A DNA stretch of 64,000 bases, taken from NCBI GenBank assembly GCA_025093985.1, contig JACAAK010000004.1:3472001-3536000 (forward strand). Direction: 5' to 3'. Source of the DNA: Calvatia gigantea (taxonomy: Eukaryota > Basidiomycota > Agaricomycetes > Agaricales > Lycoperdaceae). The position numbers and the translations under genes are program-made. Below, one piece after another: positions 1 through 64,000 of this stretch. The stretch's first letter is position 1, and every line of letters starts with the position of its first letter. The notes beneath the pieces are model-generated. The model was given only the letters and a program-made list of their open reading frames with translations, ran no database searches and was not told the origin of the DNA.

Positions 1-1260
1 ACTTGCTACGGTACTACGCGGCAAAATGGGATCAATACACCGCGGGTGCTAATTACCTCAACCGGCTGTTCACATACTTCAATCGACACTGGGTGAGGCG
101 CGAGCGGGAGGAGGGCAATAAGGATGTATATCAAGTCTACACAGTATGTCTTTTTATAATCTTCCCTCAGCCGCGGTTAATGGGTCCCTAGCTCGCTCTG
201 GTACAGTGGAAAACATACTTCCTCGCGCACATCCAAAAGGATAATGCCAAGCTGACGAACGCCGTTTTGCGGCTCGTAACCCAGCAACGTAACGGCGAGC
301 TGATCGATCAAGACCTTATCAAGAAAGTTGTGGATTCCTTCGTGTCTCTGGGTCTCGACAGCTCAGATCCCAACAAAGAGTGTCTCGACGTATATCGCGA
401 TCAGTTCGAGAGTGCGTTCCTCCAGGCCACGGAAAACTACTACAAAGCCGAATCAGAGGCGTTCCTTGCCGAAAACTCCGTATCCGATTACCTCAAGAAG
501 GCGGAAGAACGACTAAGAGAGGAAGAGGCTTGTGTTGAACATTACCTACACGCGAAGACACACAAAGATCTCGTCAGCAAGTGTGAGCATGTCCTCATTC
601 GCGCCCATTCGGAGTCGATGTGGGAGAGCTTCCAATCACTGCTCGACTATGACAAGGACGAAGATCTTCAACGCATGTATGCTCTCCTTTTGCGTATCCC
701 TGAGGGTCTGGAGCCATTGCGTAAGAGGTTTGAGGTCCATGTCAAGCAAGCTGGGTTGAGTGCCATCTCGAAGCTTGTTGGCGAGGGTGGTGCAAATGCG
801 GAGTCGTTGGATCCAAAAGTTTACGTCGACGCACTCCTGGAGGTCCACCGTAAGAATTCGGAAATCATGCAGAGGAGTTTCAAGGGTGAAGCTGGATTTG
901 CTGCGAGTTTGGACAAGGCATGTCGTGAATTCGTTAACCGGAATGCCGCGACCGGATCTTCGTCAACCAAGTCACCCGAGCTTATCATTAAGTGTGCTGA
1001 TATACTTCTCCGCAAGGACAGCGAAACGGCGGGGGAAGATGATCTTGAGGGCGCTCTGAAACGCGTGGTAGGTCGGGAGGGGATACCCTAAACTGTGCGT
1101 TTATTGATGCGCGCGATAGATGATTCTCTTCAAATACCTTGAAGATAAAGACGTTTCCCAAACGTACACTACGAAATTGTCGAAGCGGCTCACCCACGGT
1201 GTCCCCGCGCCTGATGGGAGCGAGGCCAGCGTAGCCTCGGGGCACCATCGTAGTCAATAG
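1..1260 (+). pseudogene. Truncated cullin-1 copy (partial, runs off the left edge)
   Basis: A second copy of the cullin gene found complete at 16186-18913. Three exons are visible: 1-143, 192-1067 and 1120-1260, at the same splice positions as exons 3-5 of the complete gene. Introns are also similar, so this is a DNA-level duplication and not a retrocopy. It encodes part of the N-terminal cullin repeats (for example LNRLFTYFNRHWV and KECLDVYRDQFESAFLQAT). Similarity stops soon after KLSKRLTHGV, and the frame ends at TAG 1258-1260 after an unrelated tail (SGHHRSQ). The C-terminal half, which carries the cullin homology region, RBX1-binding part, winged helix and neddylation lysine, is missing. 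No internal stop or frameshift lies in the visible part, so it could still make an N-terminal fragment able to bind a SKP1-like adaptor. The upstream exons lie outside the window. Whether it is expressed is unknown. Confidence 0.8.
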
Positions 1261-1940
1261 GTTTCAAATCAGACGTGGTGTTTCAAACTGTGCTCCCATG
1301 CAAGCACTTCATCATCGTTGCACCTAATTTTTGGCAGACTCACAGAAGAACGGCTTGTATATGTAAAAAATAATCTAGAATAAATGCAAACAGGCCAATT
1401 TCGGGGTATTTCCTATCTGGCTCCGTACTATTCATGCGAAAGATTCACCGCAGGCAGACAGAGCGCTCTGAAACACTCATGCCAATTCCGAGGCGGATTG
1501 GATTGCTCATGGAGGCTACTGATAGGAGTGGTCGTGCGAAGGAGATTCAACTGGTGGGGTTATCAACTCTGCTTTCGCTGGTCCAGCTCTGACCTGAAGC
1601 TTGAAGCTTGACAAACAGCGTATCGGAATGATACTTCTCACCGGCCTCCTCCGTTACCATTGTATTGGCATGTGGAACCTGAACATCGTGTTCTAGTGGA
1701 CCTGTGGATGTATATGGGGTTCCCTGTCCACGCAACCCGCGTGTGCCGTTGGGGGGAACGGAACTACAACGTGTTTTCGAGAAGATTGATTCCACCATGC
1801 TTTTTGATTGGGTGCAGTCGTTCATCCTCCGTAGGCTTTTCGGCTCGTTCAGGTGGTTAATTAATGATGTGTCACAATCCTTGTATGAAGTCTGTACTAT
1901 TTGCGGACATCCCGACCCGACCCCGACTGGACAGCCTACA
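1261..1940. other. Unassigned stretch between cullin fragment and Helitron
   Basis: Short open frames exist on both strands (for example 1704-1955 plus and 1547-1825 minus), but none has a recognisable motif or convincing exon structure. It may be the remains of a host gene broken by the duplication or by the Helitron. I see no RNA gene or repeat here. Confidence 0.4.
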
Positions 1941-2484
1941 TCATCATCATTATAGAGGGGGATGATGGTGTCTTTGGGGTCCTTGCTTACAAATTTTAGT
2001 CAGCATTGGTAATCCTGTGCTACTTTTGCACAGCCTTAGTCAGAATTGGTCAGCTTTGACTAAGCAAAAGTTGTTCCCTTCTACTCCTTCAAACGTTTTC
2101 GCATCAAACACTGCCACCTCAGTGCTTTGGGAGACTAACACTCAGTCCATGACAATATTCAACACTCCACCTGGTGTAAAAATTATAAAACATCCCCGGA
2201 ATGACAGAGAATGACTCAGACTACAGTCTTTATATAATTTCCTTAGTCAGACAACAGTCCATACTAAAAAAATGAGTCAATACTGAATAAATGACTCAAT
2301 GGCTGTTTCTATGACTCACTACTCACTAATGCTGTGAATCTAGCTTATTAATTTTCACTGCCTGAATGGTATATAAAGAGTGGACTCTGGTGGGTGTAGT
2401 TCAACAAAACTTTACTCATTACCACTACATTCTTGGCTCTTATACTGCTTCTATACCTATATCCTATCTATAAATTGGCTTAAA

Positions 2485-3783
2485 ATGTGAGTTATCTATG
2501 ATTTGAAATATTCTTTCTGTTACTAACTTATTACTTAGGGATCCACCACCACCACCAGCTGGAGATGTAGATGTTTCAGAACACAGAGATATCATCCTAC
2601 GCCTTCAAACTGGTCGGTTACAAAGAATCAGCAACTTATCCCACTCATATTCCCCACTCCATTATGTATTGCTGTTTCCCTATGGTGACTCTGGTTGGCA
2701 TACCAATCTACCAGCACAGCCAGGAGTTGGCAATAATCCAAGGTCCAAAAAGGTTACCCAAAGATGTTATTATGCCTACCGCTTTCACATCAGACCTGGA
2801 CCTCAGCCACCACTGTTTTGGGCTGGCAAATTGTTCCAGCAGTTTTTGGTTGATGCTTGGGCCTCTATTGAGCAGAGTAACCTCCACTGGTATAGGACTC
2901 ATCAAAAGGAGATTAGAGCTGAGGTTTACCAAGGCCTTCAGGATGCAGCTGTTGGAGATAGGGATGAAAACCTCAACTTGGCAAATTATGGTCAAAGAGT
3001 TATTCTACCTGCCTCTCATGTTGGAAGTGAACGTTACATGAACCAACTTTTCCAAGATTCTATGGCTATCTGTAGGGCATTTGGGAAACCAGACATCTTC
3101 TTGACAATGACTGCCAACCCCAATTGGCCTGAAGTACAGGAGGCATTATTGGTCAACAGGAATGATGGCAGGACCAAACAGGCATCTACAGATCGTGCTG
3201 AAATTGTGGCCAGAGTTTTCCAGGAGAAGAAGAAAGCACTACTCAAAGAAGTCAAGGATGGTCTATTTGGTACAGCTGTGGCAATGGTACACACCATAGA
3301 GTTCCAGAAAAGAGGATTACCTCACATGCACCTCTTGATTTGGGTTGAAAACCTAGACAAAATCAGAGATAGCCTGCATGTTGACTCTATGGTGTCTGCA
3401 AAAATCCCAGATCCTGTCACTGAACCTCACCTGCATAGAGTGGTTACATCCATGATGCTCCATGGTCCATGTGGTCCTGATCATCCCAATGCCAAGTGTA
3501 TGGTGAATGGAAAATGTAGCAAAGGATTTCCCAAAGAATTCAGGCCTACAACACTATATGGAGAAGATGGATATCCCAAATATGCCAGACCTAATGATGG
3601 ACGCACTTTTGTCAAGAATGGCTTCACCTATGACAACAGGAGAGTTGTGGCTTACAATGCTTATCTCAGCTCAAAGTATGGATGTCACATCAATGTTGAA
3701 ATCTGTGCATCTATTGAGTCTGTGAAGTATGTCCACAAATATCTCTACAAAGGCCATGATAGGACAACTCTGGAGATATCAGC
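2485..3783 (+). CDS. Helitron RepHel protein, 5' part (Rep/HUH nuclease)
   Basis: N-terminal half of the Helitron rolling-circle transposase. The reading frame is open from the splice acceptor at 2538 to the LTR insertion at 3783. A possible start codon is split by an intron: AT at 2485-2486, donor GTGAGT at 2487, acceptor TAG at 2536-2538, then G, giving MDPPPPP. The Helitron-like N domain shows the two-His metal site in RGLPHMHLLIW and the two-tyrosine motif in KYVHKYLYKG, the residues that nick and covalently hold DNA. The frame continues at 12688. The total without the LTR element and one TSD copy is 3573 nt, exactly 1191 codons including stop. The protein would act in the nucleus on its own element. 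The insertion should prevent production of a full-length transposase unless the LTR element is removed. Confidence 0.8.
3779..3783. repeat. Target-site duplication TCAGC, left of LTR element A
   Basis: TCAGC at 3779-3783 is repeated at 12683-12687, immediately after the right LTR. A 5 bp duplication is normal for LTR-element integrase. Removing one copy together with the element restores the Helitron frame. Confidence 0.92.
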
Positions 3784-4328
3784 TGTTGAATCTCGCCCTG
3801 TACCACTACGTTGGTTCAGTCTATTTATAGCTGAAACGGGGTTTGAGTATTTCACCTTCAGAGGGTCGATAATAACGGACCATCACAGACTACGTACGCA
3901 GTAGTTGTACCGCCCTTTAGGTAGTCGGTTATACCCTCCGCATGGAACCTTCTAGTACATGCGTCGTACACAGTATGCTCCAATTATGCTACTGGTAGTT
4001 AGACCTCACCCGTATAAGGGTTTAGAGTGCACAGACCAGGGATATTAGTATATATACCCTTATGTAGCATTGTAGTATGTACGCTCTTATGCAATGCCTT
4101 TTGGCATAAGACACTATGTCTTCTTTCCTCTACGCTAGCTTCACTAAGCATCGCTTCCCCTCTCCTTAAGACTCTCTGAGTACGCTGGTATAAGCAGGAC
4201 TATGTCCGCTACCACGCGCCTCTCCTACTGGACCGTCTCCCGGATGAATACGACTACCCTCCACCGCTGACGCCTACACGCTTAGGTAGTGTGAACTTAT
4301 ATTGGGGTGTCTACTCGTTCTCTCAACA
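3784..4328 (+). repeat. 5' LTR of element A
   Basis: 545 bp, TG...CA ends, nearly identical to 12138-12682. It shares its first ~100 bp and its 3' part with the 556 bp LTRs of copy B but differs in the middle, so A and B are related subfamilies. Confidence 0.93.
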
Positions 4329-4346
4329 GGTTATGGGCCCCGACCG
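4329..4346 (+). other. Putative primer-binding site of element A
   Basis: The stretch directly after the LTR starts GGTTATGGGCCCC and is identical in copy B (24111 onward). It differs at one position from GGTTATGAGCCC, the complement of the fungal initiator tRNA-Met anticodon stem-loop used by half-tRNA-primed Copia elements. The match is by eye and from memory of the tRNA. Confidence 0.5.
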
Positions 4347-7300
4347 CCGCTCACTCGGACCGCGTTAGCAACGCTGGTAGAGTTTGAGGAGGCTACGGTC
4401 GCTTTCAACCTGGGAGACAGTGGTGCCTTTGGTCCACTTGATACCCTGTCTGACCCATGTTGTGAACGCGTGCACTACGCACAGCAGTCCTACATGATGC
4501 TGACACGTTGTTACCCGTTCTTGGTTTTTGATCTGGCAAACCGTCATCTCCGGTCCGGTTCGACCGCTTTAGGTCTGCTCTCCATTCTGGGTCGCAGCAG
4601 AACTGTTCTGCTCTGGTTGCTCCACCTCTGTTCTGGTATCCTCTCTAATCGACGACGACACTTTGGGCTTTCTGGGATTCTCTTCAGATCCACCTCAGTA
4701 ATTTACTATATGATGTATCATCTACGCTGAGCACAATGCTCCGCTTTGCTGGTAAATTAGCTGGTCTTCATGACCGCAATAAATACCGCAGTGTCAGGCA
4801 AATTATAAGCCTTGTGTTCTTGTGTTCCAAGTCGATTGGGCAAGTCCTGCCTTGAGTAGAATAACACACCACGAGCATATACCTGAGCTATTTGACCCAC
4901 TTAAGCTGGCAGTTACAAGCCGCTAAGGCCCGCTTAATCGAATAAAGCTGGGATATATAAAACATCTTTGAGAGGTCCACCGTTCGTTCCTTTGCTTTAG
5001 GCTTCAACGCTTTACCTCTTCCACGTCTATTCGACTACCGCTTTACTCTTTCTACGGATAGCTCACGCGCTAAAAAGCGCTTTATGCCATGCTAAGGCAG
5101 TGAGCCGCCGCATTTGCAGCGCTTAAAGTTGCAGCAGCACTTGCAGCATTCGCAAAAATATCCAAAGAAGATAGCAAGGAGAAGAACGCTAATTGCGTCC
5201 TTGCAGCTGGGAAATAAGGGGAGAAGGATAATGAGCTGGTAATACCGCCATTATGTCGTTTCAGGAAATATTTCAGAATATAGTTCAAACATGCCGCTGG
5301 CTCGAGCGACTGCCGCCATATACTATTTCTCTTATAGAGGAGCTGCGTCGCTATATATCGCGCCCTGCTTCTAGCATCGATGTTCCTTCACTTGTGTTAA
5401 GCGCAAGTCCACGCGCCCAAGTTAGAAGACCTGTTTTAAGTCAGAGCATGGACGAGCAGATTAAAATGCTTTGTCCGCCAACTACAGGAATAACAATGAT
5501 TGCTTTAAGGAAGTTTGACTTCATGGAAGTCGCCGTCCATTATTAGGACTTAAGCACACCATTTAGCAACTATAATTGAGAAAGAGGATGAGTATAGCAC
5601 CATACGATGCAACACGCCGACGAATTCCTTAAGAAATCCTTTAGACTGCTCTTTACGGAGCTTGGCGCCGGAGGAGTTCTTGTGTCGCCATCTTCGGATG
5701 TCGCTGACCTTGATAACCAATGGATGGATATACGGTAGTACTTTCGACTTCATACTCCTTGATAAATGCTACGGAATAACGGTGTGCCGCGTGAGATGTA
5801 AGCGCTGGCTATAAATCCTTTTCTACGCAACAAGTGAGAAATCCTTATGGATCAAATGAAGATGATAGCGGGAGCATGTCGCTCTATTCACTTGAGAAGA
5901 ATATCCCTTATAGGATCTCGTGAATCGCATCATTACAAAGAAAGGAAATTACGACACGTCTAGGAATTAGCAGAATAGCTCCCAACGTATAACGGTTGAG
6001 CTTCAGCACTATGTCACCAGAATTAATTCTTAGACCTCGCCGCTTTACATTAGGCTTGAGGCAAGAAACTGGAATCCTATGGGAACGACAAGTATCTGAA
6101 CTGCTTTCATATTCCAGCATTAGTCTACGACATTAGGGATGAAAGATTTGTAGCGCCACATTAGTGTGCGGCCGATCTATATCGAGAAAATCTTATAACG
6201 TATGTCCTCGAGTGTAATACTTTTGAGGCAATCGTTAAAAGTCACCACCTTTGCAATAAGTCATGCAGAGCTGTATTAGTTCACCCAATCTCATCGTTGT
6301 ACACGAACTTGCGATTATAAGCAAGGAGATGAATGGTAGTTGAACATTACGCCTACTAGACTACATCGTTTGACAACATCGAACAGAACTTCCCATGATT
6401 ATGCCTTCTTCACTCGTCTTTTACGACTTGTCGAGATGATTGCATTATTTCATCGCCACTCTGGATTATTTCACAAGGGAAATTGCATCAGTACCTTTAT
6501 CCAGAACGCTTTATACGAATATCCTCGTCCTCGAGCATAATACTCGGACTTGATGGAATTGCTAGTCGTCTATTACGACACTACTCTATGACTTCTTATC
6601 TCATGATGATAGTTGTCCTCCTTTGAAAGAAGTTATGAGGCTCTAAGATTCATTAGAGAAACCTCTACAGTATAGCTGACAATGGCCAATGTCGCAACTG
6701 ATTATGGAGGAGAGTTAGTCTAAACGAGAGCAATAGCAAATATTCGTGGCATGAATAACCCACTTAAACCTCCTACTCCCAATGCTTTCGCAACGGTTGA
6801 AGTAGAGAGACTGATCCACACTACACTTTGAGAGCCTAAAAGCTTTACGGCAACGGGAATGTCTTACCCGTCTCAGTGATAGTTTAAGCGTTGACTAGAG
6901 CATAACGTGCCAGTCCAAGCATTTATAGTGGAAGACACTTAATCGTGTAAATCAAGGGATAAATCATTAATTTGATTCTGTACTGTGGGTTTGGCTTCGC
7001 GGCGCATCAGTTAACATGATGACCGCCCAAACATGATCGCTTATTCAAGATGTAACATACCTCGATCGTTTGATCAACGAGAACTTTCGAGTTCAAGCGG
7101 CACACAGAAAGGCTTAACGTTCTACGAACAATCCACTTTTGGATGCCTTACTCGATGAGGGAATATACCCTTAAAATGTCATGATTCAGGAACTGGATAG
7201 CAGTAAAACCAGTTCATTTGCAAAGAAGAGAGCAAAACCTGCACGAAGCAAGAGATAGCACTTTCTTTATCCACCATCTTTAGATGTCGCAGGATATATT

Positions 7301-8566
7301 CCATTACACTCCACAATCACCTCCTGATTCCTTTCCATTTCCATTCGAGAAATCTCCGCCCACCATGTCCTATGTCTTACGCTGACATATTCGCCAATTT
7401 GATGCATTATTTGCGCATTCCTTACAGGATATCTACCGCTTTTGACACACCACACTTCTGTGTCGCCACTTAGGTGGTACGACCGTTGTGGAGGAGTTAT
7501 AGAATAAAAACGCTGGTTGATACGCATTGCACAATTGAACCTGACTAGGAAAGACCGCACTATTCATTACGCGGGTCACCTACAGGAAGACTATAATGGA
7601 TTAGGCGTTCAATTTCAAGAAGAACTCGTTTGGACTCACCGACTAGAGTTAGACAAGCATAAGACTTGCTAAGCGTTCACGCTAGCGTCTACCAGAAAAG
7701 CGCATCAGCTCGGATAGATCATCCTAAAAATATGTGATGGTTATACCTCCATATGAGCTTTCGCCTCGCATAGCTTAACAAACTTGCGAGAAAATTCTTT
7801 TATTTCTGGAATTGCATCGATAATGATCCGCCATTAATAATGCACGTTGACATTTAAATCGAAAAACACTCGTCGCTGAGGGAGGAGTACAGTAAAACAA
7901 GTTCTTAATCGCTGGTGAATAACCGCATACGATTAAAGCTTTCAATAGCTACACTTCGCTGGTCCGTCTTAATTGATGTGCGCCGTGGTGGTTCGTAACA
8001 TGATAAACACTCTCTAAGCCCTAAAAAGCGATATGATTGAGTAACATGTATTAGGAAACTTAACATGCTGAAAAGCATGGAGGAGAGCTACGAATACAGT
8101 ATTCTTACTCCAAATCCGATGACCACCCCATCCTGCGCTTCACGGCAAAGGAAACTTCATTAAGTTGAAGGTATCGCTTTTGTGATTCAATTCTCCAGTT
8201 ATCCGCGCATGTGAGAAATGCTTAGCGTTGATGACAAAACTGCTTTTGCAGACTGGATGAGAAGATACACTGGAATAATCTGACGGGCTTCGGCTTACCA
8301 GATAAGAAAAGAAACTGAATGACACCAGACGAGCACTATAGGTGTTACGTGGAAGGAATCTCCAATCCTTGATTGAGCTGGACTTCAATCCGCCTTCAAC
8401 GCGATTATGCTGGATTTTATCCGCATTTTCCAAAACCACTTCGTCAACCTCGCTTTGACAATAAAGTCTAACGGATCCACAATTAGCTGGCTCGAGTGGC
8501 TGCCGCAATGCGATGCAACTAGCTGGCTCGAGTGACTGCCGCAACATGATACTGATTCCTACGTCA
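4347..8566. other. Internal non-coding region of element A, rich in short hairpins
   Basis: There is no supportable gene. Many short palindromes are visible, for example CATC-ttcg-GATG near 5694, TCTAA...TTAGA near 6636, ACGGG...CCCGT near 6852, AACTGG...CCAGTT near 7192, CCAC-tta-GGTGG near 7448, CATGC...GCATG near 8064 and GAATACAGTATTC near 8089. A 21 bp motif of the form GCTGGCTCGAGTGACTGCCGC recurs near 5294, 8488 and 8522, with variants after the captured segment (11599, 11660). The same layout is kept in copy B (24129-28364). Confidence 0.6.
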
Positions 8567-9260
8567 TCGCGAGCCCTCCTCTTTGGAGTTGATGGGGAAA
8601 ACACAAAGGATATGATATTCCTTTCCGCCTTCATACGAAGACGCTTGGATAAATATATTAGGTTTAGAAATATTCCTTTCCGCCACAGTCGCTGGAAAAA
8701 TATATTCATAGGACTTTCAATTGTTCCTATCGCCTCTTACAAGTCGCTGATAAAACAACTGGGGAGTTATCCCCGCCGACGTCTCATTACGAGCGTCTTA
8801 GGCAAAAATAACATTAGGAAATTATTCCTTCCTCCTCTAACGAGCTGTAGGAGAAAATATTATAAGGTTTACGCTTTTACCTTTCCACCTCTTACGAGCT
8901 CTTGGATAAAATAAATCAGGAACATATTCCTTCATACTCGATCAAGAGTCAACTGCAAAAATATGGCAGGAACTTATTCCTTTCGCAAGACAAAAATAAG
9001 ATAGGGTCTAACGATCCTTTCTCTCTTTTACAAGATTGAGGAAAAACTTCATAGGTTTTGAATGTAACCTTCCGCCTCTTCGTGAGTCTACGGTAAAACA
9101 TCTATATGGAATTTATCCATCCGCCTCAAATTGAGAGTCTGGAAAAATATAGGGTCAACTTCAAGACCCCTCCACCTCTTCGGAGTTGTATAGAAAAACA
9201 AATAAGGGACTTAATCGTTCCTCCCTCCTTTTCGGAGTTGATGGGAAATAACAAAAAGTG
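8567..9260. repeat. Degenerate hairpin-repeat array in element A
   Basis: About 13 head-to-tail units of roughly 50-60 bp. Each unit has an AT-rich hairpin of the type AGGAA-nnnn-TTCCT followed by a second hairpin in a CCnCCTC...GAGnnnnnGG context. The stems differ between units but still pair: AAAGGA/TCCTTT (8605-8624), GGGG/CCCC (8761-8774), AGGAA/TTCCT (8816-8829), AAGGT/ACCTT (8864-8883), AGGTT/AACCT (about 9053-9070), TGGA/TCCA (about 9109-9120), GGGTC/GACCC (about 9151-9168). The second hairpins vary likewise: CTTC/GAAG (8629-8640), CTCCT/AGGAG (8832-8853), ACTC/GAGT (8936-8949). Copy B keeps the array at 28365-29062. Confidence 0.8.
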
Positions 9261-9368
9261 TGTATGCATTCCTTGGGACTGAATCCTTAATCCGCATCGG
9301 CCGAAACGCCTTTTGCATGGAGGAAAATTGCATGAGACCACTTCCATTTGCGAATCCATTTATTTGGA

Positions 9369-11565
9369 CAGGTTGACCAAGGCAAGAACACTGACATCCG
9401 TATTCCTCCCAACAACAATCCTGTCACCGACGTTCAACTCCAAGGACATAACTTGCAACGTCAACGGCCTCTCTGGGTCTTCAGTCAGCACCGCAACAAT
9501 TGCAGCTGGTACCACCCTCACGTTCGTACCAACATCTCACCACATCGCCTCCTCTAACTCACGAACTTATGAACAGCTTCGAATGGCACCAGCACGACCA
9601 ACGTACAGGTGAAGACCCTCTTGCCGGTGGCCACAAGGGACCCATCCAGGTCTACATTGCCAAGGCTCCCTCTACTGCCGCTTCCTTCGACGGCCAGGGT
9701 GCTGTTTGGACCAAGATTTATTCTTCTGGCCTCCTCAATCCTTCGACTAGCCAATGGGGCCTCAGATGTCGTGAACTCCAACGGCGGTAATTACCACTGA
9801 GCATCTCTGGCTAACATACGAAATCCGACTGACTATGATAACAGGCAAACACTCAGTTAAAATCCCTTCTTCACTGCCTGCTGGCGATTACATTCTCCGT
9901 GCTGAACATGTGAGATATCCCCAGCTACGACCCCATACCGTGCCTTACGAAAAACTAACGCTTTAACCAAAGATTGCTCTCCACGTCGCTTCCTCCTACC
10001 CGGGTGCCCAATTCTACATTGGTTGCGCTCAGGTCAAGATTACCGGTGGAGGTAGTGCCAACCCACCCAAGATTGCCCTCCCTGGCGCTTACAAGGGCTC
10101 CGATCCCGGCATCACTGTGCGTTTTTTTTCTCTCTTCGGTGTAACTGCCCGAATTACTCGGAAGCTCACTGGCTTGAAATTCTTAGGTCAATATCTACAA
10201 CAACATCCAAAGCTATACCGCTCCTGGTGGCTCTGTTTGGACCGGTTGAACGTAACAATATCATGTTTATTTCGAATTGACCGGCTTTGGTTCCCAAATC
10301 TGTATCGTAGTGTATATCACTTTACAGTTTTATAAACATTCAACTACCTCTATGCATGTCGTGAACCCCCACGGAAACGCATAGCTAAACCTTGAAACAG
10401 GTGAACAAGTATATTTTAAGGCAGCCTCCAAAATTCTGGAGTTACCGACACGCGCAGAAAAAAAATCTTTGACCCTCACTATGTTCTTGGTTTGGACTTA
10501 TCACTAACATTCACAGGGGAAGAGTGTATCACCTCGACACCTTCGTGCCTGGAGAGAAAATGACCAGGGACGGAGAACTGGACCGGCCTGTCACCTACAT
10601 TACTTCCAAGCGGGATCGAGCGGGTTGAACATGCGATATACGGGGGGTTGGGGGGTGAGATTGATGCCAGAGGAAACCAGGCCGAAAATGGATGGTATGG
10701 TAGTACCGACTTGATGATGGAATGACGAAGAACGAGCCACACAACCTCGACGCCGGTTGAAACGTTGACACAAAGATCTACGCGCGACGTCTAGGCGCGC
10801 TTTCATCTTGACACTCTGAAGCTCTCGCGCCAACCGGCCTTTGAATTCGAAACGGATTCATCTGGAACCCTCCTCGGTTAGAAGCTTTCATTTCAATCAT
10901 ACCCTTCGCAGTCGACACACCATTTATGACTGAGCTTCGTTACATGGAGCTATAAGACTCGCAAGCTCCCTGCATCTCAGTATTAACTCCGTAGTAAGAT
11001 ACAAGGATGGAACGAATTGAAAACCAAAGAACCAGATAATAAAAACAAGAAAAAAATTGCCTGCTCCATCATGTCCTGCGTGTCGGCCGAGGGGGTATAG
11101 ATACTTAGCTGGCCTAATCTGCGTTCACTGTGTCTTAGCAATAGGTTTGCTTGTTGCGGGATAGATATGCAGAGTTCATCATCACCTTGCTTTCGCTGTG
11201 ATTCGCGGCACCATTGGAACTCACACCGAACACTTCTACTAGACATCTTCACATCATTACTCAGAACTCGATTCATCTATCACGTAGACTCCACCCAGCC
11301 GAGGGGGCGTAGTTACTTAGCCAGCCTAGTCTACGTCCACCGCGTCTTAGCTGTAGGTTTGCTTGTTGCGCACCCTGCGTCACGTGTCAATCTATAAATA
11401 GCCTCCCATGGACCAACCTCTCTTGTTTAAAATCAGCCAGCAAGCTCCGCATCTCAAAGCTTTATCAGTTTCTTTCGCAATATCAGAACATTCCTTATAT
11501 CTCCCTCAACGTACCCACATAATGCTCTGGACCATGCATCGAAACTGGTGGTAGAGCAGGCGCGA
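9369..11565 (+). other. AA9-locus segment captured inside LTR element A
   Basis: This 2.2 kb block is about 99% identical to the host AA9 locus at 21665-23554 joined to 31926-32230, that is, the locus without LTR element B. It starts at the exon 3 acceptor of the AA9 gene and ends about 1.3 kb downstream of its stop. In copy B the corresponding place (about 29167-29182) has about 15 bp of element sequence instead, so the block replaced those bases. Introns are retained, so the copy was made from DNA and not from spliced RNA. No target duplication flanks it; junction overlap is about 1 bp. Confidence 0.88.
9372..10249 (+). pseudogene. Truncated AA9 LPMO copy inside LTR element A
   Basis: Corresponds to exons 3-7 of the intact gene at 21471-22542. 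Exons 1-2, which encode the signal peptide and the N-terminal copper-binding histidine, are missing. An extra T near 9433 (GACGTTCAAC against GACGTCAAC) and an extra G in the run near 9756 break the frame. It cannot make a secreted active enzyme. The segment GGHKGP, with the second copper histidine, is still readable. Confidence 0.88.
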
Positions 11566-12123
11566 ATCAGAACAAGGCTTGTAGCATCATTGCTTCGCTG
11601 GCTCAAGTGACTGCCGCGGTTGATTGATCTACATAACTGCAAAGTGACAGCCTTGGTTACGCTGGCTTAGTACTGCCGCTTTCCTGATCTCACAATAATC
11701 GCACGCTGAATAAGCAAAAATGGTTTTTGTATTTCGCACCTACGCGGAAAAACAGACTTGTTGAACGCTTCGAAAGAATTGCCGTTTACAATTTCTGGAG
11801 GAGCCTTCTTAGGCTTTCCTACTCCTTACTCTTAGACGAAAGTCGCAGCGAGTTAGTCGCAGGAGTTCAAAGTTGAGTTAAAGAACATTTGATAGCTCAA
11901 AGCAATTGTCGTTGCGTCCTTTATGGCCATCATGGCAAACACTAGCATCAATTCCTCTCCGCTACAGGCTTCTTTCCAACTTTCAAAAGCTGGTTAAATT
12001 CCGCATGATTGTTGATGACTCCGACATTTGATGTTCGGCACTGCCGCTCTTTTGTTGAAGATTCCAATGTCTAAGTCTGGTTTCAATACCGCTAGACTAT
12101 TGAAGCGTTAATCTTCCCCCCTT

Positions 12124-12137
12124 CAAGTGAGGAGGAG
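12124..12137 (+). other. Polypurine tract of element A
   Basis: AAGTGAGGAGGAG lies just before the TG of the right LTR and is repeated identically before the right LTR of copy B (about 31352-31364). It is the expected position for the plus-strand primer. Confidence 0.65.
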
Positions 12138-12682
12138 TGTTGAATCTCGCCCCGTACCACTACGTTGGTTCAGTCTATTTATAGCTGAAATGGGGTTCGA
12201 GTATTTCACCTTCAGAGGGTCGATAATAACGGACCATCACGGACTATGTACGCAGTAGTTGTACCGCCCTTTAGGTAGTCGGTTATACCCTCCGCATGGA
12301 ACCTTCTAGTACATGCGTCGTACACAGTATGCTCCAATTATGCTACTGGTAGTTAGACCTCACCCGTATAAGGGTTTAGAGTGCACAGACCAGGGATATT
12401 AGTATATATACCCTTATGTAGCATTGTAGTATGTACGCTCTTATGCGATGCCTTTTGGCATAAGACACTATGTCTTCTTTCCTCTACGCTAGCTTCACTA
12501 AGCATCGCTTCCCCTCTCCTTAAGACTCTCTGAGTACACTGGTATAAGCAGGACTATGTCCGCTACCACGCGCCTCTCCTACTGGACCGTCTCCCGGATG
12601 AATACGACTACCCTCCACCGCTGACGCCTACACACTTAGGTAGTGTGAACTTATATTGGGGTGTCTACTCGTTCTCTCAACA
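12138..12682 (+). repeat. 3' LTR of element A
   Basis: 545 bp partner of 3784-4328. Differences seen by eye: about eight, all C/T or G/A. It is followed by TCAGC. Confidence 0.93.
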
Positions 12683-12687
12683 TCAGC

Positions 12688-15013
12688 AGGCCCAGAGCAA
12701 CAGAGAGATGAAATTAAAGAGCATGTTGACTCTCGCTATGTGTCTCCTGTTGAAGCTGTGTGGCACACTTTTGAATATTCCATGCATGAAGAGTCTCCAA
12801 CAGTTTATAGGCTGCCTATCCACTTGGAGAACCAACACTTGGTATATTTCAATCCAGAGGATAATCATGCTCAGGTCTTGGGCAGACCCAACATTGACAG
12901 GACACCACTTACAGCCTGGTTTGAGGCCAATAGACAACATCCTGAAGCTCACCACATCCTGTACCAGGACTTTCCTAAATCTTGGGTTTATGTGAAGAAG
13001 AACAAAGAGTGGAAGGTCAGGCAAAGAGGCTATGCAATTGGGAGGATGTACTTTGCATCTCCAGCTGCAGGGGAAAGGTTCTACCTTAGGATGCTTTTGA
13101 CTGTGGTCCCAGGTGCTACCTCATTTCAAGATATCAGGACATTTGAGGGCACTGTTTATGACACCTACAAGGCAGCCTGTCTTGCCAGAGGACTGTTGGA
13201 GGATGATAGGGAGTGGGCCCAATGTCTGAATGAAGCTGGAGATATGCAAACAGGGAGTTCACTTCGCCAGTTGTTTGCAGTAATCCTTCAAAACTGCTAT
13301 CCAGCTGCACCTGAAGTTCTCTGGAATGATTTTAGGGCCAAGATTTGTGATGACTTGAGGCATAGGCTAGGAAGGATCCCCCAATACAGAAACAGAGAGT
13401 TCACAGAAGAGCAAATCTATGACTATGGTTTGCATCTGTTGAATAGAATTCTTATGAATTCTGGCAAAACTCTCAGGGATTATCCACCAATGCCACTGTC
13501 TCAGGGACCAGGAGAAGAAGAGAATTGGGAGGATATTGCACAGAACTTCATGCTGGCAGAAGAGCTTGCCTATGATCCAACAGCATTGGCAGGTATGGTT
13601 GAGAGAAATACTCAATCATTCAATGTTGAACAAAGATCAGTCTATAATGCTGCCCTTGATTCAGTCAACAACAACTTGGGCAAGATGATCTTTATTCACA
13701 GTGCAGGTGGAGGTGGTAAAACCTTTGTCTGTAACACTCTTGCTGCTGCTGTCAGGTCAAGAGGTGATGTAGCACTTTGTGTTGCCTCCTCAGGTATTGC
13801 TGCACTACTGCTTGAAGGTGGAAGAACTGCACATTCAAGATTCAAGATACCAATTCCTGCAGATGAAACATCAGTAGCATCTATCAAGCGCAATTCTCAG
13901 ATGCATAGAGTCCTGGAGAAAACCAAAATCATTATCTGGGATGAAGTACCCATGCAACACAGACATAGCATCAAATCTGTTGACAGGAGTCTCAGGGACT
14001 TGCTTCAAGATGACAGATTCTTTGGTGGAATTACAGTTGTATTTGGAGGTGACTTTCGCCAAACACTTCCTGTAGTTCCAAGAGGGTCAAGACAGGAAAT
14101 TATTGCAGCATCTCTGTGCAGGAGTGAGCTCTGGAGAGCCACAGAAGTCCACTACTTGGTGCAAAACATGAGATTGGATAGGACACCAGAAAGTGATCGT
14201 CATGCTGCATGGTTACTGGAAATTGGGGCAGGAACAAACTTGAATGCTGAAGAAACAGTTGAAATCCCTCCAGAAATGCACTGTGCAGATATGGATGGTC
14301 TTATTGGGTCAATTTATCCAGATATTGGACAAGGCAACAAAGGGGATCAATATTTCTTGGACAGGACAATACTTTCTTCCAGGAATGATGAAGTGGATGA
14401 CATCAATGAAACCATTCTTGGGAAGTTTCCAGGGAACCCACATATTCTTATGGGTGCTGATTCTATAGAGCTGGCAGACCAAGTGATGAATGGATATCAG
14501 CCTTATCCACCAGAGTACCTGAACTCTCTTAGGGCAAGTGGGTTGCCTTTGGCCAAGTTGGTGTTGAAGATTGGTTGTCCAGTAATGCTGCTGAGGAACT
14601 TGGACCCATCAAAGGGACTGTGTAATGGAACAAGAATGGTGGTGACAGATATCAAGAGGAGGGTACTGGAGTGTAGGATCATTTCTGGAGACAGGAGATA
14701 TGCAGGAAGTACAGTGCTGATTCCAAGGATCATACTACAGCCATCAGCTGAAACACTGCCAATCCCATTGAAGCACAGACAATTCCCTGTTCGACTTGCA
14801 TTTGCAATGACAATCAACAAGTCTCAAGGGCAGTCAGTAAAACATGTTGGGATTAATCTGCAGACTTCAGTGTTTTCACATGGGCAGTTGTATGTGGGAT
14901 TATCTCGGTGTACATCAGGAGAAAGGATCAAGGTGGTGTTGCCTGAGCAAAATGAACACACAAAGACTATGAATGTAGTATACAAAGAAGTACTTGGTGG
15001 ACTTAGACTGTAA
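12688..15013 (+). CDS. Helitron RepHel protein, 3' part (PIF1-family helicase)
   Basis: C-terminal half of the Helitron transposase and continuation of the frame broken at 3783. The read-through frame from 12656 begins in the LTR, so that start is not genuine. The SF1B/PIF1 helicase motifs are all present: Walker A SAGGGGKTF, motif II IIWDEVPM, motif III GGDFRQTLPVV, and the C-terminal TINKSQGQS and YVGLSRCTS. The frame is open to TAA at 15011-15013, with no frameshift or stop. The helicase unwinds DNA during rolling-circle transposition. Apart from the LTR insertion the gene looks intact, so the Helitron was probably recently active. Confidence 0.9.
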
Positions 15014-15184
15014 AATTGTAGATAAAAAATGGACAGCTATATGTAATGAAAATAAGAAAAATTGAACTGTGATAAATGTTGAATGAAAATAAGTAAAAAT
15101 GTGAAAATAAGGTAATTGTCAGAAAAATAAGAGTAGGAAAAATAAATTAGAATATGAAAGTACTTGAAAGTTGGACAGTACCGC

Positions 15185-15213
15185 CCGTGCCGAAGGCACG
15201 GAATTCGGCCTAG
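15185..15213 (+). other. Helitron 3' terminus: hairpin plus CTAG
   Basis: Stem CCGTGCC / GGCACGG with GAA loop, an 8 nt spacer, then CTAG and a flanking T (15214). This matches the canonical Helitron end (hairpin about 10 nt before CTRR). Confidence 0.93.
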
Positions 15214-15625
15214 TCTGAATCAGTGGAACAAGACTGATCAAACACACCCCTGGTGAATATTTGAATGCCGATCCGGCTTGCATACCAAGGCTCGTTCACG
15301 AATGTATCCTCTGCAAATGGGAAGATATTGGTGAAGCTGGGCGTCAAGGACAGTTCCAAACTTGGTAAGCTTGACACTGGACCTGGCCACATGAATGTTG
15401 GAGCCATGCGCTGGCCGTATTGGGTCTTCGTCCTACGAGAATAACGACTTCGAAAAACCCTCGAATCCCAGTCCATGCGCTACGGGAGCCATGCGAACAC
15501 GATATGCTTTTTTCTGCCTGTGACTGACCGTAACAACAAAAGTGCACGGATGCAGTTATTGACCAGCAACCCTCCGGTGGCGCCAGGGCCAGCGATACAA
15601 ACGACAAGACAGGTAGCGTCAGCAT
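15210..15625 (-). other. Possible gene remnant cut by the Helitron
   Basis: Two overlapping minus-strand frames (15625-15344, starting with a hydrophobic, signal-like MLTLPVLSFVSLALAPPEG, and 15476-15210) may be exons of one small secreted protein. The second frame ends in a TAG formed by the Helitron's own CTAG terminus, so any original gene would have continued beyond the insertion point. I do not recognise the family. Confidence 0.3.
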
Positions 15626-16185
15626 TTTTTACCGTTTCATCAGAGGAGTATCAAGGAGTATTTTGTTTGCCTTGACTCGAGGAATTCCAGTACCCTCGAC
15701 CTGCTTTGAGAGTGGGCGTTTAAGAGGAAGATTCAACATATCGGAAAAGGACTTGCTTTTCCGTTGTATTTTAATATTTTAATAGGAATTATATGAAGTG
15801 TCATGGTTTCTTAGTCCCCGGTCTGGAAGAGTCTGTCTTGAGTGGGCCGTCCGGGCTTAACGGCATTACATCCAGGGCCCTCAACACCGCGGCCATGGCC
15901 TCTTTTGACGCCGTCATAATAAAAATATTCCCCCAATTTAAATCTGATATTTGGAGAGTTACAGAGTACAAGATGCATGACTCAACATCTGTGGCTTTAT
16001 TGAAGTGACAGAAGATGGAGGCCAGGTTCTGAGGGTAAAGGTTCCGTGCTGCACCCAGAAGAAATGCGTGGGACAGGCGTGTGGCGGTACACCCTTGGGC
16101 ATCACATCACTGATGCTCATGCACGCAGGGATGGCGTCTCATTTATTTTGAGTCACGAACAACTTTCTCCCCAACCACCATCATC
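15626..16185. other. Intergenic region upstream of cul1
   Basis: No gene, tRNA or repeat is evident. It presumably contains the cul1 promoter and 5' UTR; a CCAACCACCATCATC context precedes the start codon. Confidence 0.5.
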
Positions 16186-18913
<2,728 letters not shown>

Positions 18914-19179
18914 GTTTTTGTTCTCTCATACGCTTGTTCCTTCGCCTGGTTGCTTCCAAATTATTGCGTCTTCTCTATTGCGTTGCGGCGTAATCCCACT
19001 CTCATAACCTTTTGTTCGCATCTTACCATCTAGCGTACATGAAATTAGCATTTTTTTCCGCACTGTATATACCATAGGCACACGTCGTCGACTAATCCCA
19101 CGTAATCATGTGTAGCATGCGGGTTTCCCAACAAGACCAAGGCGATGGTGTGCTATTACTCGTAGGCGGGAATTTCCTA

Positions 19180-20577
19180 TCATATTGACAATCCGGCTTC
19201 GATTTCGCCGAGGAGCATGGTGGCGTCTTTGCTACCAGTGAGTACTAAGTAGAACGTAAGTTAGAAAAAAGAAAAGAGGTTGAAGGAGACGATGAACTCA
19301 CTGATAGGTTCTCTGGGATGGAAGTCGACCGCTGTGACGGTGCCTTTGTGGCCTGGTAGCTGAAATAGAATGGCCATTCAGAACGGTGTTCATGTAATTT
19401 GCAACCGACGTTTTACCTTGTATAAAATTTTGCCGCTTTCCACCTCCCAGATACACACCATCCTGTCGGCTCCTCCCACAGCGGCGCGACGTCCACCGTC
19501 ATCTTTACTCCAAGCACCGCGTAGGAGTGTGTTTTCGAAACCGGCCGGTGCACCTTGGAGGATTCGATGGATCCTGTTAGGTGATGAAGAAAATGGTCGG
19601 ACGTCATGGACGATAGTCTGTGAGGAAAACGATGGCGAGAGGAGATAGGACCCGTTGGGTGAGAGGGAGAGGGAAGTAGGGGTGTCAGTGTGTCCTGCAA
19701 GAGTGTACACCTGCTCATTTTTTCGTATATCATAAACCTAGAAGCACAGTCAATAAACACGGGAAGAAAAAAACAAAACGGGAAGGAAGGACCAACGTGG
19801 ATCTCATTGTCAATAGCACCGGCATATACATTCGCACCATCCGCACTCCAACATACAGCCGTCACAGGACACCCAACTTCAAATGTTGCCACAGGAATCT
19901 TATTCGCCTCCTCACCACCTTCCCAAATCTTTACCGTACCATCGTCAGAACCAGTGGCGACGAGCTCAATGCCAGACCCGCTAGCCATTGTGCGGTCGAT
20001 GGAATTAATGATTTCTCTATGTGCTCTAATCTTTCTAAGGCGTTGGCCAGTGGTCAAATCGGTTATGCCGAGTGTATGGTCGGCGGAGACGGTATAGAGG
20101 ATTTGGGAGGAAAGAGACCATTGGAGGTCGGTAATGGGCGCTTTGGCGTGACTGGAGAGCAGACCATAGTTCGTGTTTGGTGCGTAGGTGCGCCATAGAG
20201 CTAGAAGACGAATTTAAGATCAGCGCTGTGGCTCTAAAGGAGCTAGAATAGTATAGTACGCACAAACGCTGCGATCAGCTGAGCATGCAGCAACATTTTG
20301 ACCAGAAGGATCAAACCGACAGCTCATAATTTCAGCCTGTATAAATTTTAAATGTCTATTCAGTATATACTTCACGGAAACATACCGAATGTGCCCCCGA
20401 AAGGCTGACAATAGGTGCTTCGAGGTTACTCGTCCGTTGGACAGCGCGGATGAGGCCCTTGCTCCGTTCATCGTTGCCTGATGAGATTGCAATTTGGTTG
20501 CTGGGTGGAGGTGTAGCCTTGGCCCTTTTTATGACTGATCCCCCTGCATTTGGCGGAGATGCACTGCGTTTCGACAT
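19180..20577 (-). CDS. U5 snRNP 40 kDa WD-repeat protein
   Basis: Six exons on the minus strand: 20577-20386, 20336-20264, 20200-19797, 19737-19417, 19359-19302, 19244-19180. After a short basic, Ser/Pro-rich N-terminus (MSKRSASPPNAGG), seven WD-type blades follow: LSGAHSAEIMSCRFDPSG, SHAKAPITDLQWS, AHREIINSI, EVGCPVTAVCWS, GHTDTPTSLSLSPNGSYLLS, an NFEKNLLR-like segment FENTLLRGAWS, and PGHKGTVTAVDFHP, ending MLLGEIEAGLSI. The order and the VHDVRPF motif match SNRNP40/PRP8-binding protein. It docks on PRP8 in the U5 snRNP and acts in pre-mRNA splicing in the nucleus. Length is about 370 aa, typical of the family. One first-blade strand is split over an intron. Its promoter lies between this gene and the AA9 gene. 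Confidence 0.9.
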
Positions 20578-21470
20578 TCTGAAGGCGTTGTTAATCTTCG
20601 GAATGAATTCGCTTGGAACGAGTGTTTTTCGTCACGTGCGAGTGCGTAAACAGGCTCCCACAAACATGCCAAGTCAGAACTTATAATTAGCCAGCGGCCT
20701 CCTCGTCTCAACTTTATTGCGACTTTAAGTACCTTTCCCATCTCCCTCAATTTACTCCATATGAAGACCCTGTTAGTTGACCTGTTCTGCACCTAACCTT
20801 GGTTTTCACGCTCTGGTTGTCATGAGGGTAGGGCTCAAGCAGAACCACTCATTTCGCCCGAGACCTACCTTGCGATCTTCGATAATGGCATCATGATCCT
20901 AGCCCACGGTACTGGCGAATGAGAGTAGGCATAGGCCGCTTGCTTCAAGCTGCTGTGGTAGAATTGTCTTGTATTCATGACCCTGCTCACACTGGCCGAC
21001 CACCGCATGGACTGATGATCCTCGGGCCCCTTCGCGTAATCATACTCCACGCGAAGTCGTAGCATTGACCAAAAGGAGCCGACGATACAAATCTGTTGTC
21101 CCCTCAGACCAACGCTAAGCGTATTCAGCCTAATTTGTTTTCTCTCTCGAAATGGGTGCTCGGGACTAGTTTCTGGACCTCATGACAGCACTCCCCGATC
21201 CGAGGTTAACCAAGATCAATCAGTGTTACAAACAGAGTTCGGAACTTTCAAATAGTACAGCGGTTGCCTGAGCTTTTGGAGGGCCATCTCTAGAATTAGA
21301 CCCCTTCGAAGTGACCACGCCAAGAAATCCGCTGGATTATCGGCAGGAAGAACTCGTTGTGTATCGTCAAAAAAACCTTCTCCAAAACATATTGATCCGG
21401 TCTTTGTATGCCTGGGAGGTGTATATAAACTTTCAACGCTTCTTACTTCACCAGCACCTCCCCTGCCAAA
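20578..21470. promoter_or_regulatory. Divergent intergenic region; AA9 promoter block
   Basis: The part from about 20800 to 21470 is recognisably similar to 32360-33003 and, more weakly, 34700-35218, the regions ahead of the other AA9 copies. Shared pieces include GGTACTGG near 20906/32439 and GGAGCCGAC near 21076/32609. Thus the promoter was duplicated together with each AA9 gene. A TATATAA box lies at 21422-21428, 43 bp ahead of the ATG. Confidence 0.6.
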
Positions 21471-22542
21471 ATGAAATTAGCTCTCGCAATTCTGTCCATA
21501 GTGGCACTCGCCAGTGCTCACCGTGCGTTTCTTTCTCCGATGCTGATTTGCTGAAGGAGTTGACAAACGTTCCCAAGATACCATGCAATACCTCTGGATC
21601 AATAACGTGAATATTCTCTGAAATATGTTATCCCTGATACAGTGTGCTTATCAACGTTTTACCACAGGTTGACCAAGGCAAGAACACTGACATCCGTATT
21701 CCTCCCAACAACAATCCTGTCACCGACGTCAACTCCAAGGACATAACTTGCAACGTCAACGGCCTCTCTGGGTCTTCAGTCAGCACCGCAACAATTGCAG
21801 CTGGTACCACCCTCACGTTCGTACCAACATCTCACCACATCGCCTCCTCTAACTCACGAACTTATGAACAGCTTCGAATGGCACCAGCACGACCAACGTA
21901 CCGGTGAAGACCCTCTTGCCGGTGGCCACAAGGGACCCATCCAGGTCTACATTGCCAAGGCTCCCTCTACTGCCGCTTCCTTCGACGGCCAGGGTGCTGT
22001 TTGGACCAAGATTTATTCTTCTGGCCTCCTCAATCCTTCGACTAGCCAATGGGCCTCAGATGTCGTGAACTCCAACGGCGGTAATTACCACTGAGCATCT
22101 CTGGCTAACATACGAAATCCGACTGACTATGATAACAGGCAAACACTCAGTTAAAATCCCTTCTTCACTGCCTGCTGGCGATTACATTCTCCGTGCTGAA
22201 CATGTGAGATATCCCCAGCTACGACCCCATACCGTGCCTTACGAAAAACTAACGCTTTAACCAAAGATTGCTCTCCACGTCGCTTCCTCCTACCCGGGTG
22301 CCCAATTCTACATTGGTTGCGCTCAGGTCAAGATTACCGGTGGAGGTAGTGCCAACCCACCCAAGATTGCCCTCCCTGGCGCTTACAAGGGCTCCGATCC
22401 CGGCATCACTGTGCGTTTTTTTCTCTCTTCGGTGTAACTGCCCGAATTACCCGGAAGCTCACTGGCTTGAAATTCTTAGGTCAATATCTACAACAACATC
22501 CAAAGCTATACCGCTCCTGGTGGCTCTGTTTGGACCGGTTGA
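21471..22542 (+). CDS. AA9 lytic polysaccharide monooxygenase
   Basis: Seven exons: 21471-21522, 21578-21606, 21668-21816, 21872-22080, 22139-22203, 22267-22410, 22480-22542, giving 236 aa. The signal peptide [16 protein letters not shown] is followed by His17, the N-terminal copper ligand after cleavage, in [11 protein letters not shown]. The second ligand lies in GGHKGP, and the buried Gln/Tyr pair in [11 protein letters not shown]. The C-terminus PGGSVWTG is typical of single-domain AA9; there is no CBM1. The secreted enzyme oxidatively cleaves cellulose or related glucans using copper and a reductant or peroxide. Exon 3 uses a GTTCGT donor, as does the paralogue at 35219. A TATA box is at 21422. 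Exons 3-7 plus downstream DNA were copied into LTR element A. LTR element B inserted about 1 kb downstream of the stop. Confidence 0.93.
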
Positions 22543-23549
22543 ACGTAACAATATCATGTTTATTTCGAATTGACCGGCTTTGGTTCCCAAATCTGTATCG
22601 TAGTGTATATCACTTTTACAGTTTTATAAACATTCAACTACCTCTATGCATGTCGTGAACCCCCCACGGAAACGCATAGCTAAACCTTGAAACAGGTGAA
22701 CAAGTATATTTTAAGGCAGCCTCCAAAATTCTCGAGTTACCGACACGCGCAAAAAAAAAATCTTTGACCCTCACTATGTTCTTGGTTTGGACTTATCACT
22801 AACATTCACAGGGGAAGAGTGTATCACCTCGACACCTTCGTGCCTGGAGAGAAAATGACCAGGGACGGAGAACTGGACCGGCCTGTCACCTACATTACTT
22901 CCAAGCGGGATCGACGGGTTGAACATGCGATATACGGGGGGTTGGGGGGTGAGATTGATGCCAGAGGAAACCAGGCCGAAAATGGATGGTATGGTAGTAC
23001 CGACTTGATGATGGAATGACGAAGAACGAGCCGCACAACCTCGACGCCGGTTGAAACGTTGACACAAAGATCTACGCGCGACGTCTAGGCGCGCTTTCAT
23101 CTTGACACTCTGAAGCTCTCGCGCCAACCGGCCTTTGAATTCGAAACGGATTTATCTGGAACCCTCCTCGGTTAGAAGCTTTCATTTCAATCATACCCTT
23201 CGCAGTCGACACACCATTTATGACTGAGCTTCGTTACATGGAGTTATAAGACTCGCAAGCTCCCTGCATCTCAGTATTAACTCCGTAGTAAGATACAAGG
23301 ATGGAACCAATTGAAAACCAAAGAACCAGATAATAAAAACAAGAAAAAAATTGCCTGCTCCATCATGTCCTGCGTGTCGGCCGAGGGGGCATAGATACTT
23401 AGCTGGCCTAATCTGCGTTCACTGTGTCTTAGCAATAGGTTTGCTTGTTGCGGGATAGATATGCAGAGTTCATCATCACCTTGCTTTCGCTGTGATTCGC
23501 GGCACCATTGGAACTCACACCGAACACTTCTACTAGACATCTTCACATC
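22543..23549. other. AA9 3' flank
   Basis: Duplicate of 10250-11251 inside element A (about 99% identical). A plus-strand frame at 22819-23019 follows a CACAG acceptor-like site and is kept in both copies except for a frame-breaking GAGC/GAC difference near 10617. I do not recognise it and cannot call it a gene. Confidence 0.5.
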
Positions 23550-23554
23550 ATTAC
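23550..23554. repeat. Target-site duplication ATTAC, left of LTR element B
   Basis: ATTAC at 23550-23554 and again at 31921-31925. The captured copy in element A shows the empty site CATCATTACTCAGAAC at about 11249-11264 with one ATTAC. Confidence 0.95.
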
Positions 23555-24110
23555 TGTTGAATCTCGCTCCGTACCACTACGTTGGTTCAGTCTATTTATA
23601 GCTGAAACGGGGTTCGAGTATTTCACCTTCAGAGGGTCGATAATAACGGACACTATTATGGACTACGCATGTAGGATACCGCACTGTAAGTAGCAGGTAA
23701 ATACTACGCATGGAACCTTCTAGTACATGCGGACATGCACAGTATGCACACATTATGCTACTGGTAGTTAGACCTCACCCGTATAAGGGTTTAGAGTGCA
23801 CAGACCAGGGACTAATAGTATATAACACCTATGTAGATTCCCTGTATGTAATCCTTTTGGGTAATCCCTTTGGGTACGCCTTTTGGCGTAAGACACTATG
23901 TCTTCTATCCTCTACGCTAGCTTCTCTAAGCATCGCTTCCCCTCTCCTCAAGACTCTCTGAGTACGATGGTATAAGCAGGACTATGTCCGCTACCATGCG
24001 CCTCTCCTACTGGACCGTCTCCCGGATGAATACGACTACCCTCCACCGCTGACGCCTACACGCTTAGGTAGTGTGAACTTATATTGGGATGTCTACTCGT
24101 TCTCTCAACA
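23555..24110 (+). repeat. 5' LTR of element B
   Basis: 556 bp, TGTTGA...CAACA, followed by the same putative primer-binding site as element A. Its middle part differs from the LTR of A (for example an extra CCTTTTGGG-type repeat near 23862). A plus frame inside (23710-23961) is a by-product. Confidence 0.94.
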
Positions 24111-27100
24111 GGTTATGGGCCCCGACCGCCGCTCACTCGGACCGCGTTAGCACGCTGGTAGAGTTTGAGGAGGCTACGGTCGCTTTCAACCTGGGAGACA
24201 GTGGTGCCTTTGGTCCACTTGATACCCTGTCTGACCCATGTTGTGAACGCGTGCACTACGCACAGCAGTCCTACATGATGCTGACACGTTGTTACCCGTT
24301 CTTGGTTTTTGTCTGGCAAACCGTCATCTCCGGTCTGGTTCGACCGCTTTAGGTCCGCTCCCCATTCAGGGTTGCAGCAGAACTGTTCCGCTCTGGTTGC
24401 TCCACCTCTGTTCTGGTATTCTCTCTCTGATCGACGACAACGCTTTGGGCTTTTTGGGATTCTCTTCAGATCCGCCTCAGTAATTTACTATATGATGTAT
24501 CATCTACGCTGAGCACTATGCTCCGCTTTGCTGGTAAATTAGCTGGTCTTTGTGACCGCAATAAAACCGCAGTGTCAGGCAAATTATAAGCCTTGTGTTC
24601 TTGTGTTTCAAGTCGACTGGGCAAGTCCCGCCTTGAGTAGAATAACACACCACGAGCATATACCTGAGCTATTTGACCCACTTAAGCTGGCAGCTATAAG
24701 CCGCTAAGGCCCGCTTAATCAAATAAAGCTGGGATATAGAAAATATCTTTGAGAAGTCCGCCGTTCGTTTCTTCACTTTAGGCTTCAACGCTTTACCCTT
24801 TCCACGTCTATTCGACTACCGCTTTATTCTTTCCACGGATAGCTCACGCGCTAAAAGCGCTTTATGCCATGCTAAGGCAGTGAGCCACTACATTTGCAGC
24901 GCTTAAGTTGCAGCAGCATTTGTGGCATTCGCAAAAATATCCAAAGAAGATAGCAAGGAAAAGAGCGCTAATCGCGTCCTTGCAGCTGGGAAATAAAGGG
25001 AGAAGAATAATGAGCTGGTAATACCGCCATTATGTCGTTTCAGGAAATACTTCAGAATATAGTTTAAATATGCCGCTGGCTCGAGCGATTGCCGCCATAT
25101 ACTATTTCTCTTATAGAGGAGCCGCGTCGCTATATATCGCGCCCTGCTTCTAGCATCAAACGTCCCTTCACTTGTGTTAAGCGCATGTCTACGCGCCCAA
25201 GTTTGAAGACCTGTTTTAAGTCAGAGCATGGACGAGCACGTTAAAATGCTTTGTCCGCCAACTACAGGAAAACAATGATTGCTTTAAGGAAGTTTGACTT
25301 TATGGTAGTCACCGTCCATAATTAGGATTCGAGCGCACCATTTAGCAACTATAATTGAGAAAGAGGATGTGTTTAGCACCATACGATGCAATGCGTCAAC
25401 GAATTCCTTAAGAAATCCTTTAGACCGCTCTTCACGGAGCTTGGCGCCGGAGGAGTTCTTGTGTCGCCATCTTCAGATGTTGCTGACCTTGATACCAATG
25501 GATGGATATACGGTAGTACTTTCGACTTCATACTCCTTGATAAATACTACGAATAACGGTGTGCCGCGTGAGATGTAAGCGCTGGCTATAAATCCTTTTC
25601 TATGCAACAAGTGAGAAATCCTTGCGGGTTATATGAAGATGATAGCGGGAGCATGTCGCTCTATTCACTTGAGAAGAATATCCTTTACAGGATCTCGTGA
25701 ATCGCATCATTATAAAGAAAGGAAATTACGACACGTCTAGGAATTAGCAGAAAAGCTCCCAACGTATAACGGTTGAGCTTCAGCACTATGTCACCAGATT
25801 TAATTCTTAGACCTCGCCGCTTTATATTAGGCTTGAGGCAAGAAAACTGGAATCCTTCGGGAAAAGACAAGTATCTGAACTGCTTTCATATTCCAGCATT
25901 AGTCTATGACATTAGGGATGAAAGATTTGTAGCGCCACATTAGTGTGCGGCCGATCTATATCGAGAAAATCTTATAACGTATGTCCTCGAGTGTAATACT
26001 TTTGAGGCAATCGTTAAAGGTCACCACCTTTGCAATAAGTCATGCAGAGCTGTATTCGTTCACCCAATCTCATCGTTGTACACGAACTTGCAATTATAAG
26101 CAAGGAGATGAATGGTAGTTGAACATTACGCCTACTAGACTATATCGTTTGACATCATCGAACAGAACTTCCCAAGATTATGCCTTCTTCACTCGTCTTT
26201 TATGACTTGTCGAGATGATTGCATTATTTCATCGCCACTCTGGATTATTCCACAAGGGAAATTGCATCAGTACCTTTATCCAGAATTCTTTATACGAATA
26301 TCCTCGTCCTTGAGCATAATACTCGGACTTGATGGAATTGCTAGTCGTCTATTACGACGCTACTCTATGACCTCTCATCTCATGATGATAGTTGTCCTCC
26401 TTCGAAAGAAGTTATGAGGCTCTAAGATTCATTAGAGAAACCTCTACAGTATAGCTGACAATGGCCAATGTCGCGACTGATTATGGAGGAGAGTTTGTCT
26501 AAATGAGAGCAATAGCAAATATTCGTGGCATGAATAACCCACTCAAACTTCCTACTCCCAATGCATTCGCAACGGTTGATGTAGAAAGACTGATCCGCAC
26601 TACACTTTGAGAGCCTAAAAGCTTTATGGCAACGGGAATGTCTTACCCGTCTCAGTGATAGTTGGCGTTGACTAGAGCGTAACACGCCAGTCTAAGCGTT
26701 TATAGTGGAAGACACTTAACTGTGTAAATCAAGGGATAAACCATTAATTTGGTTCTGTACTGTGGGTTTGGCTTTGCGGCGCATCAGTTAACATGATGAC
26801 CGCCCAAACATGATCGCTTATTCGGGATGTAACATACCTCGATCGTCTAATTAACGAGAACCTTCGAGTTCAAGCGGCACACAGAAAGGCTTAACGTTCT
26901 ACGAACAATCCACATTTGGATGCCTTACTCGATGAGGGAATATACCCTTAAACGTCATGATTCAGTAACTGGATAGCAGTAAAACCAGTTCATTTGCAAA
27001 GAAGAGAGCAAAACCTGCACGAAGCAAGAGATAGCAATTTCTTTATCCGCCATCTTTTGATGTCGCAGGATATATTCCATTAAACTCCACGATCACCTCC

Positions 27101-28364
27101 TGATTCCTTTCCATTTCCATTCGAGAAATCTCCGCCCATCATATCCTATGTCTTACGCTGACATATTCGCCAATTTGATGCATAATATGCGCATCCTTTA
27201 TAGGTTTTCTACCGCTTAAAAAGGCTTGTAGTATCATTGCTCCGCCGGCTCAAGTGACTGCCGCGGCTAAATTGATCTACATAACCGTAAAAAGTGACGG
27301 CCTTAGAAACGCTGGTTAAAACGCATTGCACAATTGAACCTGACTAGGAAAGACCGCACTGTTCATTACGTGGGTCACCTACAGGAAGACTATAATGGAT
27401 TAGGCGTTCAATTTCAAGAAGAACTCGTTTGGACTCACCGACTAGGGTTAGACAAGCATAAGACATACTACGCGTTCACGCTAGTGTCTACCAGAAAAGC
27501 GCAACAGCTCGGATAAATCATCCTAAAAATATGTGATGGTTATACCTCCATATGAGCCTTCGCCTCGCATAGCTTAACAAACTTGCGAGAAAATTCTTTT
27601 ATTTCTGGAATTGCATCGATAATGATCCGCCATTAACAATGCGCGTTGACATTTAAATCGAAAAATACTTGTCGCTGAGGGAGGAGTACAGTAAAACAAG
27701 TTCTTAATCGCTGGTGAATAACCGCATACGATTAAAGCTTTCAATAGCTACACTTCGCCGGTCCGTCTTAATTGATGTGCGCCGCGGTGGTTCGTAACAT
27801 GATAAACACTCTCTGAGCCCTAAAAAGCAATATGATTGAGTAACATGTATTAGGAAACTTAACATGCTGAAAAGCATGGAGGAGAACAACGGATACAGTA
27901 TCCTTACTCCAAATCCGATGACCGCCTTATCCTGCGCTTCACAGCAAAGGAACTTCATTAAGTTGAAGGTATCGCTTTTGTGATTTAATTCTCCAGTTAT
28001 CCGCGCATGTGAGAAATGCTTAGCGTTGATGACAAAACTGCTTTTGCAGACTGGATGAGAAGTTACACTGGAATAATCTGACGGGCTTCGGCTTACCAGA
28101 TAAGAATAGAGTTTGAATGACACCAGACGAGCACTATACGTGTTACGTGGAAGGAATCTTTAATCCTTGATTGAGCAGGATTTAATCCGCCTTCATGCGA
28201 TTACGCTGGATTTCATCCGCATTTTCCAAAACCACTTCGTCGACCTCGCTTTGGCAATAAAGTCTAACGGATCCGCAACTAGCTGGCTCGAGTGACTGCC
28301 GTGAATGCGATTGTAACTAGCTGGCTCGAGTGACTGCCGCAATATGATACCGATTCCTACGTCA

Positions 28365-29062
28365 TCGCGAGCCCTCCTCTTTAGAGTTGATGGGGAAAAC
28401 ATAAAGGATATGATATTCCTTTCCGCCTTCATACGAAGACGCTTGGATAAAAATATTAGGTGTAGAAATATTCCTTTCCGCCACAGTCGCTGGAAAAATA
28501 TATTCAGAGGACTTTCAATTGTTCCCATCGCCTCTCGCGAGCCGCTGATAAAACAATGGGGAGTTATCCCCGCCGACGTCTCAAGACGAGCGTCTTAGGC
28601 AAAAATAACATTAGGAAATTATTCCTTCCTCCTCTAACGAGCTGCAGGAGAAAATATTATAAGGTTTATACTTTTACCTTTCCACCTCTTATGAGTTGTT
28701 GGATAAAATAAATCAGGAACATATTCCTTCATACTCGTTCAAGAGTCGACTGTAAAAATATGGCAGGAACTTATTCCTTTCGCAAGATAAAAATATGATA
28801 GGGTTTAACGATCCTTTCTCTCTTTAACAAGATTGAGGAAAAACTTCATAGGTTTTGAATGTAACCTTCCGCCTCTTCGTGAGTCTACGGTAAAACATCT
28901 ACATGGAATTTATCCATCCGCCTCAAATCGAGAGTCCGGAAAAATATACAGGGTCAATTTCAAGATCCTTCCACCTCTTCGGAGTAGTATGGAAAAACAA
29001 ATAAGGAACCTAATCGTTCCTCCCTCCTTTTCGGAGTTGATGGGAAATAACAAAAAGTGTGT
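28365..29062. repeat. Degenerate hairpin-repeat array in element B
   Basis: Counterpart of 8567-9260 in element A. Most stems are unchanged. Several differences from A keep pairing by wobble, for example AGGGTC/GATCCT near 28949-28968, where A has GGGTC/GACCC. The GGGG/CCCC stem near 28558-28572 and the paired GACG/CGTC stem are retained. Confidence 0.78.
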
Positions 29063-29472
29063 ATGCATTCCTTGGGACTAGATCCTTAACCCGCATCGGC
29101 CAAAACGCCTTTTGCATGGAGGAAAATTGCATGAGACCACTTCCATTTGCGAATCCATTAATTTGGAGTTTGTTTGAGTTAAATCAGAACAAGGCTTGTA
29201 GCATCATTGCTTCGCCGGCTCATGTGACTGCCGCGGTTGATTGATCTACATAACCGCAAAGTGACGGCCTTGGTTACGCTGGCTTAGTACTGCCGCTTTC
29301 CTGATCTCACAAAAATCGCATGCTGAATAAGCAAAAATGGTTTTTGTATTTCGCACCTACGCGGAAAAACAGACTTGTTGAACGCTTCGAAAGAATTGCT
29401 GTTTACAATTTCTGGAGGAGCCTTTTTAGGCTTTCCTACTCCTTACTCTTAGACGAAAGTCGCAGCGAGTTA

Positions 29473-29686
29473 CAGTAAGGGACAAAACCGTTCCAATGTT
29501 TTGAACTTCTCAGAAGATCAGCTCATATCTCAAGGACTACTGTGGCTGTGCACTTCCTAATTTAATTGTAGATAGTCCAGTATCTTATCTAATCATATGC
29601 AAAGTATGATTATGTAATCCTTTGTTTTAGGGGAGTTATTAATTAATTAATATTTTAAGTGCATTGGAACAGTTTTGTCCCTCTTG
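29473..29686. repeat. Left terminal inverted repeat of Tc1 element
   Basis: Matches the reverse complement of 30869-31077 almost perfectly. The inner inverted sub-repeat lies at about 29664-29684. Confidence 0.85.
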
Positions 29687-29710
29687 AAATTTATATACAA
29701 AATGGGTATT

Positions 29711-30784
29711 CTAGTACCTGGTATAAGCTCCCTTGGCCTGTAAAACTGCCTGGACCCTCCTAGGCATACTCTCTATCAGATTCTGACACACTTCTGGTTC
29801 TATGTCATCCCACTCCTTTTGTATCCTCTCCCATAGGGTATTCATGCTATCAGGAGGAGTATCATACTCTCCCAGCTTATTCTTGAGGTGAGTCCAGAGA
29901 TGTTCAATGGGATTAAGGTCTGGAGACTGTGGGGGCCATACCATAACCTCCAATTCAGACTCATCTAGCCAGTTTGTAGCCTTTTTGCTCTTGTGTTTGG
30001 GGTCATTGTCCTGTTGGAAGACCATATCCTCCTCATTCTTCCCATACCACCTGATGCTCCTCTTTAGTTCATCCCCCAAAATTTGAACATAAAGGTCAGC
30101 ATCCATCTTCCCTTCAATTTTAGTGGCAAACCCCACTCCATCCCACAGCATACAACCCCAGATCATCACATTTCCTCCACCAAACTTGACTGTTCCCTCA
30201 ACCAATCTATCATTCAGCCCCTCTCCTGCCTTTTTCCATACCCAAACCCTTCCATCTGATCCAAACCGATTGATTTTGGACTCATCTGTCCAAATAACCC
30301 TCTTCCAGTCCTCCAGGGTCCAGTTAACATGTGCTTCTGCCCACTCCAACCTTTTCCTCCTATGGACAGCAGTAAGTTTAGGTCGTTTCCGCTTGACTAC
30401 AGCCTTCATTCCAGCTCCTCTGAGTGCCCTGCGCACTGTTTTGGTGGATACAGGCTGGGCAATAACATTTTGAAGTGATTTGGTGACTTGGGAGGCATTG
30501 TCAGCCTTGCGAGAAGTGATGAGGCGAATAGAATAGTGGATATCAGAGGGAGAAAGTTTAGATGGGCGGCCACCAACAGATTTGGAAAGTGTTGATCTAT
30601 GTTTGGAGTGAATCCTAGAAATAGTACTGACTCCCAGACCAGTAATAGAAGCAATATGATGAGCAGATTTCCCTTGGTCCAGGTAAGAGAGGACTCTATT
30701 GGTCTGAGTAGAGGAAAGAGAGCGCATATAGTTGTAAAGGTATAGTGGGGGAGTTAATTTGCACCTGAGAATAAGCACATCCAT
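29711..30784 (-). CDS. Tc1-family transposase (DD34E)
   Basis: 357 aa without introns. The N-terminal half holds two helix-turn-helix (paired-like) DNA-binding parts, with the linker GGRPSKLS between them, typical of Tc1. The catalytic triad is Asp in IWTDESK, Asp in FQQDNDPKH, and Glu in PPQSPDLNPIEHLW. The last two residues are 34 apart, the Tc1 DD34E signature. All three residues and the full length are present. It binds the inverted repeats and cuts and pastes the element into TA sites in the nucleus. A second Met at residue 20 (MRSLSSTQ) could also be the start. Confidence 0.95.
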   Translation of the reverse strand: MDVLILRCKLTPPLYLYNYMRSLSSTQTNRVLSYLDQGKSAHHIASITGLGVSTISRIHSKHRSTLSKSVGGRPSKLSPSDIHYSIRLITSRKADNASQVTKSLQNVIAQPVSTKTVRRALRGAGMKAVVKRKRPKLTAVHRRKRLEWAEAHVNWTLEDWKRVIWTDESKINRFGSDGRVWVWKKAGEGLNDRLVEGTVKFGGGNVMIWGCMLWDGVGFATKIEGKMDADLYVQILGDELKRSIRWYGKNEEDMVFQQDNDPKHKSKKATNWLDESELEVMVWPPQSPDLNPIEHLWTHLKNKLGEYDTPPDSMNTLWERIQKEWDDIEPEVCQNLIESMPRRVQAVLQAKGAYTRY

Positions 30785-30868
30785 TTATACATCACCCTAC
30801 ATGGTCACATGATTTTATTTGTATTTATTTGATTGCAATAAACGAAGTCATGTGCTCAGAATTTGAGA

Positions 30869-31077
30869 GGGACAAAACTGTTCCAATGTACTTAAAATAT
30901 TAATTAATTAATAACTCCCCCAAAACAAAGGATTACATAATCATACTTTGCATATGATTAGATAAGATACTGGACTATCTACAATTAAATTAGGAAGTGC
31001 ACAGCCACAGTAGTCCTTGAGTTATGAGCTGATCTTCTGAAAAGTTCAAAACATTGGAACGGTTTTGTCCCTTACTG
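30869..31077. repeat. Right terminal inverted repeat of Tc1 element
   Basis: Ends GGTTTTGTCCCTTACTG next to TA. It contains the inner inverted sub-repeat near 30870-30890. Confidence 0.85.
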
Positions 31078-31364
31078 TAGTCGCGGGAGTTCAAAAGTTG
31101 AGTTAAAGGATATTTGATAGCTCAAAGCAATTGTCGTTGCGTCCTTTATGGCCATCATAAGCAAAAGCTAGCATCAATTCCTCTACGCTACAGGAATGCT
31201 TTTCCAACCTTCAAAAGCTGGTTAATTCCGCATGATTGTTGATGACTCCGACATTTGATGTTCGGCACTGCCGCTCTTTTGTTGAAGATTCCAATGTCTA
31301 AGTCTGGTTTCAATACCGCTAGAATATTGAAGCGTTAATCTTCCCCCCTTCAAGTGAGGAGGAG

Positions 31365-31920
31365 TGTTGAATCTCGCTCCGTACCACTACGTTGGTTCAG
31401 TCTATTTATAGCTGAAACGGGGTTCGAGTATTTCACCTTCAGAGGGTCGATAATAACGGACACTATTATGGACTACGCATGTAGGATACCGCACTGTAAG
31501 TAGCAGGTAAATACTACGCATGGAACCTTCTAGTACATGCGGACATGCACAGTATGCACACATTATGCTACTGGTAGTTAGACCTCACCCGTATAAGGGT
31601 TTAGAGTGCACAGACCAGGGACTAATAGTATATAACACCTATGTAGATTCCCTGTATGTAATCCTTTTGGGTAATCCCTTTGGGTACGCCTTTTGGCGTA
31701 AGACACTATGTCTTCTATCCTCTACGCTAGCTTCTCTAAGCATCGCTTCCCCTCTCCTCAAGACTCTCTGAGTACGATGGTATAAGCAGGACTATGTCCG
31801 CTACCATGCGCCTCTCCTACTGGACCGTCTCCCGGATGAATACGACTACCCTCCACCACTGACGCCTACACGCTTAGGTAGTGTGAACTTATATTGGGAT
31901 GTCTACTCGTTCTCTCAACA
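31365..31920 (+). repeat. 3' LTR of element B
   Basis: 556 bp, differing from 23555-24110 at one site (CCACCACTG against CCACCGCTG). Preceded by the purine tract and followed by ATTAC. Confidence 0.94.
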
Positions 31921-31925
31921 ATTAC

Positions 31926-33003
31926 TCAGAACTCGATTCATCTATCACGTAGACTCCACCCAGCCGAGGGGGCGTAGTTACTTAGCCAGCCTAGTCTACG
32001 TCCACCGCGTCTTAGCTGTAGGTTTGCTTGTTGCACACCCTGCGTCACGTGTCAATCTATAAATAGCCTCCCATGGACCAACCTCTCTTGTTTAAAATCA
32101 GCCAGCAAGCTCCGCATCTCAAAGCTTTATCAGTTTCTTTCGCAATATCAGAACATTCCTTATATCTCCCTCAACGTACCCACATAATGCTCTGGACCAT
32201 GCATCGAAACTGGTGGTAGAGCAGGCGCGAACTACTTGTCGACCCATCGTGGCAGAAATGTCTCGTACCCGTGACCCATCCCTCTCGTCTTAAAACTTTG
32301 TCGCGACCCCAAGCAGCTCCTGTATCTTCCCAGACATACATCATATGAAGTCCCATTGCGTTAGCCTGCTCTGCACTAAATCCTGCTTTTCGTACTTTGG
32401 TCTTCATCACGATTTCCTAGAACCGTGTCATGGTGCTTGCCCCTGGTACTGGTGAAAGAGAGCGTAGGCTGCTCACTTCAATCACTATGGTAAAGTTGTT
32501 TCGTCTCGTGACCTTGTTCACACTGGTCGACCACCACCGCGTCGACTGGCGATATTCGGGTTCTTCTGCGTTACCATACTCCACTTGGAGCCGTAGCACC
32601 AACCACACGGAGCCGACAATACAGAACTGTTGTCTCCTCAGACCAACCTCAAGTGTGGACAGTCTAATTGCTTCTGATGTTTCTCTCGAAACGAGTGCTT
32701 GGGGCTAGTTTCCGGACCCTACGACGGCACCCACCGACCCGAGGTTTCAAGATCGCTCAATATTATAAACAAAATTCGAAACAATCAAACAGGGTAGCGG
32801 CTGCCCAAGCCTTTGGGGTCTCACCTCCAGAATTAGATCACTTCGAAATCAGAACGCCAAGAAAACCGCTGGATTATCGGCCGCAAGAGCTCGTTGTGTC
32901 GTCAAAAAAGCTCTTCTACAAAGCACATTTATCCGGCCTTTATGCCTGGGGGTGTAATAAACCGCCTAAGCTTCTTACTTCATCGCGACCCTCCCTGCCA
33001 AAA
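31926..33003. promoter_or_regulatory. Rest of AA9 3' flank and promoter-like region of a third AA9 copy
   Basis: 31926-32230 continues the 3' flank of the first AA9 gene; the same sequence follows without interruption at 11257-11565. From about 32243 the sequence resembles the regions upstream of the other AA9 genes (TCGTGGCAGAAATGTCTCGT here, TCGTGGCATAAATGTCTCGT near 34695). Where the intact genes have TATATAA, this copy reads GTAATAAACC (about 32955), so its TATA box is degraded. Confidence 0.55.
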
Positions 33004-33095
33004 TGAAATTGACTCTTGCACTTCTGTCCGTGACGACGCTCGCCAATGCCCACCGTGCGTTTCTCTCCAACGCTGATTTACTGAAGCAATTTGAT
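33004..33095 (+). pseudogene. Orphan first exon of a third AA9 gene
   Basis: Exon 1 (33004-33055) encodes MKLTLALLSVTTLANAH, a signal peptide plus the N-terminal His. It has the same length and donor (GTGCGT) as the intact paralogues, followed by about 40 bp of similar intron. Similarity then stops in the intron at about 33095 and the other exons are missing. The body of the gene appears to have been lost to, or replaced by, the insert at 33096-34690. Confidence 0.85.
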
Positions 33096-34690
33096 GAGTT
33101 AAGGCGGCGGTTCAACGAAAATAGGGTGTGACTGCGTCCGTCAGTCACGAGGCTTCAAAACCGGGTCCAGGAAAAGAGAGACAGAGGCCGGGAACGCAAG
33201 AGAATGAGGGGTGAGAGTGACGACGTCAGATACGTCGTCAAGAACGGGTCCAGGAGAGAGAGACGAGAGACTGCGAGACGACGCGAGAACGAGAAGCAAG
33301 ACACTTAATTTTAGCAACTTCGAGAGAGAGAGAGAGAGTGGGTATCCAATTACTAGGTGTTGAGCCTCTACTGGCTCGACTGTATTTATACTGTAGACAA
33401 CTTGTCCGGTGTTCAATTTCTACGGTTATCTACAAATACTGAATCTGTATAGCAAATGTGTTGAGTTAGTATAATGAAGGTTAGACTAGGGAGCTGTGGT
33501 AAAATGTTGAAATTTTGAAACACAATGAGTGAATGTGCAACTATGGAGGTGAAGAGTCTGAATTAGAAAAAAAAATGTCAATAACGAGAAAGGTGTGCGG
33601 CGAAATTTTATTAAAGTGGGTATTGGTCTGAAACACGACGTATGGCAGGCAAAATGGACAGTTTGTGTAGTGAGCGAGGAACGAGCGGATCGGCGACGGA
33701 TCGATGAATGGTCGGGGTAACGAAATCTTCGGAGGGCGGACTGATTAGTGTGAGATGCTCGTTGGGTGCCGTTCCGAAGGCAGCCGACGTGCAGTCTCCA
33801 CACCGACCCCGAAAATCCCATTTCCGAGCCATCCAAAGGCCGGATCATACACGATTTCCTAATTCGGAAGTCCCGACCACGGAAGCTCCAACCTCCGAAC
33901 TCCACCTCGCCTGCCCGTACTTCTCATTTCCGACTCTAAAAACCTACGGACCGCTTTCCTATTCACTTTTAAGCTTTTTCTACATTCCTCATAATTTAGA
34001 ATCTCATAGAATGAGTTTCCGGCCCGTTTTTATCCCCACTCAGTATGTTTTCTGTGTTTCTTTCTCTAAAATTTACATTCTACCCCTTGTAATACACGCG
34101 CACAGACCAACTCTGTGTGTATAAAACCTGTATACTACATGGTAGTCAGGTAGCTATGAATTTCCCAGTCTCTGATCTCTCAAACTTTCTGTCTACGGCT
34201 CTAATCTATCTCTTTTCTCTTTCTGATCTCGTCTCGACGCCCGAATCGCCACGCAATCGTAAATGCTGCCTTCCGAACGGTCGGTAATCACTCTCGACGC
34301 CTTTCCGGACCATTTTCTCATCGTTCCGAGCCTTTGGAACAAAATTATCTTCTGTTCCGTCGCCTCGCACTCCTCTTGATCTCCACTCCTACCCCTTTCT
34401 TTCCAATTGTTCCTTCGGTCGAGAACAACGTTGGACGGACGCCAACGTGCTCGTGCACCTAGCCATAGCCACCCTCTTCATCAGTCTCTATTGCAATTTC
34501 ATAACACCTCGAACATCCCCACCAACATACTCATTTCAAGCTATTATTTGTTCCAGGCCGTTTGCTTTAAATTCCGAACAATACCCTAAAAATGGGAATC
34601 ATTGTGATCTCTGACAACTACATCACGATGTTAGCCCCCCGTAATGACGTTGATATATTAGACCGGACGCGGACTGCTACGCCGAATATG
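33096..34690. other. Unidentified insert that breaks the third AA9 copy
   Basis: About 1.6 kb with no convincing gene. It includes a (GA)n run at 33322-33339 and a purine-rich flank with repeated GACGACG/CGTC pieces (33200-33300). It also has a TATAAAA-like box at 34120-34126 ahead of a pyrimidine-rich stretch, which is reminiscent of an LTR promoter. I could not find matching ends or a target duplication. It may be a decayed retroelement. Confidence 0.4.
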
Positions 34691-35218
34691 TATATCGTGG
34701 CATAAATGTCTCGTGCCCGTGACCCTTCCCTCATTGGTTGATTACCACCTGATCTGATGTTCTTCAGGTGTTTATGCCTAACCTTAACTCGTGCGAATTC
34801 ACAGACTATTCACAGCATCGGCCAAAAGGAGCCACCAATATAGACCCGTTATACCCTCGGACCGCGCCCCCAGTTCATACCGTGACGGTGCAAGGCTTTG
34901 GGCATTTCTCCTCGAAGTCGATGCTCGGCATTTTCTTGGCCCCGTGACTGCACTCTCCAACCCGAGGTTATCAACAAATCAATGTCGCGACGCGGTTCTG
35001 TTTTTCCAAGCGTACAACTGCTCTATAAACCTTTAGGATTCTTTCTATAATTATACCACGTTTAACCGAGAATGCATTGAAAGTCGCTGGAATATCGGTA
35101 GGAAAGCTCATAGTTGTACCGCTTGGAGATGCCCCACGGTTGACCCCACTTTCATTCCTGGATTCGTATATAAGCCTCGGAAAGTGTTCGTTGTTTTACA
35201 ATCATCTTCTTTGCCAAG
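34691..35218 (+). promoter_or_regulatory. Promoter region of the second intact AA9 gene
   Basis: Similar in blocks to 21060-21470 and 32600-33003. A TATATAA box at 35167-35173 lies 46 bp ahead of the ATG, almost the same spacing as in the first AA9 gene. Confidence 0.6.
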
Positions 35219-36301
35219 ATGAAGTTACTTGTTGGACTTCTTGCTGCCGGGGCGCTTGCCAATGCTCATCGTACGTTTATCTCCCCGATGCCTACCTACT
35301 GCCAAGGAAGGCACTAACACTTGTTCAAAAGATACTATGCAATATCTTTGGATCAACGGTGTAAGGATTTTTTAGATACACTGTCACAACATTCTGTTTT
35401 ACTAATATTTTTGCGACAGGTTGATCAGGGCAAGAACACTTTCATCCGTGTTCCTCCCAGCAACAACCCTGTCACCGATGTCACCTCCAAGGATATGACT
35501 TGTAACGTCAATGGCCTCTCCGGGGCGACAGTCGGCACCACAACAATCGCAGCTGGTACTACTATCACGTTCGTACCGGCGTTTTATCACCTTGCTCCTC
35601 CCAACTCACCAAAATTTTAACATTGGAACAGCTTTGAATGGCACCAGCACGACCAGCGCACAGGTGAAGACCCTCTTGCCGGTGGCCACAAGGGACCCTT
35701 CCAAGTCTACATTGCCAAGGCTCCCTCCACCGCTGCTTCCTTCGACGGCCAGGGCACTGTTTGGACCAAGATTTACTCTTCTGGTCTCCTCAATCCTGCG
35801 ACTAGCCAGTGGGCCTTTGATGTCGTGAATGCCAACGGTGGTAAGTACCACTGGGAATTTTCGGTAACACGCGGGCGTCGACTGACTGACCATAATGACA
35901 GGCAAACACTCAGTCACAATCCCTGCATCGCTGCCCGCTGGTGAATACCTCCTCCGCGCCGAGCAGGTGAGCTTTCCTTATCTGCGCGGGCGTATCTCGG
36001 GCTTGTAAGGACTAACACTTTAATTAAGCTTGCTCTGCACGTCGCTTCCACCTACCCAGGTGCCCAATTCTATGTCGGCTGTGCTCAGGTCAAGATCACT
36101 GGTGGAGGTAGTGCCAGCCCACCCAAGATTGCCATTCCTGGCGCTTACCAGGGCTCTGACCCCGGCATAACTGTACGTTCTTATCTCATCGACATAGTTA
36201 GTCGAATTACTAGGAAACTCACTTGCTTGAAACCCTAGGTTAACATCTACAACAACCTCCAGAGCTACACCGCTCCTGGTGGCCCCGTCTGGAGTGGTTA
36301 A
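35219..36301 (+). CDS. AA9 lytic polysaccharide monooxygenase (paralogue)
   Basis: Seven exons with the same lengths as the gene at 21471: 35219-35270, 35332-35360, 35420-35568, 35632-35840, 35902-35966, 36029-36172, 36239-36301, giving 236 aa. The signal peptide [16 protein letters not shown] is followed by [11 protein letters not shown], with the copper His at the mature N-terminus. [16 protein letters not shown] and [11 protein letters not shown] complete the copper site, and the protein ends PGGPVWSG. Role as for the paralogue: secreted oxidative cleavage of cellulose or other glucans. Coding divergence from the first gene is moderate, so this duplication is older than the capture event in element A. 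Start chosen for the signal peptide and TATA spacing. Confidence 0.93.
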
Positions 36302-37015
36302 ACGTAAAAGTGTCAATATTAACTTCCAAATCAATTCCAAATCGCTTACTTGGTTTACTATGCGCTCAATCGCGCCTGTCCATGTCATAAGTCCTCATGA
36401 TGGGAAGTGCGCTTATAAACTTCAAACGGTGAATGAGTCTATGTCGAGGCTGACACCAAAACGGAACCATTTTGGAACTGAGCCCCGCCTGAGCGCGCAA
36501 ATTAACGATGCCGCCATCTTCCTCAGTGACAGATTACCGGAGAACGGGAGGGTAGCGTTTAAGGTGGTGAGGGATACGGCGAGGTGATAAGCTGTTATGT
36601 ATGGTCAATCACAAGGCACAAGAGAACTGAGAAAACGTGACAAACCTACAACGTTTAAAGTACAAAGAAAAAAGGAACACAAGAGTATAGCAAGGATTTT
36701 CATATCCAATGTGATCCGGGTGAACGTCTGGCGAAACAGTTGTCCATTATTCGCTGTGGGTCCATCTTCAACGTCCTCGGGCACAAGTACTGCATTGCGT
36801 TTGGTCTTCCAAGAGAGAATAGTATTCTTTGCCCCAGTAGATTGACAGGTGCAGTTGGCAAGATGAAACATGTATTGCAAGGCTTCACAGGATAGTCGAC
36901 TTCAGTACCGGTCAGTGAGATTGGAACAGAGTTTTACGTAAAACAAATCAGGGATTAGGAACATTAGGAACCGGGTATCCAATGAATGATAGGAGCAACC
37001 TCATCCTTCGTCCGT
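36302..37015. other. Intergenic stretch
   Basis: No gene I can support. Short frames on both strands (36597-36845 plus and 36605-36880 minus) overlap and lack motifs. Confidence 0.4.
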
Positions 37016-38021
37016 ATGGCTTCCTTCAGCAGTTGCCAGAAATTGCGACAGGCGTCCACTGCGGGACGTATCGCGACCCTCCAGGCGGAACAAAAAGCGG
37101 AGGCTGAAAGGTTGCAACAGGGCTTGAAGGAAAAGCAGGCAAGAGAACGGGCAGAGCTCGAAGAGCAGCTGAAGAGGGAGGCACAGGCGCTGGAGCTTGA
37201 GGAGGAGAAACGCCGGAGGGCAGCGGAAAGGAAACGCCGAGAGGCAGGAGTATGGGAGTCGGGTGAGGGGCAAAGGCAGAAGAGGGCTCGAATATCGGAA
37301 AAGCAACAGCACGCTAGGAGTTCCAAGAATAGCCAGGTGTCAGCAGGTCCAAGCTTATCCACGATAAGGTCCGGTAACACGAAGAGGAAGCAGGCATCGA
37401 CAGATTCAGATGATCCAGAGACAAACAGGGAGCATGAGAGTAACGACGTGTAAGAAATAGAGGAGCAGGAATGGGTACCAAGGGGGAAGGACAAAGGGAA
37501 GATGAGTGAAATGGGTAAGGCAATCGGCTCGAGCCCCACCCGACAGCCAAAATCGCTACGTTCGTTGTGCCGAAGCGAACGTGAAATGGTGCACGTTGCG
37601 GGGGTAAACAATCGGTGCAGCCTCCCGTGTTTTTGGCTAACCGGTCCCGCAGGAAGCGCAGCTGCCGAAGGTGCGTCAAACTCAGGAGGAAGTGCGTGCC
37701 AGAGGAAAAGTATAGGACGGTTATGTATGCCACGAAGGTCGACAGAGTTCCCTGATTGCTCTAAGTCCACAAACCGGTCAATTCGTAGATGATTTGAAGA
37801 TGCTAGACACGACTGGACAAGAGATATTTAATGCTCTTCCACGGGCCACTGCGGTCCTTACAGAAAATAACCGGGCCCTCACGGAAAATACTCAGGCCAT
37901 GAAAAAGTGGGCGGGGGAGATGAAGAAAGTCAGTGAGTCATTCATGAGGGAAAGGGGAATGGCTGCGGGCCTAGCAACCCGTAAAGTTGAAGCAGATGAT
38001 CCCAAAATAAAGTGGGTGTAA
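37016..38021 (+). pseudogene. Coiled-coil, Cys-cluster family gene, degraded copy
   Basis: An open frame from ATG 37016 to 37453 encodes a highly charged coiled coil (EQKAEAERLQQGLKEKQ, LEEEKRRRAAERKRREAG) with a basic linker. Its relatives lie on the minus strand at 39690-40446 and 42090-42734. In the relatives the frame continues into CVSCAKANVEC and then CKRCVKHRKKC, two C-x2-C-x6-C clusters that recall a loose fungal zinc cluster. Here the counterpart reads in another frame after the stop (RCAEANVKWC near 37569, CRRCVKLRRKC near 37669), with the first Cys changed to Tyr. A last conserved block near 37785-38021 (MLDTTGQEIFNALPRATAVL...) ends at TAA. Function unknown; possibly DNA-binding. 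Start chosen by alignment to MAFFSRSQKMQQAS in the third copy. Confidence 0.5.
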
Positions 38022-38530
38022 CGGAAGTACATCAGAAGAGCGGCCCGGTTCATTGCTTGTAAGGGACTGGTAGTAATAATATCCGAGGGACCGAGCTTAA
38101 AGCACATGCGCTATTGACCACCGTGTTTACTGACCTCCGTCCCAACTTGTGTACTCCAATACTTACGAATATTTAACAAACCCACTGTGTCCATCCACTC
38201 GGAAATGAAACTTGAGGCTATCTTCTGATGGGACGGCATTCTGTCCGCTAATCGCGCCAAGTTTATGAAGGATAAAGGTGATCCAAGGTAAAAGTGCGCA
38301 AGGATCAGCCGAGAAATGGACAATCGCCATCGCAGAAATATGCTCTCAGTTCCGCTAGCCAATACACACGCCATGCAAGATAATTCCTAGGCCATTCTGG
38401 GTATCCGGGTGCCGTTCATGCTCTACCACAATGGAAGCTCCTCCTTACACACCAACGCGTCATGTATTTAAAAGGCCATGCTGGTGATCAACAGGATAGG
38501 GGCCCTCTCTCCTGCTGACCTGGAAGAAAA
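38022..38530. other. Intergenic stretch ahead of the hydrolase gene
   Basis: No supportable gene. A minus frame at 38111-38374 lacks motifs. It presumably holds the promoter of the gene at 38531. Confidence 0.4.
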
Positions 38531-39509
38531 ATGACCCCAGATCATTTCACGAAGTACGAATCTCGCTTTATTAAATCGGCGGACGGCACAGAGATCTATA
38601 CCGACGCAGTGGGGAACCGTTCTCCAACCTCTCCGGTTATCGTTCTGATACACGGAGGGGGTATGGTCAAAGCCGCATTTGACCCCATCTTTGAGGATCA
38701 CGAATGGACCTCTAGCACATTTCTGGTGAGCTCGTTCCAGGTCGTCGAATCCAAGCTGAGTCGGTGGGGGACTTATAGGTCCGGTACGACACCCGTGGAC
38801 ATGGCAGGAGCGGGAAACCAGCGACAGACGAGGGATGGGAATCCAAGCGTATGTCAGAGGATTTCGAGGCCGTTTGTAAGGAATTCAATGTGAGCCACGC
38901 GTTTGGTCTCGGATGGAGTATTGGTGGTATGCCAAATCTCTTGAATTCAACCCAAACAAAAACTTATGCTTCCTAGCTTCACATTTTGTGGACATCTTGG
39001 CCTATAACACCACTGTTACTATCCTTGGCCTGATTAATGTGGCCGGCGTAGTTTACCTTGAGCCATCCATCATCGAGAGCATCGCCAGACGCGAAGGCCT
39101 CGAGGTTGTAAAAAGGCTCATCGACCCCCCTTCGGTTGACGTTTTCCAAGAGACGGTATTCGACTTCCTTCACCTATGCTCAGAAAAGCTTTCTCCAGGC
39201 TTATTCCGCACCTTACTGGAAGGAATCCTCCTCCAACCGCGCTCAATAGTCGCGAGGTTGCTCAGTCGACCCCAAAATCCAGAGGCGCTCTTGCGGGAGG
39301 CACGAGAAGGAACGTTACCGATATTAATTCTGGCCGGTGGCAAGGACAAGCTTCTGAGTGTCGAGGGCTTGAAGGGGGTACTTCAGGAATTGGGGTGGCA
39401 GAAATATATATATGGTCATTTGGAAGAGGCTGACCATATGCCATGGGTTTCTTGCCGAGAGGCTTTCAAGGGCATGGTGTTGGGATGGGTGAAGAGGGGT
39501 CAATCCTAG
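38531..39509 (+). CDS. Alpha/beta-hydrolase fold protein
   Basis: Three exons (38531-38725, 38779-38926, 38977-39509) give 291 aa. The oxyanion region is VIVLIHGGG and the RYDTRGHGRSGKP strand follows the first intron. The nucleophile is Ser112 in GLGWSIGG, split from the next strand by intron 2. The likely acid is Asp238 in LAGGKDKLL and the catalytic base His268 in EEADHMPW. This order is that of peroxidase/esterase-like alpha/beta-hydrolases. The substrate cannot be inferred; no signal peptide is seen, so it is probably intracellular. Its 3' exon and downstream region are tandemly duplicated at 41367-43790, where the second gene copy is broken. Confidence 0.85.
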
Positions 39510-41190
39510 AATTTTCATAAAACATTAAAGCATCTCTACTTATTTCTGAATGGCCAAAACCTTTTCCCGACAATGTTGAATCCAAGCCTTCTAATGCGTA
39601 TGATGTGCCTAAGTTGACCAGGACTCCTTCCCCTCTTAACTTCCTTCACACCTTTGTCTTGACTTCGCCTGCTCCAACTTTATATGGCGCTAGACCAGCG
39701 GCCATCTCCTTTTCCTCGTAAGCGCACCAGATCTGCCCAACTCCACCAACTTTCTAAGGGGTGCGTCTAGATTTTGGAGCAGACTAGCGGTCTTCTCTTC
39801 GGCTACGGTTAGCTTCTTTATCGTATCTGTACACTCTATGAACTGGTCAGTTTGTGAACTTGGAGTGAACAGGAAACTCACTGTCGATCGCGGCAATCAG
39901 AGACGTGCTCTGATCCCCATTCTTTTCTTCTGGTACGCACTTTTTCCTGTGCTTGACACACCTTTTGCAGCTGCGCCTCCTGAGGGACCAGTCAGCCCAA
40001 CAACACGGGAGACTGCACCTATTGCTTACCCCCCTTGTGCACTACATTCCACATTCGCTTTGGCGCAACTAACGCAGCGATTCTGACTACCGAGCACGCC
40101 CCTAGTCGACTGCGCTGGTCTTGGTTCACCCAACCTCCGTCCCTTTGGGGCGCGTTCCTCTTCCGTGTCGCCACCCCCCTGCTTCCTCCTCGTCTCTGAA
40201 CCATCCAATTCTGCTGGCCCTCGCTTCCTCTTCAAACCTCCGGACCTTGCGGTGGAAAGGTCTGGTCCTGCGGGCGCCCGACCGTTTTGGGAGTTTATAA
40301 TGTATTGTAACTTCTCCAACGCTCGAGCCCTCTTCTGCCTTTGCATCTCCGCCTCCCGCACTTCCGCCTCTCTGCGCTTCCTTTCTGCTGCCTTCCGGCG
40401 TTTCTCCTCCTCTACCTCCAGAGCCTTCACCTCCCTCTTCAGTGGCTAGACTTCCACTTAGTGGGCCGTTAGACATGTGCAGGGAACGTAGATCGGCCGC
40501 AGACGAGACGGCATCTGATCTAGGTAGGACACCAATGCTTCCATTAACACCCCCACATATGTCATCCTGACACCCGAGATGTTCGTTGTCCATTCTGCCC
40601 TAGACCTGCCCTAACCCGTCCGTCTCTCGTGAGGTCTATTAGCTCTCGTGTACGGACTATTTCACTCTCCATTCTGGAACATTCCGACATTCCAAATGTT
40701 AGAAAACTGCTTTCGCACTTCACCATTGGCTTGTCCGGTACATTCCCTAGCGCGGAACCCTCCCTCTCATAGTCATCCATTCTGTTGTAAATCGGCAGTC
40801 GGGGTCACAAGACTTGCAAAATAATACTGTCTTGGTCTCTTTTGCTCAATAGGGTAGGTTCCAGAAGTTTGGACGTTTAACATTCATGAACGGAATCACG
40901 TCACCTTCATCTAATTTTCTGATCCATCTTTTCACAGAGACAGCGTGATGTCACTCTTGCGTGCCCTCCTCACGGCTTCTTGTCCATTACTCGGGATCCG
41001 CTTCCCCTGTGCTACTAACTTCCACCATTCGCTTTGCGACTAGTAGATCGATCCGGAGCGCCCTTTCCCTGCCGTCTTGGTACCAAGCTCCTCCCTTTGG
41101 GCGAGAAACCGTGACCGCAGATTTACTATAGCGAAAATAAGCACAGGTTTGACTACAAATAGAGTAGGTAACATATCCCGTTCACTCGTG
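38968..41190. repeat. Tandem duplication, left copy
   Basis: Matches 41367-43790 (offset about 2.4 kb). From 39152 to 40168 the copies look identical base for base at offset 2400. Each copy then has its own deletion: the left copy lacks the sequence found at about 42584-43019, and the right copy lacks that at about 40169-40427. The last part (CGCAGATTTACTATAGCG near 41117) reappears near 43713. Confidence 0.85.
39690..40446 (-). pseudogene. Coiled-coil, Cys-cluster family gene, copy lacking the 5' part
   Basis: The minus frame 40430-40026 starts inside the coiled coil (ALEVEEEKRRKAAERKRR) and runs through SQNRCVSCAKANVECSAQGG. It is followed in another frame by SCKRCVKHRKKCVPEEK and by a final block FIECTDTIKKLTVAEEK...RKRRWPLV (39896-39690), probably a separate exon. 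The first 55 or so residues present in the copy at 42734 are missing because of a deletion at about 40446. Two C-x2-C-x6-C clusters suggest metal binding. Function unknown. Confidence 0.5.
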
Positions 41191-41909
41191 AGTCGGTGGG
41201 GGACTTATGGTCGGGACGAACCAGCCAGGGATGAGGTGGAAACGACAGACGAGGGATGGTAATACCAGCGTATGTCAGGAATTTCGGCCTTTAAGACACT
41301 AATTACCACGCGTTTGGTTCGGATACATTGTGGTTGCCAATCCTAGTCCCCAAATCAAAAAGATCCTGATCCTAGCTTCACATTTTGTGGACATCTTGGC
41401 CTATAACACCACTGTTACTATCCTTGGCCTGATTAATGTGGCCGGCGTAGTTTACCTTGAGCCATCCATCATCGAGAGCATCGCCAGACGCGAAGGCCTC
41501 GAGGTTGTAAAAAGGCTCATCGACCCCCCTTCGGTTGACGTTTTCCAAGAGGACGGTATTCGACTTCCTTCACCTATGCTCAGAAAAGCTTTCTCCAGGC
41601 TTATTCCGCACCTTACTGGAAGGAATCCTCCTCCAACCGCGCTCAATAGTCGCGAGGTTGCTCAGTCGACCCCAAAATCCAGAGGCGCTCTTGCGGGAGG
41701 CACGAGAAGGAACGTTACCGATATTAATTCTGGCCGGTGGCAAGGACAAGCTTCTGAGTGTCGAGGGCTTGAAGGGGGTACTTCAGGAATTGGGGTGGCA
41801 GAAATATATATATGGTCATTTGGAAGAGGCTGACCATATGCCATGGGTTTCTTGCCGAGAGGCTTTCAAGGGCATGGTGTTGGGATGGGTGAAGAGGGGT
41901 CAATCCTAG
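41186..41909 (+). pseudogene. Second copy of the alpha/beta-hydrolase, broken
   Basis: The exon 2 region (41186-41340) is recognisable but eroded by several deletions; GHGRS and the GWSIGG nucleophile site are lost. The exon 3 part from 41376 is almost identical to 38977-39509, but has one extra G at about 41550 (CAAGAGGACGG against CAAGAGACGG), which shifts the frame. The Asp and His motifs can still be read in the shifted frame. The gene cannot make an active enzyme. Confidence 0.88.
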
Positions 41910-43790
41910 AATTTTCATAAAACATTAAAGCATCTCTACTTATTTCTGAATGGCCAAAACCTTTTCCCGACAATGTTGAATCCAAGCCTTCTAATGCGTA
42001 TGATGTGCCTAAGTTGACCAGGACTCCTTCCCCTCTTAACTTCCTTCACACCTTTGTCTTGACTTCGCCTGCTCCAACTTTATATGGCGCTAGACCAGCG
42101 GCCATCTCCTTTTCCTCGTAAGCGCACCAGATCTGCCCAACTCCACCAACTTTCTAAGGGGTGCGTCTAGATTTTGGAGCAGACTAGCGGTCTTCTCTTC
42201 GGCTACGGTTAGCTTCTTTATCGTATCTGTACACTCTATGAACTGGTCAGTTTGTGAACTTGGAGTGAACAGGAAACTCACTGTCGATCGCGGCAATCAG
42301 AGACGTGCTCTGATCCCCATTCTTTTCTTCTGGTACGCACTTTTTCCTGTGCTTGACACACCTTTTGCAGCTGCGCCTCCTGAGGGACCAGTCAGCCCAA
42401 CAACACGGGAGACTGCACCTATTGCTTACCCCCCTTGTGCACTACATTCCACATTCGCTTTGGCGCAACTAACGCAGCGATTCTGACTACCGAGCACGCC
42501 CCTAGTCGACTGCGCTGGTCTTGGTTCACCCAACCTCCGTCCCTTTGGGGCGCGTTCCTCTTCCGTGACCTCCCTCTTCAGTTGCTCTTCGAATTCTGCC
42601 CGCTCTCTCGCTTGTTTCTCCTTCAAGTCCCTCTGCAGCCTTTCAGACTCTGCTTCTTGTTCCACCTGGAAAGCTGCGATTCGTTCTGCAATGGACGCTT
42701 GCTGCATCTTCTGAGAACGGCTGAAGAAAGCCATATAGGTGAAGGGTGATCAAGGATTAATGAGACCTGAGGGTACTCACACCATTTATTGTGTTCCGGT
42801 TTCTCAGCATTCTCCACCTTCAACCCCATTTTATATAAAAACATGATTCTAATCACAATGACTGGCACCGGGGTCGTTCTCCTGTGAGGCCCCGCAATAC
42901 ACAAACTTCACCCAATAGTTTTTCGTCGGTGGAATTACTAAATCCTTCTAGAATCCGGCCTTTAAATTTCATATGTCAATTCAATCCGACACGGTCCATT
43001 GGATAGAGGAAAGATTTGGCTAGACTTCCACTTAGTGGCCGTTAGACTGGTGCAGGGAACGTAGATCGGCCGCAGACGAGACGGCATCTGATCTAGGTAG
43101 GACACCAATGCTTCCATTAACACCCCCACATATGTCATCCTGACACCCGAGATGTTCGTTGTCCATTCTGCCCTAACCTGCCCTAACCCGTCCGTCTCTC
43201 GTGAGGTCTATTAGCTCTCGTGTACGGACTATTTCACTCTCCATTCTGGAACATTCCGACATTCCAAATGTTAGAAAACTGCTTTCGCACTTCACCATTG
43301 GCTTGTCCGGTACATTCCCTAGCTCGGAACCCTCCCTCTCATAGTCATCCATTCTGTTGTAAATCGGCAGGTCGGGGTCACAAGACTTGCAAAATAATAC
43401 TGTCTTGGTCTCTTTTGCTCAATAGGGTAGGTTCCAGAAGTTTGGATGGTTTACATATCATAGGATCTAACTCTAACTCTTTTCTTTTTCTAATACCCAC
43501 ACAGATGATCAGCGATGATGTCACTCTTGGCCCTCCATTCACGCTTCTTGTCATTTTTTCACTTCTCGTATGCTTAACGACCCGTGCCTGCCTAACGTCA
43601 CCAACCAATACACTGAGTGTGATCTCAGATCTCAGGAGTCGTTCCATTCTTTGTCCCTGCTCGTCTTGTGAATGCCGGTGCTCCTTGCCCGTCGTCGTAG
43701 AAACCGTAGAAACCGCAGATTTACTATAGCGAAAATAAGCACAGGTTTGACTACAAATAGAGTAGGTAACATATCCCGTTCACTCGTGAT
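41367..43790. repeat. Tandem duplication, right copy
   Basis: Partner of 38968-41190. It contains the broken hydrolase, the third coiled-coil copy and the repeated end block (GTAACATATCCCGTTCACTCGTGA near 43767 and 41167). Confidence 0.85.
42090..42734 (-). pseudogene. Coiled-coil, Cys-cluster family gene, copy with internal deletion
   Basis: Starts MAFFSRSQKMQQASIAERIAAF at 42734 and keeps the first coil (LKEKQARERAEFEEQLKREV). It then jumps to EEERAPKGRRLGEPR because the middle, present at 40169-40427 in the left copy, is deleted in frame. It continues through CVSCAKANVECSAQGG and the same 3' blocks down to 42090. Together with 39690-40446 it shows what the ancestral gene contained. It could still be expressed as a short protein; function unknown. 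Confidence 0.5.
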
Positions 43791-44662
43791 ACACACGAGA
43801 ACCGAGGCGCCCAACTGCTGAGGATATGGTACTTAGTGGCAGAGAAAGGTTAGGTGATAGTAGGAAATTTCGTGTGTCTAAGAGTCCCGGTACTTAAAGA
43901 TACTTAATGTCCGTCTACGGAAATAGTGCTCATCGTGCAAGTCCATGGGACGCGACGATGGGCGCTGTCATGGCAGCAACCACTCCAGAGGCTCTGGAGC
44001 GGGTTTGCCACTCCAATACCCATCCATTTATATTGAGATGTAATTTAAATGGAATCTGTAACAATAGGATTACATCCAGGGTGTCTAAGGGGGAAGTGGA
44101 GAGGTTGGGTGAGGAGTCCTTACGTGTTTCCGAGTGTCTGGCAACCCTCCAAATTTGAAGCGTGAGCACGGTTAGGCTAGTCCATGTGGGCGAAGTGTCG
44201 TTACCTGTGTAATATACATCTGAATGCTTCAGATTTTCAGGATGAAGCGAGTCCTCCTGGGGCCGGAACATGGAAGCAAAGATTCGATGCAGGAATATCG
44301 AAGGGGGTTGGGCCAGTGGGTGCAAAAAATAAATTTCTGTATATTGGGCTTATAAGGTCTTTGACGCCGTGATGAACTGTGCAGATGGACGAATGCGAAC
44401 TCCTTCGCCCCGTTTCAGGTAGCTGCGAGAGGTACAGTTTTACCCCTGGCATTTTTCGTTTCAGGCAGTCGATGAGGAAAGTAACCAGGAAATCTTCAAG
44501 GAACAATACGATCGAAGAGATTCCTCAAGCTGCCAAGAATTTGATTAGCCCCCTTGGCAGAAAGTCCGATATAAGCGTCTATGGCTTGTAGTATACAAGA
44601 ATTAACACAATCTGCAACTTCCCAACCACACCAAGGGAAAAAAAAAAGCCAGATATACATTT
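43791..44662. other. Intergenic stretch between duplication and CDC7
   Basis: Several overlapping short frames on both strands, none with a motif. No RNA gene seen. Confidence 0.4.
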
Positions 44663-47102
<2,440 letters not shown>

Positions 47103-47210
47103 TGGAGACACTCAAAACAGATTCAGCGCGAGGGTCAATCACTTCCAGACGCGTCGAAGTCACGTGCTCGTGCACACCTGACACACAAAAAGCGATTTTT
47201 CCACTGGGGA

Positions 47211-47294
47211 TGACCACCGCAGGACTCGAACCTGCAACCTTTTGGTAACATTCAGCGATCGAAGCCAAACGCGCTACCATTGCGCCAGGTAGTC
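47211..47294 (-). tRNA. tRNA-Arg (UCG) with 12-nt intron
   Basis: 84 nt. Acceptor arms GACTACC / GGTGGTC with discriminator A. D arm GCGC. Anticodon stem TTTGG / CCAAA. T arm GCAGG / CCTGC with loop TTCGAGT. The anticodon loop CTTCGA-A is split after position 37 by the intron TCGCTGAATGTT, giving anticodon TCG. T-runs follow on the minus strand (pol III terminator, near 47183-47202). A near-identical gene lies at 57684. Confidence 0.92.
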
Positions 47295-47427
47295 ACACGG
47301 AAGAGGGACAATATTCAATATCCGACTGAGTGTGCGGCGTTGGGTGTGGTTTAAGTGCGTCTTTGAGCGGATTGAGCGCAACTTCCATGTCGGATTGAGT
47401 CGAGCTGCCGACTGTCTGCCCCCACAC

Positions 47428-50150
47428 ATGCACACACCCGACCACACCCACGACTGGCTCATAGACATCATCACCAGCGACATATTCCAGCAAATTGCCC
47501 CCCTACTCGTCCTTTTACTATTACCTGCCATCATTCTTCTTGCCACAACTACCCTACGTCCCAAGTGGCTCTTCTACAGTCTGACCATGGGTCTCGAAAG
47601 CATTGGACTCAGCCTTTCGTGGATGCTCCATTCAAGCTCGAAACCAAGTTCGTCGGCAGGGTCAACGAAGTCCACGAGCGACAAGAAATCGAAGAAACAT
47701 ATCCGTACTCGGGCTGAACAACTCGCTCAGAATGGGACAGTTCAACATGGTCAGTCCCTCTGCTCTGCTCTCCCTTTCATACAATCACTGAAAAAATTAC
47801 GATATTAGGAGAAGGCCGCTATGACGAGGGTCACTACCCGGGATTAGTCAACATTTCTGGGACATACTGCTTCATGAATTCCACATTACAGGTGTGTGTG
47901 TGGCACTTTTTCATTTGAGATTTGGCTCCAGTTCTTAATGTCCCCTTCGTTCCGCAATAGGCTTTAGCGTCACTGACGTACCTTCAACCACACATCGACG
48001 CTATAAACGCCAAAGCCGAGGCGCTTGATGTCCCAACACCGGTGATTGATGCCCTCAAAGACTTATTCCGACGTAAATCCCTACCGGTCCTTCTCCCTCG
48101 CCATGAACTAATCGAAACCTCGCAGGCCTGAACAAATCCCACTCATCCTACCACGCCATCCGTCCAACCGAAATCATCCAAGTCCTCAGCAGCCAAACCG
48201 AAGGCCGCACCAATTCCCTCTTCTATTCTCGCGAACACCAAGACGCTCAAGAACTCTTCCAAGTAGTATCAGAGTGTATCAAGAATGAAATCACCGCTGT
48301 CGATAAGGAAGCTTATCGTGATAGAGGACTTGGAGGGTTAGCCAACGTGCCTCCAGAAACCATGAGGGATATTGGGAAGAGCGTTTTTGACGGGTTGACG
48401 GCCAACAGGCGGAGCTGTTGTATCTGTGGTTATACAGAAGCCGTGATGCATTTTGCTTTGGATAATTGGCAACTGGCTGTTCCCCGACTGGCGGTAGGTT
48501 GCATGCTTCCTTTTTTTTTCTGACCCCATTTTTTTTATAAACTTATTTGTTCAACAGGCTGTGTGTCGATTAGAAGACTGCTTAGAAGACTACACCCGCC
48601 TAGAAGTCCTCAAAGACTGCATCTGCAGGAAATGTTCCATTATCGCTACCCATAAACGACTCCAACAAGACCTTCTCAAGCTCGAGCATGAAATCTCAAT
48701 ATCCGAAAAGAAACCCAGCAACTCCAAGAAAGAACGTCTAAAGAAAGTACGCAGGATGGAAACCAGGGTACGGCAAGCAATCGAAGAAGAACGTATCGAA
48801 GACGATCTCAAAGACATCCGAATGGAGAAAGTATTCAGTCCAGCTTCAACGAAACAAGCCATGATCGCCCGAGTGAGCGTTCTCCGATGAGTCTCCCCGA
48901 CTCAACTCCAGACTTACAGAGTTATCTTCTTCTTCCAGCCACCCCCGGTACTCGCCCTCCATATAAACCGGTCCGTACACTACGGACACTACGCCTCAAA
49001 AAACAACGTCCGCCTCCTCTTCCCCGAAGTGCTAGACCTAACACCATACACCACATCAGGCAACCTCTCCACAGTCCCTACCTCCGCCATTTCCACGCCA
49101 CCACCCGCCCTACCCCGTTCCACAACCCCTACACCCTCCACCTATACCAACCCGCCCGTCATCTACCGTCTCTCCGCCGTTGTATGCCACTTCGGTCAAC
49201 ACTCATTCGGTCATTATATCTGCTACCGGCGAAAACCCAAGCACCCAAGTTTGAGTCCTGAAGAACGCTGGGAGCCGCCGAAGATCATCGATCCGCTCAT
49301 GTGGGAGGACGATCCCAGCAGCACCGCAAATGGGGATGTGGATGACGCAATGAGCCCGAAATATATTTTTAGCGATACCAAGGATACGAGACCTGGTAAA
49401 GGCTGGCTACGAATCAGTGATGATTCGGTTAGAGAATGCGGGATTGAGGCGGTGTTGCAGGAGGGTACTGGCGCGTTTATGCTTTATTATGAACGTGCGG
49501 TGCTTGAGCAGCCGGGTGTGTATTCGTCTGGGGATGGGAGTCCGAGGAGCTCAGAGGAGACGTTGAAGCCGGAGTTGAGGACGGTGAATTTGAATGGGAG
49601 TGTTGCGTCGTTGGTTAGTGAGGTTGGTGTTGGTGTTAAGCATCATCCACATTCGCATTCACAACCACACCCGGAGTCGGAGTCGGAGTCGGAGTCATTG
49701 CCTCGTGTTAACGGAAATGCGGATGTGAGGATGGGAAGGCCTGGACCTACGCCAATAATTGGACTCAGCGCTTCGTTATCACAATCGCAATTCTTGCATA
49801 CATCAGGAGCTCGGATTGTGCGAAACGTAACGACGAGAAGGAGTAGAAGTGTGACTTCACGTTCGCATTCGCGCTCTGCTCAGGGCACACCGACTCCTGA
49901 AATGAACGGTTATGCAGACGCAAGGACGGCTCCCGTCGTCATGAATGGGCTGCACCATGATTTGAGCGCTTCGACACCTTCTCTCATGTCCCATTCTTCA
50001 CCATCGGGTTCGCCATCGAAGTTGAAGCCGAAGACCCCACTTTCGAGTTCATCGCAGCCGTCGTCAAAGCAGAACCCTCCGCCACGCATACACTCGCCCA
50101 AACCACACTATCCACCCAATGGCACACCTGTGGTACACCTCAAGGCATAA
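47428..50150 (+). CDS. Membrane-anchored ubiquitin-specific protease (UBP1/USP30-like)
   Basis: Six exons: 47428-47749, 47809-47891, 47961-48072, 48126-48493, 48558-48872, 48939-50150, giving 803 aa. A membrane segment near residues 22-42 (IAPLLVLLLLPAIILLATT) anchors the protein, probably in the ER or outer mitochondrial membrane. The C19 catalytic domain starts GLVNISGTYCFMNSTLQALAS, with Cys about residue 128. It holds a Zn-ribbon-like pair (SCCICGY and CICRKC), and the His box is FGQHSFGHYICYRR. A low-complexity Ser/Pro tail (SESESES, SRSRSVTSRSHS) ends the protein. The usual GNTC of the Cys box is GTYC here, so the oxyanion Asn is replaced. It would remove ubiquitin from membrane proteins. 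An in-frame upstream ATG at 47332 is possible but sits 38 bp from the tRNA. Confidence 0.88.
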
Positions 50151-51117
50151 CCCAACCCACTCCTTATTTCAGCGGAAGAAAATACCAGTACTCCCTGCTC
50201 GTTACCTATCTTTTCACACCAACTCGTCCACGATTTGTGAATCCGAACATGTATCCATAAAGCCCCACCGCCTGTCTTTTGCTACTCAAGCTCTTCTCTA
50301 CATATACGCATACATACGGCCCTAGTGGGCCTCGATTTAGTTAGTTGGAAACCACCACTCTTGCTATCTTTATTTCGTTCTGAAGATCTTCCCCTCTCTC
50401 TTCCATATATGCCATTTCTTGATTTCAATTACGTCCTTCTAGGATGTCTTCTATTATGACGCGATCCCTTACCTCAGTTTCATGGTTTTCACTGGCGCAC
50501 TCCGCAGCATAAAATGCCCCTGTGGAAATCGCAGATACCAAATTCGCGCAAGTGAGCTAAATAATATACAAAACAGTTCATGATCCCAAAGAAAAAATAA
50601 GTGAATGGGATTCTTTGAAGTCCTGTCCCCAGAAAGAAAGATACGCGATTGCCAGAAAAAACTCTCTCTCTCTCTCTCTGCTTAGTACAGCTCTACACAC
50701 CCTGCTACTTATTCATCCAGAGTCTGGACCGACGTCGGGTCAACCAACGCCAGTTGTCTGTCTCTTTTCTAATGGTACAAGGGATAACAAAGGACACAGA
50801 GCAGTAAGGCGGGAAAGCTAAGTAAGACCAATTGATAAGTAATACGGAGAGCGAGGAATGTCGTGGAAGATGTAGTGTGTTGTACGTGACGGGGGCGGCG
50901 GCGGCGTTAAGGAGCATATGCGCGCATTGTCCTGGTTGTTGTCATTGATGGTGATGATGATTACGATAGTGATGATAATTGTGGACCGAAGAAGGGTGCG
51001 AGTGCGAGGTATCCCGAAGACCCGGATGAATCCGGTACGAAAGCAGGTAGTCCCGCCCACGGTTCAACGTTCATTGTTACCGGTGGACGACTGACTACCT
51101 GGGCGCTGGTTGGTTGT
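50151..51117. other. Intergenic stretch with (CT)n microsatellite
   Basis: 3' ends of two converging genes. A CT repeat runs 50662-50679. No gene recognised. Confidence 0.6.
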
Positions 51118-51494
51118 TCACCAATAGATACGGCGCTCGACAGTACGAGCACGGGCTGCTGGGCGGGAGTAGGAAACGACTCGTTTCACACGGGTGACGG
51201 TAGGATACCTGGATACCAAGCATTATGTATTAGCTTATGTGCAGAGAGGGGGGGTAGGAGTGACCCAGACGTACCAGGCGTTGTAGACTTCACCGTCAAG
51301 CTGGACTTCAATAATCTGACGGCCCTAGAAGCGAGATATGAGAAATTTTCTTCGGGAAGGAGAGAGTTGTATAGGACACTTACAGCGTAGTCAACGTGGG
51401 AGCCGAGGACGAGGCCCTCTTGTCTGCCCTTGACACCGTGGCGGACAGCAACGACATCACCGGGTATGATCTCTTCGTATTCGTAGGACGACAT
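51118..51494 (-). CDS. Small conserved protein, SH3/Tudor-like
   Basis: Three minus-strand exons (51494-51384, 51324-51275, 51208-51118) give 83 aa with consistent phases. The sequence begins MSSYEYEEIIPGDVVAVRHG, followed by EGLVLGSHVDYAGRQIIEVQLDG and a basic C-terminus (VKRVVSYSRPAARARTVERR). The short beta-strand pattern PGDVVAVRHG...EGLVLG...IIEVQLDG looks like an SH3- or KOW-like barrel (inference). I do not recognise the gene and assign no function. The flanking 5' region is pyrimidine-rich in the sense of transcription. Confidence 0.75.
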
Positions 51495-52221
51495 TCTTGC
51501 CGAGGTCTTGAAGAAGGTTGTAGGTTGGTAGTGTCTTGAGGTCTACCAAAAAAATAAATAGTTAAGAATTGTGGACAAAGCCGAGAGCGCCAGGGAGGAG
51601 CTTACAAGGCGTGATGGAAGTGAAAAAAAGGATGGGAGGGAACGATGGGAATAAGAAGGCTTTTATATGTGATTAGATTCCCGAGCGTGTGCGCACGGCT
51701 GCCTCGAGGCACGATGACCCTGTATTTTTTCTTGTGCGGGCTTCTCTTTGTTCCCGCCTTGGTCCGAGGTTTTCATATCCCGCATTGTTTTTGTTAATGT
51801 GTCGTCAAGGTTCTCAGATGGGCATTCAACGTTTAACTTCTGTGACATTCAATGCTGGGAATCCTCCGCCGAATAGTCACCCACCAAGTATTACGCTGAA
51901 CAAAGGCATAGCGCTAGCGACTTATTGTAAGTAAAAGGCGGTGTTCACATATTTTTTGGCCTCATGTGAACCCCGTGCCCCATGCGCCCTGTCGCAGAAA
52001 AGCGCCCGCGATGGGGGTTCCGACGTATTCAAATATAGCCCGTAAACGCACCGATCATGCGAGGTGTTCTTGATGTCATCCAGACCCAGACCCGAGTTCG
52101 TCCAATCAAATACCTAGTATCAGTACATGAGCAGTATCAGATACAACACAAACACCAGAAATGAACCAGAACTATTTGATACATGCACCACCTTCCCTAA
52201 CTTCCGCACTATGATTTACCT
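51495..52221. other. Intergenic stretch
   Basis: Upstream region of the small gene and 3' region of the DUF1992 gene. Frames 51663-51848 (minus) and 51689-51934 (plus) have no motif. Confidence 0.5.
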
Positions 52222-53781
52222 TCACCTGGAGGTAAAGCTATTCTTGAACCACTCGCGAATCAGATTCCAGAATCGCCACGATGTAGGGGAGTGGTCCTGG
52301 TCTGTGGGCATCGCACCGCCAAGCCTCGCACCATCAGAACTAACAGCGCCACGAGTCGCCCTCCCAGTACTTCCTGCACCTCCCCTATTACCAATGAACC
52401 CAGGATCTCGGAGCCGTTCTTGCAGCTCGCGCATGATATCTTCCACAGAAGATTCATACATCCGTTCAATTTCGCTTTCACGAGTATAGTAATGTGGACG
52501 GCGAACAGCATAGGGTGCCAAACCATTGTAATTGCGCGCAAGCGAGTTCAGTTCGGATATAGCGGTTTCATGATATGATTGTTCTTTTTTAACCCATTCA
52601 GGGTCTCGAAGACGTTTGATTTCGTCAAGCGAGATCCTGTGTAATAGTTCGGCAGGGTTTTCTGTAGTTAATACTCGTAATGCACGCCGAACCCATGATT
52701 GGCGTAGCAGCCCGCGGAATGTCCTGACAGCAGTCTCGAGTTCTGAAAAGGTTTGTCGGCTCCTGATTGCATTGATGGAGGGGAGGGAGAGTGCGTACCA
52801 CTCTGGGCGTCCACCCATGGAGGCGTTGCGCCGTTCCGTTGTATAATGCGGTTCATAAGAAACTCTTCGCGAGCAATAAACGGATTTGATTCATCGGTTG
52901 AACGGGTGAGCGGCTGACCACGCCCTTTAACGTTTTGGAACAACCCAGCAGAGCGAGCCTTCTGCCGAAAGAAATTAACAGTCCATCCAAGAATAAACGT
53001 TAAACCCATGGGGGCCCACCTCAATCCTTTCCTCGATCAAACTATTCCATCCCTTCACACTCGTAGGATTCACGTTCCCTAGAGATGCTTGCTCCCTCTT
53101 AATCCCAAGTTTATAATCCAATGTCGACTCCAACGCCCGACTCAACCTCCCAACCTGTCTCGCCTTCTTCGCCTTCTCCTTCTCCTGCCTCACCAACCGC
53201 TCATCCAAGCTCCCCCCCGGCGTCGAGCTCACACCACCTAAAGTACTTTCAGAAAGCGACGGTGGTGGCGACATTCCCCCAGTTTTGATACTCAACGGAC
53301 CCTGCCCCGAAGGTGCCTTAAACGCTGTCTCCCATGGCTTATGTGTCTCGCTGGACGGTAACAATGGTTCATTCGCCCAAGATCCAGAACGAGGTTTGAG
53401 TTGCCCAGGAGACATCGTTGTGGCACTCACATCCGAAGGCACTACTTTCGGTGGAGCCTGCTTGAGCTTCTGCTCGGCAGTGAGGATCGTCGGTCCACGG
53501 AGAGGTTTGTACTTGTCAACGAGCATACGGAGGACCGCATCTTTCATACTTTCTTCTCCTGTCCAGTTTTCATGCCCTTGTTCTAGGGATCGGAGATTGG
53601 GAGACTTAGAAGGTTTTCGGGATGTTTCCTCGGTTTCTTCACATGCAGCGTCCGAGAAGAGTTTGTTGCTTGCACTGTGTTTGTGTGATAACCTATGAGG
53701 TGCATGATGTCTGACGGTGGATAGGGTAGGTGCGAGATGTGCTTGATGTCGGAGAGCTAGCACGCATTTCGCTGGTTGCAT
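52222..53781 (-). CDS. DUF1992 protein, DNAJC28-like, probably mitochondrial
   Basis: Three minus-strand exons (53781-53020, 52961-52802, 52742-52222) give 480 aa. The N-terminus MQPAKCVLALRHQAHLAPTL is rich in Arg, Ala and Leu and lacks acids, like a mitochondrial presequence. A Ser/Pro-rich linker leads to the DUF1992 core: WNSLIEERIEKARSAGLF, VKGRGQPL, NPFIAREEFLMNRIIQRNGATPPWVDAQ, followed by a helical region (LETAVRTFRGLLRQSW). This core is shared with DNAJ homolog subfamily C member 28; no J domain (HPD) is visible. Fungal members are linked to mitochondrial gene expression or Golgi transport, but the role is not established from this sequence. Divergent from the phosphatase gene. Confidence 0.87.
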
Positions 53782-54053
53782 GAAAAACGGGGATGGGTAT
53801 TTTGATCACATGTGTTGACTGTTATCACGCCCCGCGCTAAATAAAGATCATGTAACTAAGCTCGACATGACTTAACTCTTCATACCCTCCAAATCGACTG
53901 ACAGTTCTTGCCATCCTAAAATTTCCGTGCCTCACAACACGCGAAAGAGGTCCTTGAGTTTGAATCAGACAGAGGGTTAATTACGACCTTGTCGGATTAT
54001 TATATCCACGCAGGCTTGGTGCGGTGTTTGAATCCATCTTCTTCCTGCACCAC
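53782..54053. promoter_or_regulatory. Shared divergent promoter region
   Basis: 272 bp between the start codons of the DUF1992 gene and the phosphatase gene; both promoters must lie here. A TATTATATCC stretch at 53998-54007 could serve the phosphatase. Confidence 0.45.
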
Positions 54054-54632
54054 ATGGCAAAACATAAAGCTAAGACGGTACCCAAGCCGTCACCCGCGTC
54101 ATCCTCATCAGACGCAGTTTCTATAATTATTCCATCTGCACTCTACCTTGGCCCCTGCTCGTCCGCTTCAAATGCTGCATTCCTAACCGCCAACTCCATA
54201 ACTCATGTCTTGAGCATTGGAATCACACCAACGCCCAAAGTCGACGGCATAACATACCACCGGCTCTCCCTAAAAGACTCCACCTCGTCCTCGGTCATCT
54301 CTACTATCAACACTGCTATCCACATCATCAGTTCGGCTTTACAATCTAACCAAGGACGCGGGAGGATCCTCGTTCATTGCTCGGCAGGAGTTTCTCGCTC
54401 CCCCACTGTCGTCACTGCCTATCTCATGAAGGAACGTGGGATGTCTTTGAAAGCCGCACTTGGATATGTTTTACGAGCTCGGCCGCAGGCGTCGCCGAAC
54501 TCGGGATTTCTAGGACAGCTCAAGGAGTTGGAAGTAGAGCTTTTTGGGGGCGTCACGACTTTGGATGTAGATGAACTGCCCAGACGAGAAGTTGACCGTC
54601 TGGCTTTGTTTAGTGAGGATGTCGGGGGTTAA
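54054..54632 (+). CDS. Dual-specificity protein phosphatase
   Basis: A single exon of 192 aa starting MAKHKAKTVPKPS; the frame is open further upstream but only with a GTG codon. The cysteine phosphatase loop is VHCSAGVSRSPT with Cys109, and the general acid is Asp75 in LKDSTSS. LYLGPCSSASN at the start and the ALGYVLRARPQASPNSGFLGQL helix at the end are standard for small atypical DUSPs. It hydrolyses phosphate from Tyr and Ser/Thr, or from another phosphorylated substrate. It has no extra targeting domain. Substrate unknown. Confidence 0.92.
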   Translation: MAKHKAKTVPKPSPASSSSDAVSIIIPSALYLGPCSSASNAAFLTANSITHVLSIGITPTPKVDGITYHRLSLKDSTSSSVISTINTAIHIISSALQSNQGRGRILVHCSAGVSRSPTVVTAYLMKERGMSLKAALGYVLRARPQASPNSGFLGQLKELEVELFGGVTTLDVDELPRREVDRLALFSEDVGG

Positions 54633-55258
54633 TGCACGAGGTTCCTTCTACGTTGGTTGCCTCATCCAGCGCATGGGGGTTTTATCAACTTTTTTTCGAG
54701 TGCGTGATTGCGATTCCTACCATTCCGACCAAAAAGTTGATGATCCCGTCTCTAGCAAGGCTCCCCGAGTCGAAGTTTGCCTTTTGAAGCATGAATTGTT
54801 AGTTGAAAAGGTTCTGTATATTATTGTGCTGTTTGTCATTGGGGTCGTCTGACTTGACGATCACAGCGATGCAAGCTGCTGCTGAGTACTATCTTTTTGA
54901 AAGCTCAAGCGAGTTCATCTCTCAACATGGCTTCCCCCCCGAGAGTTGCCATCAAAGGGCCGGATTGGATCAGGAAGCAGGTGAAGGGATTTAGAACCAA
55001 AAGTAGTCAAGCTTCGTGAACGCGAAAAAAAAAAATAGAAAACATGCTCGATACATCTTTATCGCAAAAAAATACTCCCAGAAGAGGTCCCAGATAACTT
55101 ACCCCAGTTATCTGGCGACATTGCCTGTTCGCGGCAAGAACCTGAAAAGGTTCCCAGGTAATCGGCATCAGCCGCAGAATGGCGTCATCAAATACGCCGC
55201 CTATCCACAACCCTCTCCTCTAATCTCCAACTATCAGTCATCATATCACTGGTTCGTC
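54633..55258. other. Intergenic stretch upstream of GST
   Basis: No gene I can support. An A-rich stretch at 55023-55040 lies ahead of the GST leader. The frame upstream of the GST start is open but lacks homology. Confidence 0.5.
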
Positions 55259-56487
55259 ATGTCAGAGGACACAAAGAAAGACAAGGGCAGAGCATACCAT
55301 ACGAAATGTACAGGTGCAGCACTGAACACGGTCTCCCGGCAAATCAAGGACGAGGACATTACGTTATTTGGAAGTTGCTTCTGTCCTTTTGTCCAGCGTG
55401 TATGGATTGCATTCGAGTTCCTTGGGGTACCATACAAGGTGCGTTCTATATAATCACCCTTTGTTTCGAACCACCTGAAGGAGCACTGCTATTTCCTAGT
55501 ATTGTACGTCGTACTATTCCTATCATGGCGAGAGTGTCTCTCACAGGATTCTGGTTCCTTCCAAAGATGAAGTAGATCCGTACAAGAAACCAAAAGAACT
55601 ACTGGAAGTCTCTCCAAAGGGACTCGTACCCGGTCTCCGCCTCAACAACTTTAATCCACCTCGATCATTGAATGAGAGCACGGTTATCCTCGAGTACCTC
55701 GAAGAGTGAGCCCGCTTCCAGAGTTTACCGGTCTATGATGGTATAAACCAGTTACCCGGGTATCAGTCTGGCTTCCGGTACAAGTCGACGGTCTCTCCTT
55801 CCCCCTGCTACGAATCCTTGTACGTACTGTAAATATCTTTCAAGCCAGACTCCCCAATACGCCTAGATGCTCGGGCTTTGGTCAGATTACAGGCCGATCA
55901 TGTTAACCGTACATTGGTACCAGCATTCTACCGATTCCTTCAAGCACAAGATACAGAAGCTCAAATCAACACAGGAAAAGAGTTCCACCTGGCAATCGAG
56001 ACTCTCGTTGGTCTCTTCGAAAGAGCAGAACGAGAAATCCTCGGGGGAGGCGGGATCACGGGTGAAGGAGAACAACAAGCGCTCAGCAAAGGTCTTGGTC
56101 TATGGATCGAAGGCGGCGAATTGGGATGGACAGATGTCATAGTCGCACCTTGTAACGTTTCCCGTTTTCATATCAATTGACTATCAGTGCTGATGTTCGG
56201 TTGTTGGAAAGGGATGTATCGAGCGCAACTCGTCTTGAAACATTACAGGGGGTTTGAGCTTCCCCAAGGAGAAAAGTTCAACGCCTGGTTACGGCGTCTG
56301 TTCACGCATCAGGCTTTTGTCGCCACTTGTAGTACTGATGACTTGTATCTCGACAGTTATGAGAGGTATGTATGGGGTTTTTATTCTCAGGAATTGTCAG
56401 CTAATTGTTGTGGGAAGATACGCTTTTAATCGCCCGAATACTAGCCAAGTTGCGAACGCGATCAATAGTGGAAGAGGATTGCCCTGA
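55259..56487 (+). CDS. Omega-class glutathione S-transferase
   Basis: Proposed exons: 55259-55438, microexon 55500-55503, 55567-55705, 55767-55819, 55868-56151, 56188-56365, 56418-56487. The thioredoxin-like N-domain carries the omega catalytic cysteine in SCFCPFVQRVW (Cys42 of CPF). It continues YYEVDPYKKPKELLEVSPKGLVPGL, with the cis-Pro in LVPG. The C-domain contains LLPPATNPYARALVRLQADH and LGWTDVIVAP. It ends VANAINSGRGLP. Omega GSTs reduce or deglutathionylate electrophiles and are expanded in wood-decay fungi, where they handle lignin-derived aromatics. The 4-nt exon is needed to join VPYK to YYEVDPY in frame. Start chosen at the first ATG that keeps the family N-terminus. Confidence 0.85.
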
Positions 56488-56816
56488 GGATATTTTTCCA
56501 TAGCATTGTCCCCAGGCAAAATCTTGTTGTGAGTTTGTATCACGTTCGAGGAAAAATAAAAAGTCCCTTTGCATGGAAGCCGACTTCGTGTTATCTTAGA
56601 TATTATGGTGACCATCATGCATCTGCCATAATGCGTCAATCCAATCTCCTTCAGACACCAACGATAAAGAACCTCGCAACAGGAACCATATCATATAGGA
56701 CGAGGGTTGTGCAAAGCAAGTTTGTTGTTACAGTGATCTGTGAATGAGTAAAGTACAACAATGTCCTCGATACCAAATACCGCTTGTGCCATGCGAGAAA
56801 ACCCAGGGCAGAACCA

Positions 56817-57498
56817 TCAGTTGTCGTAGCCCGGTGGGTTCTCTACCGGAACACCACCAACCATTGTGACAGAACTAGATTCGGCTGGAAGGGTATATGT
56901 CGCTGAAATGATCCATGGGTGAGCGGTGAGAAATGGTTGGGGGAGAAACACATACGTAGGCCCTCTTCGACCTCGTCCGCAGCTTGTCTCCTCATATATA
57001 TCGCCCTCTCCCGCGTCTTCTCCAGCAGACTGACAAACTCAAACATCGCACGATCCTTAAACCGAACCTCGGCTTTTGTCCCCTCGGTCAAACCGCCCCC
57101 TGTCGAAGGCTTCACCTCAAAAGAGAGGTAATTCCCGCTAAATGTAGGCTGCTCGAATCTTGTAGACAGTATAGAAGGGAGAGGAACGGATAGCGAGTCG
57201 AGTGAGTGATTTGTGTCGCTCGTGAAGATGAACTGGGGGGGAATAGATTAGCTCTCGGAAGCCCTAAGCGAGTTATAGAAAGATCCGTACGCACCCGTTG
57301 ATCAGTGAGCCAGACTTTCCCAATTGCCCTGAGTTTCTTGAGACCACCAGACCCTCCTGCAAGTGTATTCCCTGATGGTGGTGCGTCGGGGATTACGAGG
57401 GAGAAGTCAACGCCGGAGTCAATGGTGGTAATGGTCATTTCACCGGGCAATGGGACCGGTGAGCGGTTTGGGGTGAGCATCGTCCAGTTAAGTGCCAT
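56817..57498 (-). CDS. WBP2-like GRAM-domain protein
   Basis: Three minus-strand exons (57498-57295, 57232-56956, 56902-56817) give 188 aa. The family N-terminus MALNWTMLTPNRSPVPLPGE leads into a GRAM/PH-like domain (FSLVIPDAP, IGKVWLTDQRFIFTS, SVPLPSILSTRFEQPTF, YLSFEVKPSTGGGL, VRFKDRAMFEFVSLLEKTRERA). The C-terminus ends NPPGYDN, a PPxY-type ligand for WW domains such as those of Rsp5/NEDD4 E3 ligases. It is likely a cytosolic or membrane adaptor. All three intron junctions are in phase. It converges on the GST gene. Confidence 0.9.
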
Positions 57499-57683
57499 TG
57501 TGGTTGTAAAAAGCGAGAGTGGGAATGGAAAGAAAGAAACAGGAGTCAGTGGAATGATAGAGGTGATTACTGCCTTTGAGCGTCCAGGGCTGATTGATGC
57601 TTCACAGCCTTCTAATCAATACGTCATCTCCTGAGTTCAGGTCAATAGCGTCATGGATCTTGCTTTCCAGTAAATAACATGAT

Positions 57684-57767
57684 GGCTACCTGGCGCAATG
57701 GTAGCGCGTTTGGCTTCGATTGCTGAATGTTACCAAAAGGTTGCAGGTTCGAGTCCTGCGGTGGTCA
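57684..57767 (+). tRNA. tRNA-Arg (UCG) with 12-nt intron
   Basis: 84 nt, near-identical to 47211-47294. The acceptor starts GGCTACC here (GACTACC there), pairing with GGTGGTC partly by G-T. Anticodon loop CTTCGA-A with intron TTGCTGAATGTT; T arm GCAGG/CCTGC. Followed by TTTTGATTTTTC (pol III terminator). Confidence 0.92.
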
Positions 57768-58034
57768 TTTTGATTTTTCAAATCCTGCTGTTTCCTCTTC
57801 ACCATGTCAATATGTATACTTGATCATGAACTATCAGGCACTCGCATTCTGTGACCCGCCCTGGTGATATCAGGTATGCCTGAGTTATCTCAACAACCAC
57901 CTCCCTGTCTTCTTATAAATGCACAATATTCCAGGTCAAGATTGGATTGTCATGACACCATTACCAATGATTCCACAAGGTTAAGGTAGTAAAATGTTAT
58001 ATAAGCAGCTGCATGCAGCAGAGGATTAATGCCA
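57768..58034. other. Intergenic stretch
   Basis: No feature seen beyond the tRNA terminator. Confidence 0.5.
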
Positions 58035-60290
58035 TTATTCTAAATGGTCCTCCTGTATCATGATGGGATGAAAGCACTGGCCATAAAGGGAGAGAGAAAA
58101 GTAGGGCCGTCCATCCCCAGATGAATCGGGAAGGGAATGTCCCGAATAGCTGTCATGGCAGATGTTAGTACATTCATTATGGCACAATGAAGCACTTACT
58201 GGAGATTTACAAAACTGATAATATCCATGGCTCTTGTCCAGGACCAGGCCACACTTGTTGTTGCTCTGTCCCAAAACATAAATGATCTGAGTCGGATCCC
58301 TTCTGCTAGATAGGTACGTCCGGAGTGATGGGTAGTATGATGGGTAGTATCGCTGCATGATCTTCTTTCGCCACGCTGGAGGTATCTGAAGAGAACTGAG
58401 TGTTGCACTAGATATCAATAAGTTGGACATTACTCACGTTGTTAAAGAATCTTTCTACATCTGTCCGCTCAATGTCACAGCATAGTGGCATGTTCAAGTA
58501 GTTACATTGTGAAAGTTGTCGGAGTAGACCCTCATCCAACTTGGCGTGCGATCCAAGTTCCCAAAACACACAAAAGGCACCGCGTTGTATGAAACCTGTC
58601 GGGCCATTTCAGTTCCTTGCATACATCAATCAAATAAAGGTGTATACTATTGTCGAACTTGCTGTCGAAGCGCGTGATGATATCTGCAAGTAGTATTGCA
58701 CAAACCTCGGGAGTTTTGACGCAAAATCTCCCAGAGCGCTCAGGATCCCCCAAAAGTCCGCGAATGAGGCATGATAAAACCCAATATCTCTGGGTAACCC
58801 AGCATCAGTATATGTTAATTTGACGACTGAATGGAGTTTGCTGAGTGCTGCGCAGTAAGTCGATAATGAGAGACCAAGGACATCAGCCGCGAACATGTAG
58901 GTGCAAGGAAGGTAACTCAGAGGCTGTGTGAGTAGAAGGAGTTTTAGCGCAACAGGAAGTATATCCTTCGGGGTCTGTTCCATGATGAGGATATAAAACG
59001 CGTCCAAATGTGACCAAGGGTTACCCGACAGCTTGCTTGGGAGCCGGAGGATCAATCGGAGCTGCTCCTCAGGTCCCAGGGGACCACCTTCGCCAATGAA
59101 GCGGACGACGCTTGCCGGGAAAGCAAATAATCCAGAGGTCCTTCAGACCAGTTCTCGTATATCATACCTTGATGGCCACAGTGCTGTTGAGGGGATGCCA
59201 TATTTCGCCTGTATCCTTCTGAACCCATTCTGCAAGTACAGCTCAATGTCCCTATCGGCATCACGGGATGCGGGCAGAGTGAGCTGCCGGCAGAGATCGA
59301 TGACGTTGGGAGCGGAAAATTGTGCGGTTATGTGAGGTTCGGGACGGCTGAAAAACGCCCAGATGAATGGGGTGGTTTGACCACGCACAGAGGCAGAAAT
59401 GGTGTCGATGATGGTGCATTGCGCGCCTTCTCCGGCACATTCATCTAGGTCATCAATGAAGATAACTCCTTCCCTCACACCCTGCCCCTCTTCCTCCAAC
59501 CCTTGAAGCGGGGCGACGATCAACTCCCGGAACTGTACGGCGATAGATTTGTCGACAATGCTAGGATCATAGATAAATTTTCTGTCCAATTTATCGCGAT
59601 ACCCAGGGTATTTCGTTGTGAGTAGGCGATTGAGGGGAAGAGACGTGTTGGGACATCCCGGTTACTTGAACGGGAAAAGAAGAACGCCGCCGAAAGCTGG
59701 GCAGCCGCTTTCTGGGCACAGCTCTGAGCCAAAGTAGATTTCCCAACACCAGCAGGTCCTTGCATCCACATCATACGGAAGTGGCGTTCTGCAGAGGGAG
59801 CCCAAACCCAACCAGTAATGTCTTCAATATATTGCAGACGCGTCCCAGGAGAACAGCTTGGTGGGTGAGAAGAAGAGTCATGGAAGGCTTCTGGGTATGA
59901 GGCGTCGAGGAGAAGCTTGATACCTGAGCCTAGGTAACAAAGACTGGTGACTTAGTATCTGGGCAATGACGTTTTGGGGAAGCCGCCCCACCTATCTTGT
60001 GCAATGCGCTGTCGTCATTGTCAACGAGATCACCCTGGACATTCACCACAAAGTTCTGTGCTCCCTGGAGTATCGGCATTGAAAAATCACGATGTGGGGA
60101 GCGAAGCCTCGAGATAATATTATTGATTGTTGATAAGTGCTGTGAAGGTAGGGGGATACAAGAGCATGCTGAGCGCCCACAACCAAACATATTCCGCACA
60201 CCGGTGACGTTAGTGATTGGCGCCTGCTGTATAATTTTCCTATTCTCTGAAGGCAAATGGGCAAATGGGAGATCCTGACGGAGTTGTGGT
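58035..60290 (-). pseudogene. NACHT/STAND NTPase gene, decayed
   Basis: The minus strand encodes a basidiomycete-type NACHT protein. An N-terminal region with HKIGGAASP-type spacing is followed by TRLQYIEDITGWVW, then the P-loop MQGPAGVGKSTLAQ. Walker B is GVIFIDDLDECAG, then FFSRPEPHI, and the helical part reads LRLILRLPSKLSGNPW. Breaks: near 59621 the frame shifts between FPSIAYS and LTTKYPGYRDKLD; TGA at 59145-59143 interrupts RELV and TSGLFAFPASVVRFI; near 58752 a base is missing between FADF and DPERSGRF. The 5' start is not clear, as no ATG precedes the first conserved exon. Such proteins act as nucleotide-driven switches in fungal self/non-self and stress responses. No WD or ankyrin repeats follow. 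Confidence 0.82.
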
Positions 60291-60854
60291 TAAAGTTGGG
60301 AAATAGGCCCACGCATGCACGTTGAGAACAGTGTTTGTGTATATATTCCCGGGCCCACTGGCTTCGGCCACCAACAGCGTAACCAGTTTAGATCACAACC
60401 ACGAGTGTAGGCATAGAATCCAGAACTTGTACGTTTAATATTGGTGGAAATTTACCAGAAGAGTGATAGCCAGAAGGCTGCCGGGAGGGCGTCGGATAAC
60501 AAATATATTAGTTTGTGTCACCACAGAATCGAACACGCCAAGTCCAGTGTCTGTGCGGGTTTTTGTGAAAATGATTAATTCTAAGTTGCGTGCCTGCACA
60601 AACGGTGGTACATCACGCCATATTCCAGTTTCTTTAAAGCAGAAGAAGGCGCCGGAACGAATGAGGTGAATGACGAGGAGAACGGGAGGGAAAGTGCTTT
60701 AAAAATAGAGGTAGGTAAGGACACAGGTTTGGGTCGTGTGGTGGTCACTTTGGTTGTTAATGTAGTCTTCCATAAACCCCGCTGTGTCCGGATACAGTAC
60801 ATGTCACCATAATACTTCCTCTGTCCTCTTGCACCTTACTTCTTCGTCGCACCA
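60291..60854. other. Intergenic stretch
   Basis: Divergent region between the NACHT remnant and the P450 gene. Frames at 60463-60669 and 60581-60802 lack motifs. Confidence 0.45.
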
Positions 60855-62857
60855 ATGTATCTTGACTATCAGGTACTCATATTGTGTGCTCTGCTTTCAC
60901 TGGTCATCTGGCGGTGTCGGGCGGGCTCCAAGTTACCTCCAGGACCACCTGCCCGCCTTCTCGGCAATGCACACCATATTCCGCGAACGGAACCTTGGCT
61001 GGCTTTCAAGAGGTTCGCTGACCAGTACGGTGGGCGAGGAACAACTTTAACCTTCCCTGGGTTTTAAATATACGCTTTACAATTAGGCCCTATGATCTCT
61101 CTGTGGATGTTCAACTCCAAGATCATCGTTCTAAATGACTATCGCACCGCAAATAATCTGCTTGACCAACGATCGGCGATTTACTCGAGTCGGCCCGACT
61201 TTTGGATGAGCGGACATCTGTTGGGGAGAACGAATGGTGTTTTTATACTGAAATCGACTAGTCACAGGTTCAAAATATACCGGACACTCCTCCACAAAAC
61301 GTTGAACCCGAGAGCGATACAGGCGTACAAGTCCCTGCAGCTTGCAGAGTGTCACACACTCCTCAGAGGCCTGCTTGAGCGCCCAGAGAAATTCACCCAC
61401 CATCTCCGCCGGTAGGTCCTAAATACGCACACCGAGACTGGCAGCAAACCATCTTACTTCTCATGTACACAGCAATGCAGTCGCTGTGATCATGAATGTC
61501 GCATATGGCTACCAAATCGAGTCCGAGGACGACGAGTTTGTAAGCTTACTGGAGAGAGCTTTCGAGTTGGCGAACGCGCTCAACGTTCCCGGTAAATTTT
61601 GGGTGGAATTTTTCCCTCTCCGTGAGTCTCCCTGCGTTTGTCGAGCTCGTAAATTAAAAAGATTGGAATATTCCAAAGTACGATATATACCCGAATGGGT
61701 TCCTGGGGCCGATTTCAAGAAGCTGGGGAAAACCATTGGTAAAGAGTTGAGGCGAGTCGAGCAAGTGCCCCTCGACTGGGCAAAAGCGCAGATTGCAGGT
61801 GTTTCGTTGTGAAATGCCAATGAAATGCTGACGTGGCAAGTAGGCGACTGGTTCTTATCGGGAATCTTTCGTATCGGACCATATGAGGAATGGGACTTTC
61901 GCACACACTGAAGAGGAGAGAGAAGATATCATCAGGTGTTGCAGTTTATCCCTGTACATCGGAGGGGGAGATACCGTAAGTTTTATTAAGGACCGATAAA
62001 CATGGATTCAAGTACAATTTTATAGAGTGTCTCGGCTTTGACAACGTTCTTCTTCCTTATGGCGCGTCACCCGGATGTACAAGAACGGGCTCGAAAAGAA
62101 ATCGATCAGGTGCTGCAAGGCGACATGGCGACTCACGAACATCAGTCCTCCCTTTCATATGTCAGGGCAATGATCAAGGAAATCATGCGTTGGAACCCTG
62201 TCGCACCATTAGGCGAGTTACATCAGTTTTGAAAAGAAATAAAGGGCGAGAATGATGTTTCTCCTTTCAGGGATACCACATTCAGTGACTCAAGACGACT
62301 ACTTTGAAGGGTACCACATCCCAAAAGGCACCCGTGTCACAGCTAATATCTGGTAAGTACATTAAAATTATACGCTGAGGCTCATTTACGAGGTTCATAC
62401 AAGGGCCATGGCTCACGACGAAAAGGTGTACCCAAACCCGTCGGTTTTTGACCCAGAGCGCTTCCTCAGGGAGAACCAGCAGTTAGACCCCAATAAATTC
62501 GTCTTTGGGTTCGGCCGTCGGATATGCCCAGGTAAGCCTCAACCTCTTCTTATCTACAATAGAAACCAACACCAAGGGTGATCAGGAATGCATCTGGCGG
62601 AAACCTCAATCTTCTTGAACGTGACCAATATCCTCGCCAACTTCGTTACTTTCAAAGCAAGTCGGGGAAGACGGAAGGGAGATTGAGCCAGAAGCACATT
62701 GGTCCACGGGTCCAACTTCGTAGGTGGAAAAATGGTGACAGCGTTGTTCGAGGTTATTAACGAAGCGGGTGATAGTCACCTCAAACTATTCCCCTGCGTC
62801 ATAACGCCGCGTTCGCCAGACGCACTTCGGTCACTGCTATTTGAAAGTGACGGCTGA
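60855..62857 (+). pseudogene. Cytochrome P450 gene with apparent frameshifts
   Basis: Start MYLDYQVLILCALLSLVIW is a membrane anchor, followed by the hinge LPPGPPARLLGNAH. Exons 60855-61029, 61087-61411, 61473-61621, 61679-61799 are in phase. The I-helix region reads LYIGGGDT (about 61953-61975) then SVSALTTFFFLMARHPDVQERA (62036 onward). The K-helix EIMRW, PERFL and heme loop [10 protein letters not shown] (Cys ligand) are all present, so this is a class II ER P450 of the CYP64/O-methylsterigmatocystin-oxidoreductase-like basidiomycete group. The intron at 62213-62270 starts GC, not GT. Two breaks appear: near 61890 (GIFR to DHMRNGTF) and near 62663 (FKASR to GEDGREIEPEA). The 3' end (LFPCVITPRSPDAL) is in a different frame again. 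If the breaks are assembly errors it would be an active monooxygenase. Confidence 0.8.
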
Positions 62858-64000
62858 AGCTCTAAATCTTGGAGTAGGACTTGCTGAGATATCTTAACCA
62901 ATACTCGCACAGCAAATACTCGAAAGAAATCAAACATTATACCCTCATTCGGTTCCGTTACATTTGCATCTTGTACATAATCTTCGAGGCCTCCAGGTAA
63001 AGTATCGCGTGCTGTTATCAACCACACTACACAGAAAACATGTTTTATTAACCAACTGACGGTCAACCAATGGTGGCAAAACGGGGTGTAAAAGAGTTAC
63101 TGCAAGGGTAACGTTGCCAGTTTAGTTTGCGAGGGATGTCTAAATAATCCCAGGCCCCAACTCGTCTCAAGTTATGTGCACATAAAGTAGTGGTACACCG
63201 GATTGGATTGTTTAATTCTTCGGCATTGAGGGCGAGGTCGTTGTAGGTTGTTTGAATGGACGAGGTGAACGATAACAAGGCAGGAATAAATAGGAAAGGG
63301 CTTGCTTTATAATTACAAGGCGAGCGATGACACAAGACCAAGTAAATAAGTTCGATTTTATAATATACTTATAGTCGACAGCGCATAGCAGGGGATTAGA
63401 AACGTCCCAACCTGGCTGCCCAAGTCACGGACGCAAACAGAGTGAAGTAAAGTTATAAACAAAAGTGATAGTACTGGTAAGAAAAAAGCCACGAAAGAAA
63501 CCGGAAGAGAGTAACGCAAGGCTGCACAGAGGTGGAAAAAGGAGAAGGCGACACAACGGTAATACAAACATATCAAAAAGCGAGACTGGACGCGAGGAGA
63601 GGGAGGTACAGACTAGAAACTACTAAAAGTAAACACACAAACATGCGGCACGAACAGACAATTCCGAGAAGCGAGTCATCGCGCAAAACAACACAAACGA
63701 AATAGAACAACACACGCCCCATTATGGAGAGAGCATATGATAGTTTGACAGAGGCTCATGCTATTCAGTGCGAGCCTCGGGGTTTCAAAAAGGGAGAAAA
63801 AATATAGGAGGTGAAGCTCCAAACCAACAGAATGAAGCGAGCCAAAAGGTCCAGTGAAAACACGATAGGGGCGGTGGATTGAAAGCAGTCACCACGCATA
63901 CAACCTTAATTAGGCGAAGAAGGCTTGTGGTATGAAAATGAGAGGTCAGGTGATACCTCACTCCGTATGCGGGGACGATCTAAGTCAAGACTGGCGAGAG
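62858..64000. other. Unassigned right end of window
   Basis: Low-complexity, purine-rich on the plus strand from about 63400 (many GAGA, AAAC and ACAC runs). This would fit the pyrimidine-rich UTR of a minus-strand gene lying to the right, but no coding exon can be supported. No RNA gene seen. Confidence 0.4.

Follow-up and report, generated by a model that had tools for sequence, protein, structure and literature searches.

Introduction

Long terminal repeat (LTR) retrotransposons that are without genes and live on a relative are known as the LARD type, and for such elements in barley a conserved RNA structure has reportedly been suggested. Elements of the TRIM type are very short, below about 4 kb, retrozymes are non-coding LTR elements, and BARE2 and Dasheng/RIRE2 are dead in gag or pol and live on an autonomous relative. 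Among packaged RNAs, that of MS2 is said to carry many packaging-signal stem-loops dispersed along its length. A primer binding site (PBS) directed against the anticodon arm of tRNA-Met is of the copia type. In Ty1, a packaging signal is proposed in the 5′ part of the RNA and Gag is described as binding RNA with little specificity (PMC8396678). In the satellite virus STNV, it is the loop of the hairpins that is recognised, the stem being indifferent (PMC3593212).

We analysed a 64,000-nt stretch of the Calvatia gigantea genome (hereafter the window) that contains two copies, A and B, of an LTR element with an internal array of small twin hairpins; all evidence is computational and comes from this one genome. 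Like LARD elements, they have full LTRs, a PBS, a purine tract, a long gene-less internal region whose ends are common with an autonomous element, and many copies; unlike them, their internal region is dead gag-pol that can be traced to a helper within the same genome, and it holds a repeated twin-hairpin array with conserved stems. Termini and leader are shared with the helper and the frames are dead, as in BARE2 and Dasheng/RIRE2, but here the dead pol is ~44% diverged and yet keeps colinear hairpins, one type of which is amplified. The internal region, 5375–5651 nt in the 17 loci spanned from LTR to LTR, is above the size of TRIM elements. Retrozymes are likewise non-coding, but the present element is much longer, contains dead gag-pol, and gave no hammerhead ribozyme in an Rfam search of 3700–12800 at E ≤ 5.

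Like STNV RNA, which is packaged by a protein shell (PMC3593212), the element carries many short hairpins of one type, but with conserved stems and free loops. The repeated hairpins have a common core, as expected of dispersed packaging signals, and binding to a capsid is putative. The element resembles Ty1 in its copia type, its initiator tRNA-Met primer and a structured 5′ end; the excerpts on Ty1, however, place the signals in the 5′ part and make no mention of an internal hairpin array (PMC8396678, PMC9503155). Among open-licence PMC papers, we found no description of a conserved twin-hairpin array that replaces reverse transcriptase (RT) code and has forerunners in the RNA of a helper.

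Results

The host element and its copies

Both elements of the window are full LTR retrotransposons, each flanked by a perfect 5-bp target duplication:

3784..4328, + strand: 5′ LTR of copy A, with TCAGC at 3779–3783
12138..12682, + strand: 3′ LTR of copy A, with TCAGC at 12683–12687
23555..24110, + strand: 5′ LTR of copy B, with ATTAC at 23550–23554
31365..31920, + strand: 3′ LTR of copy B, with ATTAC at 31921–31925
24111..24124, + strand: PBS, complementary over 14 nt to the tRNA-Met anticodon arm encoded by three genomic genes

From their type, we take these three genes to be initiator tRNAs. Perfect 5-bp duplications were found in 15 of 17 copies, and many copies are young, since their LTR pairs differ at only 0–16 positions. 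The LTRs follow the TG...CA rule: the 5′ LTR starts with TGTTGA in 14 of the 15 loci listed (the piece for L013 is incomplete), and the LTR ends with TCAACA in all 15. A 22-mer of the array unit u7 has 107 genomic matches within 3 mismatches. Whole-element statistics were computed on 17 of 20 long loci together with A and B up to their inserts, L014, L018 and L025 being left out for inserts or a missing end.

The longest ATG open reading frame measures 84–189 aa in 19 copies (A and B covered in part), and Pfam gave no match in the six frames of 24111–28400 (X at stops) nor in one frame of copy A. Of a gag-pol in copia order, the element holds dead homologous sequence only. It had been described as coding-free from the letters alone, which is right in that no open frame exceeds 189 aa, but the sequence is that of a dead gag-pol.

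Copy A holds ~2.2 kb of host DNA (9368–11565), >99% identical to the flanks of copy B joined without B (21664–23555 plus 31921–32231); this insert presumably includes an AA9/LPMO-like gene, i.e. a gene copied into a retrotransposon. Copy B is broken at 29471–31079 by a transposon that we take to be of Tc1/mariner-like type; its inverted ends measure 214 bp (98%), and it has a single 357-aa frame (29711–30784, minus strand). It was recently active, because the same insert is present at >99% identity in L014 and L025. A stretch of ~98 bp occurs twice in copy B at 87% identity (27218–27315 and 29188–29282), and 27218–27315 exists among the copies in two very dissimilar forms, as though segments had been swapped between or within elements. 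Elsewhere in the window, 38757–43789 is a duplicated host stretch (85–95% identity) adjoining inverted repeats, and two tRNA-Ser (CGA) genes, 47208–47295 and 57683–57768, lie in opposite orientation and are 98% identical.

Helper element and descent

The pattern of LTR end plus PBS occurs 307 times in the genome at ≤3 mismatches, and some of these sites, whose LTR end differs slightly, lie ~4.5 kb upstream of an RVT_2 match (7 such pairs, assigned from coordinates). The helper is a relative in the same genome with copia gag, integrase and RVT_2 domains and with RVT_2 frames of up to about 1930–1980 aa, so that the gene-less element does have a relative that makes particles. Three stretches relate the two elements:

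24111..24297, + strand: leader common to element and helper, up to the gag start codon (84–85% identical over 24091–24297); least variable stretch of the element
25738..28216 (ends approximate), + strand: dead pol (profile hits with E down to 3e-52; ~56% identity), colinear with the pol of the helper
31287..31364, + strand: 3′ end common with the helper, comprising the end of the pol frame, stop codon and purine-rich tract

The shared 3′ end extends from the last pol codons through the purine tract, and 49 bp of it are 86% identical between helper and dead element. A profile built from the dead copies aligns colinearly with part of helper gag (E = 1.6e-11, with a low-complexity bias of 22) and with most of pol (E to 3e-52); as controls, the reversed sequence gave no hit and a shuffled one a single hit at E = 2. 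Over 2429 aligned pol nucleotides, identity is 55.6%, against 42.6% in one shuffled control. From the colinear gag-pol matches, the shared leader and the shared 3′ end, we conclude that the element is made of dead gag-pol: judged by sequence homology, it is a protein-dead, colinear descendant of a Ty1/copia helper with long gag-pol frames in the same genome. Given its young copies, it is presumably mobilised in trans by the helper. Note that helper gag folds more stably than its dead counterpart (mean z −2.1 vs −0.5). In the leader (24111–24310), private variants amount to 0.029 per non-CpG column, vs ~0.14 in the rest of the element.

Architecture of the hairpin array

In copy A, the array proper (8574–9245) is composed of 13 units, u1 to u13, and a leading half unit, u0, in agreement with the tandem array of about 13 units reported from the sequence:

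8567..9260, + strand: hairpin array of copy A (u0–u13)
28365..29062, + strand: hairpin array of copy B
8574..8597, + strand: u0, H2-type half unit, CCC-TC-CTC..GAG-tt-GA-t-GGG
8606..8649, + strand: u1, twin hairpin, seed of model R1
8660..8697, + strand: u2, twin hairpin, H2 without tip helix; weak match to the second model
8708..8751, + strand: u3, twin hairpin; weak match to model R1
8761..8803, + strand: u4, twin hairpin, GCC-GACG/CGTC-GGC; found by neither model in the window
8816..8852, + strand: u5, twin hairpin
8864..8906, + strand: u6, twin hairpin
8918..8955, + strand: u7, H1 and tip helix only
8968..8989, + strand: u8, H1 only; weak match to the second model
9003..9044, + strand: u9, twin hairpin
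9053..9093, + strand: u10, twin hairpin
9107..9143, + strand: u11, twin hairpin
9152..9194, + strand: u12, twin hairpin, seed of model R1
9205..9245, + strand: u13, twin hairpin, seed of model R1

The units u1–u13 are 37–44 nt long (u8, 22 nt) and are separated by A-rich spacers of 8–13 nt; other copies were consulted in annotating u6, u10 and u12. In most of the 13, a simple hairpin, H1, directly abuts a doubly bulged hairpin, H2, which is followed by the A-rich spacer. The H1 consensus is mostly AGGNN...NNCCT. H2 consists of three short helices set apart by two bulges on the 3′ side, in the commonest form TCC/GGA, then GC/GC, then CTC/GAG. The description of two short hairpins per unit therefore applies to most units, but not to u7 and u8, which are without most of H2, nor to the half unit u0; the second hairpin exists as well, but with two 3′-side bulges and a third helix that the first listing had left out. 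The same array is kept in copy B (28372–29044) at 94% identity to A, as had been stated.

Folding and paired change between units

With the pairing span limited to ≤25 nt, the array of A folds with z = −6.0 and that of B with −4.5 relative to 60 dinucleotide shuffles, compared with −0.4 and −2.5 for two other stretches of copy B and 0.1 for one host stretch. Unrestricted folding of the array gives z = −1.8 only, indicating that it is rich in small hairpins and not in overall stability. Over 120-nt windows of the element, the minimum free energy has a mean z of −0.53, i.e. no general excess of structure.

The sequence-only reading had held that stem bases change on both arms together from unit to unit, and two analyses bear this out. 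The 5′ halves of hairpins pair better with their own 3′ halves than with swapped ones (H1, p = 2e-4 by permutation; H2, 0 of 20,000 permutations match the own-half pairing), the unit set being used without the three spacer bases between u2 and u3. When 76 unit hits (66 of them distinct) from 8 copies were aligned by structure, 98.1% of cells were paired, and covariation scored 0.365 vs 0.184 after shuffling (0/500 as high), with the proviso that this alignment was fitted to the structure and that units are repeated across copies, which makes its cells non-independent events. Further pair types are no more numerous than in shuffles (18 vs 17.8). A first MAFFT alignment of the mixed units was poor and was replaced by another one.

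A covariance model, R1, built from three unit types (u1, u12 and u13; 10 sequences), recovers, always on the + strand, 8 of the remaining 11 unit types of the window and misses u2, u4 and u8. Its 31 window hits at E ≤ 10 comprise 18 in the two arrays and 13 others, all with E ≥ 2.7, than which three array hits (E 4.1–7) are no better. The second model, R2, finds u2 and u8 weakly, together with two weak minus-strand array hits (E 1.2 and 3.8). Rfam at gathering score gave, over the whole window, two tRNAs elsewhere only and, at E ≤ 5 over 3700–12800, no family.

Variation among genomic copies

Array variation was scored in 40 copies out of 125 candidates, 15 older ones (L070–L084) being added separately. 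Ten of 17 copies, with ≤3 LTR mismatches, were classed as young (A, L013, L016, L019, L020, L027 and L028 were dropped). In these, the variable non-CpG columns number 9/290 in stems, 43/175 in loops and 16/134 in spacers (stem vs loop, p = 2e-12), and columns with transversions 1/290 in stems vs 18/175 in loops; among CpG columns, 5/38 vary in stems vs 23/34 in loops. When the stem and loop labels were shifted circularly round the array, 0 of 671 shifts did as well as the real labels. This contrast in young copies indicates that stems are held during replication of the element. Over all 40 copies, non-CpG variants common to at least 3 copies fall in 5/290 stem, 39/180 loop and 15/135 spacer columns, the 5 stem columns standing against 58.9 expected from dinucleotide-matched unpaired columns. 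As a separate observation, in the hairpin loops of 8574–9245 (40 copies, non-CpG) shared C/T variants occur in 23 of 111 pyrimidine columns and A/G variants in 4 of 69 purine columns; deamination or editing of loops that are single-stranded might lie behind this asymmetry between strands.

Among copies the stems are held unchanged, pair-keeping G-U changes being about as common as pair-breaking A-C ones; over the element, private non-CpG changes lean to A-C (131 vs 93 G-U). We therefore do not claim covariation for the array at the level of copies, since wobble-type changes are no commoner than pair-breaking ones. The older copies L070–L084 decay at CpG sites with hardly any compensation. Pair-keeping double changes affect, in raw counts, 54 pair types over the element, 4 of which lie in the array; most of them are at CpG sites, confined to one copy or within a single exchanged segment. 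Copies A and B differ at 7 stem, 22 loop and 6 spacer positions; the claim that several of these differences preserve pairing by wobble is right for 3 of the 7 stem differences, which pair in both copies, but the other 4 break a pair (3 in A, 1 in B).

Selection on strand, or on RNA as opposed to DNA, is not readable from variation among the array copies. The proposed selection for structure gains from the stems held in young copies and from the covarying units, but stems hardly vary among genomic copies, and the lack of excess covariation that had been named beforehand as counter-evidence is partly found among them; stem conservation and paired change from unit to unit speak for structure. 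Over the whole element, too, predicted-paired columns vary less than others, with odds ratios of 0.52–0.62 outside and 0.10–0.49 inside the array.

Position of the array and twin hairpins of the helper

The pol homology of the dead element runs to ~28216 (helper nt ~4917 after the PBS) and resumes at ~29278 (helper nt ~5304), weakly at first (E = 0.21) and then firmly (E = 4.6e-6). Between these anchors lie ~390 nt in the helper and ~1060 in the dead element, an excess of about the array length. The RVT_2 match of the helper covers nt ~4473–5196, with YVDD inside the array's interval; in this alignment of the two sequences, the array takes the place of the end of the RT domain.

At the level of nucleotide profiles, the array itself does not match the helper. 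Both unit models score in the helper within the array interval, on the coding strand at nt ~4982–5020 (R2, 20 bits, E = 0.003; R1, 18.9 bits, E = 0.0013), whereas the best unit-model score in 12 other copia pol loci (43 kb) is 10.5 bits (E = 2.1). This site reads GGGA...TCCC, then CCC-TC-CTC-aaa-GAG-TT-GA-A-GGG, which is the architecture of u0 and u13. Its letter similarity to single units is weak, 23, 10 and 62 of 1000 shuffles being as good for u0, u5 and u13, respectively, and at least 50 for the other 11 units. The array had been presented as a novel domain of LTR elements; given a single unit-like twin hairpin in helper pol RNA within the array's interval, that claim has to be amended. 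A candidate founder of the array in the pol-derived stretch 28160–28235 was rejected as it fits u1 only; u1 resembles the pol-derived sequence near 28187–28213 (0/1000 shuffles as good).

A second twin hairpin of the helper (13 bits, E = 0.1) has a single counterpart in the dead element:

27026..27070, + strand: single twin hairpin colinear, by interpolated profile match, with the helper pol twin hairpin

The H2 stems, TCC-GC-CATC/GATG-GC-GGA, are the same in both while loop and bulges differ, and H1 differs in sequence but is paired in each. At 27026–27043, the sixth H1 pair is A-U in 16 of 19 copies, G-U in 1 and G-C in 2; 5 of the 19 copies have a broken seventh pair. Across five copies of the helper, three sites (both twin hairpins and nt 4874) show 1/60 variable stem columns vs 7/39 variable open positions (p = 0.006), compared with 176/1579 over the whole piece; the sole variable stem column breaks an H1 pair in 2 of the 5 copies. 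Part of this stem conservation may come from protein constraint.

Dispersed bulged hairpins

Before the array, 4.0 kb of copy B contain 7 hairpins of the form GC-U-GG(N)...(N′)CC-GC with a bulged U, where 0.23 are expected and 200 shuffles reach 2 at most, the GC-N-GG motif having been noticed first and counted afterwards; none is found on the other strand of 24311–28364. The sites considered are:

24542..24559, + strand: bulged hairpin GC-U-GGTC/GACC-GC
24686..24704, + strand: bulged hairpin GC-U-GGC/GCC-GC
25014..25027, + strand: bulged hairpin GC-U-GGT/ACC-GC, aligned with helper gag hairpin GC-AA-GGC/GCC-GC
25075..25095, + strand: bulged hairpin aligned with helper gag hairpin GC-A-GGCAC/GTGCC-GC
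27710..27725, + strand: bulged hairpin GC-U-GGT/ACC-GC
28175..28190, + strand: bulged hairpin GC-A-GGAT/ATCC-GC, aligned with helper pol hairpin GC-U-GGG/CCC-GC
28205..28220, + strand: bulged hairpin GC-U-GGAT/ATCC-GC
28320..28340, + strand: bulged hairpin GC-U-GGC/GCC-GC
29278..29296, + strand: bulged hairpin weakly aligned (E = 0.21) with helper pol hairpin GC-U-GGCA/TGCC-GC
8377..8542, + strand: four bulged hairpins shortly preceding the array of copy A (8377, 8409, 8486, 8522)

At 11 dispersed sites, columns variable in at least 2 copies number 11/120 in stems, 2/11 in bulges and 21/69 in loops. The array H2 contains the helix of the dispersed hairpin, closed from the other side. Allowing 1–2 bulged bases of any kind, the helper coding pieces hold four such hairpins, where 0.9 are expected and 0 of 300 synonymous shuffles reach four; the other strand of the helper gives 3 matches vs these 4, and in the 12 other copia pol loci the coding strand has 2. 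Each of the four has an aligned hairpin counterpart in the dead element, at 25014, 25075, 28175 and 29278 (the last by the weak anchor), and at two sites the third base pairs have changed while remaining paired (GGC/GCC to GGT/ACC, and GGG/CCC to GGAT/ATCC).

Discussion

The reading that we place first, though tentatively and short of an even chance, is that of a dead copia element mobilised by its helper, whose kept hairpins are cis-acting and one of which was amplified, probably for uptake into helper particles. The hairpins would be cis-acting RNA elements of the copia genomic RNA, embedded in the coding sequence of the helper; they would have stayed under selection in a lineage that lost its proteins, and a pol-derived twin hairpin would have multiplied into the array. 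The likeliest benefit would be more binding sites for helper Gag or Gag-Pol, which we regard as the likeliest user because any gain in uptake directly favours a parasite. The dead RNA may thereby be compacted and taken up in competition with helper RNA, the recognised feature being, on this model, the bulged helix with its A-rich linker and not the loop. Against this reading stand the even balance of G-U and A-C changes among array copies, the H1 pairs broken in some copies at 27026–27043 and in the helper, the weak letter similarity of the helper pol site to single units, the other-strand matches to the bulged motif in the helper, and the more stable folding of helper gag.

The array would then act as an enhancer of uptake and not as the packaging signal itself; it is not essential for packaging, because the helper manages with a small number of such hairpins and lacks an array. 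As the main packaging signal, the leader common to both elements is the likelier candidate: the 5′ position of the proposed Ty1 signal and the low specificity of Ty1 Gag (PMC8396678) fit it better than the array. A bolder version, which we consider possible but doubtful, is that the helper gag-pol messenger carries a second, RNA-level code of hairpins read by particles, and that the dead element kept and multiplied this code and outcompetes the helper.

Rather unlikely in our view is that the hairpins serve architecture or stability, keeping a long untranslated RNA compact, protected or exported with no specific recognition by Gag. Neither conserved stems nor A-rich spacers require a specific ligand, and the lower variability of predicted-paired columns extends over the whole element. 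However, the element is not more stably folded than shuffles (mean z −0.53 in 120-nt windows; −1.8 for the array), and one bulged core is repeated, and lies at corresponding positions in the helper RNA, which is translated. That the hairpins bind a host protein, for export, localisation or escape from silencing, instead of a helper protein appears less probable again. A recurring bulged helix is a usual protein-binding shape, and the dispersed motif is directional, on the + strand only in 24311–28364, but no partner is indicated and no Rfam family was found at E ≤ 5 in 3700–12800.

The sequence-only reading had offered the array as a packaging or dimerisation domain. As the element's dedicated domain of this kind, the array is favoured by being the richest in short hairpins of the stretches tested, in an element without proteins of its own; the suggestion is nevertheless weakened, to the point that we judge it improbable, by the leader, which is shared with the helper and less variable than the array, by the 5′ placement of Ty1 packaging signals (PMC8396678), and by the helper pieces read, which have no array. 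Very improbable, finally, is a tandem-duplicated pol fragment without function, its hairpins a mutational by-product (e.g. of template switching that repairs imperfect palindromes): a tandem origin is likely, covariation between copies is slight and u1 does resemble 28187–28213, but bulged helices of 2–5 bp are short for palindrome repair, the spacers are conserved too, and both the transversions (1/290 stem vs 18/175 loop) and the circular label shifts (0/671) tell against it.

On the reading that we prefer, of cis-acting hairpins kept and amplified by a mobilised dead element, a protein-dead but still transposing descendant is a natural filter: what stays conserved in it should be RNA function. 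This filter points to a bulged hairpin core at the named places in the gag and pol RNA of the helper, and to an array that multiplies this core. On the bolder version with its RNA-level code, the element would be a parasite consisting of recognition hairpins, in which nature has recorded the cis-acting parts of a retrotransposon genome.
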